This document shows, one piece after another, positions 1-64,000 of a stretch of 64,000 nt of DNA (position 1 is its first letter; each line of letters begins with the position of its first letter). Under the pieces are notes generated by a model. The model was not told the DNA's origin and ran no database searches. It was given only the letters and a program-made list of their open reading frames with translations. This DNA comes from Rhodococcus triatomae BKS 15-14 (GTDB taxonomy: Bacteria; Actinomycetota; Actinomycetes; Mycobacteriales; Mycobacteriaceae). A program made the position numbers and the translations under genes. The stretch spans positions 1-64,000 of the forward strand of contig AODO01000009.1 of NCBI GenBank assembly GCA_000341795.1, read 5' to 3'.

Positions 1-874
1 CTCCCCACCCACCCCCTCCGGCCCGGCCACCCCACGACCGGCGGCGACACCCGCGGCGCGCCGCCTCGCCCGGGAGACCGGCGTCGACCTGACGACCGTC
101 CACGGCAACGGACCGAACGGGGCCGCCACCCGCGCGGATGTCGAGGCGGCGATCGGCGGGACCACGACGACGGACCCGGACGACGACGAGACCCGCGTCC
201 CGATCCGCGGAGTCCGCAGGCGCACCGCCGACGCGATGGTCCGCAGCGCATTCACCGCGCCGCACGTGACCGTGTTCGTCACCGTGGACGTCACCGCGTC
301 GATGGACCTGATCGACCGGCTGCGGGCGAGTGCCGAACTCACCGGGTTCACTCTCACCCCACTGGCACTGGTCGCGAAGGCGATGCTGGTGGCGCTGCGG
401 GCACACCCGGAGCTGAACTCGACCTGGGACGAGCAGCGACAGGAGATCGTGACGTGGCGGCGCGTCGCCCTCGGGATCGCCGTCGCCACGGATCGGGGTC
501 TGGTGGTCCCGACGGTCCGGGACGCGCACGCCCTGGACCTGACGGGGCTCGCCCGGGCGGTGTCCGACGCGGTCTCGGCCGCCCGCGCCGCAACGTCGAC
601 GCCCGCCGACCTGACCGGTGGCACCATCACCCTCACGAACGTCGGGGTGTTCGGGGTCGACGCCGGCACACCCATCCTCCCGCCCGGCCAGGCTGCGATC
701 CTGTGCCTCGGCGCCATCTCCCGCCGACCGTGGGTGGTCGACGACCAGGTCGTTCCCCGGTGGGTGACGACGCTCGGCCTGTCCTTCGACCATCGTGTCC
801 TCGACGGCGAGCAGGCCTCGCGCTATCTGGCCGAGGTCGCCGCTCTGCTGAGCGGTTCCACCGACGCCGGGTGA
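1..874 (+). CDS. Dihydrolipoamide acyltransferase (E2), 3' part
   Basis: C-terminal part of an E2 acyltransferase of a 2-oxoacid dehydrogenase complex; the 5' end lies outside the window and the frame is open from base 2. A peripheral subunit-binding domain (ATPAARRLARETGVDL) is followed by an acidic linker and the catalytic acyltransferase domain, which ends with the active-site motif SFDHRVLDG (His and Asp of HxxxDG). The lipoyl domain must lie upstream. Whether the complex uses pyruvate or branched-chain oxoacids cannot be told from this part. The short binding-domain-to-catalytic linker is typical of branched-chain (Bkd) E2 proteins, which is an inference. Confidence 0.93.
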   Translation, partial: SPPTPSGPATPRPAATPAARRLARETGVDLTTVHGNGPNGAATRADVEAAIGGTTTTDPDDDETRVPIRGVRRRTADAMVRSAFTAPHVTVFVTVDVTASMDLIDRLRASAELTGFTLTPLALVAKAMLVALRAHPELNSTWDEQRQEIVTWRRVALGIAVATDRGLVVPTVRDAHALDLTGLARAVSDAVSAARAATSTPADLTGGTITLTNVGVFGVDAGTPILPPGQAAILCLGAISRRPWVVDDQVVPRWVTTLGLSFDHRVLDGEQASRYLAEVAALLSGSTDAG

Positions 875-927
875 CGTTCCACTCCGAAGGGTGAACAGCG
901 CGCACGGCGGCGGAGCCGCGACAATGG

Positions 928-2151
928 GTGGCGATGCTCCTCACGACGAACTCCCCTGCCACCCTCCGCCGCGCCCGGGCCTCCGTCTTCGGTGTCTTCG
1001 CCGTCAACGGTTTCCTGCTCGCCGCGTGGGTGGTGCACATTCCCGCGATCTCGGCGCGCACCGGCGTCAGCCACTCCACCCTCGGGTGGCTGCTGCTGGT
1101 TCTCGCCTGCGCCGCACTGATCGGCATGCAGGCCGCCGGTCCTCTCGCGGACCGGTGGGGTAGCAAGCCGATGGTCGGTGCGGCCGGACTCCTGATCGCG
1201 GTCGGCGCGATCGGGCCCGGACTCGCGACGGACGCGGCCACCCTCGCCGCGGCGCTGGCCGTCTTCGGGCTGGGCAACGGTGCACTCGACGTGTCGATGA
1301 ACTCGCAGGCCGTGCACGTCGAACGGGCGTACGGCCGACCGATCATGTCGGCCTTCCACGCCCTGTTCTCCCTCGGTGGCGTCGCCGGCTCCCTGCTGGG
1401 GGCTGCGACGTTGGCCCGCGGGTGGAGCCCGCTGACCGCACTGTCCGCGGCCGCCGTGATCGGTGCCGTCCTGATCCTCGCGTGCCTGCCCGCGCTGCTC
1501 CCCCACGAACGTCACGACGCGCCCACCGCACCCGGCGCGCCGACCACCCGGGGTCGCACCCCGACCGCGAAGATCCTCACCCTCGGTGCGATCGCCTTCG
1601 CACTGTTCCTCGCCGAGGGCGCCGCGAACGACTGGAGCACCCTGCAGGTCAAGGAGCATCTCGGCACCTCCGAGTCGACGGCGGCGCTGGCCTTCGGCGC
1701 GTTCGCGGTGATGATGACCGTGGGCCGCTTCACCGCGGACCGGGTGGCGGCCCGGTTCGGCCCGGTCGCAGTGGTCCGTTACGGGACGCTGATCGCCGCA
1801 CTCGGGTTGACCACGGTGATCGCGTCGGTGTGGATTCCGCTGACGCTCGCGGGCTGGGCACTGTTCGGCCTCGGCCTGTCCGGATGCATCCCCCAGATCT
1901 TCACCGCGGCGGGCAACCTGCACGGCGGCGCACCCGGAGTGAACATGTCGCGGGTCGTGGGAATGGGATACGTCGGCCTGCTCGCGGGGCCGGCGCTGCT
2001 GGGCTGGCTGACCCATCTGATGCCGTTGACGGCGACGCTGGCCGTGCCGTTGGTCGTGGTGCTGCTGGCGTCCTGGTTCGCCGGTCAGGTACGTCCGGCC
2101 GACTCGGAATCGAGTATCGCCGAGCGTCCGGGCCGAGCGTCCGGCGGCTAG
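928..2151 (+). CDS. MFS transporter
   Basis: Major facilitator superfamily permease of 407 aa with about 12 hydrophobic segments and an MFS-type loop after TM2 (GPLADRWGSKPM). The overall sequence resembles YbjJ-type sugar/drug permeases; the substrate is unknown. The start is GTG at 928, with an ATG two codons later as an alternative. It lies 53 bp downstream of the E2 gene in the same direction, so it may be cotranscribed. Its 3' end overlaps the convergent TetR gene by 4 bp. Confidence 0.9.
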   Translation: MAMLLTTNSPATLRRARASVFGVFAVNGFLLAAWVVHIPAISARTGVSHSTLGWLLLVLACAALIGMQAAGPLADRWGSKPMVGAAGLLIAVGAIGPGLATDAATLAAALAVFGLGNGALDVSMNSQAVHVERAYGRPIMSAFHALFSLGGVAGSLLGAATLARGWSPLTALSAAAVIGAVLILACLPALLPHERHDAPTAPGAPTTRGRTPTAKILTLGAIAFALFLAEGAANDWSTLQVKEHLGTSESTAALAFGAFAVMMTVGRFTADRVAARFGPVAVVRYGTLIAALGLTTVIASVWIPLTLAGWALFGLGLSGCIPQIFTAAGNLHGGAPGVNMSRVVGMGYVGLLAGPALLGWLTHLMPLTATLAVPLVVVLLASWFAGQVRPADSESSIAERPGRASGG

Positions 2152-2756
2152 CGGACGCGGGCGTCGCCGACGTAGGACTCGAGCACCCGCACCAGAAGAT
2201 CCCGTAGTGCGTCGCGGGACTCGGCCCGCCCCGGCCGGGCGATCTCGTGCAGCGTGAACCCGTCGATCAGTGCGACGAACTGCTGTGCCGGGATCACGGG
2301 ATCCTCCACGCCGAGCGCGCGCAGCGCGTTCTCGGTCGACTCCTCGAGGGCACGCATGATGCGGTGCACCGGTCCCGCCAGCTCCGGCCGGCGACGCGCC
2401 GCGAGGTAGGCGTCGAACTGGGCGATCGAGTCGTCGCTGTCCTGGCCGGACACCATCTCGATCATCGCTTCGGCCAGGTCGGCGGCGTCCAGGTCGCCGG
2501 ACCGGCTGGCGTCGAGCAGCGCCGACACCTTGGCGGTGACACTGTCGGCGACCCGGGTGATCGCGGCGTCGATCACGTCGTCCACCGAATCGAAGAAGTA
2601 GCTCGTCGTCGACGGCGGGAACCCGGCTTCCTCGGCGACGGCGCGAAAGGTCACGCGTTCGAGGCCGCGGCGTGCGATCGTCCGGATGGCGGCGTCGATC
2701 AGGTCGTCGCGTCGCTCACGACCGCGCGTGTAGTGCGTGCGTCCGCCGGTGTTCAT
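2148..2756 (-). CDS. TetR/AcrR-family regulator
   Basis: 202-aa TetR-type repressor. The N-terminal helix-turn-helix spans about residues 14-60 (DLIDAAIRTIARRG, then VAEEAGFPPSTTSYFF), followed by a helical ligand-binding domain. It is divergent from the esterase/amine-oxidase operon, and the 132-bp intergenic region contains a perfect 11-bp inverted repeat (2779-2808). Local autoregulation plus control of the catabolic operon is the natural inference. Its 3' end overlaps that of the MFS gene. Confidence 0.92.
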   Translation of the reverse strand: MNTGGRTHYTRGRERRDDLIDAAIRTIARRGLERVTFRAVAEEAGFPPSTTSYFFDSVDDVIDAAITRVADSVTAKVSALLDASRSGDLDAADLAEAMIEMVSGQDSDDSIAQFDAYLAARRRPELAGPVHRIMRALEESTENALRALGVEDPVIPAQQFVALIDGFTLHEIARPGRAESRDALRDLLVRVLESYVGDARVR

Positions 2757-2778
2757 GAACCGCGACGATACCCACCCC

Positions 2779-2808
2779 GCAAAGTCTGGTCATTTGGCCA
2801 GACTTTGC
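2779..2808. promoter_or_regulatory. Palindromic operator, probable TetR site
   Basis: Perfect inverted repeat GCAAAGTCTGG (2779-2789) and CCAGACTTTGC (2798-2808) with an 8-base spacer, 23 bp from the tetR start and 80 bp from the first catabolic gene. Size, symmetry and position fit a TetR operator controlling both divergent promoters. Binding is inferred. Confidence 0.75.
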
Positions 2809-2888
2809 CCTAGCATCTGCTCCACCACGGTCCACCCCTCGATTCCCCGGGCCGGCCGACCACGACGAGCACTCACGCAAGGAGACGC

Positions 2889-3992
2889 ATGACTTCGTCG
2901 ACACCTCACCTCACCGACCGGGTGGCGCGTGCGGTTCTCCGCACCCTCGCCGCCCTCCCCCGGCCGGTGCAACGACTGATCGGCGGACGCCCCCTCCGCA
3001 TCGACGGCGCCGAACTCGACACCGAGGTGCAACTCGGACTCCGGCTGATGACCCTCGCCGCCGGAACCACCTTCGAGAAGCTGCCGTTGCCGCAGGGACG
3101 GGAACAGATCGGCCGGGAGGCGTGGATCGTCGGCGCCGCCACCGAGGTCGGCGACGTCCGCGACCTCTCCGTCGACGGCGCGGACGGGCCGATCCCGGCC
3201 CGGCTCTACCGCCCGCACCACCAGCCCGGCGCGCGACTGCCTCTGCTCGTGTACTTCCACGGCGGCGGATTCGTGCTCGGCGGGCTCGGTGCCGCGGACT
3301 CGGTGTCCCGCTTTCTCGCGGCCAACGCCGGCGTCGCGGTCCTGTCCGTCGACTACCGGCTCGCTCCCGAGCATCCCTTCCCGGCCGGGGTGAACGACGC
3401 CGTCGCCGCGTTCGACCACGCGGTCACCCACGCCGACGAACTCGGCATCGACCCCGGCGCGATCGGAGTCGGCGGCGAGAGCGCCGGCGGCAACCTCGCC
3501 GCCGTGGTGTCACTGGCCACCACGAACGAGGCACGCACCCGGCAGGACCGTCCGGTCCCCTGCTTCCAGCTCCTGTTCATGCCGGTCACCGACCTCAGCA
3601 CGAAACACCGCTCGTACGAACTGTTCGGCGACGGCCTCTTCCTGACCGAGGCGCAGATGGACTGGTACCGCGACCACTACCTGACCGACCCGGCGCTGGC
3701 CGTCGACCCACTGGTGTCGCCGCTGCTCGCCGAGGACCTGTCCGGGCTGCCGCCCGCGTACGTGGCGACCGCCGGTTTCGACGTCCTGCGCGACGAAGGC
3801 GAGGCCTACGCGCGGCGAATGCGCGAGGCGGGCGTCGCGGTCGGAACCCGGCGGCACCGGGGCATCGTGCACGGGTTGGTCAACGCGACCGGCGTCGGAC
3901 ACGCCGCGACCACGGCACTCGCCGAGGCCGCAGGGGCACTGCAACTCGGCCTGCGGTCGTCGGTTCCCGCGACGGACGGCGGCGGCCGGTGA
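2889..3992 (+). CDS. Alpha/beta hydrolase, HSL-family esterase
   Basis: 367-aa hydrolase of the hormone-sensitive-lipase (HSL) family. The oxyanion-hole motif HGGG is near residue 124, the nucleophile elbow GESAGG near 196-201, an acid in GFDVLRDEGEAY near 300 and the catalytic His in GIVHGLV near 328. It probably hydrolyses a small ester or lactone in the cytoplasm. It is the first gene of a five-gene operon behind the TetR operator; AAGGAGA precedes its ATG. The next gene overlaps it by GTGA. Confidence 0.92.
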   Translation: MTSSTPHLTDRVARAVLRTLAALPRPVQRLIGGRPLRIDGAELDTEVQLGLRLMTLAAGTTFEKLPLPQGREQIGREAWIVGAATEVGDVRDLSVDGADGPIPARLYRPHHQPGARLPLLVYFHGGGFVLGGLGAADSVSRFLAANAGVAVLSVDYRLAPEHPFPAGVNDAVAAFDHAVTHADELGIDPGAIGVGGESAGGNLAAVVSLATTNEARTRQDRPVPCFQLLFMPVTDLSTKHRSYELFGDGLFLTEAQMDWYRDHYLTDPALAVDPLVSPLLAEDLSGLPPAYVATAGFDVLRDEGEAYARRMREAGVAVGTRRHRGIVHGLVNATGVGHAATTALAEAAGALQLGLRSSVPATDGGGR

Positions 3993-5371
3993 CGAATCAC
4001 AGGGACGTCATCGTCGTCGGTGCGGGCCTCGCCGGGCTCACGGCGGCACGGGCGCTGCGCGCTGCCGGCCGCACCGTCCAGGTCCTCGAGGCGCGAGAGC
4101 GCGTCGGTGGCCGCACCGTCGATCACCGGATCGACGACGGGCACGTCGTCGAGGCCGGTGGCCAGTTCGTCGGTCCCACCCAGGATCACATCCTCTCGCT
4201 GGCAGCCGAACTCGGCGTCGACACCTTCCCGGCGTTCGACACCGGCGACAACGTCTACGTCAAGAACGGCACGACGCGACGCTTCGGCAACGGTGTCCCA
4301 CCCGACCCGACGGCCCTGCTCGACGTCGGAGTGCTCATCTCCCGAATCGACCGGGCGGCGCGAGCGATCCCGCTCGACGAGCCGTGGCGCGCCGCCGACG
4401 CCCGCGCGCTCGATGCGCAGACCCTCGCCACGTGGTGCCGCCGCGGCGCCGTGACCGACGGCGGCGTCGAGTTGCTCGACATCCTGCTCGGCTCGGCGTT
4501 CGGCGGTACCGCCGCAGACGCGTCGGCGTTGTTCGGCCTGTGGTACGTCGCAGGCGCGGGCAACGAGTACACCCCGGGAACCGTCGGCCGGATGATGGGC
4601 GTCACCGGCGCCGCCCAGGACGCCCGCTTCGTCGGTGGGTCACAACGTGTGTCGCTGCGTCTCGCCGAGGAGCTCGGCGAGAGCGTCACACTCGGATCCC
4701 CCGTGCGGCGCATCGACCAGACCGGCCCGACGGTGGTCGTGCACACCGACACCGACCGGTGGACGGCGAACCGGGTCGTGGTCGCGGTGCCGCCGGTACT
4801 CGCCACCCGCATCGCGTGGGATCCCCTGCTTCCCGCGCCGCAGGAGGCCCTGTTCCAGCGGATGAGCTTCGGCACCCTGGCCAAGTTCGAGGCGGTGTAC
4901 CCGGAACCGTTCTGGCGGGCCGACGGGCTGTCCGGTCAGGCGATCTTCCGAGACCCCACGTTCCCGGTCTGCTCCATGTTCGACAACTCGCCGCCGGACG
5001 GCGGCCCCGGCGTCCTGATGGGATTCGTCGGTGCGGACCAGTGGCGCACCTGGGCGCCGAAGTCTCCCACCGAGCGGCGCGGCGCGGTGCTCCGCGCGTT
5101 CGCCACCGCACTCGGCCCCCAGGCCCTGCACCCGACCACGTGCATCGAGAAGGACTGGACCAGCGAGGAATGGACGCGGGGCGGGCCGACCTCGGTTCTC
5201 ACTCCCGGCACCCTCACCGGCCTCGGTCGGTGGCGTGACGTGCCGTTCGGACGGGTGCACTGGGCGGGCGCCGAGCACGTCAACCACTGGAACGGCTACA
5301 TGGACGGAGCCGTCCGGTCCGGAAAGGACGCGGCAGCCGACATCCTTGCCGCCGAGAGGATTACCGCATGA
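3989..5371 (+). CDS. Flavin monoamine oxidase family protein
   Basis: 460-aa FAD-dependent amine oxidase. The N-terminal dinucleotide-binding motif is VIVVGAGLAGLTAAR, followed by LEARERVGGRT. The C-terminal flavin-contact region is HWAGAEHVNHWNGYMDGA. Residues resemble bacterial putrescine/monoamine oxidases, but there is no Cys for covalent FAD in the usual place and the ETA triplet is changed to AEH. It probably oxidises a primary amine to an aldehyde with H2O2 release; the substrate is unknown. The start GTG overlaps the stop of the esterase gene (GTGA), implying translational coupling. Confidence 0.9.
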   Translation: MTNHRDVIVVGAGLAGLTAARALRAAGRTVQVLEARERVGGRTVDHRIDDGHVVEAGGQFVGPTQDHILSLAAELGVDTFPAFDTGDNVYVKNGTTRRFGNGVPPDPTALLDVGVLISRIDRAARAIPLDEPWRAADARALDAQTLATWCRRGAVTDGGVELLDILLGSAFGGTAADASALFGLWYVAGAGNEYTPGTVGRMMGVTGAAQDARFVGGSQRVSLRLAEELGESVTLGSPVRRIDQTGPTVVVHTDTDRWTANRVVVAVPPVLATRIAWDPLLPAPQEALFQRMSFGTLAKFEAVYPEPFWRADGLSGQAIFRDPTFPVCSMFDNSPPDGGPGVLMGFVGADQWRTWAPKSPTERRGAVLRAFATALGPQALHPTTCIEKDWTSEEWTRGGPTSVLTPGTLTGLGRWRDVPFGRVHWAGAEHVNHWNGYMDGAVRSGKDAAADILAAERITA

Positions 5372-5871
5372 CCGACCGATTCGTGATCCGCGCACACCGG
5401 AACCTGGTGGTGACCCCCGAAGAGGTGTGGGCGGTGACCAGCGACACCCGCCGCTACGCCGACTGGGTCACCAGTGTCCACGTGGTCCACACCCATCACG
5501 GACTCGCCGAGATCGGTGGCGTGTACACCGAGACGGTCGCGTCGGTGGGCCCGCTCACCACCCACGCCACCTGGACGGTGCGCGAGATGGAACCCGAGCG
5601 GCTGCGGGTCGACTCCGGCACCGGATTCGACCCGCTGCGCGACGTGGTCAACGTCTTCCATTTCGCCCCACTGAGCGGCGGCACGGCGACGTCGATGACC
5701 TACGAGTTCCACTTCGACCTCGCGCCGCGTCCGCTCGGCGCACTGGTGCACCGCGCGCTCCGCACCCGGATGGCCGCCGACTTCGACCGCTCGATGCGGG
5801 CACTCGAGGCGGTCGTGCTGTCCGAACGCACACATTCGCCCCTCGCTCGCCCGGCCCACACAGAAGGATGA
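5368..5871 (+). CDS. SRPBCC (START/polyketide cyclase-like) protein
   Basis: 167-aa single-domain SRPBCC protein. The N-terminal strand is followed by the family pattern TPEEVWAVTSDTRRYADWV, and the C-terminus holds a long helix (AADFDRSMRALEAVV). These helix-grip folds bind hydrophobic ligands or act as cyclases or aromatases. The ATG overlaps the amine oxidase stop (ATGA). Its presence in the operon suggests handling of a lipophilic intermediate, but no specific ligand can be named. Confidence 0.85.
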   Translation: MTDRFVIRAHRNLVVTPEEVWAVTSDTRRYADWVTSVHVVHTHHGLAEIGGVYTETVASVGPLTTHATWTVREMEPERLRVDSGTGFDPLRDVVNVFHFAPLSGGTATSMTYEFHFDLAPRPLGALVHRALRTRMAADFDRSMRALEAVVLSERTHSPLARPAHTEG

Positions 5872-5875
5872 CGAC

Positions 5876-6826
5876 ATGACCACGGATACGAAGCAGGTGC
5901 GCGCCCTCGTCGTCGGCGTCCACGTTCTCGACACCCTCGTCCGCCCGGTGACGGAGATCCCGGAGGGGCAGGGCGGAGCACTGGTGGAGCAGATCACCAC
6001 GACCGCCGCCGGCACCGCGGGCGCCACCGGCCTGGTGCTGTCCAAGCTCGGCGCGACGGTGCGTGCGGCGGGGGTCATCGGTGACGACACGCTGGGCGCG
6101 GTACTCGTCACGCTGCTCGAGCGCGACGGGGTCGACACGTCCCTGCTGCACCGGGTGTCCGACGTGCAGACGTCCGCGTCGGTGCTGCCGATCCGGCCGG
6201 ACGGGTCGCGGCCCGCCTTCCACGTCGTCGGCGCCAACATGCATCTGGCGCAGCACGTTCCCTGGGACGCACTCGACGACGCCGACGTCGTGCATCTCGG
6301 CGCACCCGAGTTCTACGGCGGTGACGTTGCGGCGCAACTGCTCTCGCGGGCCCGCGCGAACGGTGCCGTCACGTCGGCGGACAGTCTGGCCGCGGGGCTG
6401 CCGGAAGCGCTCGCGTACTTCGAGGCGGCGCTGCCGCACATCGACTACCTCCTGCCGAACGACGAACAGGTGCTCGGCTGGACCGCCGCGACCGACCTGC
6501 ACGAGGGGTGCCGTCGCCTCGTCGAGCGGGGCGCGCGGTGTGTGGTCGCGACGGCGGGCGCGAAGCCGACCGTCATCGCCACCGCCGACGGCGTCACCGA
6601 GGTGCCGACCTACGACGTCGACGTCGTCGACACCACCGGCTGCGGCGACTCGTTCTCGGCGGGTTTCCTGCGCGGCATCTCGCTCGGACTCGGGACGGTG
6701 GACGCCGCACGCCTCGGCAACGCCACCGCCGCCCACGTCGCCCAGGGCCTCGGCAGCGACCACGGCGCGTTCGACCTGGCCACCGTCCGGGCTTTCGTTC
6801 GCGAACGCGGCGGTGACCGGGAGTGA
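5876..6826 (+). CDS. PfkB-family carbohydrate kinase
   Basis: 316-aa ribokinase/PfkB-family kinase. The N-terminal region contains a GATGLVLSKLGA substrate pocket, and the C-terminal PfkB signature is DTTGCGDSFSAGFLRG near residues 251-266, where the Asp of GCGD is the catalytic base. It starts 4 bp after the SRPBCC stop and overlaps the aldolase gene by GTGA. Kinase plus class II aldolase pairs usually phosphorylate a sugar or sugar-like alcohol and cleave it to a C3 or C2 unit; the substrate here is unknown. Confidence 0.92.
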   Translation: MTTDTKQVRALVVGVHVLDTLVRPVTEIPEGQGGALVEQITTTAAGTAGATGLVLSKLGATVRAAGVIGDDTLGAVLVTLLERDGVDTSLLHRVSDVQTSASVLPIRPDGSRPAFHVVGANMHLAQHVPWDALDDADVVHLGAPEFYGGDVAAQLLSRARANGAVTSADSLAAGLPEALAYFEAALPHIDYLLPNDEQVLGWTAATDLHEGCRRLVERGARCVVATAGAKPTVIATADGVTEVPTYDVDVVDTTGCGDSFSAGFLRGISLGLGTVDAARLGNATAAHVAQGLGSDHGAFDLATVRAFVRERGGDRE

Positions 6827-7488
6827 CCGGCGACGAGCTCGACCTGGCTCGCACGGAGGTTGCCGCGACGAGCCGTGAACTGGCCCGGCAGGGACTCGTT
6901 CTCGGCACCGCAGGAAATGTCAGCGTCCGGGTCGGCGACCTCGTCGCATTGACGGCAACCGGTGTCACGCTGGCCTCGGCAACAACCGAGGACGTCACCG
7001 TCGTCGACCTCGACGGCCGCCATCACAGCGGCCTGTTGCAGCCGACCTCGGAGCTGGGCATCCACCTCGGCGTCTACCGCGACTCGGACGCCAGCGCGGT
7101 CGTGCACGCGCATTCGGAGGCAGCGGTGGCCCTGTCGCTGGTGGCCGACGAGCTCCCGGTCGTGCACTACCAGCAGCTGCTGCTCGGAGGGAAGCTGACG
7201 GTGGTGCCGTTCGCACCGTTCGGAACCGAGGAGCTCACCGCCTCGACCCTCGCCGCCCTCCGGCACGCGCGGGCGGCGATCCTCGCCCACCACGGGACGG
7301 TGGCGGTCGGGTCGTCGCTGCAGCAGGCACTCGACAACGCGGTGCTGCTCGAATGGCTGTGCCGGGTGTACGTGACGGCGGCGGCCGTGGCGCCGCCGCG
7401 CTCGATGACCGACGCGCACCTGCAGGCCGTCGTCGAGGAGGCGGTGCGCACCGGCTACGGGCGCACCCGCCCGGTCGATCCCGCCTGA
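6823..7488 (+). CDS. Class II aldolase/adducin family protein
   Basis: 221-aa zinc-dependent class II aldolase, like L-fuculose-phosphate aldolase. The GTAGNVSVR motif near residues 28-36 binds the phosphate, VHAHSEA near 95 supplies zinc ligands, and ILAHHGTVAVG gives the third His. It probably cleaves the product of the preceding PfkB kinase. Its GTG start overlaps the kinase stop by 4 bp. It is the last gene of the TetR-controlled operon, ended by the large palindrome at 7499-7555. Confidence 0.9.
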   Translation: MTGDELDLARTEVAATSRELARQGLVLGTAGNVSVRVGDLVALTATGVTLASATTEDVTVVDLDGRHHSGLLQPTSELGIHLGVYRDSDASAVVHAHSEAAVALSLVADELPVVHYQQLLLGGKLTVVPFAPFGTEELTASTLAALRHARAAILAHHGTVAVGSSLQQALDNAVLLEWLCRVYVTAAAVAPPRSMTDAHLQAVVEEAVRTGYGRTRPVDPA

Positions 7489-7498
7489 CCACCCGCCG

Positions 7499-7555
7499 AA
7501 CGGCTGAAGGTGGCCTTCGTGCGGTTGAACCGCACGAAGGCCACCTTCAGCCGTT
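7499..7555. terminator. Long perfect hairpin between convergent genes
   Basis: Perfect 28-bp inverted repeat (7499-7526 and 7528-7555) around one central G, built on the core GAAGGTGGCCTTCGTGCGG. It lies between the convergent aldolase and pntB genes and can act as a bidirectional terminator. The same core recurs at 38752-38880, so it belongs to a dispersed repeat family. Confidence 0.8.
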
Positions 7556-7570
7556 TGCTGGTGAGGACGG

Positions 7571-8995
7571 TCAGAGAGCCTTGAGCTCCTCGGTGACCGC
7601 GCCGACCATCTTCTTGGCGTCGCCGAACAGCATCGACGTCTGGTCCGCGGTGAACAGCGGGTTGTCGATGCCGGCGTAACCGGACGACATGGACCGCTTG
7701 AGCACGATGACGGACTTCGACTGGTCGACGTTGAGGATCGGCATGCCGTAGATCGGCGAGCTCGAGTCCTGACGCGCGGCCGGGTTCGTGACGTCGTTGG
7801 CGCCGATGACGATGGTGACGTCGGTGCGCGAGAACTCACCGTTGATGTCGTCCATCTCCTTCATCGCGTCGTACTCGACGTCGGCCTCGGCGAGCAGGAC
7901 GTTCATGTGTCCGGGCATGCGGCCGGCGACCGGGTGGATCGCGTACTTGACCTCGACGCCCTTCTCCTCGAGCAGGTTCGCCATCTCCTTGACGACGTGC
8001 TGCGCCTGCGCCACGGCGAGACCGTAGCCGGGCACGACGATGACCTGGTTGGCGTATGCCATCTGGATCGCCGCGTCGGACGCGGAGGTGGCCTTGACCG
8101 TGCCGCCGGCCGCGCCGCCGCCACCGGCCGCACCGTCGTCGCCACCGAACGAGCCGAAGATGATCGCCGGGATGGACCGGTTCATCGCCTTGGCCATGAG
8201 GTTGGTCAGGATGGTGCCGGACGCGCCGACGATCATGCCGGCGACGATCATCGCCTGGTTGTTGAGCGCCAGACCCGCCGCCGCGGCGGACAGACCGGTC
8301 AGCGCGTTGAGCAGCGAGATGACAACGGGCATGTCGGCGCCGCCGATCGGCAGCACCACGAACAGACCCATCACACCGGCCGCCACGAGCAGCCCGACGA
8401 TCAGCAGCGACGACTGCGGGTCACCGTCGGCATTGATACCGATGAAGACGGCGAGACCAATCGAGATCAGCGCCAACGCCATGTTCGCGACCTGGAAGGC
8501 CTTGGCGTTGGAGACGAAGACCTTCTCCACGTTCTTGTTCAGCAGTTCCTGCAGCTTCGCGAACGCCACCAGCGAGCCCCAGAACGAGACCGAGCCGATG
8601 ATCGCCGCGAACAGCGAACCGATGATGAACGGTGCCGAGGGCACCGCCTCGACCGCGGTGAAGCCGTCGGAGTTGAGGAACTCGGCCCACGCGATGAGCG
8701 CGACGGTGCCACCGCCGACGCCGTTGAACAGTGCGACGAGCTGCGGCATCGCGGTCATCTTGGTGCGCAGCGCGGGCGGCACACCGAGCACGACACCGAC
8801 GATCAGGCCGGCGGCGATGAGGATCCAGTTGTCGGTCTCACGGATGTCGATCAGCACCGCCACGACCGCGACGAGCATGCCGACCGCGGCGATGTAGTTG
8901 CCGCGCACCGCGGTCTTCGGGCCGGTCAGACCCGAGAGACCGTAGATGAACATCGAGAACGCGACGATGTACAGGATGGTGACGAGGTAGCCCAT
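7571..8995 (-). CDS. pntB: NAD(P) transhydrogenase subunit beta
   Basis: 474-aa PntB. The N-terminal half has about eight to nine transmembrane helices. The C-terminal half is the NADP(H)-binding domain III, with PGYGLAVAQAQHVV, AIHPVAGRMPGHMNVLLAEA and the terminal VLKRSM plus ADQTSMLFGDAKK segment. Together with PntAA and PntAB it transfers hydride between NADH and NADP+ coupled to proton entry across the membrane. The ATG overlaps the stop of pntAB by 1 bp (TGATG). It is the last gene of the pnt operon. Confidence 0.97.
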   Translation of the reverse strand: MGYLVTILYIVAFSMFIYGLSGLTGPKTAVRGNYIAAVGMLVAVVAVLIDIRETDNWILIAAGLIVGVVLGVPPALRTKMTAMPQLVALFNGVGGGTVALIAWAEFLNSDGFTAVEAVPSAPFIIGSLFAAIIGSVSFWGSLVAFAKLQELLNKNVEKVFVSNAKAFQVANMALALISIGLAVFIGINADGDPQSSLLIVGLLVAAGVMGLFVVLPIGGADMPVVISLLNALTGLSAAAAGLALNNQAMIVAGMIVGASGTILTNLMAKAMNRSIPAIIFGSFGGDDGAAGGGGAAGGTVKATSASDAAIQMAYANQVIVVPGYGLAVAQAQHVVKEMANLLEEKGVEVKYAIHPVAGRMPGHMNVLLAEADVEYDAMKEMDDINGEFSRTDVTIVIGANDVTNPAARQDSSSPIYGMPILNVDQSKSVIVLKRSMSSGYAGIDNPLFTADQTSMLFGDAKKMVGAVTEELKAL

Positions 8996-9321
8996 CAGGC
9001 GTCAGCCTCCTTCTTCACGGCAGGGACATCCTTCTTGGGCTTGAACATCGCCAGCATGCGGTCGGTGACCACGAAGCCGCCGACGACGTTCAGGGTGCCG
9101 AACACCAGGGCGACGAACAGGATGATCTTGATCGACCAGGGCGCGTCGCCCGGCAGGTGACCGAGCACGACCAGCGCACCGAGCACGACGATGCCGTGGA
9201 TGGCGTTGGTGCCCGACATCAGCGGCGTGTGCAGCGTGTTCGGGACCTTGGAGATGACGGCGAATCCGACGAACCCGGCCAGGACCAGGATCGCGATGTT
9301 CGCGAGCAGTTCGTTGTACAT
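8995..9321 (-). CDS. pntAB: NAD(P) transhydrogenase subunit alpha 2 (membrane)
   Basis: 108-aa small membrane subunit. It has three to four hydrophobic helices (for example IAILVLAGFVGFAVIS and IVVLGALVVLG) and the family pattern TPLMSGTNAIHGIVV. The split of alpha into a soluble PntAA and this membrane PntAB is the form usual in actinobacteria. It overlaps both neighbours by 1 bp, indicating translational coupling. Confidence 0.96.
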   Translation of the reverse strand: MYNELLANIAILVLAGFVGFAVISKVPNTLHTPLMSGTNAIHGIVVLGALVVLGHLPGDAPWSIKIILFVALVFGTLNVVGGFVVTDRMLAMFKPKKDVPAVKKEADA

Positions 9322-10436
9322 CAGGCGCCCGCCTCCTCACGGGTGACGCAGGCGGCGGCCAGGATCTCGTCGCCGAAATCGGGTGCGAGGGCACCGTTGT
9401 CGTCGAGCATCAGCTCGATGACGGCCTGCAGGTTCTTCGAGTACAGCTCGGACGCGTGCTCCGGCATGGTCGCGGGCAGGTTGAGCGGCGAGCAGATCGT
9501 CACGCCGTGCTTGACGACGGTCTGGCCCGGCTCGGTCAGCTCGCAGTTGCCACCGGTCTCGCCGGCGAGGTCGACGACGACGCTGCCGGGCTTCATGCCC
9601 TCGACGGCGGCGGCGGTCACCAGACGCGGCGCCGGACGACCCGGAACCAGCGCCGTGGTGATCACGACGTCGAAGCCCTTGATCGCGTTCTCGAGCGCCT
9701 GCTGCTGCTGGGCCCGCTCGTCGTCGGTGAGCTCACGCGCGTAGCCACCCTCGCCTGCGGCGTCGATGCCGAGGTCGAGCCACTGGGCGCCGACGGAACG
9801 CACCTGGTCGGCGACCTCCGGACGCACGTCGTAGCCGGTGGTGCGACCACCGAGCCGCTTCGCGGTCGCGAGGGCCTGCAGGCCGGCGACACCGACACCG
9901 AGGACGAGGACGGTCGCGGGCTTCACGGTGCCGGCCGCGGTGGTCAGCATCGGGAAGTAGCGGGTGGACTCCGACGCGGCGACGACGACGGCCTTGTAAC
10001 CGGCGACGTTCGCCTGCGACGACAGCGCGTCCATCACCTGGGCGCGGGAGATGCGCGGGATGGCCTCGACGGCGAAGGCGGTGACGCCGGCCGCCTTCAG
10101 CGCGGCGATGCCGTCGGGGTTGGTGCGCGGCGCCAGGAACCCGATCAGCGACGACCCCGACTTCAGCTTCGCGGTCTCGGTGTCGGTGGGCGGCGCGACC
10201 TTGACGACCAGGTCCGCGGACCACGGGTCACCGATGGTGGCACCGGCCTCCTTGTACAGCTCGTCCGGGATCAACGCCCCGAGGCCGGCTCCGGGTTCGA
10301 CGATGACGTCGAGTCCCTTGCCGATCAGGGTCGTGACGACCTTCGGAACGAGCGCCACACGCCGTTCGCCGTCGTTCGTCTCTCGAACGACGCCGACCGT
10401 CGGGCGCGCTTGGGGCGTGCTCTTCGATGTATCCAA
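9321..10436 (-). CDS. pntAA: NAD(P) transhydrogenase subunit alpha 1, NAD-binding
   Basis: Soluble domain I of transhydrogenase, 371 aa from a TTG start at 10436, related to alanine dehydrogenase. The N-terminus is VGVVRETNDGERRVALVP, and the Rossmann motif VLVLGVGVAGLQAL lies mid-protein. TTG is preferred because an AGGAAG Shine-Dalgarno sequence lies about 8 bp upstream and the length then matches the family. A longer ATG form from 10532 would add 32 residues with no family match. First gene of pntAA-pntAB-pntB. Confidence 0.93.
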   Translation of the reverse strand: MDTSKSTPQARPTVGVVRETNDGERRVALVPKVVTTLIGKGLDVIVEPGAGLGALIPDELYKEAGATIGDPWSADLVVKVAPPTDTETAKLKSGSSLIGFLAPRTNPDGIAALKAAGVTAFAVEAIPRISRAQVMDALSSQANVAGYKAVVVAASESTRYFPMLTTAAGTVKPATVLVLGVGVAGLQALATAKRLGGRTTGYDVRPEVADQVRSVGAQWLDLGIDAAGEGGYARELTDDERAQQQQALENAIKGFDVVITTALVPGRPAPRLVTAAAVEGMKPGSVVVDLAGETGGNCELTEPGQTVVKHGVTICSPLNLPATMPEHASELYSKNLQAVIELMLDDNGALAPDFGDEILAAACVTREEAGA

Positions 10437-10885
10437 TGTGACTGCTTCCTGCGTGGATGGAGGGCGGGCCGAGAGGGGTGGAAGGCCCAGATGCGACGAG
10501 CGGCGTGTGCTCGGCGGCATGAGGATGGCCAAATGCTAGCCACACTTACGGTGACGTAGGAATCTCGTGTCCCGTCTTTCAGGAACTGAATCGAATCCGT
10601 AAATAGGGATCCCCTGGACAACGCGACAATAATGTGTGTCAAATCACACCTCGTTTCGGGCTCGTTGCCGTGACCAGGACCTTTGAACAGCGCGGCCCCG
10701 AACCTCACAGGCCACGCGTCCGCGACGAGAGGTCTCACAAGCCACGCCGGGGAACGGTCACAAGTCGGCTGTGTGCCCGCCACGACCCGACGACACTCCT
10801 TACACTTGGCTTCACGGGCACCGCCCGGCACGGGCGGCACAACTTGCCTGTGCCCGACTCGGGCACGGCACGCGGGAGGTCGACG
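10437..10885. other. Intergenic region between pnt operon and DUF488 gene
   Basis: 449 bp without a supportable gene, carrying the divergent promoters. It contains a CRP/GlxR-like palindrome at 10633-10648 and a short perfect hairpin TGCCCGACTCGGGCA at 10851-10865. The bases near 10560-10660 are clearly more AT-rich than the surroundings. Short open frames here have no protein character. Confidence 0.6.
10633..10648. promoter_or_regulatory. CRP/GlxR-like binding site
   Basis: TGTGTGTCAAATCACA is a near match to the actinobacterial CRP/GlxR consensus TGTGA-N6-TCACA; the left half-site has one deviation. It is about 200 bp upstream of the pntAA start and 238 bp upstream of the DUF488 start. 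cAMP-dependent regulation of pnt is inferred. Confidence 0.45.
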
Positions 10886-11305
10886 ATGACCGACAGGCAC
10901 CCAGTGGGCAGGCCGGCGACGAACGGCGGCCGCATCTCCGCGTCGGCACACGCGACCGTCGAGCGCGTGTACGACCACCCCGAGCCCGAGACGGGAGCCA
11001 TCCGCATCTTCGTGGACCGGCTCTGGCCGCGCGGGGTCCGCAAGGACTCCTTCCACTACGACGACTGGATCAAGGATCTCGCGCCGTCCACCGAACTCCG
11101 CCGCTGGTACAGCCACGACACCTCGCATTTCCGCGAGTTCCGGGCCCGCTACCGAGCCGAGCTGGAGTCGGACTCCGGCCGCGCAGCGGTCGATCACGTC
11201 CGCGAGCTCGCGCAGGGGCATGCCCTCGTGCTGCTGACGGCGACCCGGGACGTGGCGCACAGCCACGCGGAGGTGCTCGCCGAGTTCCTGGACGAGAGCC
11301 TGTGA
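10886..11305 (+). CDS. DUF488 family protein
   Basis: 139-aa DUF488 protein recognised by VYDHPEPETGAIRIFVDRLWPRG, WIKDLAPSTELRRWYSHD and LLTATRDVAHSHAEVL. Members are small cytoplasmic proteins of uncertain biochemical function. The ATG at 10886 has GGGAGGT about 6 bp upstream; upstream in-frame codons lack family similarity. The following zinc-ribbon gene overlaps it by GTGA. Confidence 0.88.
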   Translation: MTDRHPVGRPATNGGRISASAHATVERVYDHPEPETGAIRIFVDRLWPRGVRKDSFHYDDWIKDLAPSTELRRWYSHDTSHFREFRARYRAELESDSGRAAVDHVRELAQGHALVLLTATRDVAHSHAEVLAEFLDESL

Positions 11306-11505
11306 CGGACATCGACAGCGGCGTCGACGACGATGCGGGCGGGGACCCGGCATGCTGGCTGGACCGGGTCTGCCCGGAGTGCGGGGCGTTCCTGCCCGAC
11401 GGCCCGGCTCACCCCTGCCCACGCTGCGGTCGCCACGGCGCGCCTCCCGGTTCCCAGCCACGCCGGTATGACCGACTTCCGGCGCCGCGACGACCCCGCC
11501 CCTAG
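11302..11505 (+). CDS. Small zinc-ribbon protein
   Basis: 67-aa protein starting at a GTG that overlaps the DUF488 stop. It has two CxxC knuckles, CPECG and CPRCG, about 17 residues apart, which form a treble-clef or zinc-ribbon metal site, with acidic residues before and a basic tail after. Function is unknown. The tight overlap suggests coexpression with DUF488, perhaps as a partner protein. Confidence 0.7.
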   Translation: MTDIDSGVDDDAGGDPACWLDRVCPECGAFLPDGPAHPCPRCGRHGAPPGSQPRRYDRLPAPRRPRP

Positions 11506-11515
11506 AGTTGGCCGG

Positions 11516-12352
11516 GTGAGTGACGCGAAATCCCCGATTCTGCTGGAGAAGGAACCCCTCGTCGACGCCCTGATCGGCGAGTGGCAGACGATCGGGTTCC
11601 TGCTCGACGAACTGACCCCGGAACAGTGGTCGACGCCGTCCCCCCTTCCCGGATGGTCGGTGCAGGACGTGGTCGCGCATCTCATCGGAACGGAGTCGAT
11701 GCTCGCGGGCATCGACCCGCCGGTCGAGGAGGGCGACGTCCCCGACTCCCCGCACGTCCACAATCCGATCGGTGCGTTCAACGAGCGTTGGATCCACGGT
11801 CTGCGCGATCGCGGTCCCGAACGGATCCGCGACCACTTCCTGGAGATCACCACGCAGCGCGCCGACGTGCTGCGGACGATGACGCAGGCCGATTTCGACG
11901 CGCCCGCGATGACCCCGGTCGGCCCCGACAGCTACGGCCGCTTCATGCGGACCCGACTATTCGACTGCTGGTTCCACGAGCACGACATCCGCGACGCGAT
12001 CGGGGTGCCCGGTGACGAGGGCGGTGTGCGCGGCGAGTACGCCTTCGCCGAACTCGTCTGGGGCGTTCCGTTCGCGGTCGGGAAGAAGGGTCGCGCACCG
12101 CAGTGCACGTCGGTGACGTTTGCGCTGTCGGGTCCCCTGGCTCGGGACGTCCACGTCGCGGTCGAGGGACGTGCCGCCCTGGTCGACGAACTTCCCGGCC
12201 CGGCGACGACGACGGTGGCGATGGATTCGCGGCTGTTCACCCGCCTGTGCGGGGGACGGGTCTCGCCCGTCGACCGGATGGACGAGGTGACGATCTCCGG
12301 CCACGAGGAGCTCGGGATCCAGATCGTGACGAATCTGGCCTTCACGATCTGA
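11516..12352 (+). CDS. Maleylpyruvate isomerase/DinB-type mycothiol-dependent family protein
   Basis: 278-aa protein of the TIGR03083/DinB-like family. The N-terminal four-helix bundle shows the hallmark LPGWSVQDVVAHLIGTE, whose His contributes to a metal site together with CWFHEHDIRDAIG. A C-terminal SCP2-like half follows. Characterised relatives are mycothiol-dependent isomerases or transferases; the actual substrate is unknown. GTG at 11516 is taken as start, 10 bp after the zinc-ribbon gene. Confidence 0.88.
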   Translation: MSDAKSPILLEKEPLVDALIGEWQTIGFLLDELTPEQWSTPSPLPGWSVQDVVAHLIGTESMLAGIDPPVEEGDVPDSPHVHNPIGAFNERWIHGLRDRGPERIRDHFLEITTQRADVLRTMTQADFDAPAMTPVGPDSYGRFMRTRLFDCWFHEHDIRDAIGVPGDEGGVRGEYAFAELVWGVPFAVGKKGRAPQCTSVTFALSGPLARDVHVAVEGRAALVDELPGPATTTVAMDSRLFTRLCGGRVSPVDRMDEVTISGHEELGIQIVTNLAFTI

Positions 12353-12356
12353 CGGC

Positions 12357-12992
12357 ATGCGACTGTTTCTCGCGTCGTACCGATTCGGCGCGCACCGCGA
12401 CCGGTTCGTGCGACTGGTCGGAGGCACCACGCGCATCGCGGTGATCGCGAATGCCGCCGACGCGTGGGGGACGGCCCGGGACTCCGCGGTCGTGTCGGAT
12501 CTGGTTCCGCTGCGGCGCCTCGGGTTCGACGTCGCCGAGGTGGACCTGCGTGAGTACGCGGGTGCACCCGAGCGCCTGCGGGAACGACTGTCGGAGTTCG
12601 GGGCGGTGTGGGTGCGCGGCGGGAACACGTTCGTGTTGCGCGCGCAGCTCGCGGCGTGCGGCGGCGACGCGGTGCTCACGGATCTGCTCCGGAGGGACGC
12701 ACTGGTCTACGCCGGGTACAGCGCCGGCGCGTGCGTGCTGTCGCCGAGCCTGCGGGGACTCGAACTCGCCGACGACCCGGCCGAGGTGCAGGCGGTGTGT
12801 GGGAGGGAGACGATCTGGGACGGGCTCGGCCTGATCGACTTCGCGATCGTCCCGCATCATCGTTCGCCGGGTTATCCGCCGGAGGAGGTGGAGCTGATCG
12901 ACCGGATCGCCGACGGGTACCGACGAGCGGGTACCCCGCATCGGACCCTCGACGACGATCAGGTCGTGGTGATCGACGAACCGTCCCGGTGA
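12357..12992 (+). CDS. Peptidase E-like (S51) serine peptidase
   Basis: 211-aa S51-family peptidase, usual size for cytoplasmic dipeptidase E. The class-I-glutaminase-like fold shows VRGGNTFVLRAQL and the nucleophile elbow AGYSAGACVLSP, with Ser near residue 121. The FAIVPHHRS segment supplies the His. Relatives cleave Asp-X dipeptides. It starts 4 bp after the preceding stop, so is probably cotranscribed. Confidence 0.88.
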   Translation: MRLFLASYRFGAHRDRFVRLVGGTTRIAVIANAADAWGTARDSAVVSDLVPLRRLGFDVAEVDLREYAGAPERLRERLSEFGAVWVRGGNTFVLRAQLAACGGDAVLTDLLRRDALVYAGYSAGACVLSPSLRGLELADDPAEVQAVCGRETIWDGLGLIDFAIVPHHRSPGYPPEEVELIDRIADGYRRAGTPHRTLDDDQVVVIDEPSR

Positions 12993-13011
12993 CGGCCCCG
13001 GCTCAGCCGGC

Positions 13012-13335
13012 TCAGCGGCCGATGCCGGTGTGGACGCTGATCGGCGCGGGAAGCAGGGAGAGGCGACGCGGGGCCTTGAGCCGCCTGCGCGAGATCTCGT
13101 CGGCGCCCGCGAGCAGCGCGTCCACGAGGATCTCGGGGTCACCGCGCCACGCGTCGACGATGCGGGCGAGCGCCTCGTCGGTGAACAGTCCGCTGTCCGA
13201 GAGCGCGTCCCGCCAGATGTTCAGTTCGCCGTCCCGCACCTGGTCGATGGCGTGGACGTCGACCTCGCCGCCGTCCCACTCGCAGGACAGCACCGCGCCG
13301 ATCAACTCGCTGGTCGGAGTTGCCAGATTGCTCAT
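13012..13335 (-). CDS. Conserved hypothetical protein, paralogue A
   Basis: 107-aa acidic protein with no domain I recognise. It is clearly paralogous to the next minus-strand gene (13514-13837): shared elements are the order VDAWRGDPEILVDALLAGADE versus VAWRMDPELLVEALLDGADE and SDSGLFTDEAL versus ADSGLLTNDVV. The start ATG at 13335 follows AAGGGACC. No signal peptide or membrane segment is seen. A small tandem duplication of an actinobacterial protein of unknown role. Confidence 0.75.
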   Translation of the reverse strand: MSNLATPTSELIGAVLSCEWDGGEVDVHAIDQVRDGELNIWRDALSDSGLFTDEALARIVDAWRGDPEILVDALLAGADEISRRRLKAPRRLSLLPAPISVHTGIGR

Positions 13336-13513
13336 GCGGCCGGTCCCTTCGCCAGGATGAACTCTCGGTGCCGGTGTAACGCTGTGGCGCCGTCGAACGA
13401 TTGCAGCCAAACCTAGCCGCAATCACCTGCCCTGGCGAGGGTGAACAGCCACAATCTGGTAACAGAGGGACCAGTGTTACTGATGTGACTAACGGGGAGA
13501 ACGGTGCGTGAGG

Positions 13514-13837
13514 TCAGCCGACGAACGCGGCCTCGGACGGAAGCGCAGCGGCAACCCGGCTCGACCGGATGCGCCGTGCGGTGACCTCGTCGGCGCCGTC
13601 CAACAGCGCCTCGACCAGGAGCTCCGGGTCCATCCGCCACGCCACCTCGAGGTCGCGGACCACGTCGTTGGTGAGCAGTCCCGAATCTGCGACGGCTCGC
13701 AGCCAGTCGTCGATCTCACCCATCCGGATGGCGTCGACGGCCTCCGTGTCGACAGTGTCCTGATCGTCGAACTCGTAGGCGAAGACTGCTCGCACGATCC
13801 CGTCGACTGCGCTCGAAACGGCCATGGGTAACTCCAT
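13514..13837 (-). CDS. Conserved hypothetical protein, paralogue B
   Basis: 107-aa acidic protein and paralogue of 13012-13335, with the same helical pattern and the conserved WRMDPELLVEALLDGADEVTARR block. ATG at 13837 or the ATG four codons later (13825) can start it. It lies 178 bp upstream of its paralogue in the same direction. An AT-rich promoter-like region and imperfect hairpin lie upstream near 13962-13990. No function can be assigned. Confidence 0.75.
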   Translation of the reverse strand: MELPMAVSSAVDGIVRAVFAYEFDDQDTVDTEAVDAIRMGEIDDWLRAVADSGLLTNDVVRDLEVAWRMDPELLVEALLDGADEVTARRIRSSRVAAALPSEAAFVG

Positions 13838-14217
13838 TCACACACTCCGCGCATCCGAGCGCGGTGACACCGGGTGCCGGCCAACCGGCCGACACGCAAC
13901 GCTCGGGCCTGTAACGACATGCCACTGCCGAGCGATTGGGGAAATCTAGCGCGGTCAAAGCGTTGTTTGTATAGCTACAAAAGAAACAACGGGTTAACCG
14001 GACTGTGTTTTACGCCACACTTGCCAGATCGGCCGGAACACGTCTCGTGGCGCGCGTCCCCTGTCACCATGCGCCGCCGGAGACACGTCCGGGGTCCCGG
14101 AATCCGCCCCGGACGACACCCCACGGGTACAGACTGAGGGTGGTGTCCGTCGACTGGATTCCGGTCGGCGACGCCACAGGTGCGCAACCGCGAGTCGACA
14201 ACCGTTGGGAGTACGAC
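13838..14217. other. Intergenic region with AT-rich hairpin
   Basis: 380 bp between divergent units. An AT-rich patch at 13960-14010 holds an imperfect inverted repeat GTTGTTTGTA / TACAAAAGAAACAAC (13962-13990), the most likely promoter or operator area. The remainder has no convincing coding sequence; the frame upstream of the 14218 start lacks family similarity. Confidence 0.55.
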
Positions 14218-15684
14218 ATGGGCGACGGCCAACCGCTGATCCCTCCGAGCGCGGTGGACTTCGACCTCTCCGGTGTGGCAGCGGGATGGGACCGCACCAT
14301 GTCCGACCTCGAAGCGGGAATGTGGCGGATGGAGGAGGCGCAACCACGGCTCCGGTCACCGATCGTCGCCGTCGACCTCCTCGACGAATCCCCCGACTGG
14401 GAACGGCTGGTACGCGCGCACGAATGGGCGTCCCACATCGTCCCGCGGATCCGGATGCGAGCCGTCGAACCCGTCTTCGGACTGGGCAATCCGGTGTGGT
14501 CGGTCGATCCCGAGTTCGACCTCGACTACCACCTGCGGCGGATCCGACTCCCCGAACCCGCGACCTTCGACCACGCCCTGCGGATCTGCAGGCATCTCGC
14601 GTGCGAACCGTTCGACAAGGCGCGCCCGCCCTGGACGGCGATGCTGATCGAAGGACTCCCCGACGGCCGCGCCGTGTACGTCGTCAAGACCCACCACAGC
14701 ATGACCGACGGCATGGGCGGCATCGGTCTGATGACACTGCTGCACAGCAGGCGCCGCGAGCCGACGCCCGACAAACCCGACCGCCTGCCCGCACCACCGG
14801 AGAACCTGAACACCGTCACGGCGCTCGGCGAGGAGGTGGCCACGCAGTTGCGTCGCGCCCCGGGCCGGATCCGGGGCCTCGTCGGAGGCGCGGTCCGTAC
14901 CGCCGCGGCCGCCGTCACCGATCCGCTGGGAACCGCGGGCGAGGTGTTCGGTTACGCGAACTCGGTGCGCCGCATCGTCACCCCGCCACCCGAGGAGGGT
15001 TCGCCCCTGCTCCGCAACCGTGGCATGGGCCGCTGGTTCGGGGTGCTCGAGGTGGGACTCCCCGAGTTCAAGGTGGCCGCCCGGGCCGCCGGTGGTTCCC
15101 TCAACGACGCCTACGTCGCGGCACTGCTCGGTGGCTTCGCGCGCTATCAGAGCGCACTCGGACAGGCGCCCTCCCCCGTCCCCATGGGCATGCCGGTGAA
15201 CCTGCGCACCGCCTCGGACCCGTCGGGCGGAAACCGGTTCGCCGCGGTGCGATTCGTGGGGCCTGCCACCGAATCCGATCCCACCACGCGCATCGCCAAG
15301 GTCCGGACGATCGTCCTCGGACTTCGGGAGGAGCCGGCGATCGACGCGCTGGACGTGGCCGCGCCGGTCCTGTCCCGGCTGCCCACCTGGCTGCTCGCCA
15401 CCTGGTACCTGTCGCAGTCCACCGCACTCGACCTGCAGGCCAGCAACGTCGCCGGCGTTCCGGTCCCCGTCTATCTCGCAGGCGCACGCATCGAGCGGAT
15501 GTTCCCGTTCGGCCCGGCGCCCGGCTGCGCCGTGATGGCCACGCTGGTCTCGCATGCCGGGGTGTGCTGCATCGGAGTCAACCTCGACACCGCCGCGGTG
15601 ACGCAGCCGAAGCTGTTCATGAACTGCCTGCAGGACGGGCTCGACGAGATCATCGCACTCGGCGAGCCCGGCGAAACACGGTGA
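14218..15684 (+). CDS. Wax ester synthase/diacylglycerol acyltransferase
   Basis: 488-aa WS/DGAT-family enzyme that makes triacylglycerol or wax esters from acyl-CoA, probably at the membrane or lipid-body surface. The catalytic motif HHSMTDG is near residues 159-165; PLW-like PPWTAM precedes it, and the C-terminal SNVAGVP block matches the family's second conserved motif. ATG at 14218 has GGGAG upstream; an upstream extension would be unusual. It leads an operon with plsB and an HAD-PlsC fusion, consistent with storage-lipid synthesis. Confidence 0.93.
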   Translation: MGDGQPLIPPSAVDFDLSGVAAGWDRTMSDLEAGMWRMEEAQPRLRSPIVAVDLLDESPDWERLVRAHEWASHIVPRIRMRAVEPVFGLGNPVWSVDPEFDLDYHLRRIRLPEPATFDHALRICRHLACEPFDKARPPWTAMLIEGLPDGRAVYVVKTHHSMTDGMGGIGLMTLLHSRRREPTPDKPDRLPAPPENLNTVTALGEEVATQLRRAPGRIRGLVGGAVRTAAAAVTDPLGTAGEVFGYANSVRRIVTPPPEEGSPLLRNRGMGRWFGVLEVGLPEFKVAARAAGGSLNDAYVAALLGGFARYQSALGQAPSPVPMGMPVNLRTASDPSGGNRFAAVRFVGPATESDPTTRIAKVRTIVLGLREEPAIDALDVAAPVLSRLPTWLLATWYLSQSTALDLQASNVAGVPVPVYLAGARIERMFPFGPAPGCAVMATLVSHAGVCCIGVNLDTAAVTQPKLFMNCLQDGLDEIIALGEPGETR

Positions 15685-15707
15685 GTGCCAGTGAGGATGG
15701 GAGCGCC

Positions 15708-18029
15708 ATGACGAACTCGACACGGCCACGGGTGTACCTGACCGAGGCGATGACCGAGACCGAATCGGGGGTGCTGCACACCTGGCTCGGCGAGCAGCTC
15801 AGCGACGCCGCCGTCCCGGCGACCGCGGTCACCATCACCGACCAGGCGTTGCTCGAACTCGCCGGTCGCGACGACGATCCCCTCCTGACACCCGTCCGGG
15901 TGGTGTGGTTGCCGCGCAGCCCGCACGAGCCGGGCACGGTTCGCCTTCGGGAGGCGATGTCGCCGCGCGACCCGCTGCACCCGGGCCGCGGCGCCCAGCG
16001 GCGATTGCTCCGCAACGATCCGACGCGCTGCCGCGTGATCGAGGGCGAGCCCGCCCCGCTCAGCGATCTCGAGCGCCGTCTCGCCGAGAACGGCGGCGGA
16101 TCGCTGCCGGAGTACATCCGCAGGCAGGCGGCTCTGGCGTTGGAGCGGGCGGAGAGGGGACTGCTCGGCGACCAGTACAAGGTGTCGCGGTTCGTGGTCG
16201 ACGAGATCACCGACAGCCGCCGCTACCGCGAGGGCATCCGTCGGCTCGCGGCAGACCACAACACCAGCCTCACCGAGGTCGACGAGCACGCCCGCGACTC
16301 CCTCCACGAGCTCGTCGCGACACAGAGCCGGCGGGCCGTCGCACTGTGGGGCCGGTTGGGCCGCTACTTCTCCCGCGCCTACCGACTCGACGTCGACGCC
16401 GCCAGGTTCGACGAACTGCGCGAGCTGAACCGCAAGCACTCGCTCGTCTTCCTGCCGAGCCACCGGTCCTACCTCGACCCGCTCGTGCTCCGTCCGGCCT
16501 TGCTGGCCAACGACCTTCCGCTCAATCACGTGATGGGCGGACTGAACGTCAACTTCTGGCCGATCGGTCCGATCGGCAAGCGCAGCGGCACCGTGTTCAT
16601 CCGCCGCAAGTTCGGCGACGACGAGGTGTACAAGTGGACACTGCGCGAGTACATGCGATACCTGATCACCAAGCGGTTCAACCTCGAGTGGTACATCGAG
16701 GGCGGCCGCGGCCGCACCGGCAAACTGCGTCCACCACGATTCGGGATCCTCACCTACCTGGCGCAGGCGTTCCAGTCGTCGGTCGCCTCCGACGTGTACC
16801 TCGTCCCCGTCTCGCTGACGTACGACCAGCTGTACGAGGTGACGGCGATGGCCGCCGAGGCACACGGGGAGGTGAAGAAGAAGGAAGGCTTCTGGTGGAT
16901 GGTCGGATACGTCCGGGCCCAGGGTGAGCGCAACGGCGTCGCACACGTGTCGATCGGTAGGCCGCTGTCACTGGCGCAGGCTCTCGCCCAGGAGCCCGAC
17001 CAGCGCCTCGCCATCCAGAAGGCCGCGTTCGAGGTGTGCAACCGGATCAACGAGGTCACGCCGATCACGGCGTCGTCGCTGACCCTGCTCGCCTTCCTCG
17101 GCGTCGAGGATCGCGCGTTGACGGTGCACGAACTGGAGCAGATCTTCACCCCGCTGATCGAGTACATCCTCGCCCGCGACCTCCCGACGGCAGGCGACGT
17201 CGACCTGACGAATCCTCGGGTGATCCGCAAGGCCGTGCAGACGCACCTCGACTCGGGCGTGCTCAAGACGTTCGACCAGGGCGACGAGCCGGTCTACTAC
17301 CTGGGCTCCGACCAGCACCTGGTCGCGGCGTTCTACCGCAACAACAGCATTCACTTCCTCGTCGCCCGGGCGATCGCGGAACTGGTCATCCAGGGGGCTG
17401 TCGACAATCCCCCGGACAACCTCGTGACGTCGGGATGGGAGGACGCCAAACGGATCCGCGACGTTCTGAAGTTCGAGTTCTTCTTCCCGGACAAGGCGGA
17501 GTTCGAGAAGCAGATGCGCGACGAGCTGACGCTGATCCGGCCGGGCTGGGAGGAGGACATCGACGATCCGGACCACGCCCGGAAGATGCTGGACGCGGTG
17601 CGTCCGTACCTGGCCCACCGCGTGCTGCAGCCGTTCCTGGAGGCGTACTCGGTGGTCGCCGACCAACTCGTCCAGGTGCCCGTCTCGCGCACCTTCGACG
17701 AGAAGTCGTTCGTCACGACCTGCCTCGGCGTCGCGAAGCAGCGGCGCCTGCGACAGCAGATCGCCAGCAGCGAGTCGATCTCGAGCGAACTGTTCGGGAC
17801 GGCACTGGCGCTCGCCCGCAACCGTGGACTCGTCGAGATCGACATCGACGGCGGCGATTCCGCGCGCGCGGAAGAGGTCGTCACGCGTCGCGAGGAGTTC
17901 GCCGAGGAGATGCGCGTCCTCGTCAGCCGAGTGCAGCGGATCCGGGATCTGTCCCACGAACGGGTCACCACCCTGAGCGCGCCGCCCACCCTGCCGGGCG
18001 CGGCCGCCTCGGACGGGCCGAGCACATGA
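15708..18029 (+). CDS. plsB: Glycerol-3-phosphate 1-O-acyltransferase
   Basis: 773-aa PlsB. It catalyses the first acylation of glycerol 3-phosphate. The acyltransferase motifs are visible: HX4D as SHRSYLD near residue 251, GTVFIRRKFG, and EGGRGRTGK near 331. The long C-terminal extension is typical of PlsB and of mycobacterial homologues. ATG at 15708 has GGGAG 6 bp upstream; a GTG at 15681 overlapping the WS/DGAT stop is an alternative. It overlaps the next gene by ATGA. Confidence 0.94.
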   Translation: MTNSTRPRVYLTEAMTETESGVLHTWLGEQLSDAAVPATAVTITDQALLELAGRDDDPLLTPVRVVWLPRSPHEPGTVRLREAMSPRDPLHPGRGAQRRLLRNDPTRCRVIEGEPAPLSDLERRLAENGGGSLPEYIRRQAALALERAERGLLGDQYKVSRFVVDEITDSRRYREGIRRLAADHNTSLTEVDEHARDSLHELVATQSRRAVALWGRLGRYFSRAYRLDVDAARFDELRELNRKHSLVFLPSHRSYLDPLVLRPALLANDLPLNHVMGGLNVNFWPIGPIGKRSGTVFIRRKFGDDEVYKWTLREYMRYLITKRFNLEWYIEGGRGRTGKLRPPRFGILTYLAQAFQSSVASDVYLVPVSLTYDQLYEVTAMAAEAHGEVKKKEGFWWMVGYVRAQGERNGVAHVSIGRPLSLAQALAQEPDQRLAIQKAAFEVCNRINEVTPITASSLTLLAFLGVEDRALTVHELEQIFTPLIEYILARDLPTAGDVDLTNPRVIRKAVQTHLDSGVLKTFDQGDEPVYYLGSDQHLVAAFYRNNSIHFLVARAIAELVIQGAVDNPPDNLVTSGWEDAKRIRDVLKFEFFFPDKAEFEKQMRDELTLIRPGWEEDIDDPDHARKMLDAVRPYLAHRVLQPFLEAYSVVADQLVQVPVSRTFDEKSFVTTCLGVAKQRRLRQQIASSESISSELFGTALALARNRGLVEIDIDGGDSARAEEVVTRREEFAEEMRVLVSRVQRIRDLSHERVTTLSAPPTLPGAAASDGPST

Positions 18030-19459
18030 CGCCCCTCGACGAGCTGTACCGGGCCATCGCGGACGCACCGCCCGGTCCCGGGACGCTCGCCGCCTTCGAT
18101 CTCGACGGCACCCTGATCGCGGGCTACTCGGCGTCGGTCGTGTACCGGGATCGGTTGCGCAGCTTCGACATCAGCGTCGGTGAGCTGCTGCGCACCACCG
18201 GCGCGGCGATCGACACCCAGTTCCGGGGCGCCGACGTCGGCACCCTGATGGACATCGCCGTGCAGGCCCTCGCGGGCAGGCAGGACGACGAACTGCGCGA
18301 GTGGGGTCTGCGGCTGTTCCGCCAGCAGATCGCGGGCATGATCTACCGCGATGCCCGTGCCGTCGTGGCCGCGCACCACCGGGCCGGGCACACTGTGGTC
18401 ATGGCGACGTCGGCGACCCCGTATCAGGCGCAGTACGTGGCCGAGGACCTCGGTATCGCCGACGTGTTGAGCTCGGCGCCCGAGGTCGTCGACGGGATGC
18501 TCACCGGGCGCCTCGCGGCGGCGCCCCTGTGGGGGGTCGCGAAGGCGAAGGCCCTCGCCGGGTACGCCGCCGATCGCGGTGCCGACCTCGCCGACGCGTT
18601 CGCGTACTCGAACGGCAACGAGGACGTGCCGATGCTGGAATCGGTCGGCAGGCCCGTCGCGCTCAACCCGGACCGCGCGCTCACCCGCCGCGCCGAGCGG
18701 AGCGGCTGGCCGGTGGTGCGGCTGCGGGCCCCGCAACGCGGCCCGACGCTGCTGTCCACTGCCCGCACGGCCACCGCGCTCGGTGCGCTCGCGACCGCGA
18801 GCGCGGTGGGCGTCGGGGCCGGCCTGCTCACCAGAAGCCGTCAGAACGCAGCGAATCTCGTCGGGACGGTCGGCCCCGACGTCGCGCTGGCGATCCTCGG
18901 GATCACCGTCGACGTGCAGGGCCGCGACAACGCGTGGACCCACCGGCCGGCGGTGTTCATGTTCAACCACCAGAGCTCGCTCGACGTGCTCGTGCTCGGC
19001 ACCGTCATCAAACGCGACGTCACGGGCGTCGCGAAGCAGGAGGCCGCGCACGACCCGCGCTTCGCGCTCGTCGGTACGCTCCTCGACGTCGCGTACATCG
19101 ACCGCGCCGACACGTCGCGGGCGAAGGCGGCGCTCGCTCCCGCCGTGCAGAAACTGAAGTCGGGAATCTCCCTGGCGATCGCGCCCGAGGGCACCCGCTC
19201 CCCCACTCCGCGGCTCGGCCGGTTCAAGAAGGGCGGTTTCCACGTGGCGCTGCAATCCGGGGTACCGGTGGTACCGGTCGTGATCCACGACGCGGGCGAG
19301 CTGATGTGGCGCAATTCCCTCGTCGCCCACCCGGGCACCGTCCACGTCGAGGTTCTCGAACCGGTGGCCACCACCGACTGGACGCTCGACACCCTCGACG
19401 AGCACGTGCGCGAGGTCCGCGACTTGTTCGACGCGTGCCTGCGCCGGGGTCCGCAGTGA
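18026..19459 (+). CDS. HAD-IB phosphatase / PlsC acyltransferase fusion
   Basis: 477-aa bifunctional protein. Residues about 20-230 form an HAD-IB hydrolase (AFDLDGTLIAG nucleophile Asp, VMATSATP, and NGNEDVPML). Residues about 270-470 form a 1-acylglycerol-3-phosphate acyltransferase (NHQSSLD near 314 and PEGTRS near 387). This fusion is known in mycolate actinobacteria and would make phosphatidate and remove a phosphate in glycerolipid synthesis. It overlaps plsB by ATGA and the lipoprotein gene by GTGA. Confidence 0.93.
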   Translation: MTPLDELYRAIADAPPGPGTLAAFDLDGTLIAGYSASVVYRDRLRSFDISVGELLRTTGAAIDTQFRGADVGTLMDIAVQALAGRQDDELREWGLRLFRQQIAGMIYRDARAVVAAHHRAGHTVVMATSATPYQAQYVAEDLGIADVLSSAPEVVDGMLTGRLAAAPLWGVAKAKALAGYAADRGADLADAFAYSNGNEDVPMLESVGRPVALNPDRALTRRAERSGWPVVRLRAPQRGPTLLSTARTATALGALATASAVGVGAGLLTRSRQNAANLVGTVGPDVALAILGITVDVQGRDNAWTHRPAVFMFNHQSSLDVLVLGTVIKRDVTGVAKQEAAHDPRFALVGTLLDVAYIDRADTSRAKAALAPAVQKLKSGISLAIAPEGTRSPTPRLGRFKKGGFHVALQSGVPVVPVVIHDAGELMWRNSLVAHPGTVHVEVLEPVATTDWTLDTLDEHVREVRDLFDACLRRGPQ

Positions 19460-20043
19460 CCGCTCGTTCGGTCGCCGTCGCGATCGCAGCCCTCACCGCA
19501 GCACTCGCCGGATGCGGCGCGGACACCGAATCGTCATCGCCCGACACCACCTCGGTGGAAACCGTTGCCGGGGCAACGGACTCGCCGGCATCGGCGGTTG
19601 CCGCGACATCCGTCGTCCCCGCGGAGGACCGGTGCACCGCCGACGAGTTGTCGCTCGATCTCGGCCGGACCGACGGTTCGGCCGGGTCGGTGACGGTCCC
19701 GCTGGTGTTCACCAACACCGGTCCGCGGCCGTGCATCCTGTACGGGTTCCCCGGCGTCTCGTACGTCACCGCGAAGGACGGCACGGAGGTCGGTGCGGCC
19801 GCGACCAGGTCCGGTTCCGCCGGTGAGCCCGCGACCGTCGCCCCGGGCGGTCGCGCCACCGCGACCGTGCGTGCGGTGCAGGTCGAGAACTACCCGGAAA
19901 GCGAATGCGGGCCGACTGCGGTCGCGGGTCTGCGGGTGTACGCACCGGACGACTCGAGCGGCTTGTTCGTCGCCCTCCCCGGCACCGGCTGCGTCCTTCC
20001 CGGTGTCGATCAACTCCAGGTGACGTCGGTCGCGTCACACTGA
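19456..20043 (+). CDS. DUF4232-type lipoprotein
   Basis: 195-aa predicted lipoprotein. The signal peptide VAVAIAALTAALAGCG ends with lipobox LAGC; a Ser/Thr/Ala-rich linker is followed by a beta-rich DUF4232 domain (LVFTNTGPRPCILYGFPGVSYV and ending near LPGVDQLQVTSV). It is probably exported and anchored to the outer face of the membrane. The GTG overlaps the stop of the HAD-PlsC gene, so it is read with the lipid operon, though its role there is unknown. Confidence 0.87.
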   Translation: MTARSVAVAIAALTAALAGCGADTESSSPDTTSVETVAGATDSPASAVAATSVVPAEDRCTADELSLDLGRTDGSAGSVTVPLVFTNTGPRPCILYGFPGVSYVTAKDGTEVGAAATRSGSAGEPATVAPGGRATATVRAVQVENYPESECGPTAVAGLRVYAPDDSSGLFVALPGTGCVLPGVDQLQVTSVASH

Positions 20044-20060
20044 GACCCGAAAGGGGTGGC

Positions 20061-20414
20061 ATGGCAGAGACATTCGACTCGGTGGACGAGTACATCGCGT
20101 CCTTCCCCGACGAGACCCGCGAGGTGCTGGGCCTGATCCGCCGAACCCTGCACGAGGCGGTCCCCGGCGCCGCGGAGAGGATCAGCTATCAGATCCCGAC
20201 ACTCACCGTCGACGGCAAACCGATCGTCTACTTCGCCGGGTGGGCGAAGCACGTCAGCGTCTATCCGCTGCCGGTGGGCGACGCGGCGTTCGCCGCGGAC
20301 ATCGCCCCCTACCGGTCCGGCCCGGGCACGGCGAAATTCGTGCTGAACAAGCCGATCCCGTACGACCTGATCGATCGCATCGCCACCTTCCTGATCGACG
20401 AGCGGGCGACCTGA
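20061..20414 (+). CDS. DUF1801 family protein
   Basis: 117-aa YdhG/DUF1801 protein with the family features FDSVDEYIASFP, ISYQIPTL, YFAGWAKHVSVYP and a C-terminal helix. Function of the family is unknown. ATG at 20061 has AAAGGGGT upstream. It is 17 bp after the lipoprotein gene and its stop is nearly adjacent to that of the convergent DUF429 gene. Confidence 0.88.
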   Translation: MAETFDSVDEYIASFPDETREVLGLIRRTLHEAVPGAAERISYQIPTLTVDGKPIVYFAGWAKHVSVYPLPVGDAAFAADIAPYRSGPGTAKFVLNKPIPYDLIDRIATFLIDERAT

Positions 20415-20415
20415 C

Positions 20416-21159
20416 TCACCCCGCAACCAGACCCGCTGGATCGACCGTGGGCAGGTGGATCCAGCCCTCCCGTTCCGCGGCGCCGACTTCGGTGGCATCG
20501 GGAAGAAGTGTTCGTCCGAGCGCCGCGGCCCGGGCGATCACCGCGGCGACGACGGCGTCGAAGGCGTGGTCCGATCCCGCGCACACGTCGCGGTGGCCCG
20601 CGAAGTCGAATCCCGGCGCGGCCGCCTCGAAGGCGCCCACCGCCCCGGCCAGTGTCGCCGCGTTGGCCACGCCCTTGTATCGACGAAACGGCAGCCCCCA
20701 CCGTTTCAGCGCCGCCGCCGGATAGCTCTCGACGACGGCACCGTTCGCCCGGCCGACGTCGACTCCCACGGCGCCCAACTTTCCGAGCAGACCGGCGCAA
20801 CGCAGCGCGACGTGCGCGAGGAGATCGGCGGACACGCTCAGCGGAACGAGCCCGGTCTCCCGATGCACGAACAGATCGGTGCGGCGACGGACGAGCGGCT
20901 GCCGTCCTGCCCTCGTCTCGAGCTCCGCGGGACCCGGATCACCCCGGTGGTGTGCGGTCACGAACTCGACGAAGGCGTCGGGCCATCCGAACGGTGCGTC
21001 GATGCCCACCCGGTCGGTGGGTGTCACGGTCGCGACGATGTCGGCGTCGGTGGCACCGAGCCGAACGTCGACCACCCGGGCCGACCCCGGCTCCCACTCG
21101 ACGACCGCCAACGCCGTCCTCGACGATTCGGCCGCGAGGTCGACGCCCACGGTTCGCAT
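20416..21159 (-). CDS. DUF429 family protein
   Basis: 247-aa DUF429 protein, a family with an RNase-H-like fold. The N-terminal MRTVGVDLAAESSRTALAVVEW, then VGIDAPFGWPDAFVEF, and YPAAALKRWGLPF are typical, with acidic residues that could bind metal. A predicted nuclease or nucleotide-binding role is family inference; no substrate is known. It converges on DUF1801 with only 1 bp between stops and is divergent from the FAD oxidase. Confidence 0.88.
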   Translation of the reverse strand: MRTVGVDLAAESSRTALAVVEWEPGSARVVDVRLGATDADIVATVTPTDRVGIDAPFGWPDAFVEFVTAHHRGDPGPAELETRAGRQPLVRRRTDLFVHRETGLVPLSVSADLLAHVALRCAGLLGKLGAVGVDVGRANGAVVESYPAAALKRWGLPFRRYKGVANAATLAGAVGAFEAAAPGFDFAGHRDVCAGSDHAFDAVVAAVIARAAALGRTLLPDATEVGAAEREGWIHLPTVDPAGLVAG

Positions 21160-21218
21160 GACTCACCGTATCCACGGATCCGGTGGTCGCGTGCCGCAGG
21201 CGGGCGAATGATGGGTCC

Positions 21219-22586
21219 ATGACCGCTGATCTCACCGCCCTCGCCGCCGAGCTTCCCGACGGCGTCCTCGTCACCGACCCCGACATCGTCGCCGGATATC
21301 GGCAGGACTGGGCCGCCGATCCCGACGCGGGCACCCCCCTCGCCGTGGTGCGTGCCACCAGCACCGAGGACGTGCAGGCGGCGGTGCGCTGGGCGGCCGG
21401 CCACCGGGTGCCGGTGGTGCCGCGGGGCGCCGGATCGGGTCTGTCCGGCGGCTCGTCCGCCGTCGACGGCGGAATCGTGCTGTCGACCGAACGGATGCGG
21501 GCGATCGCGGTCGACCCGGTGACGCGGACCGCGGTCGTCCAGCCGGGACTGCTGAACGTCGAGGTCAAGCAGGCCGCCGCCGAGCACGGCCTGTGGTATC
21601 CGCCCGATCCGTCGTCGTTCGAGATCTGCTCGATCGGCGGGAACGCCGCCACCAACGCGGGCGGCCTGTGCTGTGTGAAGTACGGCGTCACCACCGATTA
21701 CGTGCTCGGGATGCAGGTGGTGCTCGCGGACGGGACGGCAGTCCGCCTGGGTGGGCCGCGCCTCAAGGACGTCGCGGGGTTGTCGCTGACGAAACTGTTC
21801 GTCGGCAGCGAGGGCACGCTCGGGGTGATCACGGAACTGACGCTGAAGCTGATTCCGGCGCAACCACCGCGGTCGACGATGGTCGCCTCGTTCGCGACGG
21901 TCGACGCGGCGGCGGAGGCGGTCCTCGCGATCACCCGGACGCTCCGTCCGGCGATGCTCGAGTTCATGGACCAGGCGTCCATCGGCGCGGTCGAGGACTC
22001 GCTCCGCATGGGCCTCGACCGATCGGCGCGAGCCCTGCTGCTGGCGCAGTCCGACGCGCCGGGCGCCGCCGCCCAGGAGGAGGTCGCCGCCATGGTCGCC
22101 GCGTGCGAATCCTGTTCCGCCACCGAGGTCTTCTCCACCGACGACCCGGCCGAGGGCGAGGCGTTCACCGCGGCCCGACGCGCCGTGTTCCCGGCGGTCC
22201 AGGCGCTCGGGTCGCTGCTCCTCGAGGACGTCGGGGTGCCGATGCAGGCCCTGCCCACGCTGATAGCGGGCGTCGAGGCGATCGCCGCGGCGTGCGGGGT
22301 GCGGATCTGTGTCGTCGCGCACGCCGGCGACGGCAACACCCATCCCCTGATCGTCTTCGACCCCGACGACGCCGACGAGACGGTGCGCGCCCAGCGGGCG
22401 TTCGGTGAGGTGATGGACCTGGCGATCCGGTTGGGCGGCACAATCACCGGCGAGCACGGGGTGGGTCGGCTCAAGCGGGACTGGTTGCCGAACCAGCTCG
22501 GACCGGACGTGATGGATCTGACCCGCCGGATCAAGAACGCGCTCGATCCGGACGGCATCCTCAATCCCGGCGCGATCCTGACCTGA
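21219..22586 (+). CDS. FAD-binding oxidoreductase, GlcD-like
   Basis: 455-aa flavoprotein of the glycolate oxidase/D-lactate dehydrogenase family. The FAD-binding PCMH fold has VPRGAGSGLSGGSSA and GGNAATNAGG, and the C-terminal cap ends HAGDGNTHP and GEHGVGRLKRDWL, the substrate/metal residues of the D-2-hydroxyacid class. It probably oxidises glycolate or another 2-hydroxyacid. No partner GlcE/GlcF genes are beside it. ATG at 21219 is preferred over the upstream GTG codons. Confidence 0.93.
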   Translation: MTADLTALAAELPDGVLVTDPDIVAGYRQDWAADPDAGTPLAVVRATSTEDVQAAVRWAAGHRVPVVPRGAGSGLSGGSSAVDGGIVLSTERMRAIAVDPVTRTAVVQPGLLNVEVKQAAAEHGLWYPPDPSSFEICSIGGNAATNAGGLCCVKYGVTTDYVLGMQVVLADGTAVRLGGPRLKDVAGLSLTKLFVGSEGTLGVITELTLKLIPAQPPRSTMVASFATVDAAAEAVLAITRTLRPAMLEFMDQASIGAVEDSLRMGLDRSARALLLAQSDAPGAAAQEEVAAMVAACESCSATEVFSTDDPAEGEAFTAARRAVFPAVQALGSLLLEDVGVPMQALPTLIAGVEAIAAACGVRICVVAHAGDGNTHPLIVFDPDDADETVRAQRAFGEVMDLAIRLGGTITGEHGVGRLKRDWLPNQLGPDVMDLTRRIKNALDPDGILNPGAILT

Positions 22587-22592
22587 CCGGCG

Positions 22593-24023
22593 TCACGCCC
22601 CGAGGACGGGCGGCGCGACGAGCGGGATCGACCCGACGAGTTCGTTGCCGTTGTCGACGGTGACCAGGTAGCCGGGCGTGGCGTGCTCGGTGTCGTCGTC
22701 ACCGCCGCCGCGGGCTCCTGCGCCCGGCATCATGCCCGCGCCGGGCGCACCCGGCCGCCCGGCCGCCCCGGCGACGGGGGGAGCGGATCCCGCTGCCGTC
22801 CCTGCTGCGATCGGGGTGGCGCCCGGTGTGGCGACGAATCCCGAGTTGCCGTAGCCGCCCGCCCCGCCGCCGCTCCCGCCGCCGTACGAGCCGGCGGACC
22901 CCGACCCCCCGGTTCCGCCGGCGCCGTAGCCGGATGTCGCGGTGCCGTGTCCGCTCCCCGACGCGCCGGAACCCGTACCCGCGAGCCCCGAGCCGACGCG
23001 GTCCGGAGCTACGCCGGCCGCCCGCACCGTGGCATCGTCCGGCGCGGCACCGCCCGGCAGTCCGCCCCCGGTCGCCGCGGTCCCGGACTCGCCGGCCTGC
23101 GGTCCGTTCACGGCGGGAGCCGCCGCGTCGCCCTCCCCGGGCGCGGCGGCCTGGTCGTCGGCGGTCGGGGCCTGCGGTGCGGTGGTCTCGCCCTGGCCGG
23201 AGCCCGGCGTCGTCCCCGTCCCCTGCCCGGTCCCCGGGCCCGACCACGTCCCCGGACCTTCAGCCGCGCCGGAGCCGCCCCCACCACCGGTGCCGCGGGT
23301 GACGGTCGGGGGTTCCGGCAGGGCCGGGACGCCGCCGTACGCATCCCTCATGGCGGGGTTGTACACGCTCTTCATGACCTGGACGGCCTGCTGGTGCGCC
23401 TCGTTGCGCTCGTACATCGCGAGTTTCAGGCCGGCCGCGCGGACGTCCCAGTTCGCCACCTCGTAGGCGGAGACGTTCACCGGCGGAGGTACCTGCGCCT
23501 TCACCCGGCCGATCGCGGACGCGGCCGCCTGCACCGTGGCTCCCACGACGTTGCCCGCCTCCGCGAGCTCATTCGATGCCGTGGTGTAGCGATTCGTGGC
23601 GTCGAGTGCCGCCGCCGCGGCCGTGCCTTCCCATCCGGCTCGTCCGTCGCCGAAGATCTCCCGTTGGATGGCGGCACCGAAGTCGCCGAGGCCCTGGGAC
23701 AGCGCGTCGCCGATGGCCTTCCATCCCTCCGCGCTCGCGTCGACGACGCCCGGTTCCATCTGCGCGACCGCGGCCATGATCTGCTCGTGGGACATGCCGT
23801 CGAAGTTGTCCTCGACGAATCCGGTCGCGCCGCCGAGCCGCGCGACCAGCGCACCCACGGCCGTGATCGCCTCCCCCGCCATCTCGCCGCCGAGCAGGCC
23901 GGACAGCCGGTCCCCCGCCGCGTCGGCCACGTCACCGATCGTGTCGCCGACCTTCGACGCGAAGCCCGTGACCGCGTCCACACCGTCGCCGAGGGTCGAT
24001 CCCACCTCGCCCAACCACGACAT
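22593..24023 (-). CDS. PPE/WXG-like putative type VII secretion substrate
   Basis: 476-aa protein. Residues about 1-250 are helical, Ala-rich and resemble PPE/ESX-substrate N-termini. A long Gly/Pro/Ser/Ala-rich low-complexity region follows, and the tail ends in GYLVTVDNGNELVGSIPLVAPPVLG. No Sec signal is present. The start ATG at 24023 was chosen because the sequence above it lacks the helical pattern. Secretion by an ESX system is an inference from architecture; no ESX genes lie in the window. Confidence 0.7.
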   Translation of the reverse strand: MSWLGEVGSTLGDGVDAVTGFASKVGDTIGDVADAAGDRLSGLLGGEMAGEAITAVGALVARLGGATGFVEDNFDGMSHEQIMAAVAQMEPGVVDASAEGWKAIGDALSQGLGDFGAAIQREIFGDGRAGWEGTAAAAALDATNRYTTASNELAEAGNVVGATVQAAASAIGRVKAQVPPPVNVSAYEVANWDVRAAGLKLAMYERNEAHQQAVQVMKSVYNPAMRDAYGGVPALPEPPTVTRGTGGGGGSGAAEGPGTWSGPGTGQGTGTTPGSGQGETTAPQAPTADDQAAAPGEGDAAAPAVNGPQAGESGTAATGGGLPGGAAPDDATVRAAGVAPDRVGSGLAGTGSGASGSGHGTATSGYGAGGTGGSGSAGSYGGGSGGGAGGYGNSGFVATPGATPIAAGTAAGSAPPVAGAAGRPGAPGAGMMPGAGARGGGDDDTEHATPGYLVTVDNGNELVGSIPLVAPPVLGA

Positions 24024-24354
24024 TCCCGCCCCCTGTCTCCGCACCGCCGGTCCGCTGTCGATCACGAACCTGCATGCACGGCCACGTCCCGAGGCCCACG
24101 AGCACCGGGCCATTGCCCTTTTGGACGCACGGTCCGCCGATTCGGTTCCATCCGATTCCCGGCCCGGTTCTGTCCACGGCCGAGCCGTGACGGGCAACGC
24201 GGTCCGAGCCGCCCGAGCACGGACGACCCGGGACCGTCCCACCGCGGATGTGACATCACGCGGAACACCGCGTGCGGGTCCCGGCCACCGGCCCTCGAGC
24301 GCGCTAGCGTGGGGGCCACATGGTGTATCGGGGCACGACGGACGAGGGGGATCA
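24024..24354. other. Divergent intergenic region
   Basis: 331 bp between the PPE-like gene (minus) and the TY-Chap-like gene (plus). No open frame with protein character is seen. It must hold the divergent promoters. The base composition is as GC-rich as coding sequence, so no obvious -10/-35 pair stands out. Confidence 0.5.
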
Positions 24355-25422
24355 ATGGCCGAATCGGAGAGTTTCGACACCGTCGTCGACCGCGCCTGGT
24401 CCACTCATCAGGACCGCCTGGCCGACGTGATCGCGGTGATGCGCGAGGACGATCTGCTCGCGATCGAGCTGGGCGAGGAGTCCAGCGTCGACGGCTTCGT
24501 TCCCTGCGTGCAGTTCCTGGCGTGGGGTGACGGGCAGATCCGCTGCGAGGTCCCGTCCAACGCCTATCTGGACCCGCGTTTCCGGCTCACCGCCGCCGAC
24601 GAGGCCCGCCTGGTCGCGCTGGGCTGGCAGCGTCCCACCCGCGCCCCCGACGACGAGCCGGATTCGGGATCGCCCGCATTCTTCGTGGACAAGCCGGCGA
24701 ACTGGGCGGACCAGTTGGCGGCGATGTCGGTGACCGTGTTCCGGGAGGTGTGGTCGGTCCCGCATCCGACGTTCCTGCAGATCGACGCTCCGGAGGCGAC
24801 CGGATGGGCCGAGTCGCTCGACCCGGAGGACGACGACGACTCCTACGCCCTCGACCTGGTCCGTGCGGTGACGCCGCGCGATTCCGCGCACCTGTACGAC
24901 CTGGTTGCGTCGACGCTGTCCGAACTGTTCGACGAGCCCGCGGGCGAGGACGATCCCGACGAGGACGACGACTTCATGGTCGCGATCGGCCCGCTGGTCG
25001 GATTCGTCGGCCCGCACCTCGACGGCGGTGAGGTGCAGGTGCGGATGCCGCTGGTGCGCGACGTCAGCGACCGCACCCGGGCGAGCGAGTTGCTGGCGGA
25101 CCTGAACAGGCGGTGGCCGCACCTGAAGTTCACGCTGACCGCGGACCGGGTGGACGTGTGGGCGGCAGTCCTGGCGACCCCGTACGTTCCGCAGCACCTG
25201 ATCGACACCCTGCAGCAGCTCTTCGCGTTCGCCCGTACCGTCGATCCGCGCTTCGCGCACCGGTTCGGTGGTGTGCTCGACGCACTCGTCGACGACGAGC
25301 CGGACGCCGTCGAGGTGCAGCGCGGCGAGATGACGCCACCGGCGGCACCGAAGAAGCCGGGTCGCCAGGGTGAGCTGTTCCCCGATCCGGGCGAGCAGAC
25401 GCTGTTCGACGAGCCGAACTGA
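24355..25422 (+). CDS. TY-Chap/YbjN-like domain protein
   Basis: 355-aa acidic protein. N-terminal residues about 1-150 match the actinobacterial TY-Chap/YbjN-type fold (VQFLAWGDGQIRCEVPSN, DEARLVALGW, FREVWSVPHPTFL). A second similar unit lies near 200-310 (DDFMVAIGPLVGFVG, then LVRDVSDRTRASELLADLNRRW). These folds resemble type III secretion chaperones; chaperone activity is only inferred. It is adjacent to, and perhaps in operon with, the RelA/SpoT-domain gene that starts at the next base. Confidence 0.65.
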   Translation: MAESESFDTVVDRAWSTHQDRLADVIAVMREDDLLAIELGEESSVDGFVPCVQFLAWGDGQIRCEVPSNAYLDPRFRLTAADEARLVALGWQRPTRAPDDEPDSGSPAFFVDKPANWADQLAAMSVTVFREVWSVPHPTFLQIDAPEATGWAESLDPEDDDDSYALDLVRAVTPRDSAHLYDLVASTLSELFDEPAGEDDPDEDDDFMVAIGPLVGFVGPHLDGGEVQVRMPLVRDVSDRTRASELLADLNRRWPHLKFTLTADRVDVWAAVLATPYVPQHLIDTLQQLFAFARTVDPRFAHRFGGVLDALVDDEPDAVEVQRGEMTPPAAPKKPGRQGELFPDPGEQTLFDEPN

Positions 25423-26379
25423 GTGACCACCGGCCGGACCATGCGGAGGACGAAGAAGGCGGACGCGGTGGCGACGCTGGTCGACGAGCTCTACGACCAG
25501 CGGGAACGGGCATGGGCTGCGGCGCTGGTGACGACGCAGACGTTCCTCGACACCCTCGCAGATTCGGTGCTCGAGGACGAGGACCGGGACCGGCTGAACG
25601 CCGACACCGCCCGGATCAAGGATCGCGAACGCGCCGTCGACAAGATCATGCGCCGGGTCGCGAACGGGCAGATGTCCCGGCCGACCACCCCGGAAGAGGT
25701 GGCCGAGTCGTTGCATGACCTGCTCGGTGTGAAGGTGCTGTGCAAGACGCCTCGCGACCTGACCGCGTTCACCGAGAAGCTGGAACAGGCGTGTGCGTCG
25801 CCGAAGTGTTCGGTCCGGCTCGCGCACCCGCCCACCGATTACGTCGGCAACCCGAAGGACAGCGGGTACCGCGCGTATCACGCCGTGCTGCTGGTGAAGG
25901 TCGCGACGCACGAGGGCGACCTGCCGGTGAAGGTCGAGGTGCAGGTCAAGACGCGGCTGCAGGACGCGTGGGGCGAGCTGACCCACGAGGACATGTACAA
26001 GCCGGGCAAGGCGCTCAAACCGAACGAGTTCCACCAGGAGGTGGCCCGCCGGATGGCGGAGCTCCTCGACAACGTGGACACCATGGCGGACCTGCTGGCC
26101 GCGGAACTCGACCGGCAGACCGCGCCGGAGAGCGACACCGGACCGGAGCTCGACGAGGTGACCGTGTTCGCGCGGATCACCAGCACCGGCAGGCGGTACG
26201 CGCTGGCCATCGCCCCGGACGGGCGGCAGGGCCTGATACCGGCGCGATCGGTGCGGGCCGCACTCGGCTCCAACACGAGAATCAACGTCGCCCGTCATCT
26301 CCACGTCGGGGACACCGTCGACGTGCGGATCGAGGAGACGGACACGGCCCTCTACTTCCATCCGGTGTCGCTGGGGTGA
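25423..26379 (+). CDS. RelA/SpoT-domain protein, small alarmone synthetase-like
   Basis: 318-aa protein with a RelA/SpoT synthetase domain at about residues 45-210: RIKDRERAVDKIMRR, LLGVKVLCKTP, GYRAYHAVLLVKV and VEVQVKTRLQDAWGELTHEDMYK, including the catalytic-type E-V-Q-V-K strand. No HD hydrolase, TGS or ACT domain is present. The C-terminus (about 245-318) looks like an S1/OB-type strand set. It probably makes (p)ppGpp or a related nucleotide. GTG at 25423 immediately follows the preceding stop; ATG at 25441 is an alternative. Confidence 0.82.
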   Translation: MTTGRTMRRTKKADAVATLVDELYDQRERAWAAALVTTQTFLDTLADSVLEDEDRDRLNADTARIKDRERAVDKIMRRVANGQMSRPTTPEEVAESLHDLLGVKVLCKTPRDLTAFTEKLEQACASPKCSVRLAHPPTDYVGNPKDSGYRAYHAVLLVKVATHEGDLPVKVEVQVKTRLQDAWGELTHEDMYKPGKALKPNEFHQEVARRMAELLDNVDTMADLLAAELDRQTAPESDTGPELDEVTVFARITSTGRRYALAIAPDGRQGLIPARSVRAALGSNTRINVARHLHVGDTVDVRIEETDTALYFHPVSLG

Positions 26380-26458
26380 GCCCGCGAGCGGCTGCGGAGG
26401 CGCACCGCGCCGTCCGGACCCGCGGCGAACCATCCCGGTCGCGGTACGGTCGGAGGTT

Positions 26459-29400
26459 ATGAGCTCCGACCCCCATGCCGAATTCACCCTCGCCTCGCTG
26501 GCGAGAGTGGTCGGGCAGACGTCCTACGGTCGCGGCGTCAGATACGCCCGGTCGGGCGCGGTCGCCGGCATCGACTGGTATCCGGACGAGCTGCGGGCGG
26601 TCGGCACCGTCGAGGGCACGGGGTCGTACCAGGCCGTCGCGCATTTCCAGCGGTTCGGCGACGAGTACGAGTTCACGTACGGGCAGTGCTCGTGTCCGGT
26701 GCGGATGAACTGCAAGCACGTGGTGGCGTTGACGGTCGTGCTCGTCGAATCCGCGTTGGAGGAACCCGACGCCGCCCCTGACTGGGAGGCGATCCTCGAC
26801 TCGGCGCTGCCTGCCGACCACGTGGCGGGCGGCACGACACCGCTGGGTGTGCAGTTGTCGCTGCTGCGGGGACCCCGCTCGGACCGATGGGGTGTCGCGG
26901 CCAGGCTGGTCCGGCCCGGCAAGACGGGCTGGGTCAACAACAACATGACGTGGTCGAGCCTGGGACACGTCCCCGACTCGGACCCGAGGCAGGTGCTGCT
27001 GCTCGCCGAGTTGTGGTCGACCTACCAGGTCGGCAGGCGCGGCTACTACGGCTACGGCAACGAGAAGGACATCGACCTCACCTCGATCGCCCCGGAGCGA
27101 CTGTGGTCGCTCCTCGACGAGATGTACGACGCCGGAATCGAATTCGTGCACGCCCGCCGCGAGCTCGGCACGGTACCGCGACCGTCCCGCGCCGAACTGG
27201 TCGTCGACCTCACTCGATCCGACCAGGGTCTGCAGGTGACGCCGACGGTTCGCACGGATGACACGGACCTGCCCGTGGTGGTCCTCGGCTTCTTCGGCGC
27301 CGATCCGCACGGCGTGGCGTACCTGCGTCCCGACGACGCGCGGGGCACCGATCCCGAGCGCTGGCCGTTCCGGATCGCCCGGCTCGCGGGCCGCGCCCCC
27401 CGCGCGATGCAGGACCTGGTGATCGGCAACGAGTCCGTGACGGTGCCACCGGAGGACACCGCACGCTTCACCACCGAGTACTTCCCCCGACTGCAACGTG
27501 TCGCGGCGGTGCACTCGTCGAGTGACGATTTCACGCCGCCGACGGTCGAGGGCCCGGCGCTGATCCTCGACGTGGCCTTCTCGACCGATCACCGCGCGGA
27601 CGTGACCTGGTGGTACTGCTATCGGATCGACGGCGCGGAGCGGCTGACGGCGCTGGACGGCCCCCTGCACGAGGCGTTCCGCGACCCGGACGGTGAGCGC
27701 GCGCTCCTCGCCGGGCTCGATGCGCCGTTGGAGCGGTACGGGTTGCGCCGCGAGGGCGTCGAGCGACCGTACCCGCACGTCACGCTGCACGGTCTCGACA
27801 CCGCCCGGCTCGCCGGGGAACTGCTGCCGCTCCTCGAGGGCCGCGACGACGTCGAGGTCCGGGTCGGCGGCAGCCCCGCCGACTACCGCGATGCGGGCGA
27901 GTCCCTGCAGATCGGGGTCGGTACCGACGCGACGGACGACGGCGACTGGTTCGACCTGGAGATCAACGTCCGGGTCGAGGGCAGGCCGGTGCCGTTCAAG
28001 GACGTCTTCACCGCCCTCAGCGCGGGCGACTCGCACCTGCTGTTGCCCGACGGCGCCTACCTGTCCCTCGACAAACCGGAACTGCAACGCCTCAAGGCGC
28101 TCATCACCGAGGCTCGGGACATGCACGACCAGGACCCGAACCAGCTGCGGCTGAGCAGGTTCCAGGCCGGTGTGTGGGAGGAGCTGGCCGCGCTCGGCGT
28201 CGTGGAACGGCAGGCCGAGCAGTGGCGCATCCAGGTCCAGGGCCTGCTGGACCTGCACGAGACCGCGGACCTGGAGCCGCCGGCGTCACTGCAGGCGACG
28301 CTGCGCCCCTACCAGGTGGAGGGGTTCCGGTGGCTGGCGTTCCTGTGGGCGAACCGGCTGGGCGGCATCCTCGCCGACGACATGGGCCTCGGCAAGACGG
28401 TGCAGTCGCTGGCGTTGATCTGCCATGCCCGGCAGCAGAATCCGGGCGGGGGCGAGCGCAGCGACGCGGCATGTTCCGACGCCCCGGTGCTGATCGTCGC
28501 TCCCACGTCCGTGGTGCCGAACTGGGCGTCCGAGGCGCAGCGGTTCGCGCCGCACCTGAAGGTCGTCGCGATGTCCGAGACCGCCGCGAAACGCGGTGCC
28601 GCACTCGGTGAATCGGTGGACGGCGCGGACGTGGTGGTCACCTCGTACACGCTGGCCCGGCTGGACTCCGAGGAGTACGAGGCGCACCGCTGGTCGATGC
28701 TGCTCCTCGACGAGGCGCAGTTCGTCAAGAACCACCGCTCCAAGGCGTACCAGGCGATGCGCCGGATCGACGCGCCGACGAAGGTCGCGATCTCCGGCAC
28801 TCCGCTGGAGAACACCCTGATGGAGCTGTGGTCGCTGTTGTCGATCACCGCGCCGGGACTGTTCCCGCACCCGACGAAGTTCCACGAGTTCTACCGCACC
28901 CCCATCGAGAAGTCCGGCGACACCGAGATGCTCGCGCAGCTGCGCCGCCGGATCCGGCCGCTGATGCTGCGGCGCACCAAGGAGCAGGTGGCCGCCGATC
29001 TGCCCGCGAAGCAGGAGCAGGTCCTCGAGGTGGAGCTGTCACCGCAGCACCGCAAGCTGTACGACACCCGGCTGCAGCGGGAACGGCAGAAGATCCTCGG
29101 CCTCGTCGACGACCTCGACTCCAACCGGTTCACGATCCTGCAGTCGCTGACGGTGCTGCGGCAGCTCAGCCTCGATCCGGCTCTGGTCGACGAGGCACAT
29201 CGGTCGGTGGGGTCCGCGAAGATCGACGCGCTGATCGAGCAGCTCGAGGACGTCGTCGCGGGCGGGCACCGGGCGCTGGTGTTCAGCCAGTTCACCAGCT
29301 TCCTGGACCGGGTACGTCAGCGCCTCGACGCGGAGGACATCGCGCATTCGTATCTCGACGGGCGGACCCGGGGCCGCGCCCAGGTGCTCGACGAGTTCAA

Positions 29401-29716
29401 GTCCGGCTCGGCGCCGGTGTTCCTGATCAGCCTCAAGGCGGGCGGGTTCGGGCTCAACCTCACCGAGGCCGACTACTGCTTCCTGCTCGATCCGTGGTGG
29501 AACCCCGCGACCGAGGCACAGGCGGTGGACCGCACCCATCGCATCGGCCAGACCCGGAACGTGATGGTGTACCGGCTCATCGCCAAGGACACCATCGAGG
29601 AGAAGGTGATGACGCTCAAGGGCCGGAAGTCGGAACTGTTCTCGTCGGTGGTCGACGAGGGCGGCGCCTTCAGCTCGTCGCTGTCGGCCGAGGACATCCG
29701 CGAGCTGCTCGGATAG
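26459..29716 (+). CDS. SWIM zinc finger SNF2-family helicase
   Basis: 1085-aa Swi2/Snf2 ATPase. The N-terminal SWIM zinc finger is CSCPVRMNCKH near residues 79-89. The bacterial SNF2-associated middle region follows, then helicase lobes: DDMGLGKTVQSLAL near 641-654, LLLDEAQFVKN near 750, SGTPLENTLMELWSLL, VFSQFTSFLDR, and the C-terminal GGFGLNLTEADY with THRIGQ. It probably translocates on DNA or remodels protein-DNA complexes. It follows the RelA/SpoT gene after about 80 bp. Confidence 0.95.
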   Translation: MSSDPHAEFTLASLARVVGQTSYGRGVRYARSGAVAGIDWYPDELRAVGTVEGTGSYQAVAHFQRFGDEYEFTYGQCSCPVRMNCKHVVALTVVLVESALEEPDAAPDWEAILDSALPADHVAGGTTPLGVQLSLLRGPRSDRWGVAARLVRPGKTGWVNNNMTWSSLGHVPDSDPRQVLLLAELWSTYQVGRRGYYGYGNEKDIDLTSIAPERLWSLLDEMYDAGIEFVHARRELGTVPRPSRAELVVDLTRSDQGLQVTPTVRTDDTDLPVVVLGFFGADPHGVAYLRPDDARGTDPERWPFRIARLAGRAPRAMQDLVIGNESVTVPPEDTARFTTEYFPRLQRVAAVHSSSDDFTPPTVEGPALILDVAFSTDHRADVTWWYCYRIDGAERLTALDGPLHEAFRDPDGERALLAGLDAPLERYGLRREGVERPYPHVTLHGLDTARLAGELLPLLEGRDDVEVRVGGSPADYRDAGESLQIGVGTDATDDGDWFDLEINVRVEGRPVPFKDVFTALSAGDSHLLLPDGAYLSLDKPELQRLKALITEARDMHDQDPNQLRLSRFQAGVWEELAALGVVERQAEQWRIQVQGLLDLHETADLEPPASLQATLRPYQVEGFRWLAFLWANRLGGILADDMGLGKTVQSLALICHARQQNPGGGERSDAACSDAPVLIVAPTSVVPNWASEAQRFAPHLKVVAMSETAAKRGAALGESVDGADVVVTSYTLARLDSEEYEAHRWSMLLLDEAQFVKNHRSKAYQAMRRIDAPTKVAISGTPLENTLMELWSLLSITAPGLFPHPTKFHEFYRTPIEKSGDTEMLAQLRRRIRPLMLRRTKEQVAADLPAKQEQVLEVELSPQHRKLYDTRLQRERQKILGLVDDLDSNRFTILQSLTVLRQLSLDPALVDEAHRSVGSAKIDALIEQLEDVVAGGHRALVFSQFTSFLDRVRQRLDAEDIAHSYLDGRTRGRAQVLDEFKSGSAPVFLISLKAGGFGLNLTEADYCFLLDPWWNPATEAQAVDRTHRIGQTRNVMVYRLIAKDTIEEKVMTLKGRKSELFSSVVDEGGAFSSSLSAEDIRELLG

Positions 29717-29768
29717 CGGCGACAACGTAGCGTCCCCACCCGGACGATCGGGGTGTTAGCATCACCTA

Positions 29769-29794
29769 AGTTCTTTCCCCGCCAGGAAAGAACT
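29769..29794. promoter_or_regulatory. Leader inverted repeat 1
   Basis: Perfect 10-bp inverted repeat AGTTCTTTCC / GGAAAGAACT with a 6-base loop, 63 bp upstream of the first small peptide gene. It could be an operator or an mRNA hairpin. It lies just downstream of a plausible -10-like TAGCAT. Confidence 0.6.
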
Positions 29795-29806
29795 CTGTAA
29801 ACACAT

Positions 29807-29833
29807 GCCGCTCAACGCATTAGCGTCGAGCGG
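29807..29833 (+). promoter_or_regulatory. Leader stem-loop 2 before small peptide gene
   Basis: GCCGCTCAACGC / GCGTCGAGCGGC form a stem with one mismatch around ATTA, ending 23 bp before the ATG at 29857. It is placed to act on mRNA stability or translation of the small peptide. No T-tract follows, so it is not an obvious terminator. Confidence 0.55.
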
Positions 29834-29856
29834 CGACATCTTGTGAGGAGATTTAC

Positions 29857-29949
29857 ATGGGTTCGGTCGCTGACATCCTGTCGCAGAGCCAGGCTCTCAC
29901 CCAGCTCGAATACCTCTTCGGCGTCATCGCCGGCCTGTCCCAGAGCTGA
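29857..29949 (+). CDS. 30-aa hydrophobic/amphipathic peptide 1
   Basis: 30-residue peptide MGSVADILSQSQALTQLEYL and onward, ending AGLSQS, with a strong GAGGAGA ribosome site 6-11 bp upstream. It is a single amphipathic to hydrophobic helix without cleavable signal or Cys. Size and character recall the tiny channel-forming proteins (PorA/PorH type) of mycolate actinobacteria, which also come in tandem pairs; this assignment is speculative. It is followed by peptide 2. Confidence 0.6.
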   Translation: MGSVADILSQSQALTQLEYLFGVIAGLSQS

Positions 29950-30070
29950 GCCCGACAGGCACCCGGGCCCCAGGTGACATCCACCTGAGGGCACCGTCCC
30001 CGGCCCGTGCCGGGTCATCATCCCCACCTGCGACGCCACACGGCATCGCCCTACACATGGAGGCACCACC

Positions 30071-30199
30071 ATGGGCTCCCTCGAACCCCTCTACATGGGT
30101 CCCCTCGGCAGCGTCGACCTCATCGCCGCCGGCGTGATCGACTCGGTCATCAACAACATCAACTGGGGCGTCGTCTTCGCCAGCTACCTCGGCAGCTGA
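30071..30199 (+). CDS. 42-aa hydrophobic peptide 2
   Basis: 42-residue peptide beginning MGSLEPLYMGPLGSVDL and ending NWGVVFASYLGS, preceded by GGAGG-like bases (TGGAGGCACC). It shares the MGS start, acidic/hydrophobic alternation and short Gly-Ser end with peptide 1. A helix of about 25 residues could span a mycomembrane or lie on it. A perfect 19-bp terminator follows directly, so peptides 1 and 2 form an isolated transcript. PorA/PorH-like pore formation is a hypothesis. Confidence 0.65.
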   Translation: MGSLEPLYMGPLGSVDLIAAGVIDSVINNINWGVVFASYLGS

Positions 30200-30216
30200 T
30201 CGACCCGATCGTCACC

Positions 30217-30257
30217 GACGAAGGTCCGTGCGGCACTGTGCCGCACGGACCTTCGTC
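30217..30257 (+). terminator. Strong hairpin terminator
   Basis: Perfect 19-bp stem (30217-30235 with 30239-30257) and a 3-base loop CTG, starting GACGAAGGTCCGTGCGGCA. It lies 18 bp after the stop of peptide 2 and closes the small-peptide transcript. Confidence 0.85.
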
Positions 30258-30360
30258 GTCGGGCCGGGAGGGAGGCGTAGCCGTGCGTCCGGTAGCTTGA
30301 CCGTCGATCAGGGGAACGTTCGCCACACGGCGAGCGGGGTCGAACAGGGGGAGCACCAGC

Positions 30361-30432
30361 ATGACCGACGTACATCTGTCCGTGCCGGGTTGTCCGGGCG
30401 GCAGCCGCACCGGTGAGCAGGGCCGGTCGTGA
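30361..30432 (+). pseudogene. 23-codon remnant of an EspC-like gene
   Basis: ATG at 30361 opens MTDVHLSVPGCPGGSRTGEQ and ends after GRS at a TGA that overlaps the GTG start of the large type VII substrate gene (GTGA). In the second such locus of this window a full 97-aa EspC-like gene sits in exactly this place with the same GTGA overlap (46769-47062). The short frame is therefore best explained as an EspC-like gene with an internal deletion or, alternatively, a leader peptide. The identity is inferred from context. Confidence 0.45.
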
Positions 30433-32855
30433 CACCGACACTGAGCACCGTCCGCTCCTGGAACCCACAGGCACTCACGGAGATCGCCGCCGGCCTCACC
30501 GCCGTGGACGACGCCTTCACGGCCGAGATGGACCGGCTGCCCCGACGGATGGACGACGCCCACCACGACTGGTCGGGTGTCTCGTACGACGCCGCATACG
30601 ACCGCGTCCGAGCCGAATGCGAATCCGCGGCGAAGGTGTCGGTGGAGATTCGCGAGCTCGCCCGCGCCGTCTCCGGCGCCGCCGACCGCATGTACTGGGC
30701 CCGCGACCTGGCGTTGTCGAAGGTCGATGCCGCCGTCAGGGAGGGGTGCGTCGTCGCGGACGACTGGGACGTCGCCGCGGCCGCGGGCTCCGACTGCTCC
30801 GCGGAGATCGTCGAGGCACACCGCTGGGCCGTCGGCTCCGCGGTGGACGCGCTCGTTCGGGAGGACGAGGACCTCGCCCGTCTCGTCGAGGACGCCCTGA
30901 CCCAGGTGCGGACCCGTGGCGATCAGGTCGGCGACGGCGCGGACACCTCTCGTCCCGTGGAGGAGGGAGCCGGTCGCCTCGGCCGCGAGGACGGTGTGGC
31001 TCTCGCAGCGGCAGCCGCGTCCGGCGACACCGCCGCGCTCGATCGGATCGCCGGCCAGTTGCCCGGGCAGGCGCTGACCCCGTCCGAGCTCGCCGACCTC
31101 GCCGCGGGCAAGGAGGTGTCGACCGTTCCGCAGTCGGTGCGGGACTACTACGGCGAGCTGTACCGGTCGGCCGGACGCGACGGCGTCCTCGCCCTCGGCG
31201 ATCACCTCAAGGCCCAGGAGACCATCGGGAACGCCGCCGCGGGACGGCAACTGAACGCGGTCGCGAACGGCATCATGCTGGTGTCCAACGAGAACATCGG
31301 CAGCGGCCGGAACCCCGACGGCTCGCTCCGGTCCCCCGGTTCCTACAACGCGCTGCCGCAGGACCTCCGGGATCTCATCTCGACCCGTCCGAGCGGCCCG
31401 GACGCGAACGCGGACTGGTACCCCGGAAACACCGGGACCATCGAGGATCAGCTGATCTTCTTCCGCGACACCGAACGGCTCGGCTCCCTACTCACCGAGT
31501 CCGAACCGGGCTTCGTCCCGGGCACGGAACTGTCGCGGGAACTGACACGTCAGGCGGCCAGCCTCGGAACGCCGGGTGACGTTCCGGGCGCAACCGCCCA
31601 CCCGGGCGCCACCATGTCGCTCGATCGGGTCGAGCCGATGATGCGTGACTACCTGGAGGTGTCGGGCCGCAATCACGAGGCGATGACCCAACTCCTCACC
31701 GGCGAAGGCTCCCCCGAGCTGCCGCTCGACGAGGACTACGCGCCCACCGACACCATCGTTCCGCTGCTCACCCACGACTGGTCCGGCGACGTCGGCGATC
31801 CCGAGCTGTTCGGGTGGATCGGCGAGAACGCCGTGCCGGGGCCCGAGGTGAGCACCACCGAAGCCGAGCAGGCAGGTCGGGCGGCCACCGGCCTCATCTC
31901 GCTGATCACAGCCGGCGGAGCGGACGGTGACACCGGGACCTTCGAAACCCTGATGAACCTTCCGGCCAACGACGACAACGCACTCGGTGAGGTCAACCCC
32001 GGACTGACCCGGCAGATCGCCGATGCCGTGACGCCCTACCTCGGCGACATCGCCATCGGCCCCGAACTGCAGACCCTCGGATTCGACCGCCACGCGGCCC
32101 TCGGAACCAACGAGGACATCGGCGCCATCCGGCTCGCGACTCTGATGAACACCGACGACATCGCGTCGGCCGCGTTCAACGGCGCGATCATCGACCAAAC
32201 CAATGACTACGCAGGTCGATTCGGAGAGCTTCACGGCGAGTCCAGCAACATTCGGCACCAGCTCGGCGCGGCCAGCGGGCGGTTGCTCGGCATCATGGAC
32301 CAGGGACTTCGAGCCGAAGCCTACGACGGCGGGCTCGACGACACTGCGGCGGAGGAGAAGCGCGTCGAACGCACGAAACTCGCCGTCGACGTCGCGACCA
32401 AGATGGTGGTGGGAGTGGGCGGACCGTACGCGACACCCGTCGACGTTGCATCCTCGTTGTGGCAGTCGACCGTCGAACCGGAATACAAGCCCCTACCCGA
32501 CGAGGCGTTCGCGACCGACTCGAACGCACTCGGTGCGCAGCGCGCCTACAGCATGCTCGCCGGACTCGCCACCAAGGATCCCGACTTCTTCGCAACAACT
32601 CCGGATGGTGCAGAGCCCATCCCCGGATACTGGCTCGACGGTGACAAGCTCCGACCACTTCCCGAAATCCTCGCTGCCAATGCGAAGATCAGGGACGCCA
32701 GCGACATTGCGTCGGTGGCGGAAGCCTGGATGCACGGCCGCGGCCTGGAGTTCGAACGGTATGCATCACCCCTGACCACAGCTCGCGATGACTTCTCGGG
32801 ATACACCACCGATGACTCGCATTACCGCAGCCGAATTCTGGGCGAGGGCAAATGA
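30429..32855 (+). CDS. Large putative type VII secretion substrate
   Basis: 808-aa protein. The N-terminal ~170 residues form an ESX-type helical domain: STVRSWNPQALTEIAAGL, then the W-x-G-like HDWSGVSYDAAYDRV. A long helical repeat-like middle (for example LTPSELADLAAGKEV and TMSLDRVEPMMRDYL) resembles the TPR-like regions of mycobacterial ESX-associated proteins. No Sec signal. GTG at 30429. It overlaps the lipoprotein gene by ATGA. Its N-terminus is paralogous to that of the 47059-48417 protein, including SQ/V-x-x-W-x-P-x-AL and GDWSG/HDWSG. The C-terminal activity is unknown. Confidence 0.78.
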   Translation: MTPTLSTVRSWNPQALTEIAAGLTAVDDAFTAEMDRLPRRMDDAHHDWSGVSYDAAYDRVRAECESAAKVSVEIRELARAVSGAADRMYWARDLALSKVDAAVREGCVVADDWDVAAAAGSDCSAEIVEAHRWAVGSAVDALVREDEDLARLVEDALTQVRTRGDQVGDGADTSRPVEEGAGRLGREDGVALAAAAASGDTAALDRIAGQLPGQALTPSELADLAAGKEVSTVPQSVRDYYGELYRSAGRDGVLALGDHLKAQETIGNAAAGRQLNAVANGIMLVSNENIGSGRNPDGSLRSPGSYNALPQDLRDLISTRPSGPDANADWYPGNTGTIEDQLIFFRDTERLGSLLTESEPGFVPGTELSRELTRQAASLGTPGDVPGATAHPGATMSLDRVEPMMRDYLEVSGRNHEAMTQLLTGEGSPELPLDEDYAPTDTIVPLLTHDWSGDVGDPELFGWIGENAVPGPEVSTTEAEQAGRAATGLISLITAGGADGDTGTFETLMNLPANDDNALGEVNPGLTRQIADAVTPYLGDIAIGPELQTLGFDRHAALGTNEDIGAIRLATLMNTDDIASAAFNGAIIDQTNDYAGRFGELHGESSNIRHQLGAASGRLLGIMDQGLRAEAYDGGLDDTAAEEKRVERTKLAVDVATKMVVGVGGPYATPVDVASSLWQSTVEPEYKPLPDEAFATDSNALGAQRAYSMLAGLATKDPDFFATTPDGAEPIPGYWLDGDKLRPLPEILAANAKIRDASDIASVAEAWMHGRGLEFERYASPLTTARDDFSGYTTDDSHYRSRILGEGK

Positions 32856-33610
32856 CGCAGTTACAGTCCTGCTCGGCCGCCGCGACATTGATGCTCTTCA
32901 CGACCCTCATAGTGGGGTGCTCCAATTCGGAAGCTCCGGCTCCCACTCAGCCCGGACCATGGGCGGAGACCTTCCGGTGGGACGCTGACCCCGGGGTCGA
33001 CCTTGATTCCCCACCGGCTCAGGTTGTTCGTGCCGCCGTCGAAAGCGACGAACTCAGGCTCGCGATTGGACTCCGCTACACCTACCCGGGCTACTACGAC
33101 GCCGCGTACGGACACGGAACCCTGACCACTCAAGATCCCGGAGGCAGCGTCGGAACACTGCACGCCAAGCTTGTGGTCGTCGACCAGTCCGACCGGCGCA
33201 TCAACGCGGTCGTGTGCCTCGACACAACGGGCGTGTCCAACTATCGCGACGGTGGATACCCACTGCACCAGCAAGACGCACTGTCAGCAGGACCCGTGTA
33301 TCGCGTCAGCGCAGAGATCCCTGATACCGACTCCGATTTCCCGACCACCGAACGACGGGGGGTCGAACTAACCGCGCCGACGCCCGACGAGAGCCTCGCC
33401 GGCCCTCCAGGCCGCGACCCTCGGCCGTCCGGAAACGTATTCGGCGACTGGCAGATAACCGAGTTCAAAATGGACGCGACACGTGCGGCCCGTGGCCACT
33501 GCGATGCATGGCGTGAGCAACGCTGGGGCGGCCCCACGCCGCCACCGCCCACCCGCACCGAACTCGAACCACCGACGGTCGAACCCTTCTACCCCGGCTG
33601 GGAGAACTGA
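32852..33610 (+). CDS. Putative lipoprotein paired with type VII substrate
   Basis: 252-aa protein with signal peptide SAAATLMLFTTLIVGC ending in a lipobox. The mature part is beta-rich, carries Pro-rich segments near its C-terminus and has no domain I recognise. ATG overlaps the substrate stop by ATGA. A lipoprotein directly coupled to a secreted effector often acts as partner or immunity factor; that is an inference here. Confidence 0.7.
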   Translation: MTQLQSCSAAATLMLFTTLIVGCSNSEAPAPTQPGPWAETFRWDADPGVDLDSPPAQVVRAAVESDELRLAIGLRYTYPGYYDAAYGHGTLTTQDPGGSVGTLHAKLVVVDQSDRRINAVVCLDTTGVSNYRDGGYPLHQQDALSAGPVYRVSAEIPDTDSDFPTTERRGVELTAPTPDESLAGPPGRDPRPSGNVFGDWQITEFKMDATRAARGHCDAWREQRWGGPTPPPPTRTELEPPTVEPFYPGWEN

Positions 33611-33620
33611 TCCCACCAGG

Positions 33621-34229
33621 TCAACGCGGAACACCCGCCGCGGCTGCGAGCGACTCCACCACCCACTGCTCGTAGTCCGCCGCGGTCCAGCCCCGTTCGT
33701 GCAGTAGCAGGTCGTGTGACTCGGGGCCGAGGAGAACCAGACCGATGTCGACGCACCGATCCACGTCCAACCCGTCGACCTTCGTGGCGAGCGCCGTCAT
33801 CAGGTGCCGCAGCACCGTCTCGTGGTGCGCACAGGTGGTCGCCCACAGTTGCGCCACCTCGGCGTCGGCTCCAGCGGCGGCCCGCACGGCGAGCAGCACC
33901 GGCCCCACCCTGTCCAGCACCTGGCGTGATGCGTGCACCTGAATACGCAACTGTTCCAGCGGGTCTCGGGCCGCGATCGCAGCGGCCACCCACTGGCGTT
34001 CGAGGGTGGGCACGGGTTCGTCGTCGCCTGCTATCGACACGTCGAGCAACGCGGCGAGGATGCTGCGCTTGTTGCCGAACACGAAGTACACGGTCTGCAC
34101 CGCAACGCCGGCCTCCACGGCGATCGCCTTGATCGTGGTGGACGCGTAACCCGTGGTGGTGAAGAGCGTGCGCGCCGCGACGAGGATTCTGCCGCGGGCG
34201 GAGGTGCTGTCGTTCGAGGCCGTTGCCAT
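33621..34229 (-). CDS. TetR-family regulator
   Basis: 202-aa TetR protein. The helix-turn-helix is at about residues 12-58 (ILVAARTLFTTTGYASTTIKAIAVEAGVAVQTVYFVF), here split by family boundaries, followed by an effector-binding helical domain. It is divergent from the saccharopine dehydrogenase-like gene, with a CTAGAGT/ACTCTAG palindrome between them (34245-34274). It converges on the lipoprotein gene with an 10-bp gap. Confidence 0.9.
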   Translation of the reverse strand: MATASNDSTSARGRILVAARTLFTTTGYASTTIKAIAVEAGVAVQTVYFVFGNKRSILAALLDVSIAGDDEPVPTLERQWVAAAIAARDPLEQLRIQVHASRQVLDRVGPVLLAVRAAAGADAEVAQLWATTCAHHETVLRHLMTALATKVDGLDVDRCVDIGLVLLGPESHDLLLHERGWTAADYEQWVVESLAAAAGVPR

Positions 34230-34244
34230 GTTCGGAGTCTAGCC

Positions 34245-34274
34245 CTAGAGTCAGGCACTAGAGCTGCACTCTAG
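34245..34274. promoter_or_regulatory. Palindromic operator, probable TetR site
   Basis: CTAGAGT (34245-34251) and ACTCTAG (34268-34274) flank a 16-base centre that contains another ACTAGAG. The repeats fill the 58-bp gap between tetR (start 34229) and the divergent dehydrogenase gene (start 34288). A joint autoregulatory operator is inferred. Confidence 0.6.
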
Positions 34275-34287
34275 CGATCGGAGAACC

Positions 34288-35199
34288 ATGACAACCGTGC
34301 TGGTCCTGGGCGGCTACGGAGCCGTCGGAACACACCTCGTGTCGGCGCTGCGGTCGGCGGGCGTCACGGCACTCGCGGCCGGCCGCGACCCGGCGCGAGC
34401 AGATCGGGTGGTCGACCTCTCGGCACCCCTCGATGCCGCCCTCACCGGGGTCGACATGGTCGTGAATTGCGCCGGCCTCGAGGACCCGGTACTCGCGGCC
34501 GACGTCGCCGGGCGTGGCATGCCCTTCGTCGACGTCACTGCGACCTCCGCGTACGCGTCTGCCCTCGAATCGGTTTCGGGTCCGGTGCTGCTGGGGGTGG
34601 GCATCGCGCCCGGCCTGTCGAGCGTGCTGGCCGTGGAAGCTGCCCGGGGCGGCGGCCCGGTCGACATCGCGATCGGCCTCGGCGCGGGCGAGTCGCACGG
34701 CGCCGCGGCGACCGCGTGGACCTACGGTTTGGCCGGACGAACGTTTCGCGACCCCGACGGTTCCCGCGTCCGCAACTACACCAGGCCCACACGATTCCCT
34801 CTGCCCGGATACTCCCGATTCCCCGTACTGCGAACCGATTTCGCCGACCAGCATCGGCTCACCGCAGACCTCGGGACTCCGGTTCGCACCCATCTCCGCC
34901 TCGATTCGCGGTTGGCCACTGCCGGAATGGCCGCCCTGACCTGGACTCCGTGGGCGGCGCGCTGGGTACCCGCAGGCGCGATGCCGGGCGGCGACATGTG
35001 GGAGATCGCCGCCCGCGGCGCGTCGCGGACGGTGTGGGCGTCCGGCCACGGCCAGTCGATCGCCACCGCCCTCGTCGCCGCCGAAGCCGTACGACTTCTG
35101 CAATCCACCCCCATCGCGAAGCCCACGTGGCTTCATCAGGTCACCGACCTCACGGCGCTCGCGTCCGCGCTGAACCCTGACGCGATTCGGTTCGGCTGA
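34288..35199 (+). CDS. Saccharopine dehydrogenase-like NAD(P)-binding protein
   Basis: 303-aa oxidoreductase-like protein. The N-terminus MTTVLVLGGYGAVGTHLVSALRS is a Rossmann NAD(P)-binding motif, and DMVVNCAGLEDPVLAADVAGRG fits the saccharopine dehydrogenase-like family. The C-terminal half is not family-diagnostic. Substrate unknown. It is divergent from a TetR gene with a shared operator, so it is probably repressed until an inducer appears. Confidence 0.82.
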   Translation: MTTVLVLGGYGAVGTHLVSALRSAGVTALAAGRDPARADRVVDLSAPLDAALTGVDMVVNCAGLEDPVLAADVAGRGMPFVDVTATSAYASALESVSGPVLLGVGIAPGLSSVLAVEAARGGGPVDIAIGLGAGESHGAAATAWTYGLAGRTFRDPDGSRVRNYTRPTRFPLPGYSRFPVLRTDFADQHRLTADLGTPVRTHLRLDSRLATAGMAALTWTPWAARWVPAGAMPGGDMWEIAARGASRTVWASGHGQSIATALVAAEAVRLLQSTPIAKPTWLHQVTDLTALASALNPDAIRFG

Positions 35200-35332
35200 C
35201 GCGCCGGCACCCGGCCGGCCGGCGCCGCGTCATCACTTCGGGATGTCGACGGAACAGCCGCACCCTCCGGGCTGTTGTCACTGAGGCGGCCACACGCCGT
35301 AGCGTGGTGGACAACCCGACGAAAGGACGACC

Positions 35333-35611
35333 GTGTCACACGTCATCGAGCACCGACCCGAGCAGAACCGTTTCGAGATCCTCGTCGACGATCAGGTCGC
35401 CGCGTACGCCGAATACACCGAGCAGGCCGGCGTGCGCGACTTCGACCACACGGTCACCGAGCCGGCGTTCCGAGGCCAGGGCCTCGCGGGCGCACTGGTG
35501 CGTGCTGCGCTCGACACCACCCGAGCCGAGGGGTTGCGGATCCGGACGTCGTGCTCGTACGTGGATGCCTACGTCGTGAAGCATCCCGAGTACCAGGATC
35601 TCGTCGCCTGA
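35333..35611 (+). CDS. Small GNAT-type N-acetyltransferase
   Basis: 92-aa GNAT protein of the YjdJ/YidJ size class. The acetyl-CoA site is FRGQGLAGALVRAALDTTRAEG, with the Q/R-x-x-G-x-G/A pattern. GTG at 35333 has GAAAGGA upstream. These minimal GNATs acetylate small molecules or proteins; the substrate is unknown. It stands alone and converges on the next gene with 9 bp between stops. Confidence 0.88.
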   Translation: MSHVIEHRPEQNRFEILVDDQVAAYAEYTEQAGVRDFDHTVTEPAFRGQGLAGALVRAALDTTRAEGLRIRTSCSYVDAYVVKHPEYQDLVA

Positions 35612-35620
35612 TCCTCGTGA

Positions 35621-36193
35621 TCAACCACCCTGTCGGATCCGGTTCAGCAGGTCGTCGAGGTTGCCTCGAATCCTGCTGATCGGACCGTCCGTGGGCGGCG
35701 TCGCGGCGAACCGAGCACCCGTCGGTGAGTCCAGGAAGTCCGCGGCCGCTTCGGCGGACTCGCGCAGGTGGTATCCCGTCTCGAGCCAGAACCGATTGCC
35801 GTGGCTGTCGAGTTCCACGAGCGGCGCCGGACGCGAGAAGAACGCACCGGACGCGTAGGTCCGAATCCTGTTGATCACACCGTCACCGAAGTGGACGTGC
35901 TGCATGGCCCGCAGGACGTCGGTGTCGTACTCGATGTCGAGGACGATGAACCCGGTGTCGCTGTCGGGGTCGTATCCGACGGCGGGAACGCGTACCGCCG
36001 TGACGATCTCGAACCACCACGCGTTGTTGTACTCGACGAAGAACCTCAGCGGCATCCGCGAGTCGTCCGACAGCGTGGTCTGCAGGAATCCGTCGGCGAG
36101 GTCGTAGTGCTCGTCGAGGAAGTGCCGGTCACGGTAGGTCTGAGCGAAGGCCCGCATCAACGCCAGCCGTCGGTCCGGATCGGGTCTGCCCAT
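35621..36193 (-). CDS. Conserved hypothetical protein
   Basis: 190-aa protein from ATG at 36193 (MGRPDPDRRLALMRAFAQTY). It has alternating strands with aromatic residues (YNNAWWFEIVTAVRVP, HGNRFWLETGYHL) and no signal peptide or membrane helix. I do not recognise the family. The reading frame extends much further upstream on the minus strand, but that part lies opposite the next plus-strand gene and is rejected. Confidence 0.65.
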   Translation of the reverse strand: MGRPDPDRRLALMRAFAQTYRDRHFLDEHYDLADGFLQTTLSDDSRMPLRFFVEYNNAWWFEIVTAVRVPAVGYDPDSDTGFIVLDIEYDTDVLRAMQHVHFGDGVINRIRTYASGAFFSRPAPLVELDSHGNRFWLETGYHLRESAEAAADFLDSPTGARFAATPPTDGPISRIRGNLDDLLNRIRQGG

Positions 36194-36358
36194 GTGCGCG
36201 CTCCGATACTGTCGATTGTTCGCGGACGCAGGTGTGGTTCGAAATCCTACGGGGACCGACCGGACGCCGTTGCGGTCTCTGGATCCGCTCGCCTCGGTCA
36301 TACCGTCCCCGCTGCAGGACCGGCAGAATGTGCGACACCCAACGATCAGGAGGTCAGG

Positions 36359-36931
36359 ATGTCGGTAGCCGAGCGGATCATCGCGGAGCAGCGCGCGTCG
36401 GCGGACGACGCGCAGGCGGTGTTCGACGACGCCCCCGCCGTCGACCCGGACTTCATGATCGGCACCTGGCGCGGCGCCGAGCTGCGCACCGGCAACAAGA
36501 TGGACGGCATGCTCGACGCAAGCGGCTGGTGGGGCAAGCAGTTCGTGGACGCCGAGACGGTGCATCCCCTGCTGTTCCCCGCGTCCGACGGGCGGTCCCT
36601 GTGGGCACTCGACCCGGCGCGCATTCCGTTCAACCTGCTGATGCACCCGGTCGTGCCGTCGTTCGACGGCAAGGACCTGTCGAGGCTCGTGACACTCGCG
36701 CGGCCGGCTGTCGCGACCTGGAAGCCGAAGGCGCGGCTCCGCACCACGAACTTCCGCGGCGTCGACACCGCCACCATGATCTACGACGCCCATCCCATCA
36801 ACGACGTGTTCCGCCGCATCTCCGACACCACCGTCATCGGGTGGATGGACCTGCGCGGGTCGGAGCGGCCGTACTTCTTCTCCCTCACCCGCGACGAGTC
36901 GCTGCCCGTGAAGGCCCTCGGCGCCCGCTGA
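36359..36931 (+). CDS. GXWXG / DUF4334 domain protein
   Basis: 190-aa protein with the two-part GXWXG-DUF4334 architecture. The N-terminal signature is MIGTWRGAELRTGNKMDG followed by WWGKQF; the C-terminal DUF4334 part has NFRGVDTATMIYDAHPINDVFRR and GWMDLRG. Function unknown. ATG at 36359 lies 4 bp after an exact AGGAGGT Shine-Dalgarno sequence. A 22-bp hairpin follows. Confidence 0.88.
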   Translation: MSVAERIIAEQRASADDAQAVFDDAPAVDPDFMIGTWRGAELRTGNKMDGMLDASGWWGKQFVDAETVHPLLFPASDGRSLWALDPARIPFNLLMHPVVPSFDGKDLSRLVTLARPAVATWKPKARLRTTNFRGVDTATMIYDAHPINDVFRRISDTTVIGWMDLRGSERPYFFSLTRDESLPVKALGAR

Positions 36932-36946
36932 CCCACCCTGCTTGTT

Positions 36947-36997
36947 CTCCCGAATGGCCCATCCGGTCGCTCTGACCGACCGGATGGGCCATTCGGG
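36947..36997. terminator. Bidirectional hairpin terminator
   Basis: Perfect 22-bp inverted repeat (36947-36968 and 36976-36997) with a 7-base loop; arm TCCCGAATGGCCCATCCGGT and onward. It fills the 72 bp between the convergent DUF4334 and nadR genes and can terminate both. Confidence 0.85.
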
Positions 36998-37003
36998 AAT
37001 CAG

Positions 37004-38068
37004 CTACAGCGGGTCGGCGAAGGCCGTGTTCAGCCGCAACGCCTGATCGATCACCCGCACCGCCAGTTCGATCCTCTCCTCGAGGCCGCCGGTCAGCAGC
37101 ACCCACGATCGACCCGCGTCCGTGAGCGCGTCCTCGAACCAGCCGGTCATGCCGGTCCTGATGTGCTCGCCGTCGCGAATCCCGTCCTGCACGAACGGAA
37201 CTCCGACGTGATCGGTGAGCAGGTACAGCGCCCGCCGCTCCGGCGCGACCGCGTAACCACCGAAGTCGCCGAGGTAGCGACGTTCCCACACGGTGGTGGC
37301 GAACGCGTCGGTGTCGCAGATCAGCACCGGTGATCCGCGGCGGGCGGCGTCCTCCTCGAGTCGGGACTGTTCGGCGGCGATGCGCGCGAAGTCGTCGCCG
37401 GTCCAGACCAGGTCGTCCATCGTCGCGTCCGGGTCGCGGCGCTGAGCCTCGTCGAGCTTGTCGACGGTGGCCTGGCGGCCGTACTCGGGCACCCACTGCG
37501 TCCGCTCCCACACCCCGCCGCGCGCCCGGTAGTGCTCGGCGACGGCGCGGCTGACGGTGGTGGTGCCGGTGGATTCGGCACCGAGGACGACGATGCGGGT
37601 GGTGAGGCCGGCGCAGGTGGCGTCGGCGAGGTCGTCCCAGCGTGCGACGAGGTCGGCGCGGCACGCCGTCCCGGACACCGGGTACGCGACCCGTTCCGGA
37701 TCGATGCTGACGTGCACGGCCGAGAACCGGTGCGCCAGTTCGTCACCGTACTTCTCGCTGGAGACGACGGCGTCGACGGGGACGCCGGTGGCGCGACGGA
37801 CCGCGGCCCGCATGCACGCCACCTGCGCCGCCCACACGGTGTCCGAGCCGAGGTCCATCGGCGCGTCGCACACCACCCCGGTGACGGTGACCGCCGGGTG
37901 GATGGACTGCATCCAGGACACCCTGTCCGCCAACGGGATCGACTCCGCGGCAGACGCCATAACCAGCACCGTCACCTGCTCGGCGACGGCCTCCGCGGAC
38001 CGCACGAGGTGGTGGTGCCCGGCGTGCGGCGGGTAGAACTTGCCGATGACGAGCGCGTGCCGGTACAT
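37004..38068 (-). CDS. nadR: NadR-like NMN adenylyltransferase/nicotinamide riboside kinase
   Basis: 354-aa NadR-like protein. The nucleotidyltransferase domain starts HALVIGKFYPPHAGHHHLV (GKFxPxHxGH). The kinase domain starts IVVLGAESTGTTTVSRAV, in which the usual Walker A Lys is Thr. Together with PnuC it would import and convert nicotinamide riboside to NAD. No N-terminal repressor helix-turn-helix, unlike enterobacterial NadR. It overlaps pnuC by 1 bp (TGATG). ATG at 38068. Confidence 0.88.
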   Translation of the reverse strand: MYRHALVIGKFYPPHAGHHHLVRSAEAVAEQVTVLVMASAAESIPLADRVSWMQSIHPAVTVTGVVCDAPMDLGSDTVWAAQVACMRAAVRRATGVPVDAVVSSEKYGDELAHRFSAVHVSIDPERVAYPVSGTACRADLVARWDDLADATCAGLTTRIVVLGAESTGTTTVSRAVAEHYRARGGVWERTQWVPEYGRQATVDKLDEAQRRDPDATMDDLVWTGDDFARIAAEQSRLEEDAARRGSPVLICDTDAFATTVWERRYLGDFGGYAVAPERRALYLLTDHVGVPFVQDGIRDGEHIRTGMTGWFEDALTDAGRSWVLLTGGLEERIELAVRVIDQALRLNTAFADPL

Positions 38069-38694
38069 CACGCCACCGCCACGTAGTCGGTCGCGGCGAC
38101 GCGACTGCGCCGCCAGGCGATCAGTCCACGGACGCACAGCAGCAGGAACCCGACGTACAGCAGCGCCGTCAACGTCAGCCCCTTGTGGAAGTACAGGGGG
38201 ATGTAGATCAGGTCGGCGGCGATCCACAGCAGCCACGATTCCCACTTCTTCTTCGCCTGCCCCCACGTCGCGAGCAGCGACAGGACGGTGGTGACGGCAT
38301 CCCAGAACGGCACCGTCGACCCGGTCGCGGTGTCGAGGAGGACGGTCAGTGCGACCGTTCCGCCGACACCGATCGCGGCCAGCATCGCCCACTCGCGTGC
38401 GCGGGTGCTCGTGACGTGCAGCGCGCCGCCGTCGCGTCCACGGGCCCAGTTGCTCCACCCCCACAGGGCGAGCGCGATGTAGACGACCTGCAGTCCGGAG
38501 TCCGCGTAGAGGCCGGCGGTGGCGAACAGCAGGATCCAGACCAGGTTGTTGGCGATTCCGATCGGCCAGTTCCACAGCGACTGCCGCCCGACGAGGTACA
38601 CGCACCAGGCTCCGGTGACGAAGCCGATGACCTCGGCCCAGGTGGTCGGCGCACCGAACGCGGTGAACGCCGTCGAGTTCAGGAATGTGAGCAT
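38068..38694 (-). CDS. pnuC: Nicotinamide riboside transporter PnuC
   Basis: 208-aa membrane protein with about seven helices, typical for PnuC. Features include WAEVIGFVTGAWCVYLVGRQSLWNWPIGI and the W-x-x-WxW motif of the substrate site (ALWGWSNW), plus ESWLLWIAADLIYIP. It facilitates entry of nicotinamide riboside, trapped by the downstream NadR kinase. ATG at 38694 follows AAAGGGGGC; upstream in-frame ATG codons are less likely. Confidence 0.93.
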   Translation of the reverse strand: MLTFLNSTAFTAFGAPTTWAEVIGFVTGAWCVYLVGRQSLWNWPIGIANNLVWILLFATAGLYADSGLQVVYIALALWGWSNWARGRDGGALHVTSTRAREWAMLAAIGVGGTVALTVLLDTATGSTVPFWDAVTTVLSLLATWGQAKKKWESWLLWIAADLIYIPLYFHKGLTLTALLYVGFLLLCVRGLIAWRRSRVAATDYVAVA

Positions 38695-38714
38695 CGTGCC
38701 CCCTTTCAGCTGAA

Positions 38715-38737
38715 CGCAAACATAGCTCATTTTTGCG
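38715..38737. promoter_or_regulatory. Palindrome upstream of pnuC
   Basis: CGCAAA (38715-38720) and TTTGCG (38732-38737) flank an 11-base AT-rich centre, 21 bp upstream of the pnuC start. The symmetry and position over the likely promoter suggest an operator for NAD-metabolism control. The regulator is not identified. Confidence 0.45.
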
Positions 38738-38751
38738 CTAATTGCCAACCG

Positions 38752-38880
38752 GGCTGAAGGCCGCCGTCATCTCACTGGGCCGCATGAATGCCACCTTCAG
38801 CCAGACACGGCGCGACTCCTGCCACACACGGCCGAAGGCCACCTTCATGCGATCCACGCGCACGAAGGTGGCCTTCAGCC
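38752..38880. repeat. Two tandem hairpins of the GAAGGTGGCC repeat family
   Basis: Hairpin 1: GGCTGAAGGCCGCCGTCAT (38752-38770) with ATGAATGCCACCTTCAGCC (38784-38802), imperfect. Hairpin 2: 38830-38851 with 38859-38880, 22-bp arms with two mismatches. The arms share the core of the palindrome at 7499-7555. They lie just downstream of the DUF2236 gene and may terminate it. Repetitive extragenic elements of this type occur scattered between genes. Confidence 0.7.
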
Positions 38881-38891
38881 CGACGGGGAGA

Positions 38892-40067
38892 TCAGTGGGG
38901 TGCGGCGTCCACGAGGTCGTGCTCGACGCGGTACGACGCCCGCATCCGCGCCATCTCCGAGTCCCGCACCCGGTACGCCCTGGCCGTCGCCGCCTCCGGG
39001 TCGGACACGCGGAGCTGCTGGGCGCGTCCCACCAGGGCGAGAACAGGTCCGACGCGGCGCAGCACGTGCTTGATCGGACTGTCGGGAATGCGCAGGGCGT
39101 CGGCATCCGCGTCGCCGATGAACACCCGCTGCAGCCCGTACATCAGCGTGACGGCCAACGCTTTCCGCATCTTCTCGCTGCCGGGCAGGAGGTTCGCCAG
39201 CTCGGGCGCGAGGTAGTCCTCGGTCAGCGCGACGACGAACTCACGGTCGTCGTCGCCGGGCCCCGGCGAGGTGAGGCGGTACAGCTCCTCGATGCGCACG
39301 TGGTCGGCCTCGGTGTGCGGGTTCAGCGCCTCACTCATCCCGACGACGTGCCCGACGTACCGCCACAGGTGGTAGATGTCGGCGAGTTCACGATCGCTGA
39401 AGCGGACCCCGAGTCCGCGCATCGCCTCGTTGGCGATGTGCCCGAACTCGGCGATGGTGAACGCCATGTACGGCTGCGGGATGGGCACACCCCACGCGTC
39501 GTCGTCCCACCTGCCGCTGAGGCGAATGCCGCGACGGACGTGCGCGTGAATGATGCGGACACGGACGGTGTACTCGAAACCGGCTCCACCCCGGCGCATC
39601 CCGCCGCGGGAGATGACGTGCCGCAGCCACTCCCCCACCTCCACCGAGCGGATGGCGGGTTCGCTGACGTAGCGGCCGGTCAGCGCGAGCGGCTTGCCGG
39701 CGATCGTGTTGCCCGCACCGCGGACGAGGGACGCCGCGCCGAGGACCATGCCCATCACGGCACTGTTGCGAATGAGGGCATCGGCCGCGCGATCGAGACG
39801 GTCGTGGTCGAGCCAGTCGGGTTCGTCGTCGAGGAACGCGAACAACTCCGCCAGGGACCGGGGCGCGTCGGCGACGGACTCGATTCCGCCGGTCAAGGCG
39901 GCGCGCACCGCTGCGGTGGCCGACGATCCCCCGAACTCATCGTCGACCACCGCATCGGCCAGTGGATCAGCCTCCCACATCCCGTCGAGCCACACGCGGC
40001 CGGCGTCGCCGTAGCGGCGCAGCGCGAGGTCGGCGTTGACGAGGTCGCGGGGTATCGGTCGGTCCAT
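38892..40067 (-). CDS. DUF2236 (MpaB/Lcp-like) oxygenase family protein
   Basis: 391-aa DUF2236 protein. The family includes latex-clearing protein Lcp and fungal MpaB oxygenases, which bind haem b through a conserved His. The core is visible as AFTIAEFGHIANEAMRGLG and IYHLWRYVGHVVGMSE. No Tat signal is present, unlike secreted Lcp. Start ATG at 40067, or 40076. It is divergent from a TetR gene and is the likely target of that regulator. Confidence 0.85.
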   Translation of the reverse strand: MDRPIPRDLVNADLALRRYGDAGRVWLDGMWEADPLADAVVDDEFGGSSATAAVRAALTGGIESVADAPRSLAELFAFLDDEPDWLDHDRLDRAADALIRNSAVMGMVLGAASLVRGAGNTIAGKPLALTGRYVSEPAIRSVEVGEWLRHVISRGGMRRGGAGFEYTVRVRIIHAHVRRGIRLSGRWDDDAWGVPIPQPYMAFTIAEFGHIANEAMRGLGVRFSDRELADIYHLWRYVGHVVGMSEALNPHTEADHVRIEELYRLTSPGPGDDDREFVVALTEDYLAPELANLLPGSEKMRKALAVTLMYGLQRVFIGDADADALRIPDSPIKHVLRRVGPVLALVGRAQQLRVSDPEAATARAYRVRDSEMARMRASYRVEHDLVDAAPH

Positions 40068-40084
40068 ACACTTCATGTAAACAC

Positions 40085-40095
40085 GAGGAATCCTC
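40085..40095. promoter_or_regulatory. Short palindrome in DUF2236-tetR gap
   Basis: GAGGA-A-TCCTC lies in the 70-bp gap between the divergent DUF2236 and tetR genes, beside a direct repeat of TCACTT. It may be part of a TetR operator. Support is positional only. Confidence 0.35.
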
Positions 40096-40137
40096 ACTTA
40101 CTATTCACTTTCAGGAGATCGTGCCGAAGGAGAAGAA

Positions 40138-40743
40138 ATGGCAGGTAAACCCACCAGACGCTCGCCGATCCAACAACGTGGACGGGAGATGCGTGGCCGG
40201 ATCCTCACCTCTACCCTCACACTCCTCGAACGCAACCCCGGCACCACGCCCAGCACCACCGCCCTCGCCGAACACGCCCACGTCAGCATCGGCACCGTCT
40301 ACCGGTACTTCGCCGACATGGACGCCATCGTCGAGGAACTGCGACTTGCCGCCGTCCACGACATCACGACGCGGCTGTCGAGCAGCATCGGCCGCGCCAT
40401 GGACCAGTCGCCCTTCGACGCGATGGTGACGGTCGTCGAGGCGCTGACGTCGGCGTTCGAAGCCCACGCCGCGGTGATGCGGGCGTCGTACACGTCCGCG
40501 GAGAGCGCGTTCGGCGACGCGTGGGCCGAGGTCGAAGGACCGCTGCTGCCACTGGCGCGCATCATCCCCACCCGACTGCGTCCCGACCTGGACGACGCGG
40601 CCATCGACGACCTGGTGTTCATCACCATGGGAGCGACGGCGAGCCTGTGCTCCCGGATCGCCCTCCTGCGGCCTGCGGGATCGGATCGGCACGCCCTCGT
40701 CGCGACAACGGCGAGGATGCTGCTGGCGGCGTTCGACGCGTGA
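40138..40743 (+). CDS. TetR-family regulator
   Basis: 201-aa TetR protein. The DNA-binding domain occupies about residues 15-65 (MRGRILTSTLTLLERN and ALAEHAHVSIGTVYRYF), followed by an effector domain. It is divergent from the DUF2236 oxygenase gene, a layout that usually means direct control of that gene. ATG at 40138 with GGAGAAG upstream. Confidence 0.92.
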   Translation: MAGKPTRRSPIQQRGREMRGRILTSTLTLLERNPGTTPSTTALAEHAHVSIGTVYRYFADMDAIVEELRLAAVHDITTRLSSSIGRAMDQSPFDAMVTVVEALTSAFEAHAAVMRASYTSAESAFGDAWAEVEGPLLPLARIIPTRLRPDLDDAAIDDLVFITMGATASLCSRIALLRPAGSDRHALVATTARMLLAAFDA

Positions 40744-40777
40744 ACCATCCGTCGCCGTCGCCTGGCAGACTGGCGGC

Positions 40778-41461
40778 ATGAGCCCGATCGCGATCACCGT
40801 CACCGGCCACGCCGAACGTGAGTTCGCCCCGAACCGCTGCACTGTGGTTCTGCGGGTGCACGCGGACGGTGCAACGCGGGAAGCCGCGTCCGAGCCGGCG
40901 GCCGCCGCGATCGCTGCCGTCACCGAGCAGGTGATCGCACTGCGTGAGCAGGACGACAGCCCGATCAAGCGGTGGACGCTCGACGAGATCCGGCACACCC
41001 GGCACCGCCCGTACAGTCAGAGCGGGAAGCCGAAGCCGTGGGTGTACCAGTCGTCGGCGTCGATCACGGTGACGTTCAACGACTTCCGCGGCATCGGCGC
41101 GTTCGTCGAGCGCGCCGCGGAGAGCGACGCCGTCAACGTCGAGCACCTGCGGTGGTGGGTGAGCCGCAAGGCGCAGGCGAAGCGGCTCGCCAAGGTGCGG
41201 CATCTCGCCGTCCTCGATGCCATCGAGAAGGCGCAAGGGTTCACGGAGGCATTGGGGTTCGGCACCTTTCAGGCGGTCGCGATCGCCGACCCGGGCATGC
41301 TGGGCGTCGCTCCCCCGACCGTGCCGATCCGTCCCACCGGGGCGCCGATGATGCGGGCACTCGCCGCACCGATGAGCGTTGACGGCGAACCCGACCTGGT
41401 ACTCGAACCCGATCAGATCACCATCAGCGCCGACGTGGAGGCACGGTTCGAAGCCTCGTAG
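40778..41461 (+). CDS. SIMPL (DUF541) domain protein
   Basis: 227-aa SIMPL-domain protein: ITVTGHAEREFAPNRCTVVLRV at the N-terminus and KVRHLAVLDAIEKAQGF followed by a long strand-rich C-terminus ending PDQITISADVEARFEA. No signal peptide is seen, so this copy is probably cytoplasmic, unlike periplasmic homologues. Function of the family is poorly known. ATG at 40778, 34 bp after tetR. Confidence 0.88.
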   Translation: MSPIAITVTGHAEREFAPNRCTVVLRVHADGATREAASEPAAAAIAAVTEQVIALREQDDSPIKRWTLDEIRHTRHRPYSQSGKPKPWVYQSSASITVTFNDFRGIGAFVERAAESDAVNVEHLRWWVSRKAQAKRLAKVRHLAVLDAIEKAQGFTEALGFGTFQAVAIADPGMLGVAPPTVPIRPTGAPMMRALAAPMSVDGEPDLVLEPDQITISADVEARFEAS

Positions 41462-41530
41462 GCGGCTTCGAACCGTGCCTTGCACACCTATCGCCCGCAC
41501 CGCTAGCCTTCCCCGCCGGGGGTGTTGAAA

Positions 41531-42869
41531 GTGGCTGGGGAAATCTCTGACGGGTCCGTTCTGTTCGTCGACGCCGATGCCGTGAACGAGGCCGGTCGAA
41601 TGGCTCACGCGTTGGCAAGCGAACTGATCGTGCACAACTGCCGCCACGTCCGTCTACTCCACGCTCACCGCGGCGATCGAGACGCTGAGCGGCTGCGGCG
41701 GGATGGCCGGGACCTACAGCGAGGGTTCCGACTGGGCCACGTCCTATGACGAACGCACCCAGGCGATTCTCAGTGGGTTGGAGGAAGCCCTACGCGCCCT
41801 CGAGAACTACGGATCGATACTTCAGCAGGCGGGCTACAACCACGCCGTCGCCGACCACAACGCGAACGTCGGTTCCGGCGCACCACCCGAGCAGCCCCAG
41901 CCCACCGGTGCGATCCCCGGATGCATACCGACATTTCCACCGTCGGCCGGCGGACCGGGCAACGGGCTGGTCGACGACGGCCTCGAACTCGCCGCGGCCG
42001 TGGGGATCCCTGTGCCCGATGGTGACACGGGTCGGCTCGACACCGCCTCCCGGGCATGGTCATCTCTCGCGGCCAGCGTCAACCTCGACGACGCGCTCGC
42101 CTCCATCTCCAACGCGGTCGCGGCCTTCGGTGACACCTCCACACCCGAACTCGACTTCATCCTCGACGACCTCGACGACCTCCAGTTCGCGCTGACCGGG
42201 TTGAAGGAGGCCGCCGGCGACCTGTCCACCTCCTGCCTCGAGTACAAGACCAATCTCGACGACCTGCGTAAGCAACTCGTCGGAATTCTCGAAGACCTGG
42301 CTGTGGAGTTGGCGGTCACCGCCGCAGTTGCCGTCGCGGCGGCATTCATCAGTTTCGGCCTGGGAGCCGCGGCCGGAGCCGCGAAGTCCGCACACTCGGT
42401 CAGCCGCTTCGCGAAGTTGATCAGCGAGGCCGTCGTCGTGTGGAACGCCGCGAAAGGAATCTCGCGCGGAGTTGCCGTGCGCTCCGATCTCACCGGGTTG
42501 CGCCGAATCCTGGTCCGACTGCGAGACCTGGGCAAACGATCGCACGACAAGACTCCACCGAAAGCGGCACCCAAGAACGTCGGCGATCTGTTCGCCGACG
42601 GCCGTACCCCGAAGGCGAGCGAACTCGAGGACTACGCGCAGTCGCAGGGATGGACGCGCACTCAGACCGCGGACGGGCCGGCCAAGTACGTTGACGAGAA
42701 CGGCGTGGTCCGCGTGACGATCAAGCGTGGCTCGGCGCGAGCACCGGGCAGCGGCGATCCGCATGTCGAGCTGCGCAACGCCGACGGGCAACGCGTGGAT
42801 CCAGCCGGTAACCCGGTCTCCCGCAAGAGCCCCGACAACCACACACCGATCGAATGGGATCTCCCGTGA
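41531..42869 (+). pseudogene. Frameshifted ESX-type polymorphic toxin gene
   Basis: One gene read in two frames. GTG at 41531 (or 41522) opens LFVDADAVNEAGRMAHALAS in frame 2. From about 41634 the match continues in frame 0 as AATSVYSTLTAAIETLSGCG and then MAGTYSEGSDWATSYDE from 41703, so a shift of +1 lies near 41620-41640. The N-terminus is WXG/ESX-like. A membrane-like helix (VAAAFISFGLGAAAGAA) and a C-terminal toxin-like domain follow (GWTRTQTADGPAKYVDENGV to NHTPIEWDLP). The frame from 41703 alone gives 388 aa. Either a real lesion or a sequencing error. Confidence 0.75.
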
Positions 42870-43246
42870 CCAGCGACTACAGTACCCTCCCCGGATTCAG
42901 CGGCGTCTACCTCGAAGACAGCTTCGTCCTGTCGATTGACGAACAGCCCCAACAGTTCTCGTTCGAACTGGAAGCGGTGCTGCGCCCCGAACACCCCGAC
43001 TACCATCCCCCACTACCCGGCGAGCAGTTCTGCTACGCGGACGCCCGGTTGATCTTCGATGACGTCTCCGACGTCGAATGGCTGGCCCGCTCCACCCGGC
43101 GCTACACCGACGCGTCCGGCAACGAAGACCTCGGTAACATCGACAGCCTGATCGTCGAAGAACAAGATTGCTATCTGATTGAAGGCGACTGGGGTCGGGT
43201 GCGGATTCGGTGCCCGCGTGCGCCACGGATGTTGCTCCCCCACTGA
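42866..43246 (+). CDS. Putative immunity protein
   Basis: 126-aa protein starting at a GTG that overlaps the toxin stop (GTGA). It is acidic and strand-rich (SDYSTLPGFSGVYLEDSFVL, YADARLIFDDVSDVEWL) with no signal peptide, as expected for a cytoplasmic cognate immunity protein. The immunity role is inferred from position. A second, broken copy of its first codons is found at 49295-49333, showing this family was once present twice here. Confidence 0.72.
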   Translation: MTSDYSTLPGFSGVYLEDSFVLSIDEQPQQFSFELEAVLRPEHPDYHPPLPGEQFCYADARLIFDDVSDVEWLARSTRRYTDASGNEDLGNIDSLIVEEQDCYLIEGDWGRVRIRCPRAPRMLLPH

Positions 43247-43431
43247 GACAAGGGGGTCGCCTTCCGGTCTAGGTCCGGCGTACTCGAACCGATCGGCGAC
43301 CTGGATGAGCCCCTCCTCCCCCGGCCTGACCGGGCTCGAAATCGCGTCGCCCAGACGAATCCCTGCGACAGGTCGCCCGCCGCCCGAGCCCGCCGGGCCA
43401 CTGCGGCGACCTTCCGAAACAAGGTCACCCG

Positions 43432-43758
43432 ATGCACGGCGAAGCCGCCCGCCTCCCAGTCCTCGGACATGACGGCAGACTGGTCCTCGTCGGACTCGTC
43501 GCAGGTCCAGCGCCCGCGGACTTCGGCACCACGCTGATGAGCTTGTTTCAGCGGTCCCCCTCGTTCTCCGTGTTCAGCCTCGACAATGTCCCTGTCGCGG
43601 AGCGGGACCGCGTGCGGGCCGAGCAGTTCGCCGCCACGGCCCGAGGGGACCCACACGCGGTCGTGCACCAGGTCCTCCCGCTGGAGAAGGCCGCCGAGGC
43701 GCACCGCCGGATGGACGACGGCACAGTGTTCGGCCGGATCGTCCTCACCCCGAACTGA
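43432..43758 (+). pseudogene. C-terminal fragment of zinc-type (MDR) dehydrogenase
   Basis: 108-codon frame whose residues match only the C-terminal end of quinone-oxidoreductase/alcohol dehydrogenase proteins, ending VVHQVLPLEKAAEAHRRMDDGTVFGRIVL, the classic terminal MDR block. The catalytic and Rossmann halves are missing. It lies between the immunity gene and an ATPase gene, with about 185 bp of non-coding sequence before it. Probably debris of insertion or deletion at an accessory region boundary. Confidence 0.7.
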
Positions 43759-43809
43759 CCGAGCCCCGTCACGGTGCGAGGCCGCGACGACGACACGCGC
43801 GCAACAGGA

Positions 43810-44403
43810 TCACGACGGACCCGTCCGGCCTGGAGGTCGATCGCCCACGCCAGGTCGGAGTGCCGCGAGCACGGTGTCGACTCGTCGGTCCACGGGTCCG
43901 GTCAGCTCGACGACGGGCAGGCCCTCGCACAGGTGCAGCGGGTCGTCGTACACCAGGTCCAGAAGAGCGTCGTTCACGGCCGTCGCGAGTTGAGGGAAGT
44001 CGGCCGGCGGCAGCGTCCGCTCCGTGTCCTCGGTGCGCGGTACCACGACGAGGAGATCGAGTGTCGCCATCGCCGACCTCACCAGGTCCACGTCGACCGC
44101 GTCCTCCACGTCGACGCCACAGGCGGTGAGGTAGGCCAGGAAGTCCAGCGGGGTCCGATCGAACACGACGCCGTTCCCGGAGTCGTGCAGGGAGCGCAGC
44201 GACCTCCGCAGTTGTACGCGGTAGTCGGCGACGGACGGCGGATACTCACACTCGTAGCCCTCCTCCTCGAGCAGCACGTACGGCTCGTCGATCGGGGTGT
44301 GGCCGTCCAGCCGGGCGCACAGCTCTTCCACCAGGGTGGTCTTGCCGGTTCCGTGCGGTCCGGAGACCCCGATACGTCGTCGCACGTGCGTTGAGGGCCT
44401 CAT
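43810..44403 (-). CDS. P-loop ATPase/kinase (AAA_28-like)
   Basis: 197-aa P-loop protein. Walker A is IGVSGPHGTGKTTLVEEL; the DRTPLDFLAYL segment and LLVVVPRTED give a Walker-B-like and sugar/nucleotide-kinase-like topology. Relatives include ATP-binding proteins of the NadR-kinase type. Start ATG at 44403 with GGAGG upstream; the longer frame reaches into the next gene's promoter. It is divergent from 44504-45274. Substrate unknown. Confidence 0.78.
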   Translation of the reverse strand: MRPSTHVRRRIGVSGPHGTGKTTLVEELCARLDGHTPIDEPYVLLEEEGYECEYPPSVADYRVQLRRSLRSLHDSGNGVVFDRTPLDFLAYLTACGVDVEDAVDVDLVRSAMATLDLLVVVPRTEDTERTLPPADFPQLATAVNDALLDLVYDDPLHLCEGLPVVELTGPVDRRVDTVLAALRPGVGDRPPGRTGPS

Positions 44404-44503
44404 TCCCGGAGGATACGTCGGCCCGGACACTGTGCCCGGCCAGGTGCGACACGCACGGCGCACGTTCTCGATCCTGTCTGTGCCCGCTGCCATCATCGGT
44501 CGC

Positions 44504-45274
44504 ATGCATCAGTTCGACGAGGGATTCGAGCCACCCGAGGACTGCGTCCTGTGGTGTCGGAACAGGACGTACGACATCCACGTTCTCGATGACGACGCCC
44601 TCGTCGACCTGGACTGGTGGAATCGGCACCTGCACGAGGCCGAGCACGACATCAGACTTCGGGGCCGCAACTACGACGGCAAGGTCGTCGAGCACGGACA
44701 GGCGACGGTGCTCCGGAACGACCTGCGCCTGGGCAGCGACCTGATCGAGGCTCGCCACAACGGACTGGGGCTGCTGTTCCTGTGCGCGGCGTGGCGCAGC
44801 GGCCATACGAGACGACGCGGTGCGCGCCGCTTCCCCGACCTGTCCAACCGTTTCGTCGCCGACGGAGTTCAGCGGTACGCGGGGGCGATGGGCGCCATCG
44901 ACGAGCTGATCCGCCTCAAGCGGTTGCCGGACTACGACTACACCACAGGAACCGGGTGGCCGGCACTGCCGAACGTCGGCGTCGCACTGACGACGGTGCT
45001 GGCGTGGGCCCTCGACATCCGAGCCGCGGGCGGTCGCGTCCAGCTGCTCGACCAGCACGGCGTCTCCACGCTCATTCACCAGGGATGGCTGGAGGACCCG
45101 GCGGTCAGTGGCTTCACCCGACGCCGCTACGACCGCTACCTGGAACTGTTGCACCATTGGGCGACCGTCGGCGACACCAGCCCCGAACTCGTCGAGCGGT
45201 GGCTGGTGGAGCGGTGGCACGCGCGGGTCGTCGAGGCGCGGAGCGGGGCGAGCGCAGAACCCATGCTGTTCTGA
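44504..45274 (+). CDS. Conserved hypothetical protein
   Basis: 256-aa protein from ATG at 44504, beginning MHQFDEGFEPPEDCVLWCRN. Aromatic-rich, no membrane segment, no recognised domain; the C-terminal half is helical (YDRYLELLHHWATVG). Divergent from the P-loop gene with a 100-bp gap, so perhaps linked by regulation. I cannot assign a function. Confidence 0.65.
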   Translation: MHQFDEGFEPPEDCVLWCRNRTYDIHVLDDDALVDLDWWNRHLHEAEHDIRLRGRNYDGKVVEHGQATVLRNDLRLGSDLIEARHNGLGLLFLCAAWRSGHTRRRGARRFPDLSNRFVADGVQRYAGAMGAIDELIRLKRLPDYDYTTGTGWPALPNVGVALTTVLAWALDIRAAGGRVQLLDQHGVSTLIHQGWLEDPAVSGFTRRRYDRYLELLHHWATVGDTSPELVERWLVERWHARVVEARSGASAEPMLF

Positions 45275-45299
45275 ACGATCTGAATTGAGGGGGCACAGG

Positions 45300-45593
45300 T
45301 TGGCAGACGCAATCCCCACAGCGGAGCCGGACACGCTGTTCGAGCTGAGCGCGCGACTGGACACGGCCGCCGCCGACATATCCCGCACAGTCCACGATGC
45401 CCGGTTTGCCCTACAGACTGATTCCAGACAACCGGCGAGCGCTGCGTCCGACGCACTCCTCGAAACGGTTGGCAGACTGGGCGCGGCAGAACACGACCTT
45501 GTCACTGCATTGCGTTGGGTCGCAGCGACTGTGCGTCAGATTGCCCTGAGCCTGTCAGCGGTCGATCACCACATGTCGTCGCTGTTCGGATAG
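45300..45593 (+). CDS. WXG100/ESX-like small protein
   Basis: 97-aa helical protein starting at TTG 45300 with GAGGGGG upstream. Two long helices (FELSARLDTAAADISRTVHD and LLETVGRLGAAEHDLVTAL) separated by a short turn fit WXG100-like type VII proteins, though the W-x-G is not obvious. Lies upstream of a convergent EspC-like gene. Secretion is inferred. Confidence 0.6.
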   Translation: MADAIPTAEPDTLFELSARLDTAAADISRTVHDARFALQTDSRQPASAASDALLETVGRLGAAEHDLVTALRWVAATVRQIALSLSAVDHHMSSLFG

Positions 45594-45612
45594 CGACAGG
45601 CCACGAACCGGC

Positions 45613-45990
45613 TCACAGACCCGATTCGATCGCCCCGATGGTGTCCCCCGTCGCCTGATCCGTTGCCTCGTACTGAGCCTCGATCCGCAGGAACACGTCC
45701 TTCATTGCCTGCACCTCGGCGATGTGATCGGTCAGAGCTTGCTCCATCGAGTATTCGCCTCCCACCGCCGTACGGGCGAACTTCTTCGCAACCGCTATTC
45801 CGCTGGGGAGTGTGCCAAGACCACGGAAACTGCCCAGCGACACTGCTTGTCGCCGAATGTCCGTCAGCTTCGCGATCAGGACATCGCAGTGTTGCGCGCA
45901 CTGTGCGCCAACCCCACGCTCGAGTACCAGGTCGCCCCCATCGGCTGCACCGACAAATTGAACCCATCCGTCAGGCGTTGAATCGGTCAT
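45613..45990 (-). CDS. ESX-associated helical protein
   Basis: 125-aa protein. The C-terminal helices (SMEQALTDHIAEVQAMKDVFLRIEA and YEATDQATGDTIGAIESG, here in part) resemble ESX-secreted WXG/Esp-type proteins. No signal peptide. It is followed on the same strand downstream of the DUF3558 lipoprotein gene, with 10 bp between them, so the two are probably one operon (46510 to 45613). Confidence 0.6.
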   Translation of the reverse strand: MTDSTPDGWVQFVGAADGGDLVLERGVGAQCAQHCDVLIAKLTDIRRQAVSLGSFRGLGTLPSGIAVAKKFARTAVGGEYSMEQALTDHIAEVQAMKDVFLRIEAQYEATDQATGDTIGAIESGL

Positions 45991-46000
45991 CGCTCACCTC

Positions 46001-46510
46001 TCACCGTGCCGTGTAGGGCAGGAATGCCACGGCGGCCGCATGTGCGATCACGCACGCATCGCGTTCGGTGGGATCCACGACATCCACAGACACCATCAGC
46101 AGACCGGATTGTGTTCCCGTTGCCGCGTAGCAGTTCTCGCCCTCGCGATATCCCTCATGCGAGAATGCGAGACCGGGGTGACCACTGATGTCAACGTCCC
46201 GGAGATCGAGGAAGTTCGGGTCCTGCCGAACGGCGTCCAATTCGAACAAGTTCGATTCCACCGACAGATGTCCGGAATCACCGCTCCAGAAGCAGATGTT
46301 TCGACCAGGCTGTTTCACACCCATGACGTCCCGGTCCTCAGTCGCGGGATCGAACCCCAGTTGACGAATCACGTCGTCGGGAATGTCGTCGCACGGCTCG
46401 AACGGCGATTCCGTGATTGCCGCGTCCACCGGTTCCGCTTCACCACTGACCGTCCCGCACCCCGCCACCAAAACAGCTGCGCAGGCCAGCAGACCCGCCA
46501 AACTTCTCAT
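46001..46510 (-). CDS. DUF3558-type lipoprotein
   Basis: 169-aa lipoprotein. Signal MRSLAGLLACAAVLVAGCG with lipobox VAGC; the DUF3558 core is FEPCDDIPDDVIRQLGFDP, CFWSGDSGHLSV and ending HAAAVAFLPYTA, with paired Cys residues. DUF3558 lipoproteins are frequent in mycolate actinobacteria beside ESX substrate genes. ATG at 46510 is chosen as the longer frame adds a non-signal extension. Confidence 0.88.
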   Translation of the reverse strand: MRSLAGLLACAAVLVAGCGTVSGEAEPVDAAITESPFEPCDDIPDDVIRQLGFDPATEDRDVMGVKQPGRNICFWSGDSGHLSVESNLFELDAVRQDPNFLDLRDVDISGHPGLAFSHEGYREGENCYAATGTQSGLLMVSVDVVDPTERDACVIAHAAAVAFLPYTAR

Positions 46511-46768
46511 TCGTCTCCCCCATCGGAACGTGCCGAGACTATATCCAGACGGGGCGGGCACCTGGGGACGACCTCGTCGGCACAGCTGTTCCGAAAGACC
46601 CCGGTCGCCCTGAGTTGCGCGTCGCCATCCCGCGCGACAGCCGGCTCACCAGCCGAAGGGGTCGACAACGCTGCCCTGAGCACAGCAACCGGCGGCCCTC
46701 GCCATACACTGTGTCGGCCACCGGGGGGTGGTCGGCACCGACGGTGCTGTAGGCAACTGGGGGGCTCA

Positions 46769-47062
46769 ATGCAGGTCGATCCGGAGCAACTGCGCGTGCT
46801 CGCCGCTGGTATGTACGAATCCGGCGAAACAATCGACGACATCGATGTCCGTACGATGATCGACGGCGCAGGCGACTTCCTTCCGGGCTGCGGAGTTGTC
46901 AGCGCGGTCCGTGAAGCCGGCGAGTTCACCGAGGGCGCCTACTTGCGGATGGCCGAACGAGCGAGGCTCATCGCGTTCGTCGCCAAGGGCGGAGCCAACG
47001 ACTTCGAGGTGTCCGAGGACGAGTTCCGTGCGGACCTCGGCGCCATCGGAGCCGCAGGGTGA
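46769..47062 (+). CDS. EspC-like type VII secretion target
   Basis: 97-aa protein of the T7SS EspC/ESX-target size class, opening MQVDPEQLRVLAAGMYESGE and ending FEVSEDEFRADLGAIGAAG. Strong GGGGGG Shine-Dalgarno before ATG 46769. It overlaps the large substrate gene by GTGA. Pairs of an EspC-like protein with a large effector are common; they are likely co-secreted. Confidence 0.72.
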   Translation: MQVDPEQLRVLAAGMYESGETIDDIDVRTMIDGAGDFLPGCGVVSAVREAGEFTEGAYLRMAERARLIAFVAKGGANDFEVSEDEFRADLGAIGAAG

Positions 47063-48417
47063 CACCGTCGCGAAGCCAGATCGCGGCGTGGAAGCCCACC
47101 GCGCTGCGAGACGTCGCGGACCGGATCACCTCCCAGAACGGCGTTTACCGAGACTGCGTGCACCACATGAGGAGTCGGGTCCAGGACGCAGGCGGCGACT
47201 GGTCCGGTGCCGCATACGACGCGGCATATGAACGCACGTGCAGCGACTGCGATCGAGGTTCACGGATCGCTGACGAGGTCGACGCACTCGCTCAGGTGCT
47301 CGTGAGCGCCGCCGCCGACCTCGACTCCTACCTCAACGTTCTGCGTTCGAAGGCAAACGATGCCGAGGTCGCGGGGTGCATCATCTCAGAGGACTGGTCC
47401 ATGACCGGCACCGATTCGGAAGTCCACGCACCGCTGGTCTCGTCGGCGCTGCGGGCGCTCGAGGACTCCGCCGCGCAGAACGAGCAGCACATCCGCGAGG
47501 CATCCACACGGGTTCGGGACCGCGGCAACGAACTTCCGGACTGGGAAGCACCGAGCACACAGCAGTCCGACCGCGTCGAGCAGACGCGGGACGAGGCATC
47601 CGCCGACGCATTCCACGACATGTTCGGACGCTATCCCGTCACGCCCAGCGACTGGTCCACGGCCGAAGTCCTGAACCCGAACAGCTACACCGAGAAGTAC
47701 GCCGGGGTGCCGCCGGGCATCCAGGTTGCACTCATCGAGCCGGTGCCAGGACAGGGAGTGGTGCGGACGTCGAGCTACATCGAACAAGGGTCGGTCTACA
47801 ACGTGCCCTGGGACGATCTGGGAGACAACAGGACCGACAATGCAGACTTCGACCCCGAGAACAGCCGGGTCACGGTCTACGTCGACTACGAGAACGGCAT
47901 CGTCGTCATGCGACAGAACCCCTCTGTCGACGAGAACGGGTCGGTCCGCGTCGACGAACCGCACGGCGAGGTGTGGCAGAACAGCGACGGCTCCGTCCGT
48001 CTGAGCTACGAGGCCGCCAACCCTTTCCGTCCCAGTGTGATGGGCGTTGAGCCACCGGGCGCTCTCATGCCCGCGGTCAACGGCGACGTGGTGTTCACCC
48101 CGGGACAGGGCACCCCGGGTGCGCCTGACTCGACCGGGGTGACCATCAACGGGATCCGCGACGACTACCCGTCGTTCGAGGCGTACCAGGATTCGCCGGA
48201 CGGCATCACCCACACCATCGTCGTCGACCCGGCCGCGTCCGGTGATTCGACCGCTCCCATGACGAATCTGATCAAGTCTCACGACATCGGGAGCGGGGAT
48301 TCGGCACTGGAGCAGTTCCAGGAGATCCGAGTGCACGGCGGGATGGTCCCACCCACCATGGCGGATCGACCCGGTGTCGCACTGGGCAGTGCCGCCGATC
48401 CGCCGCGAGTCAGCTAG
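47059..48417 (+). CDS. Large putative type VII secretion substrate
   Basis: 452-aa protein with the same N-terminal ESX-type helical domain as 30429-32855 (SQIAAWKPTALRDVADRI, GDWSGAAYDAAYERT). The C-terminal ~270 residues are strand-rich (IEQGSVYNVPWDDLGDN, VTVYVDYENGIVVM, EVWQNSDGSVRLSYEAANPF) and may be an effector or cell-wall-binding domain; I do not recognise it. GTG overlaps the EspC-like gene. Two membrane protein genes follow, a likely export or immunity pair. Confidence 0.72.
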   Translation: MTPSRSQIAAWKPTALRDVADRITSQNGVYRDCVHHMRSRVQDAGGDWSGAAYDAAYERTCSDCDRGSRIADEVDALAQVLVSAAADLDSYLNVLRSKANDAEVAGCIISEDWSMTGTDSEVHAPLVSSALRALEDSAAQNEQHIREASTRVRDRGNELPDWEAPSTQQSDRVEQTRDEASADAFHDMFGRYPVTPSDWSTAEVLNPNSYTEKYAGVPPGIQVALIEPVPGQGVVRTSSYIEQGSVYNVPWDDLGDNRTDNADFDPENSRVTVYVDYENGIVVMRQNPSVDENGSVRVDEPHGEVWQNSDGSVRLSYEAANPFRPSVMGVEPPGALMPAVNGDVVFTPGQGTPGAPDSTGVTINGIRDDYPSFEAYQDSPDGITHTIVVDPAASGDSTAPMTNLIKSHDIGSGDSALEQFQEIRVHGGMVPPTMADRPGVALGSAADPPRVS

Positions 48418-48428
48418 GGCAGAAGGTC

Positions 48429-48773
48429 ATGGTCACGCACTTCATTCACAAGGCTCGTACAGCCTCCCCGCGGTTCTGGCGAGCGGCGACGCTCGGCACC
48501 CCAGCGTGGATGGTCGTCATCCTCGCATCTGTGTTCCCCGTCCATGCCGTCGTCGGCGACGTCGTGGGCGGCGACCCGTCCACGACCGTGTTCTACGCGG
48601 TCGCAGTCGTCTCGATCCTCGGTATCGGCATCGCGATTGCCCTGCGCAAGCACACATCCGAAGCCTGGAACGGGCTCGCTCTCGGCATCGCAACGGCGTC
48701 CGTCATCGCGCTGGTATTCACGGGAATCGGCGTACTGCTCGACGCGGACGCACTGAGTTCGGTGACCCGATGA
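48429..48773 (+). CDS. Small membrane protein 1
   Basis: 114-aa protein with three predicted membrane helices (AWMVVILASVFPVHAVVG, VFYAVAVVSILGIGIAIAL, GIATASVIALVFTGIGVLL). ATG at 48429 with AGAAGG upstream, 11 bp after the substrate gene. It overlaps the next gene by ATGA. As a membrane partner of a secreted effector it could be an immunity protein; only context supports this. Confidence 0.65.
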   Translation: MVTHFIHKARTASPRFWRAATLGTPAWMVVILASVFPVHAVVGDVVGGDPSTTVFYAVAVVSILGIGIAIALRKHTSEAWNGLALGIATASVIALVFTGIGVLLDADALSSVTR

Positions 48774-49093
48774 AGCCGTCCTCGAACGCCACGTTCGGCG
48801 TCGCGTCCTATGTGTCGACCCTCGTCACCATTACGGTGATTGCGGTACTGGTGGCACTCCCGTTCGACGATATCGACGGCTCGGACTCCACGTGGACCTG
48901 GGTGGTCGTGGGTGCCGGTTTCGCGACGTGCGTGGCGTTCCTCTTCATTGGGGGCGTGTGGCGACGGATCGGGGTCGGCATCCTCGTCGCTGTTGCCACG
49001 CCGTTCGTGCTCCTGCTGACACTTCCGCTGATAGCGCTGCTGTCCGTTGTCCTCGAACCGATCGGCGACCTCTACGACCATCTCGTTCGCTGA
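48770..49093 (+). CDS. Small membrane protein 2
   Basis: 107-aa protein with three hydrophobic helices (SYVSTLVTITVIAVLVAL, VVVGAGFATCVAFLFIGG, ILVAVATPFVLLLTLPLI). ATG overlaps the stop of membrane protein 1 by ATGA, so the two are coupled. No recognised domain. The gene ends before a degraded stretch (49094-49369). Confidence 0.65.
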   Translation: MKPSSNATFGVASYVSTLVTITVIAVLVALPFDDIDGSDSTWTWVVVGAGFATCVAFLFIGGVWRRIGVGILVAVATPFVLLLTLPLIALLSVVLEPIGDLYDHLVR

Positions 49094-49369
49094 GCCCGAT
49101 CGATCACGGAAACACAAGCTCCGAGCGGAACTGTCGGCAATGGGATGGCTGCAGGATGTATTCGCGTACCTTGTCGCCGACGCCGTACACGTCCACGCCC
49201 CGTCGATGCCTCCGACCTCGACATCCAACCGTCGCGCCGACTGCCACTCGAATCGGACTCGGCGGATTCGGCGCACGACCGAGTGTGGACAGCGCTGACG
49301 AACGACTACAGCACCCTTCCCCGACGGGGGTAGCCCACCCGCCGAAGCTTCACGCCCCAGCTCCGTTGA
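49094..49369. other. Degraded stretch after effector cluster
   Basis: 276 bp holding no intact gene. It contains short frames with remnants of a toxin-immunity module, ending in the broken immunity start at 49295-49333. It separates the type VII effector region from the defence island on the minus strand. Confidence 0.6.
49295..49333 (+). pseudogene. Vestige of an immunity gene start
   Basis: CTG at 49295 followed by TNDYSTLPRRG and stop. The reading matches SDYSTLPGFSG of the immunity protein at 42866, and as there, the start overlaps an upstream stop (here CTGA in place of GTGA; the upstream frame ends GQR-stop). The start codon is mutated and the frame ends after 12 codons. Remnant of a second toxin-immunity pair. 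Confidence 0.6.
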
Positions 49370-52300
49370 TCACCGCTGTTCGTCCGTTCGGGCGACTTCG
49401 GGCTGACCGAACGCCCCTGCCTCATGCCGCGGCAACACCGTTGCGAGCACATCGAAGCGGGGATGCCGTGACCATCCATCGTGGTCTCCGATGACGTAAA
49501 GCCTCTTCTTCGCTCGGCTGACAGCGACGTTCGCAAGGTTGGGTTTCGCTGCTGCCCAACGCTTCGCTCCGTCCTTGGCGGGGTTGCCTCCGAGAACGAA
49601 GAACACGATGTCGGCTTCCTTGCCCTGCGCCTTGTGCACCGTGCCCGCGGACAGCCCCGGGTACCGCTGTTCAAGTGCTCCGAGCCGGTTGGCGACCTGC
49701 CGAAACGGGGTGATGACGATGACCTCACCCATCTCGTGGCCGGCCCCTCGCAGTCGATCGAGCTGCTCACGGAGGACGTCGTGCTCAGCTTCGACGTAGT
49801 GACCCGAGGAAGGCCCGGTGACGTGAATCCACGCCGACGGTGCGTGATCGTCCCGTGGGCTGGGGTCACGGCCGTGCAGCATCGTGCCCTCGTACGCGAT
49901 GGTGTTGACGATGGAGAACATGGGGTCGTCGCAGCGGCGGTGCACGCGGAGCGGGGCGCCCACCCAGATCGGGTTCTCGCCGTCGGAGAGAGTGGTACCC
50001 CACCGATTGAGCCGATCGGCGACGGACTGCGCCGAACCTCGAGCAGGCAGCCATGTCTCCGACACCCCGAATGTCCGGCGCACAGCCTGCTGCGCCCGAA
50101 ATGGCAGCGTGACAACGGGTTCGAGCTGCACCGGATCACCGACGACGACGGTTCGCCTCGCCCGCCAGATCGCGCCCACCGGATTCTGAGGTGTGGCCTG
50201 TCCAGCTTCGTCGATGAGCAGCCACCCGAGGCTCTCCGCTCCGAGTCCGCTGAACATCTTGTCCAGGGATGCGAAGGTCGTGGAGACCAGCGGGACGACG
50301 AAGAACAGTGCCCTCCATGCGTCCGCCACAGCTTCCGAGCCGAGGTCGCGCGGCGCGCCGCCGGACACGACGTCGGTGGCGCCGTGCAGCGCCTGCCGCA
50401 TCTCCTTCGGCACGTGGCCGAGAAACTCGCGGTGCAGAACCAGCGCCGCGAGGAACAATCTGGACCGCGCCTCGGTGACCTCAGGATCGGACCAAGGCGC
50501 GGCCAGTTCCCGGTTCCCCGGGTCGGCGAACCAGTCGGGGCCGGGAACTGCGCTCCCCCAACGCCTCCGATACCGATCGATCGCGGCGTCGAGGACGGCT
50601 GTCCGCTCGGTCAGCTTCCGGTTCTCCTGCGCGAGTGGCTCGTACCTGGCGCGGGCGTCGTCGAGGACATGCAGAGACTGCTGGTGGGGAGCCCACGCGG
50701 TCTGATAGCCGGTCTCCCACCGAGCCAGTGCCTCGGCGAGCTGCTGTCGGTGCGCTCGCCACCGGTCCCGGTCGGCGCGCGCCTGCCTGCTCAACAGCCG
50801 CCACCATGCCGGGCGGGCCCGGTCGTGACCATCGATCTCCGCCGCGACGGTCTCCCGACCGTGGTGCGCGCGCTCCATGGCGGCCCGCAGCGCGAGCTCG
50901 GATTCCTGTGCATTGCCCAGGTGCTCGGCCGCCGTGCCCAGTTGTGCGCTGAGGTCGGCGAGGCGTCGGCGGAGACCGGCGAGTTCGGTGAGCTCGTCGT
51001 GTGCGTGCTGCCGCTGCGCGAGCAGGTCCTCGACGTGGGCGCGGGCCGTCTCGTAGTCGACGACCGCGTCCCGCCACGGTCGCCCGGGACCTGTCGTCTC
51101 GAGTTCCTTGAGGATCGACTGGATCCCGCGGCGCCGCAACGGATCCGAAGTCCCAACTTCTCCGCGGGGCGCCTTCTCGTCGAACCACAGTGTGTTCACG
51201 AAATCTGTCCGATACGACTTGCGGCCGAGCCTGGCCGCGGTCAGCGCCCACGCTGGTCCTGCGTCGTCACCGAGCAGCACGGTCGCGATGTCACCGAAGT
51301 AGTCCACGTCCCCGAAGGTGGCCGCATCGAACTGTCCGGCGGCGGGCATCTCGTGGCTGATGTTCTCGACGGCACCGTTGTTGGACGATGCGACGACCAT
51401 CTCGAAACCGTGGAACTCCGGTTTCCACCGCTGCACGACGCGGGTGTAGTCGCCGGTCTTCCAGCGGTGCGGGGTCGCGGTGAACGCGTCGCGGGGATGA
51501 CCGAGGGTCGCGATGCGGTTGGCACGTTCCACGACGACCGCAGCGACGAGGTCCCGGAGCAGGGTCGACTTGCCGGTGCCCGGCGGACCGTTGACCGCGA
51601 ACACGCCTGCGCCGTCGCCGAGTTCGCTCATGATCGAGTTGACGGCGAACTGCTGACCGAGCGCGAGGGGATGCTCGGGCTTACCGGGCCAGCGGCCCAG
51701 CGGCGTCGCACTCGGCCGGCACCCGTGGAGGGAGGCCGCGGGATCGGCATACACGTCGACCCGACCGGAGACGTCGAGGTCGACGTCCTCGGTGAGGTAG
51801 CGACTCAGTCCCGCGCCGAACCGGCCGCGCTCCACCTCCGCCCGGACGAGATCCAGGTCCTCTGCAATGAAACTGTTCAGGAAGTCGGTGCTGTCGACGC
51901 CGTCCGATTCCTTGACCTCGATCGAGCGCACACGCAACTCCGTGCACTGGACGAGATCGGTGACGCCGAGGAGCTCTTCGGTTCTCGCGCGGATGGTGGA
52001 CAGTCGTGTGTGATCCATCGGCGCCCGCCCACCGTGGTTCTCGTCGACGGCCTGCGCGTCGTCGGTCAGTTCCTGGAACCGCGTCGCTGCTTCCCCGAAT
52101 CCGCTGAGCCACGTCGGGCTACCCGGCCCAGGGCTGCGGGTGCGGCCTGCGGCCCACGCCAATCCGGACACGATCGCGGTGTCGGGCAGATACCGGCCAT
52201 CGCCGTCGAGAACGATCGCAGCAAGCGCGCAGTCGCCGGCTGGACGTGGATCGAAATTCTCGGTGCCGGGGTCGAGGATGCCGTCGACCGCCACCCACAC

Positions 52301-52537
52301 TTCGTCGATGCGGTACACGCCGACGTACACGACGTGCTGCCGCGCATATCCGCGACGTACGGGTTTGGCTTGCAGTCTGTGGCCGGTCTCCCACGGCAGC
52401 GGCGTCCCGGTGACGACCTTCTCGACCGGGGCGTACGCATCGAATCGGTCGACCTTCGGCACCGTCTGCGGGCTGAAGAGCTCGATCGCCCTCCAGAACG
52501 CCACGACATCAGCCTTCGTTCTCGCGTCCCCGCCCAC
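49370..52537 (-). CDS. SF1 (UPF1/DNA2-like) helicase, defence-associated
   Basis: 1055-aa superfamily 1 helicase from GTG at 52537 (GGGGGA upstream; ATG at 52558 is the alternative). Walker A AVNGPPGTGKSTLLRDLV is near residue 315, Walker B LLIDEAGQATPQNPVGAI near 773, then VVVGDPVQLEPV, TVHKAQGKEADIVFF, and motif VI VAVSRAKKRLYVIGDH near 990. A coiled-coil-rich insert separates the Walker motifs (about residues 490-660). The N-terminal ~250 residues are unique. No nuclease motif is seen. Third gene of an operon with the SBD-like protein. Confidence 0.88.
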   Translation of the reverse strand: MGGDARTKADVVAFWRAIELFSPQTVPKVDRFDAYAPVEKVVTGTPLPWETGHRLQAKPVRRGYARQHVVYVGVYRIDEVWVAVDGILDPGTENFDPRPAGDCALAAIVLDGDGRYLPDTAIVSGLAWAAGRTRSPGPGSPTWLSGFGEAATRFQELTDDAQAVDENHGGRAPMDHTRLSTIRARTEELLGVTDLVQCTELRVRSIEVKESDGVDSTDFLNSFIAEDLDLVRAEVERGRFGAGLSRYLTEDVDLDVSGRVDVYADPAASLHGCRPSATPLGRWPGKPEHPLALGQQFAVNSIMSELGDGAGVFAVNGPPGTGKSTLLRDLVAAVVVERANRIATLGHPRDAFTATPHRWKTGDYTRVVQRWKPEFHGFEMVVASSNNGAVENISHEMPAAGQFDAATFGDVDYFGDIATVLLGDDAGPAWALTAARLGRKSYRTDFVNTLWFDEKAPRGEVGTSDPLRRRGIQSILKELETTGPGRPWRDAVVDYETARAHVEDLLAQRQHAHDELTELAGLRRRLADLSAQLGTAAEHLGNAQESELALRAAMERAHHGRETVAAEIDGHDRARPAWWRLLSRQARADRDRWRAHRQQLAEALARWETGYQTAWAPHQQSLHVLDDARARYEPLAQENRKLTERTAVLDAAIDRYRRRWGSAVPGPDWFADPGNRELAAPWSDPEVTEARSRLFLAALVLHREFLGHVPKEMRQALHGATDVVSGGAPRDLGSEAVADAWRALFFVVPLVSTTFASLDKMFSGLGAESLGWLLIDEAGQATPQNPVGAIWRARRTVVVGDPVQLEPVVTLPFRAQQAVRRTFGVSETWLPARGSAQSVADRLNRWGTTLSDGENPIWVGAPLRVHRRCDDPMFSIVNTIAYEGTMLHGRDPSPRDDHAPSAWIHVTGPSSGHYVEAEHDVLREQLDRLRGAGHEMGEVIVITPFRQVANRLGALEQRYPGLSAGTVHKAQGKEADIVFFVLGGNPAKDGAKRWAAAKPNLANVAVSRAKKRLYVIGDHDGWSRHPRFDVLATVLPRHEAGAFGQPEVARTDEQR

Positions 52538-52628
52538 TGCTCCCCCGCCCCTCCTCATCGACCCGCGACAGTATGCTGCACCGCACCGACATCGGGCGCC
52601 GCGACGACCACCCCCGCGCTCGTCTCGA

Positions 52629-53363
52629 TCAGCCGGGCAATCCGGCCGATACCTCCGCGATGCGTCGGGTGAGGACCGCGACGGCCTCGTCCCGCCACAG
52701 CGGATCACCGAGTTTCTCTCGGACCGCCTCGTTCAGACCGGCCGCCAGGTCGTCCTTCACCGCAAGCTTGTGCAGCTCTTGGTGGGTGAGCCCGCCCTCT
52801 TCGACACCGTCGGGGAGGTGGAGCGTCCACCATCCACTGCTTCGTAGCGCGACCCACGGATCCGCCGGCCGCGGTGCCGAGTCCGCGACGGCGTACGGAG
52901 CGAGCAGAGCGGCGAGCTCGTCGCGCACCTTCGACAACGGCACCGCCTCACGCTGGGGATCCGGTCCATCGACCGCCCACCGCAACACGACGAACTTGTA
53001 TGCGGCGCCCTTGCCGCCACGGGTGAACACCGTCGTGTTCTCGAGGTCCCACAGCAATCCGCCGTGTGCGTGCTTGCCGCCGTGATCGACGACGAACCCA
53101 AGTTCGCGCAGCCTGTCGGCGACGGTCGCCAGCCCGCCGGAGAACTCGGTGTTGTCGAGGAATCGCCCGGTCGCGTAACCGTGCGCAACGCCGACGATCG
53201 CCTTGGAGTCGTAGAAGCGGCCTTCGTGCACCAGCCGGAAGTTACGCGCTTCTCCGTAGCCGCGGCGGCTCAGAAACTCTGACTGTCCCAACTCGTCGTA
53301 CTCGGCAACTGCCCGCAGGACGGATCGGCGGTCGATGGACTCAAGGTTTGCTGGCGGGGTCAT
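52629..53363 (-). CDS. ScoMcrA-like head domain plus SBD-like DNA reader
   Basis: 244-aa protein from ATG at 53363. Residues about 5-95 match the N-terminal head domain of type IV enzyme ScoMcrA (SIDRRSVLRAVAEYDELGQ, FLSRRGYGEARNFRLVHEG, YDSKAIVGVAHGY, FSGGLATVADRLRELGF). Residues about 115-240 match the phosphorothioate-DNA sulfur-binding domain pattern (YKFVVLRWAVDG, LSKVRDELAALLAPY, WVALRSSGWWTLHLPDG). Unlike ScoMcrA, SRA and HNH domains are missing. It may recognise modified DNA and recruit the adjacent helicase. 91 bp before the helicase. Confidence 0.72.
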   Translation of the reverse strand: MTPPANLESIDRRSVLRAVAEYDELGQSEFLSRRGYGEARNFRLVHEGRFYDSKAIVGVAHGYATGRFLDNTEFSGGLATVADRLRELGFVVDHGGKHAHGGLLWDLENTTVFTRGGKGAAYKFVVLRWAVDGPDPQREAVPLSKVRDELAALLAPYAVADSAPRPADPWVALRSSGWWTLHLPDGVEEGGLTHQELHKLAVKDDLAAGLNEAVREKLGDPLWRDEAVAVLTRRIAEVSAGLPG

Positions 53364-53409
53364 GGCGCGGACCATACAGCCGAGTCCGTTCGGCAACGCT
53401 CCTGTCCGG

Positions 53410-54735
53410 TCAGTCTCGCTGGCCCGGTTGATCCACCAGAACCGTTTCGGGCGCGCTCGACTTGTCTCGCGACTCGGCGACGCGCATCAGCCCAGCTCCC
53501 ACCCGACCGAAGCCTGCGGCACCCGCATCGAGCGCCTTACCGCCAATAAAGGTTGCCCCATCACCAATCGCTGCTCCGACGACCTTCGCGCGATTGCCGA
53601 GCTCGTCGATCGCGTCCCGGAACCCCGGGTGCGAGTGCTCGTCCCACTCAAGGACCTTCGTGCGGCGCGCTTCGGCGAAGTCGTCGAGGCCCTGACGCAA
53701 GGTGGCTGCGTTCTCCCGGATGCTCGCCGCCGACTTCCATCGTGCGATCTCGAGCGGTTTGATCTCGGTGCAGGCGTGCAGGATGTCTCGAGCCTGGGTG
53801 AGGAGCTCGGCGTCCTCCCGTAGGTGGTCGCCGAGGAGGTCCTTCATCATGCGGTACGAGGTGTCGAGATGCTGAGGCTCGGTCGCTTCGATCCGGGCTG
53901 CCTTGAGGGTGTGCCACTTGTAGAGCGAATCCTCGGTGACGACCAACAACTGCAGTGTCGCCCCGAGGAGGCTCTGGTTCACCGTCTTGTCGAGGAACGC
54001 CGCGCGCTCCTTCGCCGAAGCCGTCGGGTCGAACGAGTCGAGCGTGAGACGAACGAAGTGGCGAAGCTTCGCCGCTGTGATCTCAAGAGCGGGACCGAGT
54101 CCGGCCACCGAATCCCAGTCGGCCGATGACAGTCTCCCGCTCTCGTCGACGAACGCGGCGAGCTTGCTCAGCGCGGCGTGCGCACCCAGGACGTTGCCTG
54201 CCTGATCAGCCTTCGCAAGCGTCAGGATCGCGTCGACGGTGTCCTGGACGCGTTCGACGGCCGACTCCACCGACGCGATCGCGGTGCGCAACGAGATGGT
54301 GACCATCGCCATCTGCAACGCGAGGGCCTGCGCCGGGAGCATGGTGACTGGGCTCCATTGGATCTGCCCGGCGAACTTGTGCGCACCGTCTACGACCGTC
54401 GGCAGGAAGAAGCCCGGAACCCCGGGGACCAGATTGTGATTCTGGATCAGCTCCATGCTGTGCGGAGCTATGCGAACGAACTCGCCGGCACCGGCCGCGA
54501 GCGCAGCCACGGCACCTGCTGCTGCCGCGACATCGGCAACATTCTGCGTGGAGACGTCGGCGACGCTGACCGCATCGGACGCGAGCGACTTGAGTCGCTC
54601 CACGTAGCTCGCGACGAATTCGGGATCTCCGGCGACAAGCACACCGTCGGGTTCGACCACGAGGGCGCCGATCGGCTCGTCGGGCGTCGAGCTGGGAATG
54701 AGGTCACCAAGGTTGTCCTGCTGCACGGGCGACAT
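53410..54735 (-). CDS. Unknown helical protein, defence operon gene 1
   Basis: 441-aa mostly helical protein that I do not recognise. Features: an Ala/Val-rich hydrophobic stretch near residues 60-85 (VADVAAAAGAVAALAAGAG), an amphipathic segment LQMAMVTISLRTAIASVESAV, and a Gly/Ala-rich C-terminus (IGDGATFIGGKALDAGAAGFG). It is the first gene of a likely three-gene operon, 46 bp upstream of the SBD-like gene. A pore-forming or membrane-acting effector is possible but unproven. Confidence 0.7.
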   Translation of the reverse strand: MSPVQQDNLGDLIPSSTPDEPIGALVVEPDGVLVAGDPEFVASYVERLKSLASDAVSVADVSTQNVADVAAAAGAVAALAAGAGEFVRIAPHSMELIQNHNLVPGVPGFFLPTVVDGAHKFAGQIQWSPVTMLPAQALALQMAMVTISLRTAIASVESAVERVQDTVDAILTLAKADQAGNVLGAHAALSKLAAFVDESGRLSSADWDSVAGLGPALEITAAKLRHFVRLTLDSFDPTASAKERAAFLDKTVNQSLLGATLQLLVVTEDSLYKWHTLKAARIEATEPQHLDTSYRMMKDLLGDHLREDAELLTQARDILHACTEIKPLEIARWKSAASIRENAATLRQGLDDFAEARRTKVLEWDEHSHPGFRDAIDELGNRAKVVGAAIGDGATFIGGKALDAGAAGFGRVGAGLMRVAESRDKSSAPETVLVDQPGQRD

Positions 54736-55132
54736 ACTGCCGTATCACCCGGACACAGTCACGAGTGATAGGGCGGTCTACTGTGCCCGACCAGGCCGTC
54801 CACTCCGGCACGTCATTCAGATAGCGGACACGAATGGGTTGCGGAACGGAGATCGTCGTTGCTTCGTGAACGGCGCGCACCTTCGACAAGACACGCAGGC
54901 AGTCAGTTCGCACCTGACCCCTGTGCTCGGCGAGCGGCGGCCGACGTTCCGGGCCGCCACCCCGTGATCTCACGAGCTCCACCGTCATGGCGGGTCCGGT
55001 TCTTACGGTGTCAACAACGGCCACAACAGATTTGGACACTGTAAGCACCTCGAACCGTCTGTCGTCGCCGTTAACGAGGACGTTCTGAGCAGCGATGGAA
55101 TCCGTGAACCTATCGTCTCTCCGGGAACCACC
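54736..55132. other. Divergent intergenic region of the defence island
   Basis: 397 bp between the minus-strand three-gene operon and the plus-strand nuclease genes; it should hold both promoters. A 114-codon frame on the minus strand (54704-55048) overlaps the next gene and has no supporting features. Base composition is somewhat more AT-rich than the flanks. Confidence 0.5.
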
Positions 55133-56380
55133 ATGAACAAATTCATCACCGCCCTCCGAGTGGTCGGCGCCATCCTTGCTTTCCTCCTGCTGGTGGCTGC
55201 GATCTCAGGATTCGTCACCGGCGCGCCCTGGATGGGGATGTTGATGCTCATCCTGAGCGGGGTGTGCATCTACTGGGCATTCCTGCGCCGGAGAGTGATC
55301 GCTGCGCGCACTCGACGAATCGAGAATCGCCAGATCGCCGCCCGCGCCGAAGCCCAGCACGAAGCAATGGTGAGCGGCGAGCCGGTCGCGCCCACACCTG
55401 CGCAAGCACCACCTCGACGCGGATGGATCGCGGGCGTCGCCGTGGCGGCCAGCCTGATCGCGTGCGCGATTCTCAGTGCCGGAACCGAAGCTCCACCCAC
55501 TGCAGTGAACACCGCCGACGATCGAGCCCAACCGACGGGCGAAGCAGATGCCACGCCACTGCAGTCCTCCATTGCTCGTACCTCGACTGCGGAGACGTCG
55601 ACCGCCGAAGGGCTGCCGCGCCGGTCCGCGACTACAGCTGGAAGCAGTACGGCGACAGATGAATCCGCGCCGGTGATCGTGGTGACGGCGCTCGTCACTA
55701 GGGTTGTCGACGGCGACACGATCGAGGTTCTGGACGACGTGACCGGGGAATCAACCATCCGAATCCTCGGCATCGACACTCCCGAGACGAAGAAGCCCGG
55801 CTACACAGTCGGGTGTTGGGGGCCGGAGGCCGCGGCATGGGCCTCACAGCAGCTCGCCGGGACGCGCGTGGCGCTCGTCACCGACCCCACACAGGACGCG
55901 GTCGACGCGTACGACAGGGTGCTGGCATACGTCGTTCGGGCCGATGGTTGGGACTACTCGGTCGAGTCCGCTCGGGCGGGCATGGCGCAGTCGTACGAGT
56001 ACGCCGGCCCAACCCAGCGGCAGCCAGCGATCGCTGCCGCTCAGGCCGAGGCCAGATCGGAGGCACGCGGACTGTGGGGACCACCGTGCAACGGCATGAC
56101 CTCGGCTGAGCCCGAAGTCACCACACCCTCGCCATCGGCGCAACCACCAGTACCGCAGGCCCCCGCCCCTGAACCCCCATCCAACGTTGCTCCCGCGCCG
56201 ATCGTCGCTCCCGCTCCCGCTCCTGCTCCGGCTCCTGCGCCTGCGCCTGCGCCCGACCCTGGTGCCTACTACGCGGATTGCGCGGATGCGCGCGATGCGG
56301 GTGCAGCACCGCTGTACGTCGGCGATCCCGGGTACCGGTCCGGTCTCGACCGCGACGACGACGGTGTGGCCTGCGAATAG
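55133..56380 (+). CDS. Membrane-anchored SNase-Excalibur nuclease
   Basis: 415-aa protein. Three hydrophobic helices lie in the N-terminal 120 residues (GAILAFLLLVAAISGF, MLMLILSGVCIYWAFL, GVAVAASLIACAILSA). The staphylococcal-nuclease domain spans about residues 180-325, with VVDGDTIEVLDDV, IRILGIDTPETKKPG and ARGLWGPPC. A Pro-Ala linker is followed by an Excalibur calcium-binding tail (DRDDDGVACE) at residues 378-415. It is probably membrane-bound with the nuclease outside. Next gene starts 74 bp later. Confidence 0.88.
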   Translation: MNKFITALRVVGAILAFLLLVAAISGFVTGAPWMGMLMLILSGVCIYWAFLRRRVIAARTRRIENRQIAARAEAQHEAMVSGEPVAPTPAQAPPRRGWIAGVAVAASLIACAILSAGTEAPPTAVNTADDRAQPTGEADATPLQSSIARTSTAETSTAEGLPRRSATTAGSSTATDESAPVIVVTALVTRVVDGDTIEVLDDVTGESTIRILGIDTPETKKPGYTVGCWGPEAAAWASQQLAGTRVALVTDPTQDAVDAYDRVLAYVVRADGWDYSVESARAGMAQSYEYAGPTQRQPAIAAAQAEARSEARGLWGPPCNGMTSAEPEVTTPSPSAQPPVPQAPAPEPPSNVAPAPIVAPAPAPAPAPAPAPAPDPGAYYADCADARDAGAAPLYVGDPGYRSGLDRDDDGVACE

Positions 56381-56454
56381 AGAAGCAGCAAGAAGCCACC
56401 GACACGGCGGCCAGCAGATCACGGTGTCCAGCCCTTCCCCCTACGCTGACGACC

Positions 56455-57462
56455 GTGATCAACGGGGGACAGACAACGACATCCGCAGGACGCACACTTT
56501 TCGATGCGCTCGAATCCGCGACCACAGACATCCTCTTGACCAGTCCGTACCTGTCGATGGGTGTGGCGTCGAGGTTGTCGCAGCTCGCTTCCAGCTCCGC
56601 TGCCCGGTGGCGGCTGCTGACATCGCTGGATCCGTCGGCAGCAGCCAACGGGTTCCTCAGCGTGAAGGGCCTGCGCCAACTCTTGGACTCGGGTATCGAG
56701 GTTGCATCCGATCAGAGTCTGCACGCGAAGGTGTTTCTCGTCGATGACGCCTTCGCACTGGTCGGATCCGCGAACCTGACGGGCAGCGGCTTGGGGCTCG
56801 TATCCAGGCCCAACCTCGAGTTGTCTGTCCGACTGCGGGACTCGGACGTCCCGGCGGCCCGTTCACAAGCGGAGCAATGGTGGAATGCCGCCGCCAAGGT
56901 CCACGAAGATCAGCTGACGCGACTGGAGGAGGCGGCGAAACAGCTTCCTCGGGCACCGCGAGTCAGTGTTCCCCGCATCGGCGGATCGACTCAGGACGTC
57001 GAGCAGCTTCTCGCGGATGCTCGAGCCGACGGTGTGTCCCTGTGGATCAAGGCGCAGTACGGCCCCGGCTACCCGGACCACTGGCTGGCGGACGGCTGGT
57101 TCTCGAGCTCGAAGAAGGGCAAGCCCTCGTTCAGGCCCGGTGACCTCGTCCTCGTCTACGCAAAGGATTCAGCCGGCTGCTACGCCGCCGTCGAGGTGGC
57201 CGACGACCCGGTCTACGATCCGAAGTTCGTCCAGGCGCACAGCGGCTCACCTGATTCGGGCGACCGATGGCCCTGGGTGACGCGAACCGTTCCTCGGCTG
57301 GTACCGCAAGCGTTGACGTTGGTTTCTCTCGACGAACTGGGTGTGACTCCGCAAGGATTGCAAGGCGGACATGTCCGGCTGGAACTGAGCGAGTTCGCCG
57401 CGGGGGTTCGGTTGCTCGCGGCCGCCCAGTCGGGCGGACTGGCGGCAGTCGTCGCCGGCTAG
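56455..57462 (+). CDS. Phospholipase D-type nuclease with EVE/PUA-like domain
   Basis: 335-aa protein from GTG at 56455; upstream extension would run into the previous gene. The PLD-like domain (about residues 10-160) has one HxK(x)4D motif, HAKVFLVDD at residue 90, followed by SANLTGSGL; a single motif implies a dimer, as in restriction enzymes such as BfiI and NucC-unlike PLD nucleases. Residues about 190-330 resemble an EVE/PUASU-type domain (RPGDLVLVYAKDSAGCYAAVE, ADDPVYDP, RWPWVTRTVPR), known readers of modified bases. Possibly a modification-dependent nuclease. Confidence 0.75.
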   Translation: MINGGQTTTSAGRTLFDALESATTDILLTSPYLSMGVASRLSQLASSSAARWRLLTSLDPSAAANGFLSVKGLRQLLDSGIEVASDQSLHAKVFLVDDAFALVGSANLTGSGLGLVSRPNLELSVRLRDSDVPAARSQAEQWWNAAAKVHEDQLTRLEEAAKQLPRAPRVSVPRIGGSTQDVEQLLADARADGVSLWIKAQYGPGYPDHWLADGWFSSSKKGKPSFRPGDLVLVYAKDSAGCYAAVEVADDPVYDPKFVQAHSGSPDSGDRWPWVTRTVPRLVPQALTLVSLDELGVTPQGLQGGHVRLELSEFAAGVRLLAAAQSGGLAAVVAG

Positions 57463-57623
57463 CGTCCGCATCGAGTTCGGTGTCCGTCATTCGAACGGCC
57501 GACGCCGCCCGGCGTGTCGATGCGAATATTCACGCCAGAGACCGGTCCCTCCGATAGGACCACTGGGGGTTCGCCGACCTCCGTTGCCGACCCATCCGTC
57601 GTCACAACATTGCAGGAGCCGCA

Positions 57624-58691
57624 GTGCCGTTCGAGCTCGACCATCGTCTGGTGATCGGTGTCGCCTCCAGCGCCCTGTTCGACCTCACCGAGTCGGACGC
57701 CGTATTCCATGATCGTAAAGAAGCTGGATATCGCATCTATCAGGAGAAGCATCTCGACGTCCCACTCGCCGGCGGCGTGGCATTTCCATTCGTGAAGCGG
57801 CTGTTGTCGTTGAATGACTTGAGCCCATCGAACGACCCGTTGGTCGAGGTCATTGTGCTGTCCCGGAACGATCCGATGACTGGTCTTCGAGTCATGCGGT
57901 CGATCGAACACCACGGGCTGCGGATCACGCGGGCGATCTTCACGCAGGGTCAGTCCCCGTATCCGTACATCCCTGCGCTCGGAATCACCCTGTTCCTCTC
58001 GGCGAACTCTGCAGATGTCGGTGGCGCGACGGAGGCCGGCTATCCCGCCGGCCTGGTTCTCGATTCCACGACCAGCGATGACCCTGACGACGCGGAGCTG
58101 CGGATCGCATTCGACTTCGATGGGGTGGTGATCGATGACGAATCCGAGTCTGTGATGCAGTCCGGAGGTCTCGAGCAGTTCCTCGATCACGAACGTGCCA
58201 ACGCAGTCACCCCGCACAAGGAGGGCCCGCTGGCACAGTTCTTGCTGAGATTGTCGGCCATCCAGTCCATCGAGGAAGCTCGTGTCGAGTCGGACGAGAC
58301 GTACACCCGTCGGATCCGCATCTCCATCGTGACCGCCCGCAACGCCCCGGCGCATGAACGAGCGGTGACGACCTTGAAGAGCTGGAACGTCGCCGTCAAC
58401 GACGCATTCTTTCTTGGTGGGATCGACAAGGGTCGAGTTCTTGCCGTGCTGAAGCCGCACATCTTCTTCGACGATCAGCGAACCCACCTGGCGTCGAGCT
58501 CGAAGTTCGTGCCCTCGGTTCATGTCCCGTTCGGCGAACTGAATCGACTCGTAGAGTCGGATGCCGCGGCTGGGGCGCCGTCAGTTCTCATCGAGCCACC
58601 ATTGTCGGCGTCGGAGCCGTCGGTAGATCCCGGATTGCTAGAGTCTGGCGAGGTGAACGCGACCGCCGTCGGCCGCGAAGGGACAACGTGA
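57624..58691 (+). CDS. Cytosolic 5'-nucleotidase (NT5C1-like)
   Basis: 355-aa protein of Pfam 5'-nucleotidase type (PF06189). Matches to the animal NT5C1 family include GLRVMRSIEHHGLRI and FTQGQSPYPYIPAL with FLSANSADV, then the catalytic DxD-type FDFDGVVIDDESE, SIVTARNAPAHERA and LKPHIFFDDQRTHL. Hydrolysis of nucleoside 5'-monophosphates is expected. GTG at 57624 with GGAG upstream. Its last codon overlaps the GTG of pglW (GTGA). Nucleotidases are not standard BREX components. Confidence 0.88.
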   Translation: MPFELDHRLVIGVASSALFDLTESDAVFHDRKEAGYRIYQEKHLDVPLAGGVAFPFVKRLLSLNDLSPSNDPLVEVIVLSRNDPMTGLRVMRSIEHHGLRITRAIFTQGQSPYPYIPALGITLFLSANSADVGGATEAGYPAGLVLDSTTSDDPDDAELRIAFDFDGVVIDDESESVMQSGGLEQFLDHERANAVTPHKEGPLAQFLLRLSAIQSIEEARVESDETYTRRIRISIVTARNAPAHERAVTTLKSWNVAVNDAFFLGGIDKGRVLAVLKPHIFFDDQRTHLASSSKFVPSVHVPFGELNRLVESDAAAGAPSVLIEPPLSASEPSVDPGLLESGEVNATAVGREGTT

Positions 58692-61600
58692 CAACGGGCG
58701 GTGACGTGGCGCAAGGCAGTGGCTCGAATCGGCAGGGCGACCGATGGGTCGAGGTCTCGAAGTCGGCGTTCAACCACGAAGCCGAGGGCCTGAGCTTCCT
58801 CCAGGACATCGTCCCCAACGCCTCCCCTTATCGTGCGTGGACGAATTTCGAGTTCATGGACAACCACGGCATGTGGCACGAGGTCGATGCCCTGGTTCTG
58901 GGCCGCCGCCGTCTGCATCTGATCGAGCTGAAGCACTTCGTGGGCCGCCTGGGCGGTACGGAGACGAACTGGGTGCGGCATCTGCCGAGCGGCAAGGTCC
59001 GCACGCAACGCTCCCCACTCCTTTTGACGCGCCGTAAGGCGCAGCGATTGGCGACGCGCATCGAGGAGGAGGCGCGGAAGGTTGCGATCGAGAACGGACT
59101 GAATCCGGAGAAGGTCCGCCGGGCGTTGCCGTTCGTGCAGGAGTCGGTCTTCCTGCACGCCGAGGGTTTCTCGGTCGAGATGTCGGAAGTCGCGAAGTCG
59201 GGTCTGTTCGGCCTGGACGGCGAGGAGCATCGCTCGAACCTGCCGGGCATCTCCACGCGCATCCTGGAGTCGCCGACGGACGGTCGCCGGGTCGACGAAG
59301 ACATCAGCGTCATCGTCGCGCTGGCGCTGAAGAACCTCGGGGTGTCACGCCGCACCGAGCGCGACGCCGGCTCATGGACCATCTCGGGTGCCCCGCTGGC
59401 GTCGGGTGACGACTGGCAGGAGTGGCCGGCGAAGCACAAGGGCACAGACGAGCCGGCCCGTGCCCGCATCGTGTCGTTCCGCCCAGGCACGCCCGTGCAT
59501 GCGCGGGCGGCGGCGCACCGGAAGATGGGCCGCGAGTACACGCTGCTGTCATCGCTGCGGCACGAGGCGATCGTCGCCCCCCGCGACCTGGTGCAGGACG
59601 ACGACGGCAACACCGTCCTCGTCTACCCGGAGACCCCGGGCTACGAGCCCCTCGATCTGGCGTTGGCGACGCGCACCCTCACCGCGGAGCAGCAGCTGAC
59701 GGTGTTGACGTCGATCGCGGAGGCGTTGGCGTATGCGCACCGCAACCACGTCGCGCACCGCGGGCTCGGGCCGTCGACGGTCCTGATCCACACCGAACGC
59801 CTCGATGCGGGCCGGGTGGATGTGCGGTTGGTGGACTGGTCGTGGGCGGGACGCATCCACGACGGCGGCACCAAGTCGGCGACGATGCTCGGCACCGCGC
59901 TGACGGCGACGGGCGGCGCAGCGGCGGACGAGGTGTACCAGGCGCCGGAGGACCGCTGGGCGCCCGATTCGGACCGCATCGCGCTGGACGTGTTCTCCCT
60001 GGGTGCGTTGGCGTACTTCCTGCTGTCGGGTGGACAGAACCCGGCGCGCGACCGGGCCGCGCTGCTGGAGCGGCTGCGGCTGGAGCAGGGCCTCGATTTG
60101 GCGGCGTCGACGGGCCGGTTCGTCGACGAGCAGCTGCGTGAGCTGGTGCTGCGGACCACGAGCCCGTCGGTGTCGAAACGGGTGGCGGTCGACGCGAAGT
60201 CCGGTCGACCGACGTTCGGTGCCCAGCACTTCGCGGCAGCGCTCGACGACTACCGCCGCGCACAGGAACCGGCCGCCGCTGCACCGGAGATCGATCCGCT
60301 GAACCCGCCGACCGGCGCACTCCTCGACGACCGGTTCGAGGTACTGCAGGTTCTCGGATCGGGGTCGACGGCCCGCGGCATCCTCGTCGCCGACCACGAC
60401 GCCGACGGCCGGCAGCGCGTCCTCAAGGTCGGCCTCGACGACACGGCGGCGCACCGCCTGCAGAACGAGGCGGAGGTACTGACGACTCTCGCGCAACAGC
60501 AGCCGCCGGTGCCCGGCGTGGTGGAGCTGATCGAGGGCCCGCTGCAGTTGGCGCAGCGGACGGCGCTGCTGCTCAGCAACTGCGGCGAGCAGACCCTCGC
60601 CGACGTGGTCCGCTACACCCCGCTCGGGGAGGCGCAGCTCAAGACGTGGGGCCTCGGCCTGCTGGACGCCGTCGTCGCATTGGACGCGGCCGGCATCACA
60701 CACCGCGACATCAAACCGTCGAACCTGGGCCTGTCCCGGCCGACGGGTAAGCGCAACGAGAAGCCGAAGCTCGCCCTGTTCGACTTCTCCCTGTCCCGCG
60801 CGGCCGTCGAGCAGACCGACGCGGGCACTCCCCCGTATCGGGATCCGTTCCTCGGCACCGGCATCCGCACCGCCTACGACTCTGCCGCGGAACGCTATTC
60901 GGCGGCGGTGGTGCTGTACGAGATGGCGACGGCCAGCACCCCGCTGTACGGCGACGGGGTGAGCGATCCCCGAGTGCTCGCGGACGACGTGTCGGTGTCG
61001 GCGGAGGATTTCGGCGGGCACTCCCGCACCCGCGCGGAAGCCCTCACCACGTTCTTCCGGTCAGCGCTGGCCCGCAACGTGAAGGACCGCTTCGACACGG
61101 CCGCCGCGATGCGCGCGGCGTGGGCGGCGGTGTTCGCGGCGAAGGCAACCGAACCGGAACCCGTCGTGCAGCCACCGGCACCCACCCCCACCGAGCCGAC
61201 ACCCCCGCCGGTTGTCGTGGCCGAACCCGCCACCTACCGGTCGCTGCGGGTGCTGTCGGCGGAGTTCGCGCGGGCGGCGGCGACGAAGCCGTCGGCGATC
61301 CGCCGGCAGGTGGTGGAGCTGCTGCTCGGCAGCCATCCCGACTCCCCTGCCGACCCGTTCGTCACCTACCAGGTGCTGGCACCGTTGGCGGGGGTGACGC
61401 CGGGCCGGGTCGCGCAGATCTTCGGTGAGATGCGGGACCTGTGGTCGAAGAACCCGCAGTTGGCGGCAACAGTGGACCTGTTGTTCCAGCGCGGCATCAC
61501 ACTGCTCGAATCGACGGGCGGCGCAAGCACTCCCGAGGTGCTGGCCCGCGAGCTGGCGGCGTCTCTGGACACCGATGGTGTGCCCGATCCGCAGCGCACC

Positions 61601-62827
61601 GCGCTCGGCGTGCTGCGCCTGGTGTTGACGTCGGCGGCCGAGCCGGAGCCGGGCAGCGAGGACGACGACCCCCGGCCGCTGCTGACGCGCCGTCAGTCCA
61701 CGGGCTCCGTGGCAATGATCGCCACGAATGCTGTGTCCCGCCGTTTGCCGGCCGTGCTGGCACGTGAGGTCGACGGCCTCGTCGCCGCGGCGGAAGACCA
61801 GGGGTTGGCGTTGGTGACGGCGGAGCACGCCGAGCAGCCGTTGCGCGCCGCTGCAGCCGCCGCGTTGGACGTGGCACCGGAGGAGGTGGAGATCCCCGGC
61901 TACGTGTTGCTGCGGATCGCCGCCGGGTCGTCGGTGCAGGTGGCGTTGTCGGCGCGAGACGAACTGCATTCTGTCGGTCTCCCGATCCGGGACGTGTTGG
62001 CGCTGCTACTGCAGGGGCTATCGACATCGGACGCGTTCGGCCGGCCGGAGCTGGAATCGCGTGTCGCGGCCCGGTTCCCTGCACTGGCGAAATCGCTGCC
62101 CCGCCGCCCCGACCTCGACGCCCTCGTCGCGTCTGTGGCGCCGGGGATGGCGTGGAGCGACGCCCGGAACCGATACGAGTTCGAGGACGCACCGCAGCGG
62201 CTGTCGCACGTGCCGACGCGGCATACCCTCGCCGGATCCCCCGCCGCCGCGGGCCAGAAGGGCAGCGACGTGGAGTTGCTGCTGCACGCGAGCGCGCGGG
62301 AGCGCACGTTCCGCGCCTTGGGCGTGCCGATGGGCGCCTCCGACCAGGTGGCGGACGCACTGGTGGAGCGATTCGGCGCGGTCCGCGTCGACGTCACGGA
62401 TGTGTTGTTGGGTGAGTTGCGGTCGAAGGCCGCGCAGGCCGGCATCCCGTGGGATGCGATCCTCGCCGCCGATTCCGGTGCGGCCGCCGACCGCGAGGGC
62501 TTGAAGGGGTTTGTCGCGCAGTCCATCCCGGCCGTCGTCGACGCGGTGAACGCGGCAGGTGGTCCGGTCGTGTTGACGGACCTGTCGACGCTGGCCGCGT
62601 ACGGGCAGTTGGGTGCGCTGCAGGCGTGGGTGGATGTGACGAATCCGCCGCCGCATGCGGTGTGGGCGTTGATCCCTCAGCCGGAGGAGTCGGGTGGCCG
62701 GCCTGGCGCCCGCGTCGACGGGACGGCGCTGCCGCGCACCACCCCGGAGCAGTTCGTGCAGGTGGACCGGTTCGGTTTGCGGGCACTCGTTTCCACTGAT
62801 GATCGATCGATGAAGGAGCATGTCTGA
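58688..62827 (+). CDS. pglW: PglW: NERD plus tandem kinase-like protein of BREX type 2
   Basis: 1379-aa PglW. Residues about 15-140: NERD (nuclease-related) domain with VDALVLG (Asp67) and IELKHF (Glu80, Lys82). Residues about 260-520: kinase-like domain whose HRD is replaced by HRGLGPSTV (near 357) and DFG by VDWSW (near 383), so probably inactive. Residues about 545-830: active-type kinase with HRDIKPSNLGL (Asp674) and LFDFSLSR (Asp699). The C-terminus is helical. PglW autophosphorylates in Pgl systems. It overlaps the nucleotidase and pglX genes. Confidence 0.93.
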   Translation: MTTGGDVAQGSGSNRQGDRWVEVSKSAFNHEAEGLSFLQDIVPNASPYRAWTNFEFMDNHGMWHEVDALVLGRRRLHLIELKHFVGRLGGTETNWVRHLPSGKVRTQRSPLLLTRRKAQRLATRIEEEARKVAIENGLNPEKVRRALPFVQESVFLHAEGFSVEMSEVAKSGLFGLDGEEHRSNLPGISTRILESPTDGRRVDEDISVIVALALKNLGVSRRTERDAGSWTISGAPLASGDDWQEWPAKHKGTDEPARARIVSFRPGTPVHARAAAHRKMGREYTLLSSLRHEAIVAPRDLVQDDDGNTVLVYPETPGYEPLDLALATRTLTAEQQLTVLTSIAEALAYAHRNHVAHRGLGPSTVLIHTERLDAGRVDVRLVDWSWAGRIHDGGTKSATMLGTALTATGGAAADEVYQAPEDRWAPDSDRIALDVFSLGALAYFLLSGGQNPARDRAALLERLRLEQGLDLAASTGRFVDEQLRELVLRTTSPSVSKRVAVDAKSGRPTFGAQHFAAALDDYRRAQEPAAAAPEIDPLNPPTGALLDDRFEVLQVLGSGSTARGILVADHDADGRQRVLKVGLDDTAAHRLQNEAEVLTTLAQQQPPVPGVVELIEGPLQLAQRTALLLSNCGEQTLADVVRYTPLGEAQLKTWGLGLLDAVVALDAAGITHRDIKPSNLGLSRPTGKRNEKPKLALFDFSLSRAAVEQTDAGTPPYRDPFLGTGIRTAYDSAAERYSAAVVLYEMATASTPLYGDGVSDPRVLADDVSVSAEDFGGHSRTRAEALTTFFRSALARNVKDRFDTAAAMRAAWAAVFAAKATEPEPVVQPPAPTPTEPTPPPVVVAEPATYRSLRVLSAEFARAAATKPSAIRRQVVELLLGSHPDSPADPFVTYQVLAPLAGVTPGRVAQIFGEMRDLWSKNPQLAATVDLLFQRGITLLESTGGASTPEVLARELAASLDTDGVPDPQRTALGVLRLVLTSAAEPEPGSEDDDPRPLLTRRQSTGSVAMIATNAVSRRLPAVLAREVDGLVAAAEDQGLALVTAEHAEQPLRAAAAAALDVAPEEVEIPGYVLLRIAAGSSVQVALSARDELHSVGLPIRDVLALLLQGLSTSDAFGRPELESRVAARFPALAKSLPRRPDLDALVASVAPGMAWSDARNRYEFEDAPQRLSHVPTRHTLAGSPAAAGQKGSDVELLLHASARERTFRALGVPMGASDQVADALVERFGAVRVDVTDVLLGELRSKAAQAGIPWDAILAADSGAAADREGLKGFVAQSIPAVVDAVNAAGGPVVLTDLSTLAAYGQLGALQAWVDVTNPPPHAVWALIPQPEESGGRPGARVDGTALPRTTPEQFVQVDRFGLRALVSTDDRSMKEHV

Positions 62828-64000
62828 TGGCGTTGGCCACGATTTCCGGAGCCGCGCTCAAGGACGCACTGAAGCCGCAGCTGACGCTGCTGGTCGACGA
62901 CATGCGCACCAAGCTCACCGCCGACGCCGACGAGCTGGCGCGTTGGCGGGCAATACACCGTGAGGCTGTCGCCGAGCAGCGGACCGCGGTGTCGTGGACG
63001 GACTGGTCCGAGGACCAGCTCACCCAGGCCGCCGTCGGCTGGCTCCTCACCTCGGTGTTCGTGCGGTTTTGTGAGGACAACCTGCTCCTCGGTGACACCA
63101 CTGTCTGGATCACCCATCCCGACCCGATGCTCCGTCAACGCGCCGTCGACGCTGAGCAGGCGTTCTACCGCGCCGACACCAACAACTCGTACCGCGAATG
63201 GCTGGAGCAGTCCTTCGACGCCCTGCGGAAGTACCCGGCCACCCAGTCGCTGGTGGACGAGCACGCGGCGCTGAACATCATCGCCCCGTCCTCCGATGCG
63301 GTGCACCAGGTGCTGTCGTTCTGGCGGCAGGTCGACGACTCCGGTTCCCTCGCCTGGACTTTCCGCGACCCGGAACTCACCACCCGCTTCCTCGGTGACC
63401 TGTATCAGGACCTTTCGGACTTCGCGAAGAAGAAGTACGCGCTGTTGCAGACACCGGAGTTCGTGGAGGAGTTCATCCTCGACCAAACCCTCGAACCGGC
63501 CCTGAAGGACCGACCGCTGGAGGGGTTCAAGGTCATCGACCCCACCTGCGGGTCCGGTCACTTCCTGTTGGGGGCCTTTGCACGACTCGTCGATCGATGG
63601 AACCGCGAAGCACCCGGATTGGAACTGCGGACGCGGGTCGACAACGCACTGTCGTCCGTCTACGGCGTGGACCTGAACCCCTTCGCCGTCGCCATCGCCA
63701 AGTTCCGGCTGATCGTCGCTGCGCTGAAGGCTTGCGGGGAAACGACTTTGGTGAACGCACCCAAGTTCACCCTCAACCTCGCCAACGGCGATTCACTGCT
63801 GCACGGGGCAGAGCAGGGCGGTGCGAAAGCCTTCGACTTCGGCGACCTGTCCTTCGACAAGGACGCCGTGGTGTCAGGGTTCGCGTACTCCACTGAAGAC
63901 GTGGCGCTGCTTCGCCGGATTCTCGCGCCGGGGCAGTACGACGTGGTTGTCGGGAATCCGCCGTACATTGTCGTGCGGGACAAGGCACTCAACCAGCGAT
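62827..64000 (+). CDS. pglX: PglX adenine-specific methyltransferase, 5' part
   Basis: First 391 codons of PglX; the gene runs off the window. Helical N-terminal region, then the SAM-binding motif I DPTCGSGHFLLGAF (residues 238-251), ending shortly after motif IV NPPY (residues 377-380), as in N6-adenine methyltransferases. In Pgl/BREX type 2, PglX modifies host DNA at the BREX site and is needed for phage restriction. ATG is coupled to pglW by a 1-bp TGATG overlap. PglY, PglZ and BREX type 2 partners are expected downstream. Confidence 0.95.
   Translation, partial: MALATISGAALKDALKPQLTLLVDDMRTKLTADADELARWRAIHREAVAEQRTAVSWTDWSEDQLTQAAVGWLLTSVFVRFCEDNLLLGDTTVWITHPDPMLRQRAVDAEQAFYRADTNNSYREWLEQSFDALRKYPATQSLVDEHAALNIIAPSSDAVHQVLSFWRQVDDSGSLAWTFRDPELTTRFLGDLYQDLSDFAKKKYALLQTPEFVEEFILDQTLEPALKDRPLEGFKVIDPTCGSGHFLLGAFARLVDRWNREAPGLELRTRVDNALSSVYGVDLNPFAVAIAKFRLIVAALKACGETTLVNAPKFTLNLANGDSLLHGAEQGGAKAFDFGDLSFDKDAVVSGFAYSTEDVALLRRILAPGQYDVVVGNPPYIVVRDKALNQR

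Follow-up and report, generated by a model that had tools for sequence, protein, structure and literature searches.

Three adjacent genes on the minus strand of a 64,000-nucleotide stretch of Rhodococcus triatomae BKS 15-14 DNA (the window) raise the question of whether they form a single defence system or have come to lie side by side in a defence island. The initial annotation saw them as one operon, and the coordinates, strand and gaps that it gave were all confirmed, with 46 bp between G3 and G2 and 91 bp between G2 and HEL. An alternative start of G2, a TTG at 53396, is possible, and a sequence scan for a shared operon promoter gave no signal above chance. The adjoining BREX genes, also recognised at the outset, proved to belong to a complete type 2 set (PglW, PglX, BrxC/PglY, PglZ, BrxD and BrxHI), of which the last four sit past the end of the window. 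The features considered are:

G3: 53410-54735, minus strand; 441 aa, an alpha/beta and helical-bundle protein of no named family
G2: 52629-53363, minus strand; 244 aa, a solo ScoMcrA-type head and SBD, without SRA and HNH
HEL: 49370-52537, minus strand; 1055 aa from a GTG start, an SF1 helicase of the Upf1-like type, closest among PADLOC models to MkoC but lacking its PLD part
PLD protein: 56455-57462, plus strand; sub-threshold EVE match, 1.7 kb from G3, candidate trans nuclease
Start of the type-2 BREX operon: 58688-64000, plus strand; PglW and PglX in the window, a neighbour and not part of the three-gene operon

The three proteins

By sequence comparison, G2 is homologous to the head-SBD part of ScoMcrA. 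It matches residues 5-216 of the ScoMcrA structure 5zmm (profile E 2.3e-21) and positions 5-177 of 560 in the PADLOC model mREase_IV (3.2e-17), and the protein stops right after the SBD, with HNH and SRA absent, just as had been described. A Pfam search of G2 returned zero domains, and its score with the NCBIfam PT-DNA endonuclease model NF045808 was 24 of 180 bits, far under the cut-off. Published accounts of the PT-dependent, SBD-HNH type IV enzymes give the sulfur-pocket residues as H116, R117, Y164, P165 and A168 in ScoMcrA, and Y31, Q32, Y78, P79 and A82 in SprMcrA. The aligned residues of G2 are Y122, K123, D168, P169 and A172, and four of the five (Tyr122, Lys123, Pro169 and Ala172) are compatible with one or other enzyme. 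G2 differs from both in having an Asp at the position of the lid tyrosine (Tyr164 in ScoMcrA), a replacement found in six of six aligned close relatives, and in not preserving the base-contact loop (SRGRR in ScoMcrA, HGD in SprMcrA) in any of the alignments. Dnd-type phosphorothioate marking by the host found no support, as none of 11 genomes searched, among them that of the window, gave a DndC match, although the sensitivity of this search was weakly controlled (14 known genomes gave five signals below the cut-off and none above). The PAPS reductase family PF01507 gave three to four matches per genome in eight of eight genomes, presumably representing sulfate assimilation.

HEL carries the SF1 motifs GPPGTGKS (317), DEAG (776), GDPVQ (800), TVHKAQG (966) and VAVSRA (1004) and matches Pfam AAA_11/AAA_12, in agreement with its annotation as a 1055-aa SF1 helicase. 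Two further features of that annotation fared less well: the coiled-coil insert corresponds to weak, coiled-coil-like SMC/JetC matches at about residues 491-659 (E 2e-4 to 0.01), and the N-terminus is not unique, since this domain of about 290 aa aligns across most of the HEL family. The structure model of the N-terminus, a weak one (mean pLDDT 63.0), gave no clear match. With MkoC of Mokosh type II, HEL shares the SF1 helicase region (1.1e-61, best stretch MkoC 403-963); it differs in ending 20 residues past this match (963 of 1136) with no PLD domain matched, in an N-terminal part that lies outside the best match, and in the extra genes upstream. A review places a PLD in Mokosh. HEL showed no kinase or NERD domain in Pfam searches, and the PLD gene nearby lies on the opposite strand with one gene between, both differences from Mokosh type I, which has a kinase/NERD on MkoA and an adjacent PLD gene, MkoB; MkoC itself joins helicase to PLD. 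It is very unlikely that the locus is a Mokosh variant in which HEL acts with the PLD nuclease (56455-57462) in trans and G2 and G3 are accessories. The MkoC match of HEL speaks for such a variant, as do the matches of the PLD protein to MkoB (1.3e-4) and, weakly, to MkoC 990-1099 (1.4e-3), but the latter protein matches ZacB (5e-10) and DrmC (2.5e-8) better, and the strand and the intervening gene also argue against it. With a strict HKD pattern, no PLD gene was seen at the 10 other HEL loci of the family, a result of little weight, as the pattern likewise failed to pick up the known PLD genes of L094 and L083.

The description of G3 as an unknown helical protein holds: the window's protein is unmatched in Pfam, PADLOC, NCBIfam and PHROGs, and its structure model, weak (mean pLDDT 69.2) and mostly helical, had no clear structural match. 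The hydrophobic stretch noted earlier corresponds to Ala/Gly/Val-rich residues 69-87 (Kyte-Doolittle 1.71), and makes a poor candidate for a membrane helix. For the models of G3 and of the HEL N-terminus, JukB, MukF, syntaxin and latrotoxin were rejected as structural matches, as they lie within the noise expected of helical bundles.

Conservation of the trio and its hotspot

Among 201 genomes of the bacterial family, all three gene families occur together in the window only. Of 37 other HEL loci, one has a decayed G2 upstream and none has G3. By the criterion that the initial annotation set, a strictly conserved triad is nearly refuted. A looser form survives, in which G3 is accompanied by a modification-type factor and a large helicase with the parts exchanged, as found at two of 24 other G3 loci (G064 and G026). 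HEL has no constant partner: a same-strand gene lies within 300 bp upstream at six of 36 other loci (using a home-made gene caller), and these genes differ. In G095, which belongs to the window's own genus, the place upstream of HEL is occupied by a GmrSD type-IV enzyme. The G2-HEL order is kept in G144, where G2 is decayed, HEL is 82% identical, and no hotspot genes occur within the 19.5 kb read. The G3-G2 order is kept, again decayed, in G105. Since G2 is degraded beside G3 in one genome and beside HEL in the other, neither partner depends on it.

Carriers of HEL and of G2 share this island, a hotspot on the chromosome. Genes of the window region (NadR, PnuC, TetR, FAD oxidase, LysR and NRPS are names assigned by eye to hotspot and neighbouring genes) recur beside HEL (G095/G175) and beside G2 (G182, G129, G141 and G058), and HEL occupies the same hotspot without G2 or G3 in G095 and G175. 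Adjacency can thus come from accretion, and three unrelated defence genes may have gathered in the hotspot by BREX without any joint function, as would fit a trio observed once and single genes that are freely lost or replaced. This is the chief competing explanation, but we consider it unlikely, given the operon-like gaps in the window and, in relatives, the G3-RAMA fusions, the overlapping G3-HNH pairs and two analogous trios.

Partners of G3 and of head-SBD genes in relatives

Relatives of G3 occur in 39 of the 201 genomes. At eight of 25 G3 loci, the window's included, G3 either forms a fusion with a reader or type-IV-like nuclease or has one beside it on the same strand (RAMA, HNH, GmrSD-RAMA or SBD). 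A RAMA domain is fused to G3 in G051 (39.5 bits) and on plasmid pR8L1 (43.7 bits; cut-off 35.2), and in both G079 and G094 there is a 4-bp overlap between G3 and an HNH-family gene. In G064, of the window's own genus, the order is G3, a 336-aa HNH ORF and a 1826-aa helicase-type protein resembling the Hhe/S37-like one of G182; the HNH ORF has a poor codon score and matches PDB 6yex (E 3.8e-7), the EVE-HNH enzyme VcaM4I. In G026, DruE is followed by a small ORF, G3 and a GmrSD-family protein with a RAMA-like C-terminus. Some genes were found by other means after being missed by the home-made gene caller (G3 in L087 and L093, the HNH ORF in L096, HEL in L098). The remaining 17 of the 25 loci have no such reader or nuclease fused or as a same-strand neighbour; five of them pair G3 with c003, an uncharacterised family of about 700 aa, and some lie among ordinary genes, as in G067, where an MFS transporter gene lies 142 bp downstream. 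The fusions and operon-like neighbours support the conclusion that G3 is not a random passenger and is linked to modification readers and nucleases. Three readings made by eye were confirmed by no search: a UDG-like N-terminal part fused to G3 in G008 and, in the gene beside G3 in G051, an EVE part and a GIY-YIG part (11.8 bits against a cut-off of 22.6).

These links are independent of HEL, and could mean that G3 and G2 make up a two-gene modification-sensing module, with HEL an independent helicase gene that lies downstream by chance. The absence of G3 from all 37 other HEL loci and the occurrence of HEL alone at the hotspot are in keeping with this, while the decayed G2-HEL pair of G144 and the large helicases in the same run as G3 at two other loci speak against it; on balance, we find such a module rather unlikely.

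Among nine loci of solo head-SBD genes, decayed and split copies included, one each adjoins DrmB, DruE, ZacA-B-C and a gene for an Hhe-like helicase. By phmmer, a helicase lay within 1, 4 and 8 kb at 5/9, 8/9 and 8/9 G2 loci, compared with 1/20, 2/20 and 5/20 G3 loci, a comparison biased by queries mostly drawn from the G2 loci themselves. A motif scan of called genes gave 4/9, 5/9 and 8/9 versus 1/20, 6/20 and 10/20, after repair of an initial version that was discarded because it missed HEL itself (1/9 versus 1/20 at every distance). Helicase enrichment near G2 is suggestive only, because some of the loci are related (L069/L070, L074/L094 and window/L058) and the motif scan misses DrmA, DrmD and ZacC.

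A proposed split, modification-dependent system

The reading we prefer, although we hold it as somewhat short of probable, is that the trio is a split, modification-dependent (type-IV-like) defence operon built of exchangeable parts. G2 would be the reader, its head and SBD binding incoming DNA whose backbone or bases carry a modification foreign to the host, and HEL an SF1 motor, powered by ATP, that loads at the marked site or is switched on by it. G3 may serve as a helical hub or effector that couples reader to motor and triggers damage; in relatives, RAMA, HNH or GmrSD-RAMA would replace SBD as the partner of the hub, and DruE or an Hhe-like helicase would replace HEL. No nuclease domain was recognised in G3, G2 or HEL, so that harm would come from HEL, which might displace strands or block replication, from an activity of G3, or from a nuclease acting in trans. 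While gene content, homology, fusions, neighbourhoods and which neighbours have been kept or lost are observed directly, we infer the joint action, the order of steps, the role of G3 and the modification that is read.

The split operon is favoured by the tight gene order, the head-SBD homology, the G3 fusions and overlaps, the analogous trios, the G2-HEL and G3-G2 orders of G144 and G105, the GmrSD gene of G095 and the neighbours of solo head-SBD genes. It is weakened by the single occurrence of the trio, the lack of a constant HEL partner, the hotspot, the degraded G2 copies, the 17 of 25 G3 loci without a reader or type-IV-like nuclease fused or adjoining on the same strand, the poor HNH codon score in G064 and the lack of a shared promoter signal. 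The earlier observation of a head-SBD protein separated from nuclease and paired with a helicase in a defence island is supported, and no description of a system combining head-SBD, helicase and G3 was found in the openly accessible literature. Among known systems, GmrSD/SspE type IV enzymes have counterparts upstream of HEL in G095 and downstream of G3 in G026, but the window trio has no GmrSD domain. The RAMA/EVE reader-nuclease fusions (GIY-YIG-RAMA, EVE-HNH) have parallels in the RAMA-fused relatives of G3 and in the 6yex-like HNH ORF, whereas the reader in the window is a separate SBD protein. Large helicase genes of Druantia (DruE), DISARM (DrmA/DrmB), Azaca (ZacABC) and Hhe adjoin G3 or solo head-SBD genes of relatives, but they belong to families different from that of HEL, and none of these systems is known to include G3 or a head-SBD protein.

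Less probable still is the wider proposal that G3 marks an undescribed actinobacterial class of defence cassettes, in which a helical hub is combined with interchangeable readers or type-IV factors (SBD, RAMA, HNH, GmrSD) and large helicases (MkoC-like, Hhe-like, DruE), with modification sensing split from nuclease and coupled to a motor. If true, modification-dependent restriction would extend beyond reader-nuclease fusions, and a common hub could let a free-standing reader address a variety of helicase systems. This would account for the presence of small head-SBD genes next to genes of DISARM, Druantia and Azaca and Hhe-like genes. It would also provide a function for the G3 family, which is carried by about a fifth of the genomes surveyed and whose member in the window is unmatched in four libraries.

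Three genes and their surroundings

The trio examined here comprises, in reading order:

53410-54735, minus strand: G3, a 441-aa helical protein of no named family
52629-53363, minus strand: G2, a 244-aa protein with the head and sulfur-binding-type (SBD) module of ScoMcrA, without SRA and HNH
49370-52537, minus strand: HEL, a 1055-aa SF1 helicase

These coordinates confirm the three minus-strand genes of the initial annotation, with gaps of 46 bp (G3-G2) and 91 bp (G2-HEL); an alternative G2 start, TTG at 53396, would leave 13 bp between G3 and G2. The contig is 144 kb long, in a genome of 5.8 Mb. Past the trio, on the opposite strand, lie in order genes for a SNase-Excalibur protein, a PLD protein, a 5'-nucleotidase and PglW. 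The adjoining BREX system that had been proposed is borne out, its operon being complete once the contig is read past the window end (PglX, an AbiTii gene, BrxC/PglY, PglZ, BrxD and BrxHI). The AbiTii gene, at 5657-6706 of the contig excerpt L148 just past the window, lies between PglX and BrxC/PglY. In another genome (G008, locus L083), what follows PglX is a G3 relative extended by fusion to some 400 additional residues. The window also carries a DpdE-like helicase (26459-29716, plus strand; PADLOC 6.7e-226).

No nuclease domain was recognised in G3, G2 or HEL. One feature deserves mention in this respect:

56455-57462, plus strand: PLD (HKD) protein with a sub-threshold C-terminal EVE match (16.7 bits, cut-off 23)

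It may be a reader-nuclease fusion placed between the trio and BREX, and its proximity, together with weak PADLOC matches to MkoB/MkoC, makes it a candidate nuclease in trans.

Putative readers of modified DNA: G2 and the partners of G3

By sequence, G2 is an SBD protein: it aligns to the ScoMcrA head and SBD (PDB 5zmm residues 5-216, E 2.3e-21) and ends there. The SBD has been taken as a winged HTH in one survey (PMC10853773). The sulfur pocket is given as H116, R117, Y164, P165 and A168 in ScoMcrA (PMC6224610), and as Y31, Q32, Y78, P79 and A82 in SprMcrA (PMC7470945). The aligned places in G2, invariant across the six close relatives aligned, are Y122, K123, D168, P169 and A172; four positions are compatible with a working pocket, whereas the lid Tyr is replaced by Asp. 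The ScoMcrA report describes Y164 as less conserved because it contacts bases too (PMC6224610). A search for DndC in 11 genomes, among them that of the window, found none, with a weak control; any PT mark that G2 might read would therefore probably be foreign.

Head-SBD matches occur in 29 of the 201 genomes of the bacterial family, near-full-length in six including the window, the remainder being partial, decayed or within longer ORFs; on plasmids, the annotation given to relatives is HNH endonuclease or DUF3883 protein. A separate scan gave 18 loci. Nine were studied closely (the window, L058, L068-L072, L074 and L094), and HEL adjoins the head-SBD gene in two. Single loci have DrmB 98 bp off and then DrmA, DruE at 531 bp, a divergent Hhe/S37-like gene 341 bp off, a convergent DrmD/DpdE-like gene with MzaB/MzaC past it, or MzaB/MzaC-like genes 1-3 kb off; L070 has no such neighbour closer than 6.8 kb. 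In G141 (L074, 9347-10032) and G058 (L094, 9215-9903), the head and the SBD are split between two ORFs that differ in frame; in G058, ZacA-B-C (Azaca) lies about 110 bp downstream. With G3 loci as the control, helicase proximity at head-SBD loci is suggestive, not decisive.

G3 relatives were found at 44 places in 39 of the 201 family genomes. Our sample comprised 25 loci: the window, 22 of the remaining 43 chromosomal places (picked mostly by score, with some near copies such as G115 and G170) and two of five plasmid records. In eight of them, a reader or type-IV-like nuclease is fused to G3 or is its same-strand neighbour:

Window: head-SBD (G2)
G105: decayed SBD
G051: C-terminal RAMA fusion above the Pfam cut-off, and also an HNH gene two genes upstream
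Plasmid pR8L1: C-terminal RAMA fusion above the Pfam cut-off
G079 and G094: HNH-family gene with a 4-bp overlap (Pfam run on the G079 gene)
G064: 336-aa HNH ORF (best match 6yex, E 3.8e-7)
G026: protein sharing 31% identity with the GmrSD of G095, itself confirmed by Pfam; its C-terminus is RAMA-like (tblastn 2e-10)

Outside this count, plasmid pCP135 has an annotated HNH gene, below the Pfam cut-off, divergent from G3. RAMA has been termed a reader module (PMC12839542) and RAMA-nuclease fusions are on record, in a source which also states that one RAMA protein could not be shown to prefer methylated adenine (PMC11037411). G3 is tied to modification readers by these fusions and neighbours. Another family of about 700 aa, c003, lies directly upstream of a shorter G3 at five Rhodococcus-group loci (L089-L092, L095; gaps 7-77 bp), one gene away at a sixth, and about 700 bp downstream at two more; the L076 member matches sigma-70 region 4. 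The remaining examined loci have no evident partner, and in G067 an MFS transporter gene adjoins G3.

The helicase and a probable shared chromosomal hotspot

HEL carries SF1 motifs, and its nearest solved structures by profile are SMUBP-2, UPF1 and DNA2. It matches Mokosh MkoC (PADLOC 1.1e-61; best stretch 403-963 of 1136) but lacks the C-terminal PLD part of MkoC; a PLD-like domain is listed for Mokosh I and II in a review (PMC10952713). Within the family, 11 of the 201 genomes carry relatives (E <= 1e-20), as do 23 of 397 genomes of the order (E <= 1e-60) and 631 of 72,556 plasmid records, of which 492 cover at least 80% of HEL at one place. Klebsiella accounts for 542 of the 631, with relatives about 35% identical; in the one inspected (pRHB30-C05_2, L098) the gene, annotated merely as helicase, lies at 5974-9315, flanked by traG and by a gene for a lytic transglycosylase.

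A tblastn search around HEL at 37 loci other than the window (10 from the family, 20 from the order and 7 from plasmids, each some 11-20 kb long) gave one G2 match, a 55-aa remnant in G144, and no G3 match. The initial annotation, which proposed a candidate three-gene defence operon that may bind modified phage DNA, is supported as regards a head-SBD protein apart from its nuclease and beside a helicase, but not as a triad recurring in the other genomes searched. A same-strand gene lies within 300 bp upstream of HEL in six of 36 loci by our home-made gene caller, which missed one further such gene annotated in a Delftia record, and there is no constant partner among the loci examined. Upstream genes include a GmrSD type-IV enzyme at 250 bp in G095, of the same genus as the window, and a Type ISP restriction-modification gene at 130 bp in G505 (L123; 9093-13910 and 5696-8962 for this gene and the HEL relative). 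A 369-aa gene 100 bp downstream, common to G480 and one G468 locus (L128, L132), is possibly a different partner.

Several window genes recur beside HEL in G095 and G175:

38892-40067: MPAB-type
40189-40743: gene recurring with the others
40778-41461: SIMPL
44444-45274: OGG-like

Varying sets of PnuC, NadR and FAD oxidase (names assigned by eye) and WXG100/EspA-like families recur beside G2 relatives in G182, G129, G141 and G058, the window's hotspot markers being:

46769-48417: WXG100-like (sub-threshold)
30429-32855: EspA-like (ESX-associated)

HEL and G2 thus repeatedly occupy what appears to be a single chromosomal hotspot, and accretion there could by itself have brought the two together. 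G144, however, keeps the gene order of the window, with HEL after the remnant of G2, while the hotspot genes are absent from the 19.5 kb read, which speaks against pure accretion.

Proposed joint function and analogous trios

In the reading we prefer, the three proteins act together: G2 would mark modified DNA, HEL would be the motor, and G3 would couple the two and set off damage. We hold this full scheme tentatively, at a little short of even chances; cooperation of G3 with G2 we regard as reasonably probable. Fold searches gave no significant match, either with the G3 model (mean pLDDT 69.2, above 80 in each block of ten over residues 161-360) or with the weak model of the HEL N-terminus (mean pLDDT 63.0).

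At two of the other 24 G3 loci, G3 stands in one same-strand run with a large helicase and a factor of modification type. The first is in G064, of the window's genus (L096), with gaps of 120 and 62 bp:

9033-10313: G3
7902-8912: HNH ORF, open, with a poor codon score
2359-7839: 1826-aa protein

The last is a predicted large helicase: a stretch of about 420 residues shares 37% identity with L071_06, a protein that has PADLOC matches to PDC-S37 and Hhe. In G026 (L093) the run begins with a DruE-type gene, which shares 63% identity with the PADLOC-matched DruE found next to G2 in R. gordoniae. A doubtful ORF of 150 aa comes next, then G3 and, 69 bp after it, the GmrSD-RAMA gene; if the small ORF is discounted, 575 bp separate DruE from G3. 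Both runs resemble the window trio in composition, with differing parts. The interpretation in the initial annotation is partly supported, and the trio is best read as a form of modification-dependent defence; these analogous trios, an addition beyond that annotation, are the strongest support for joint function.
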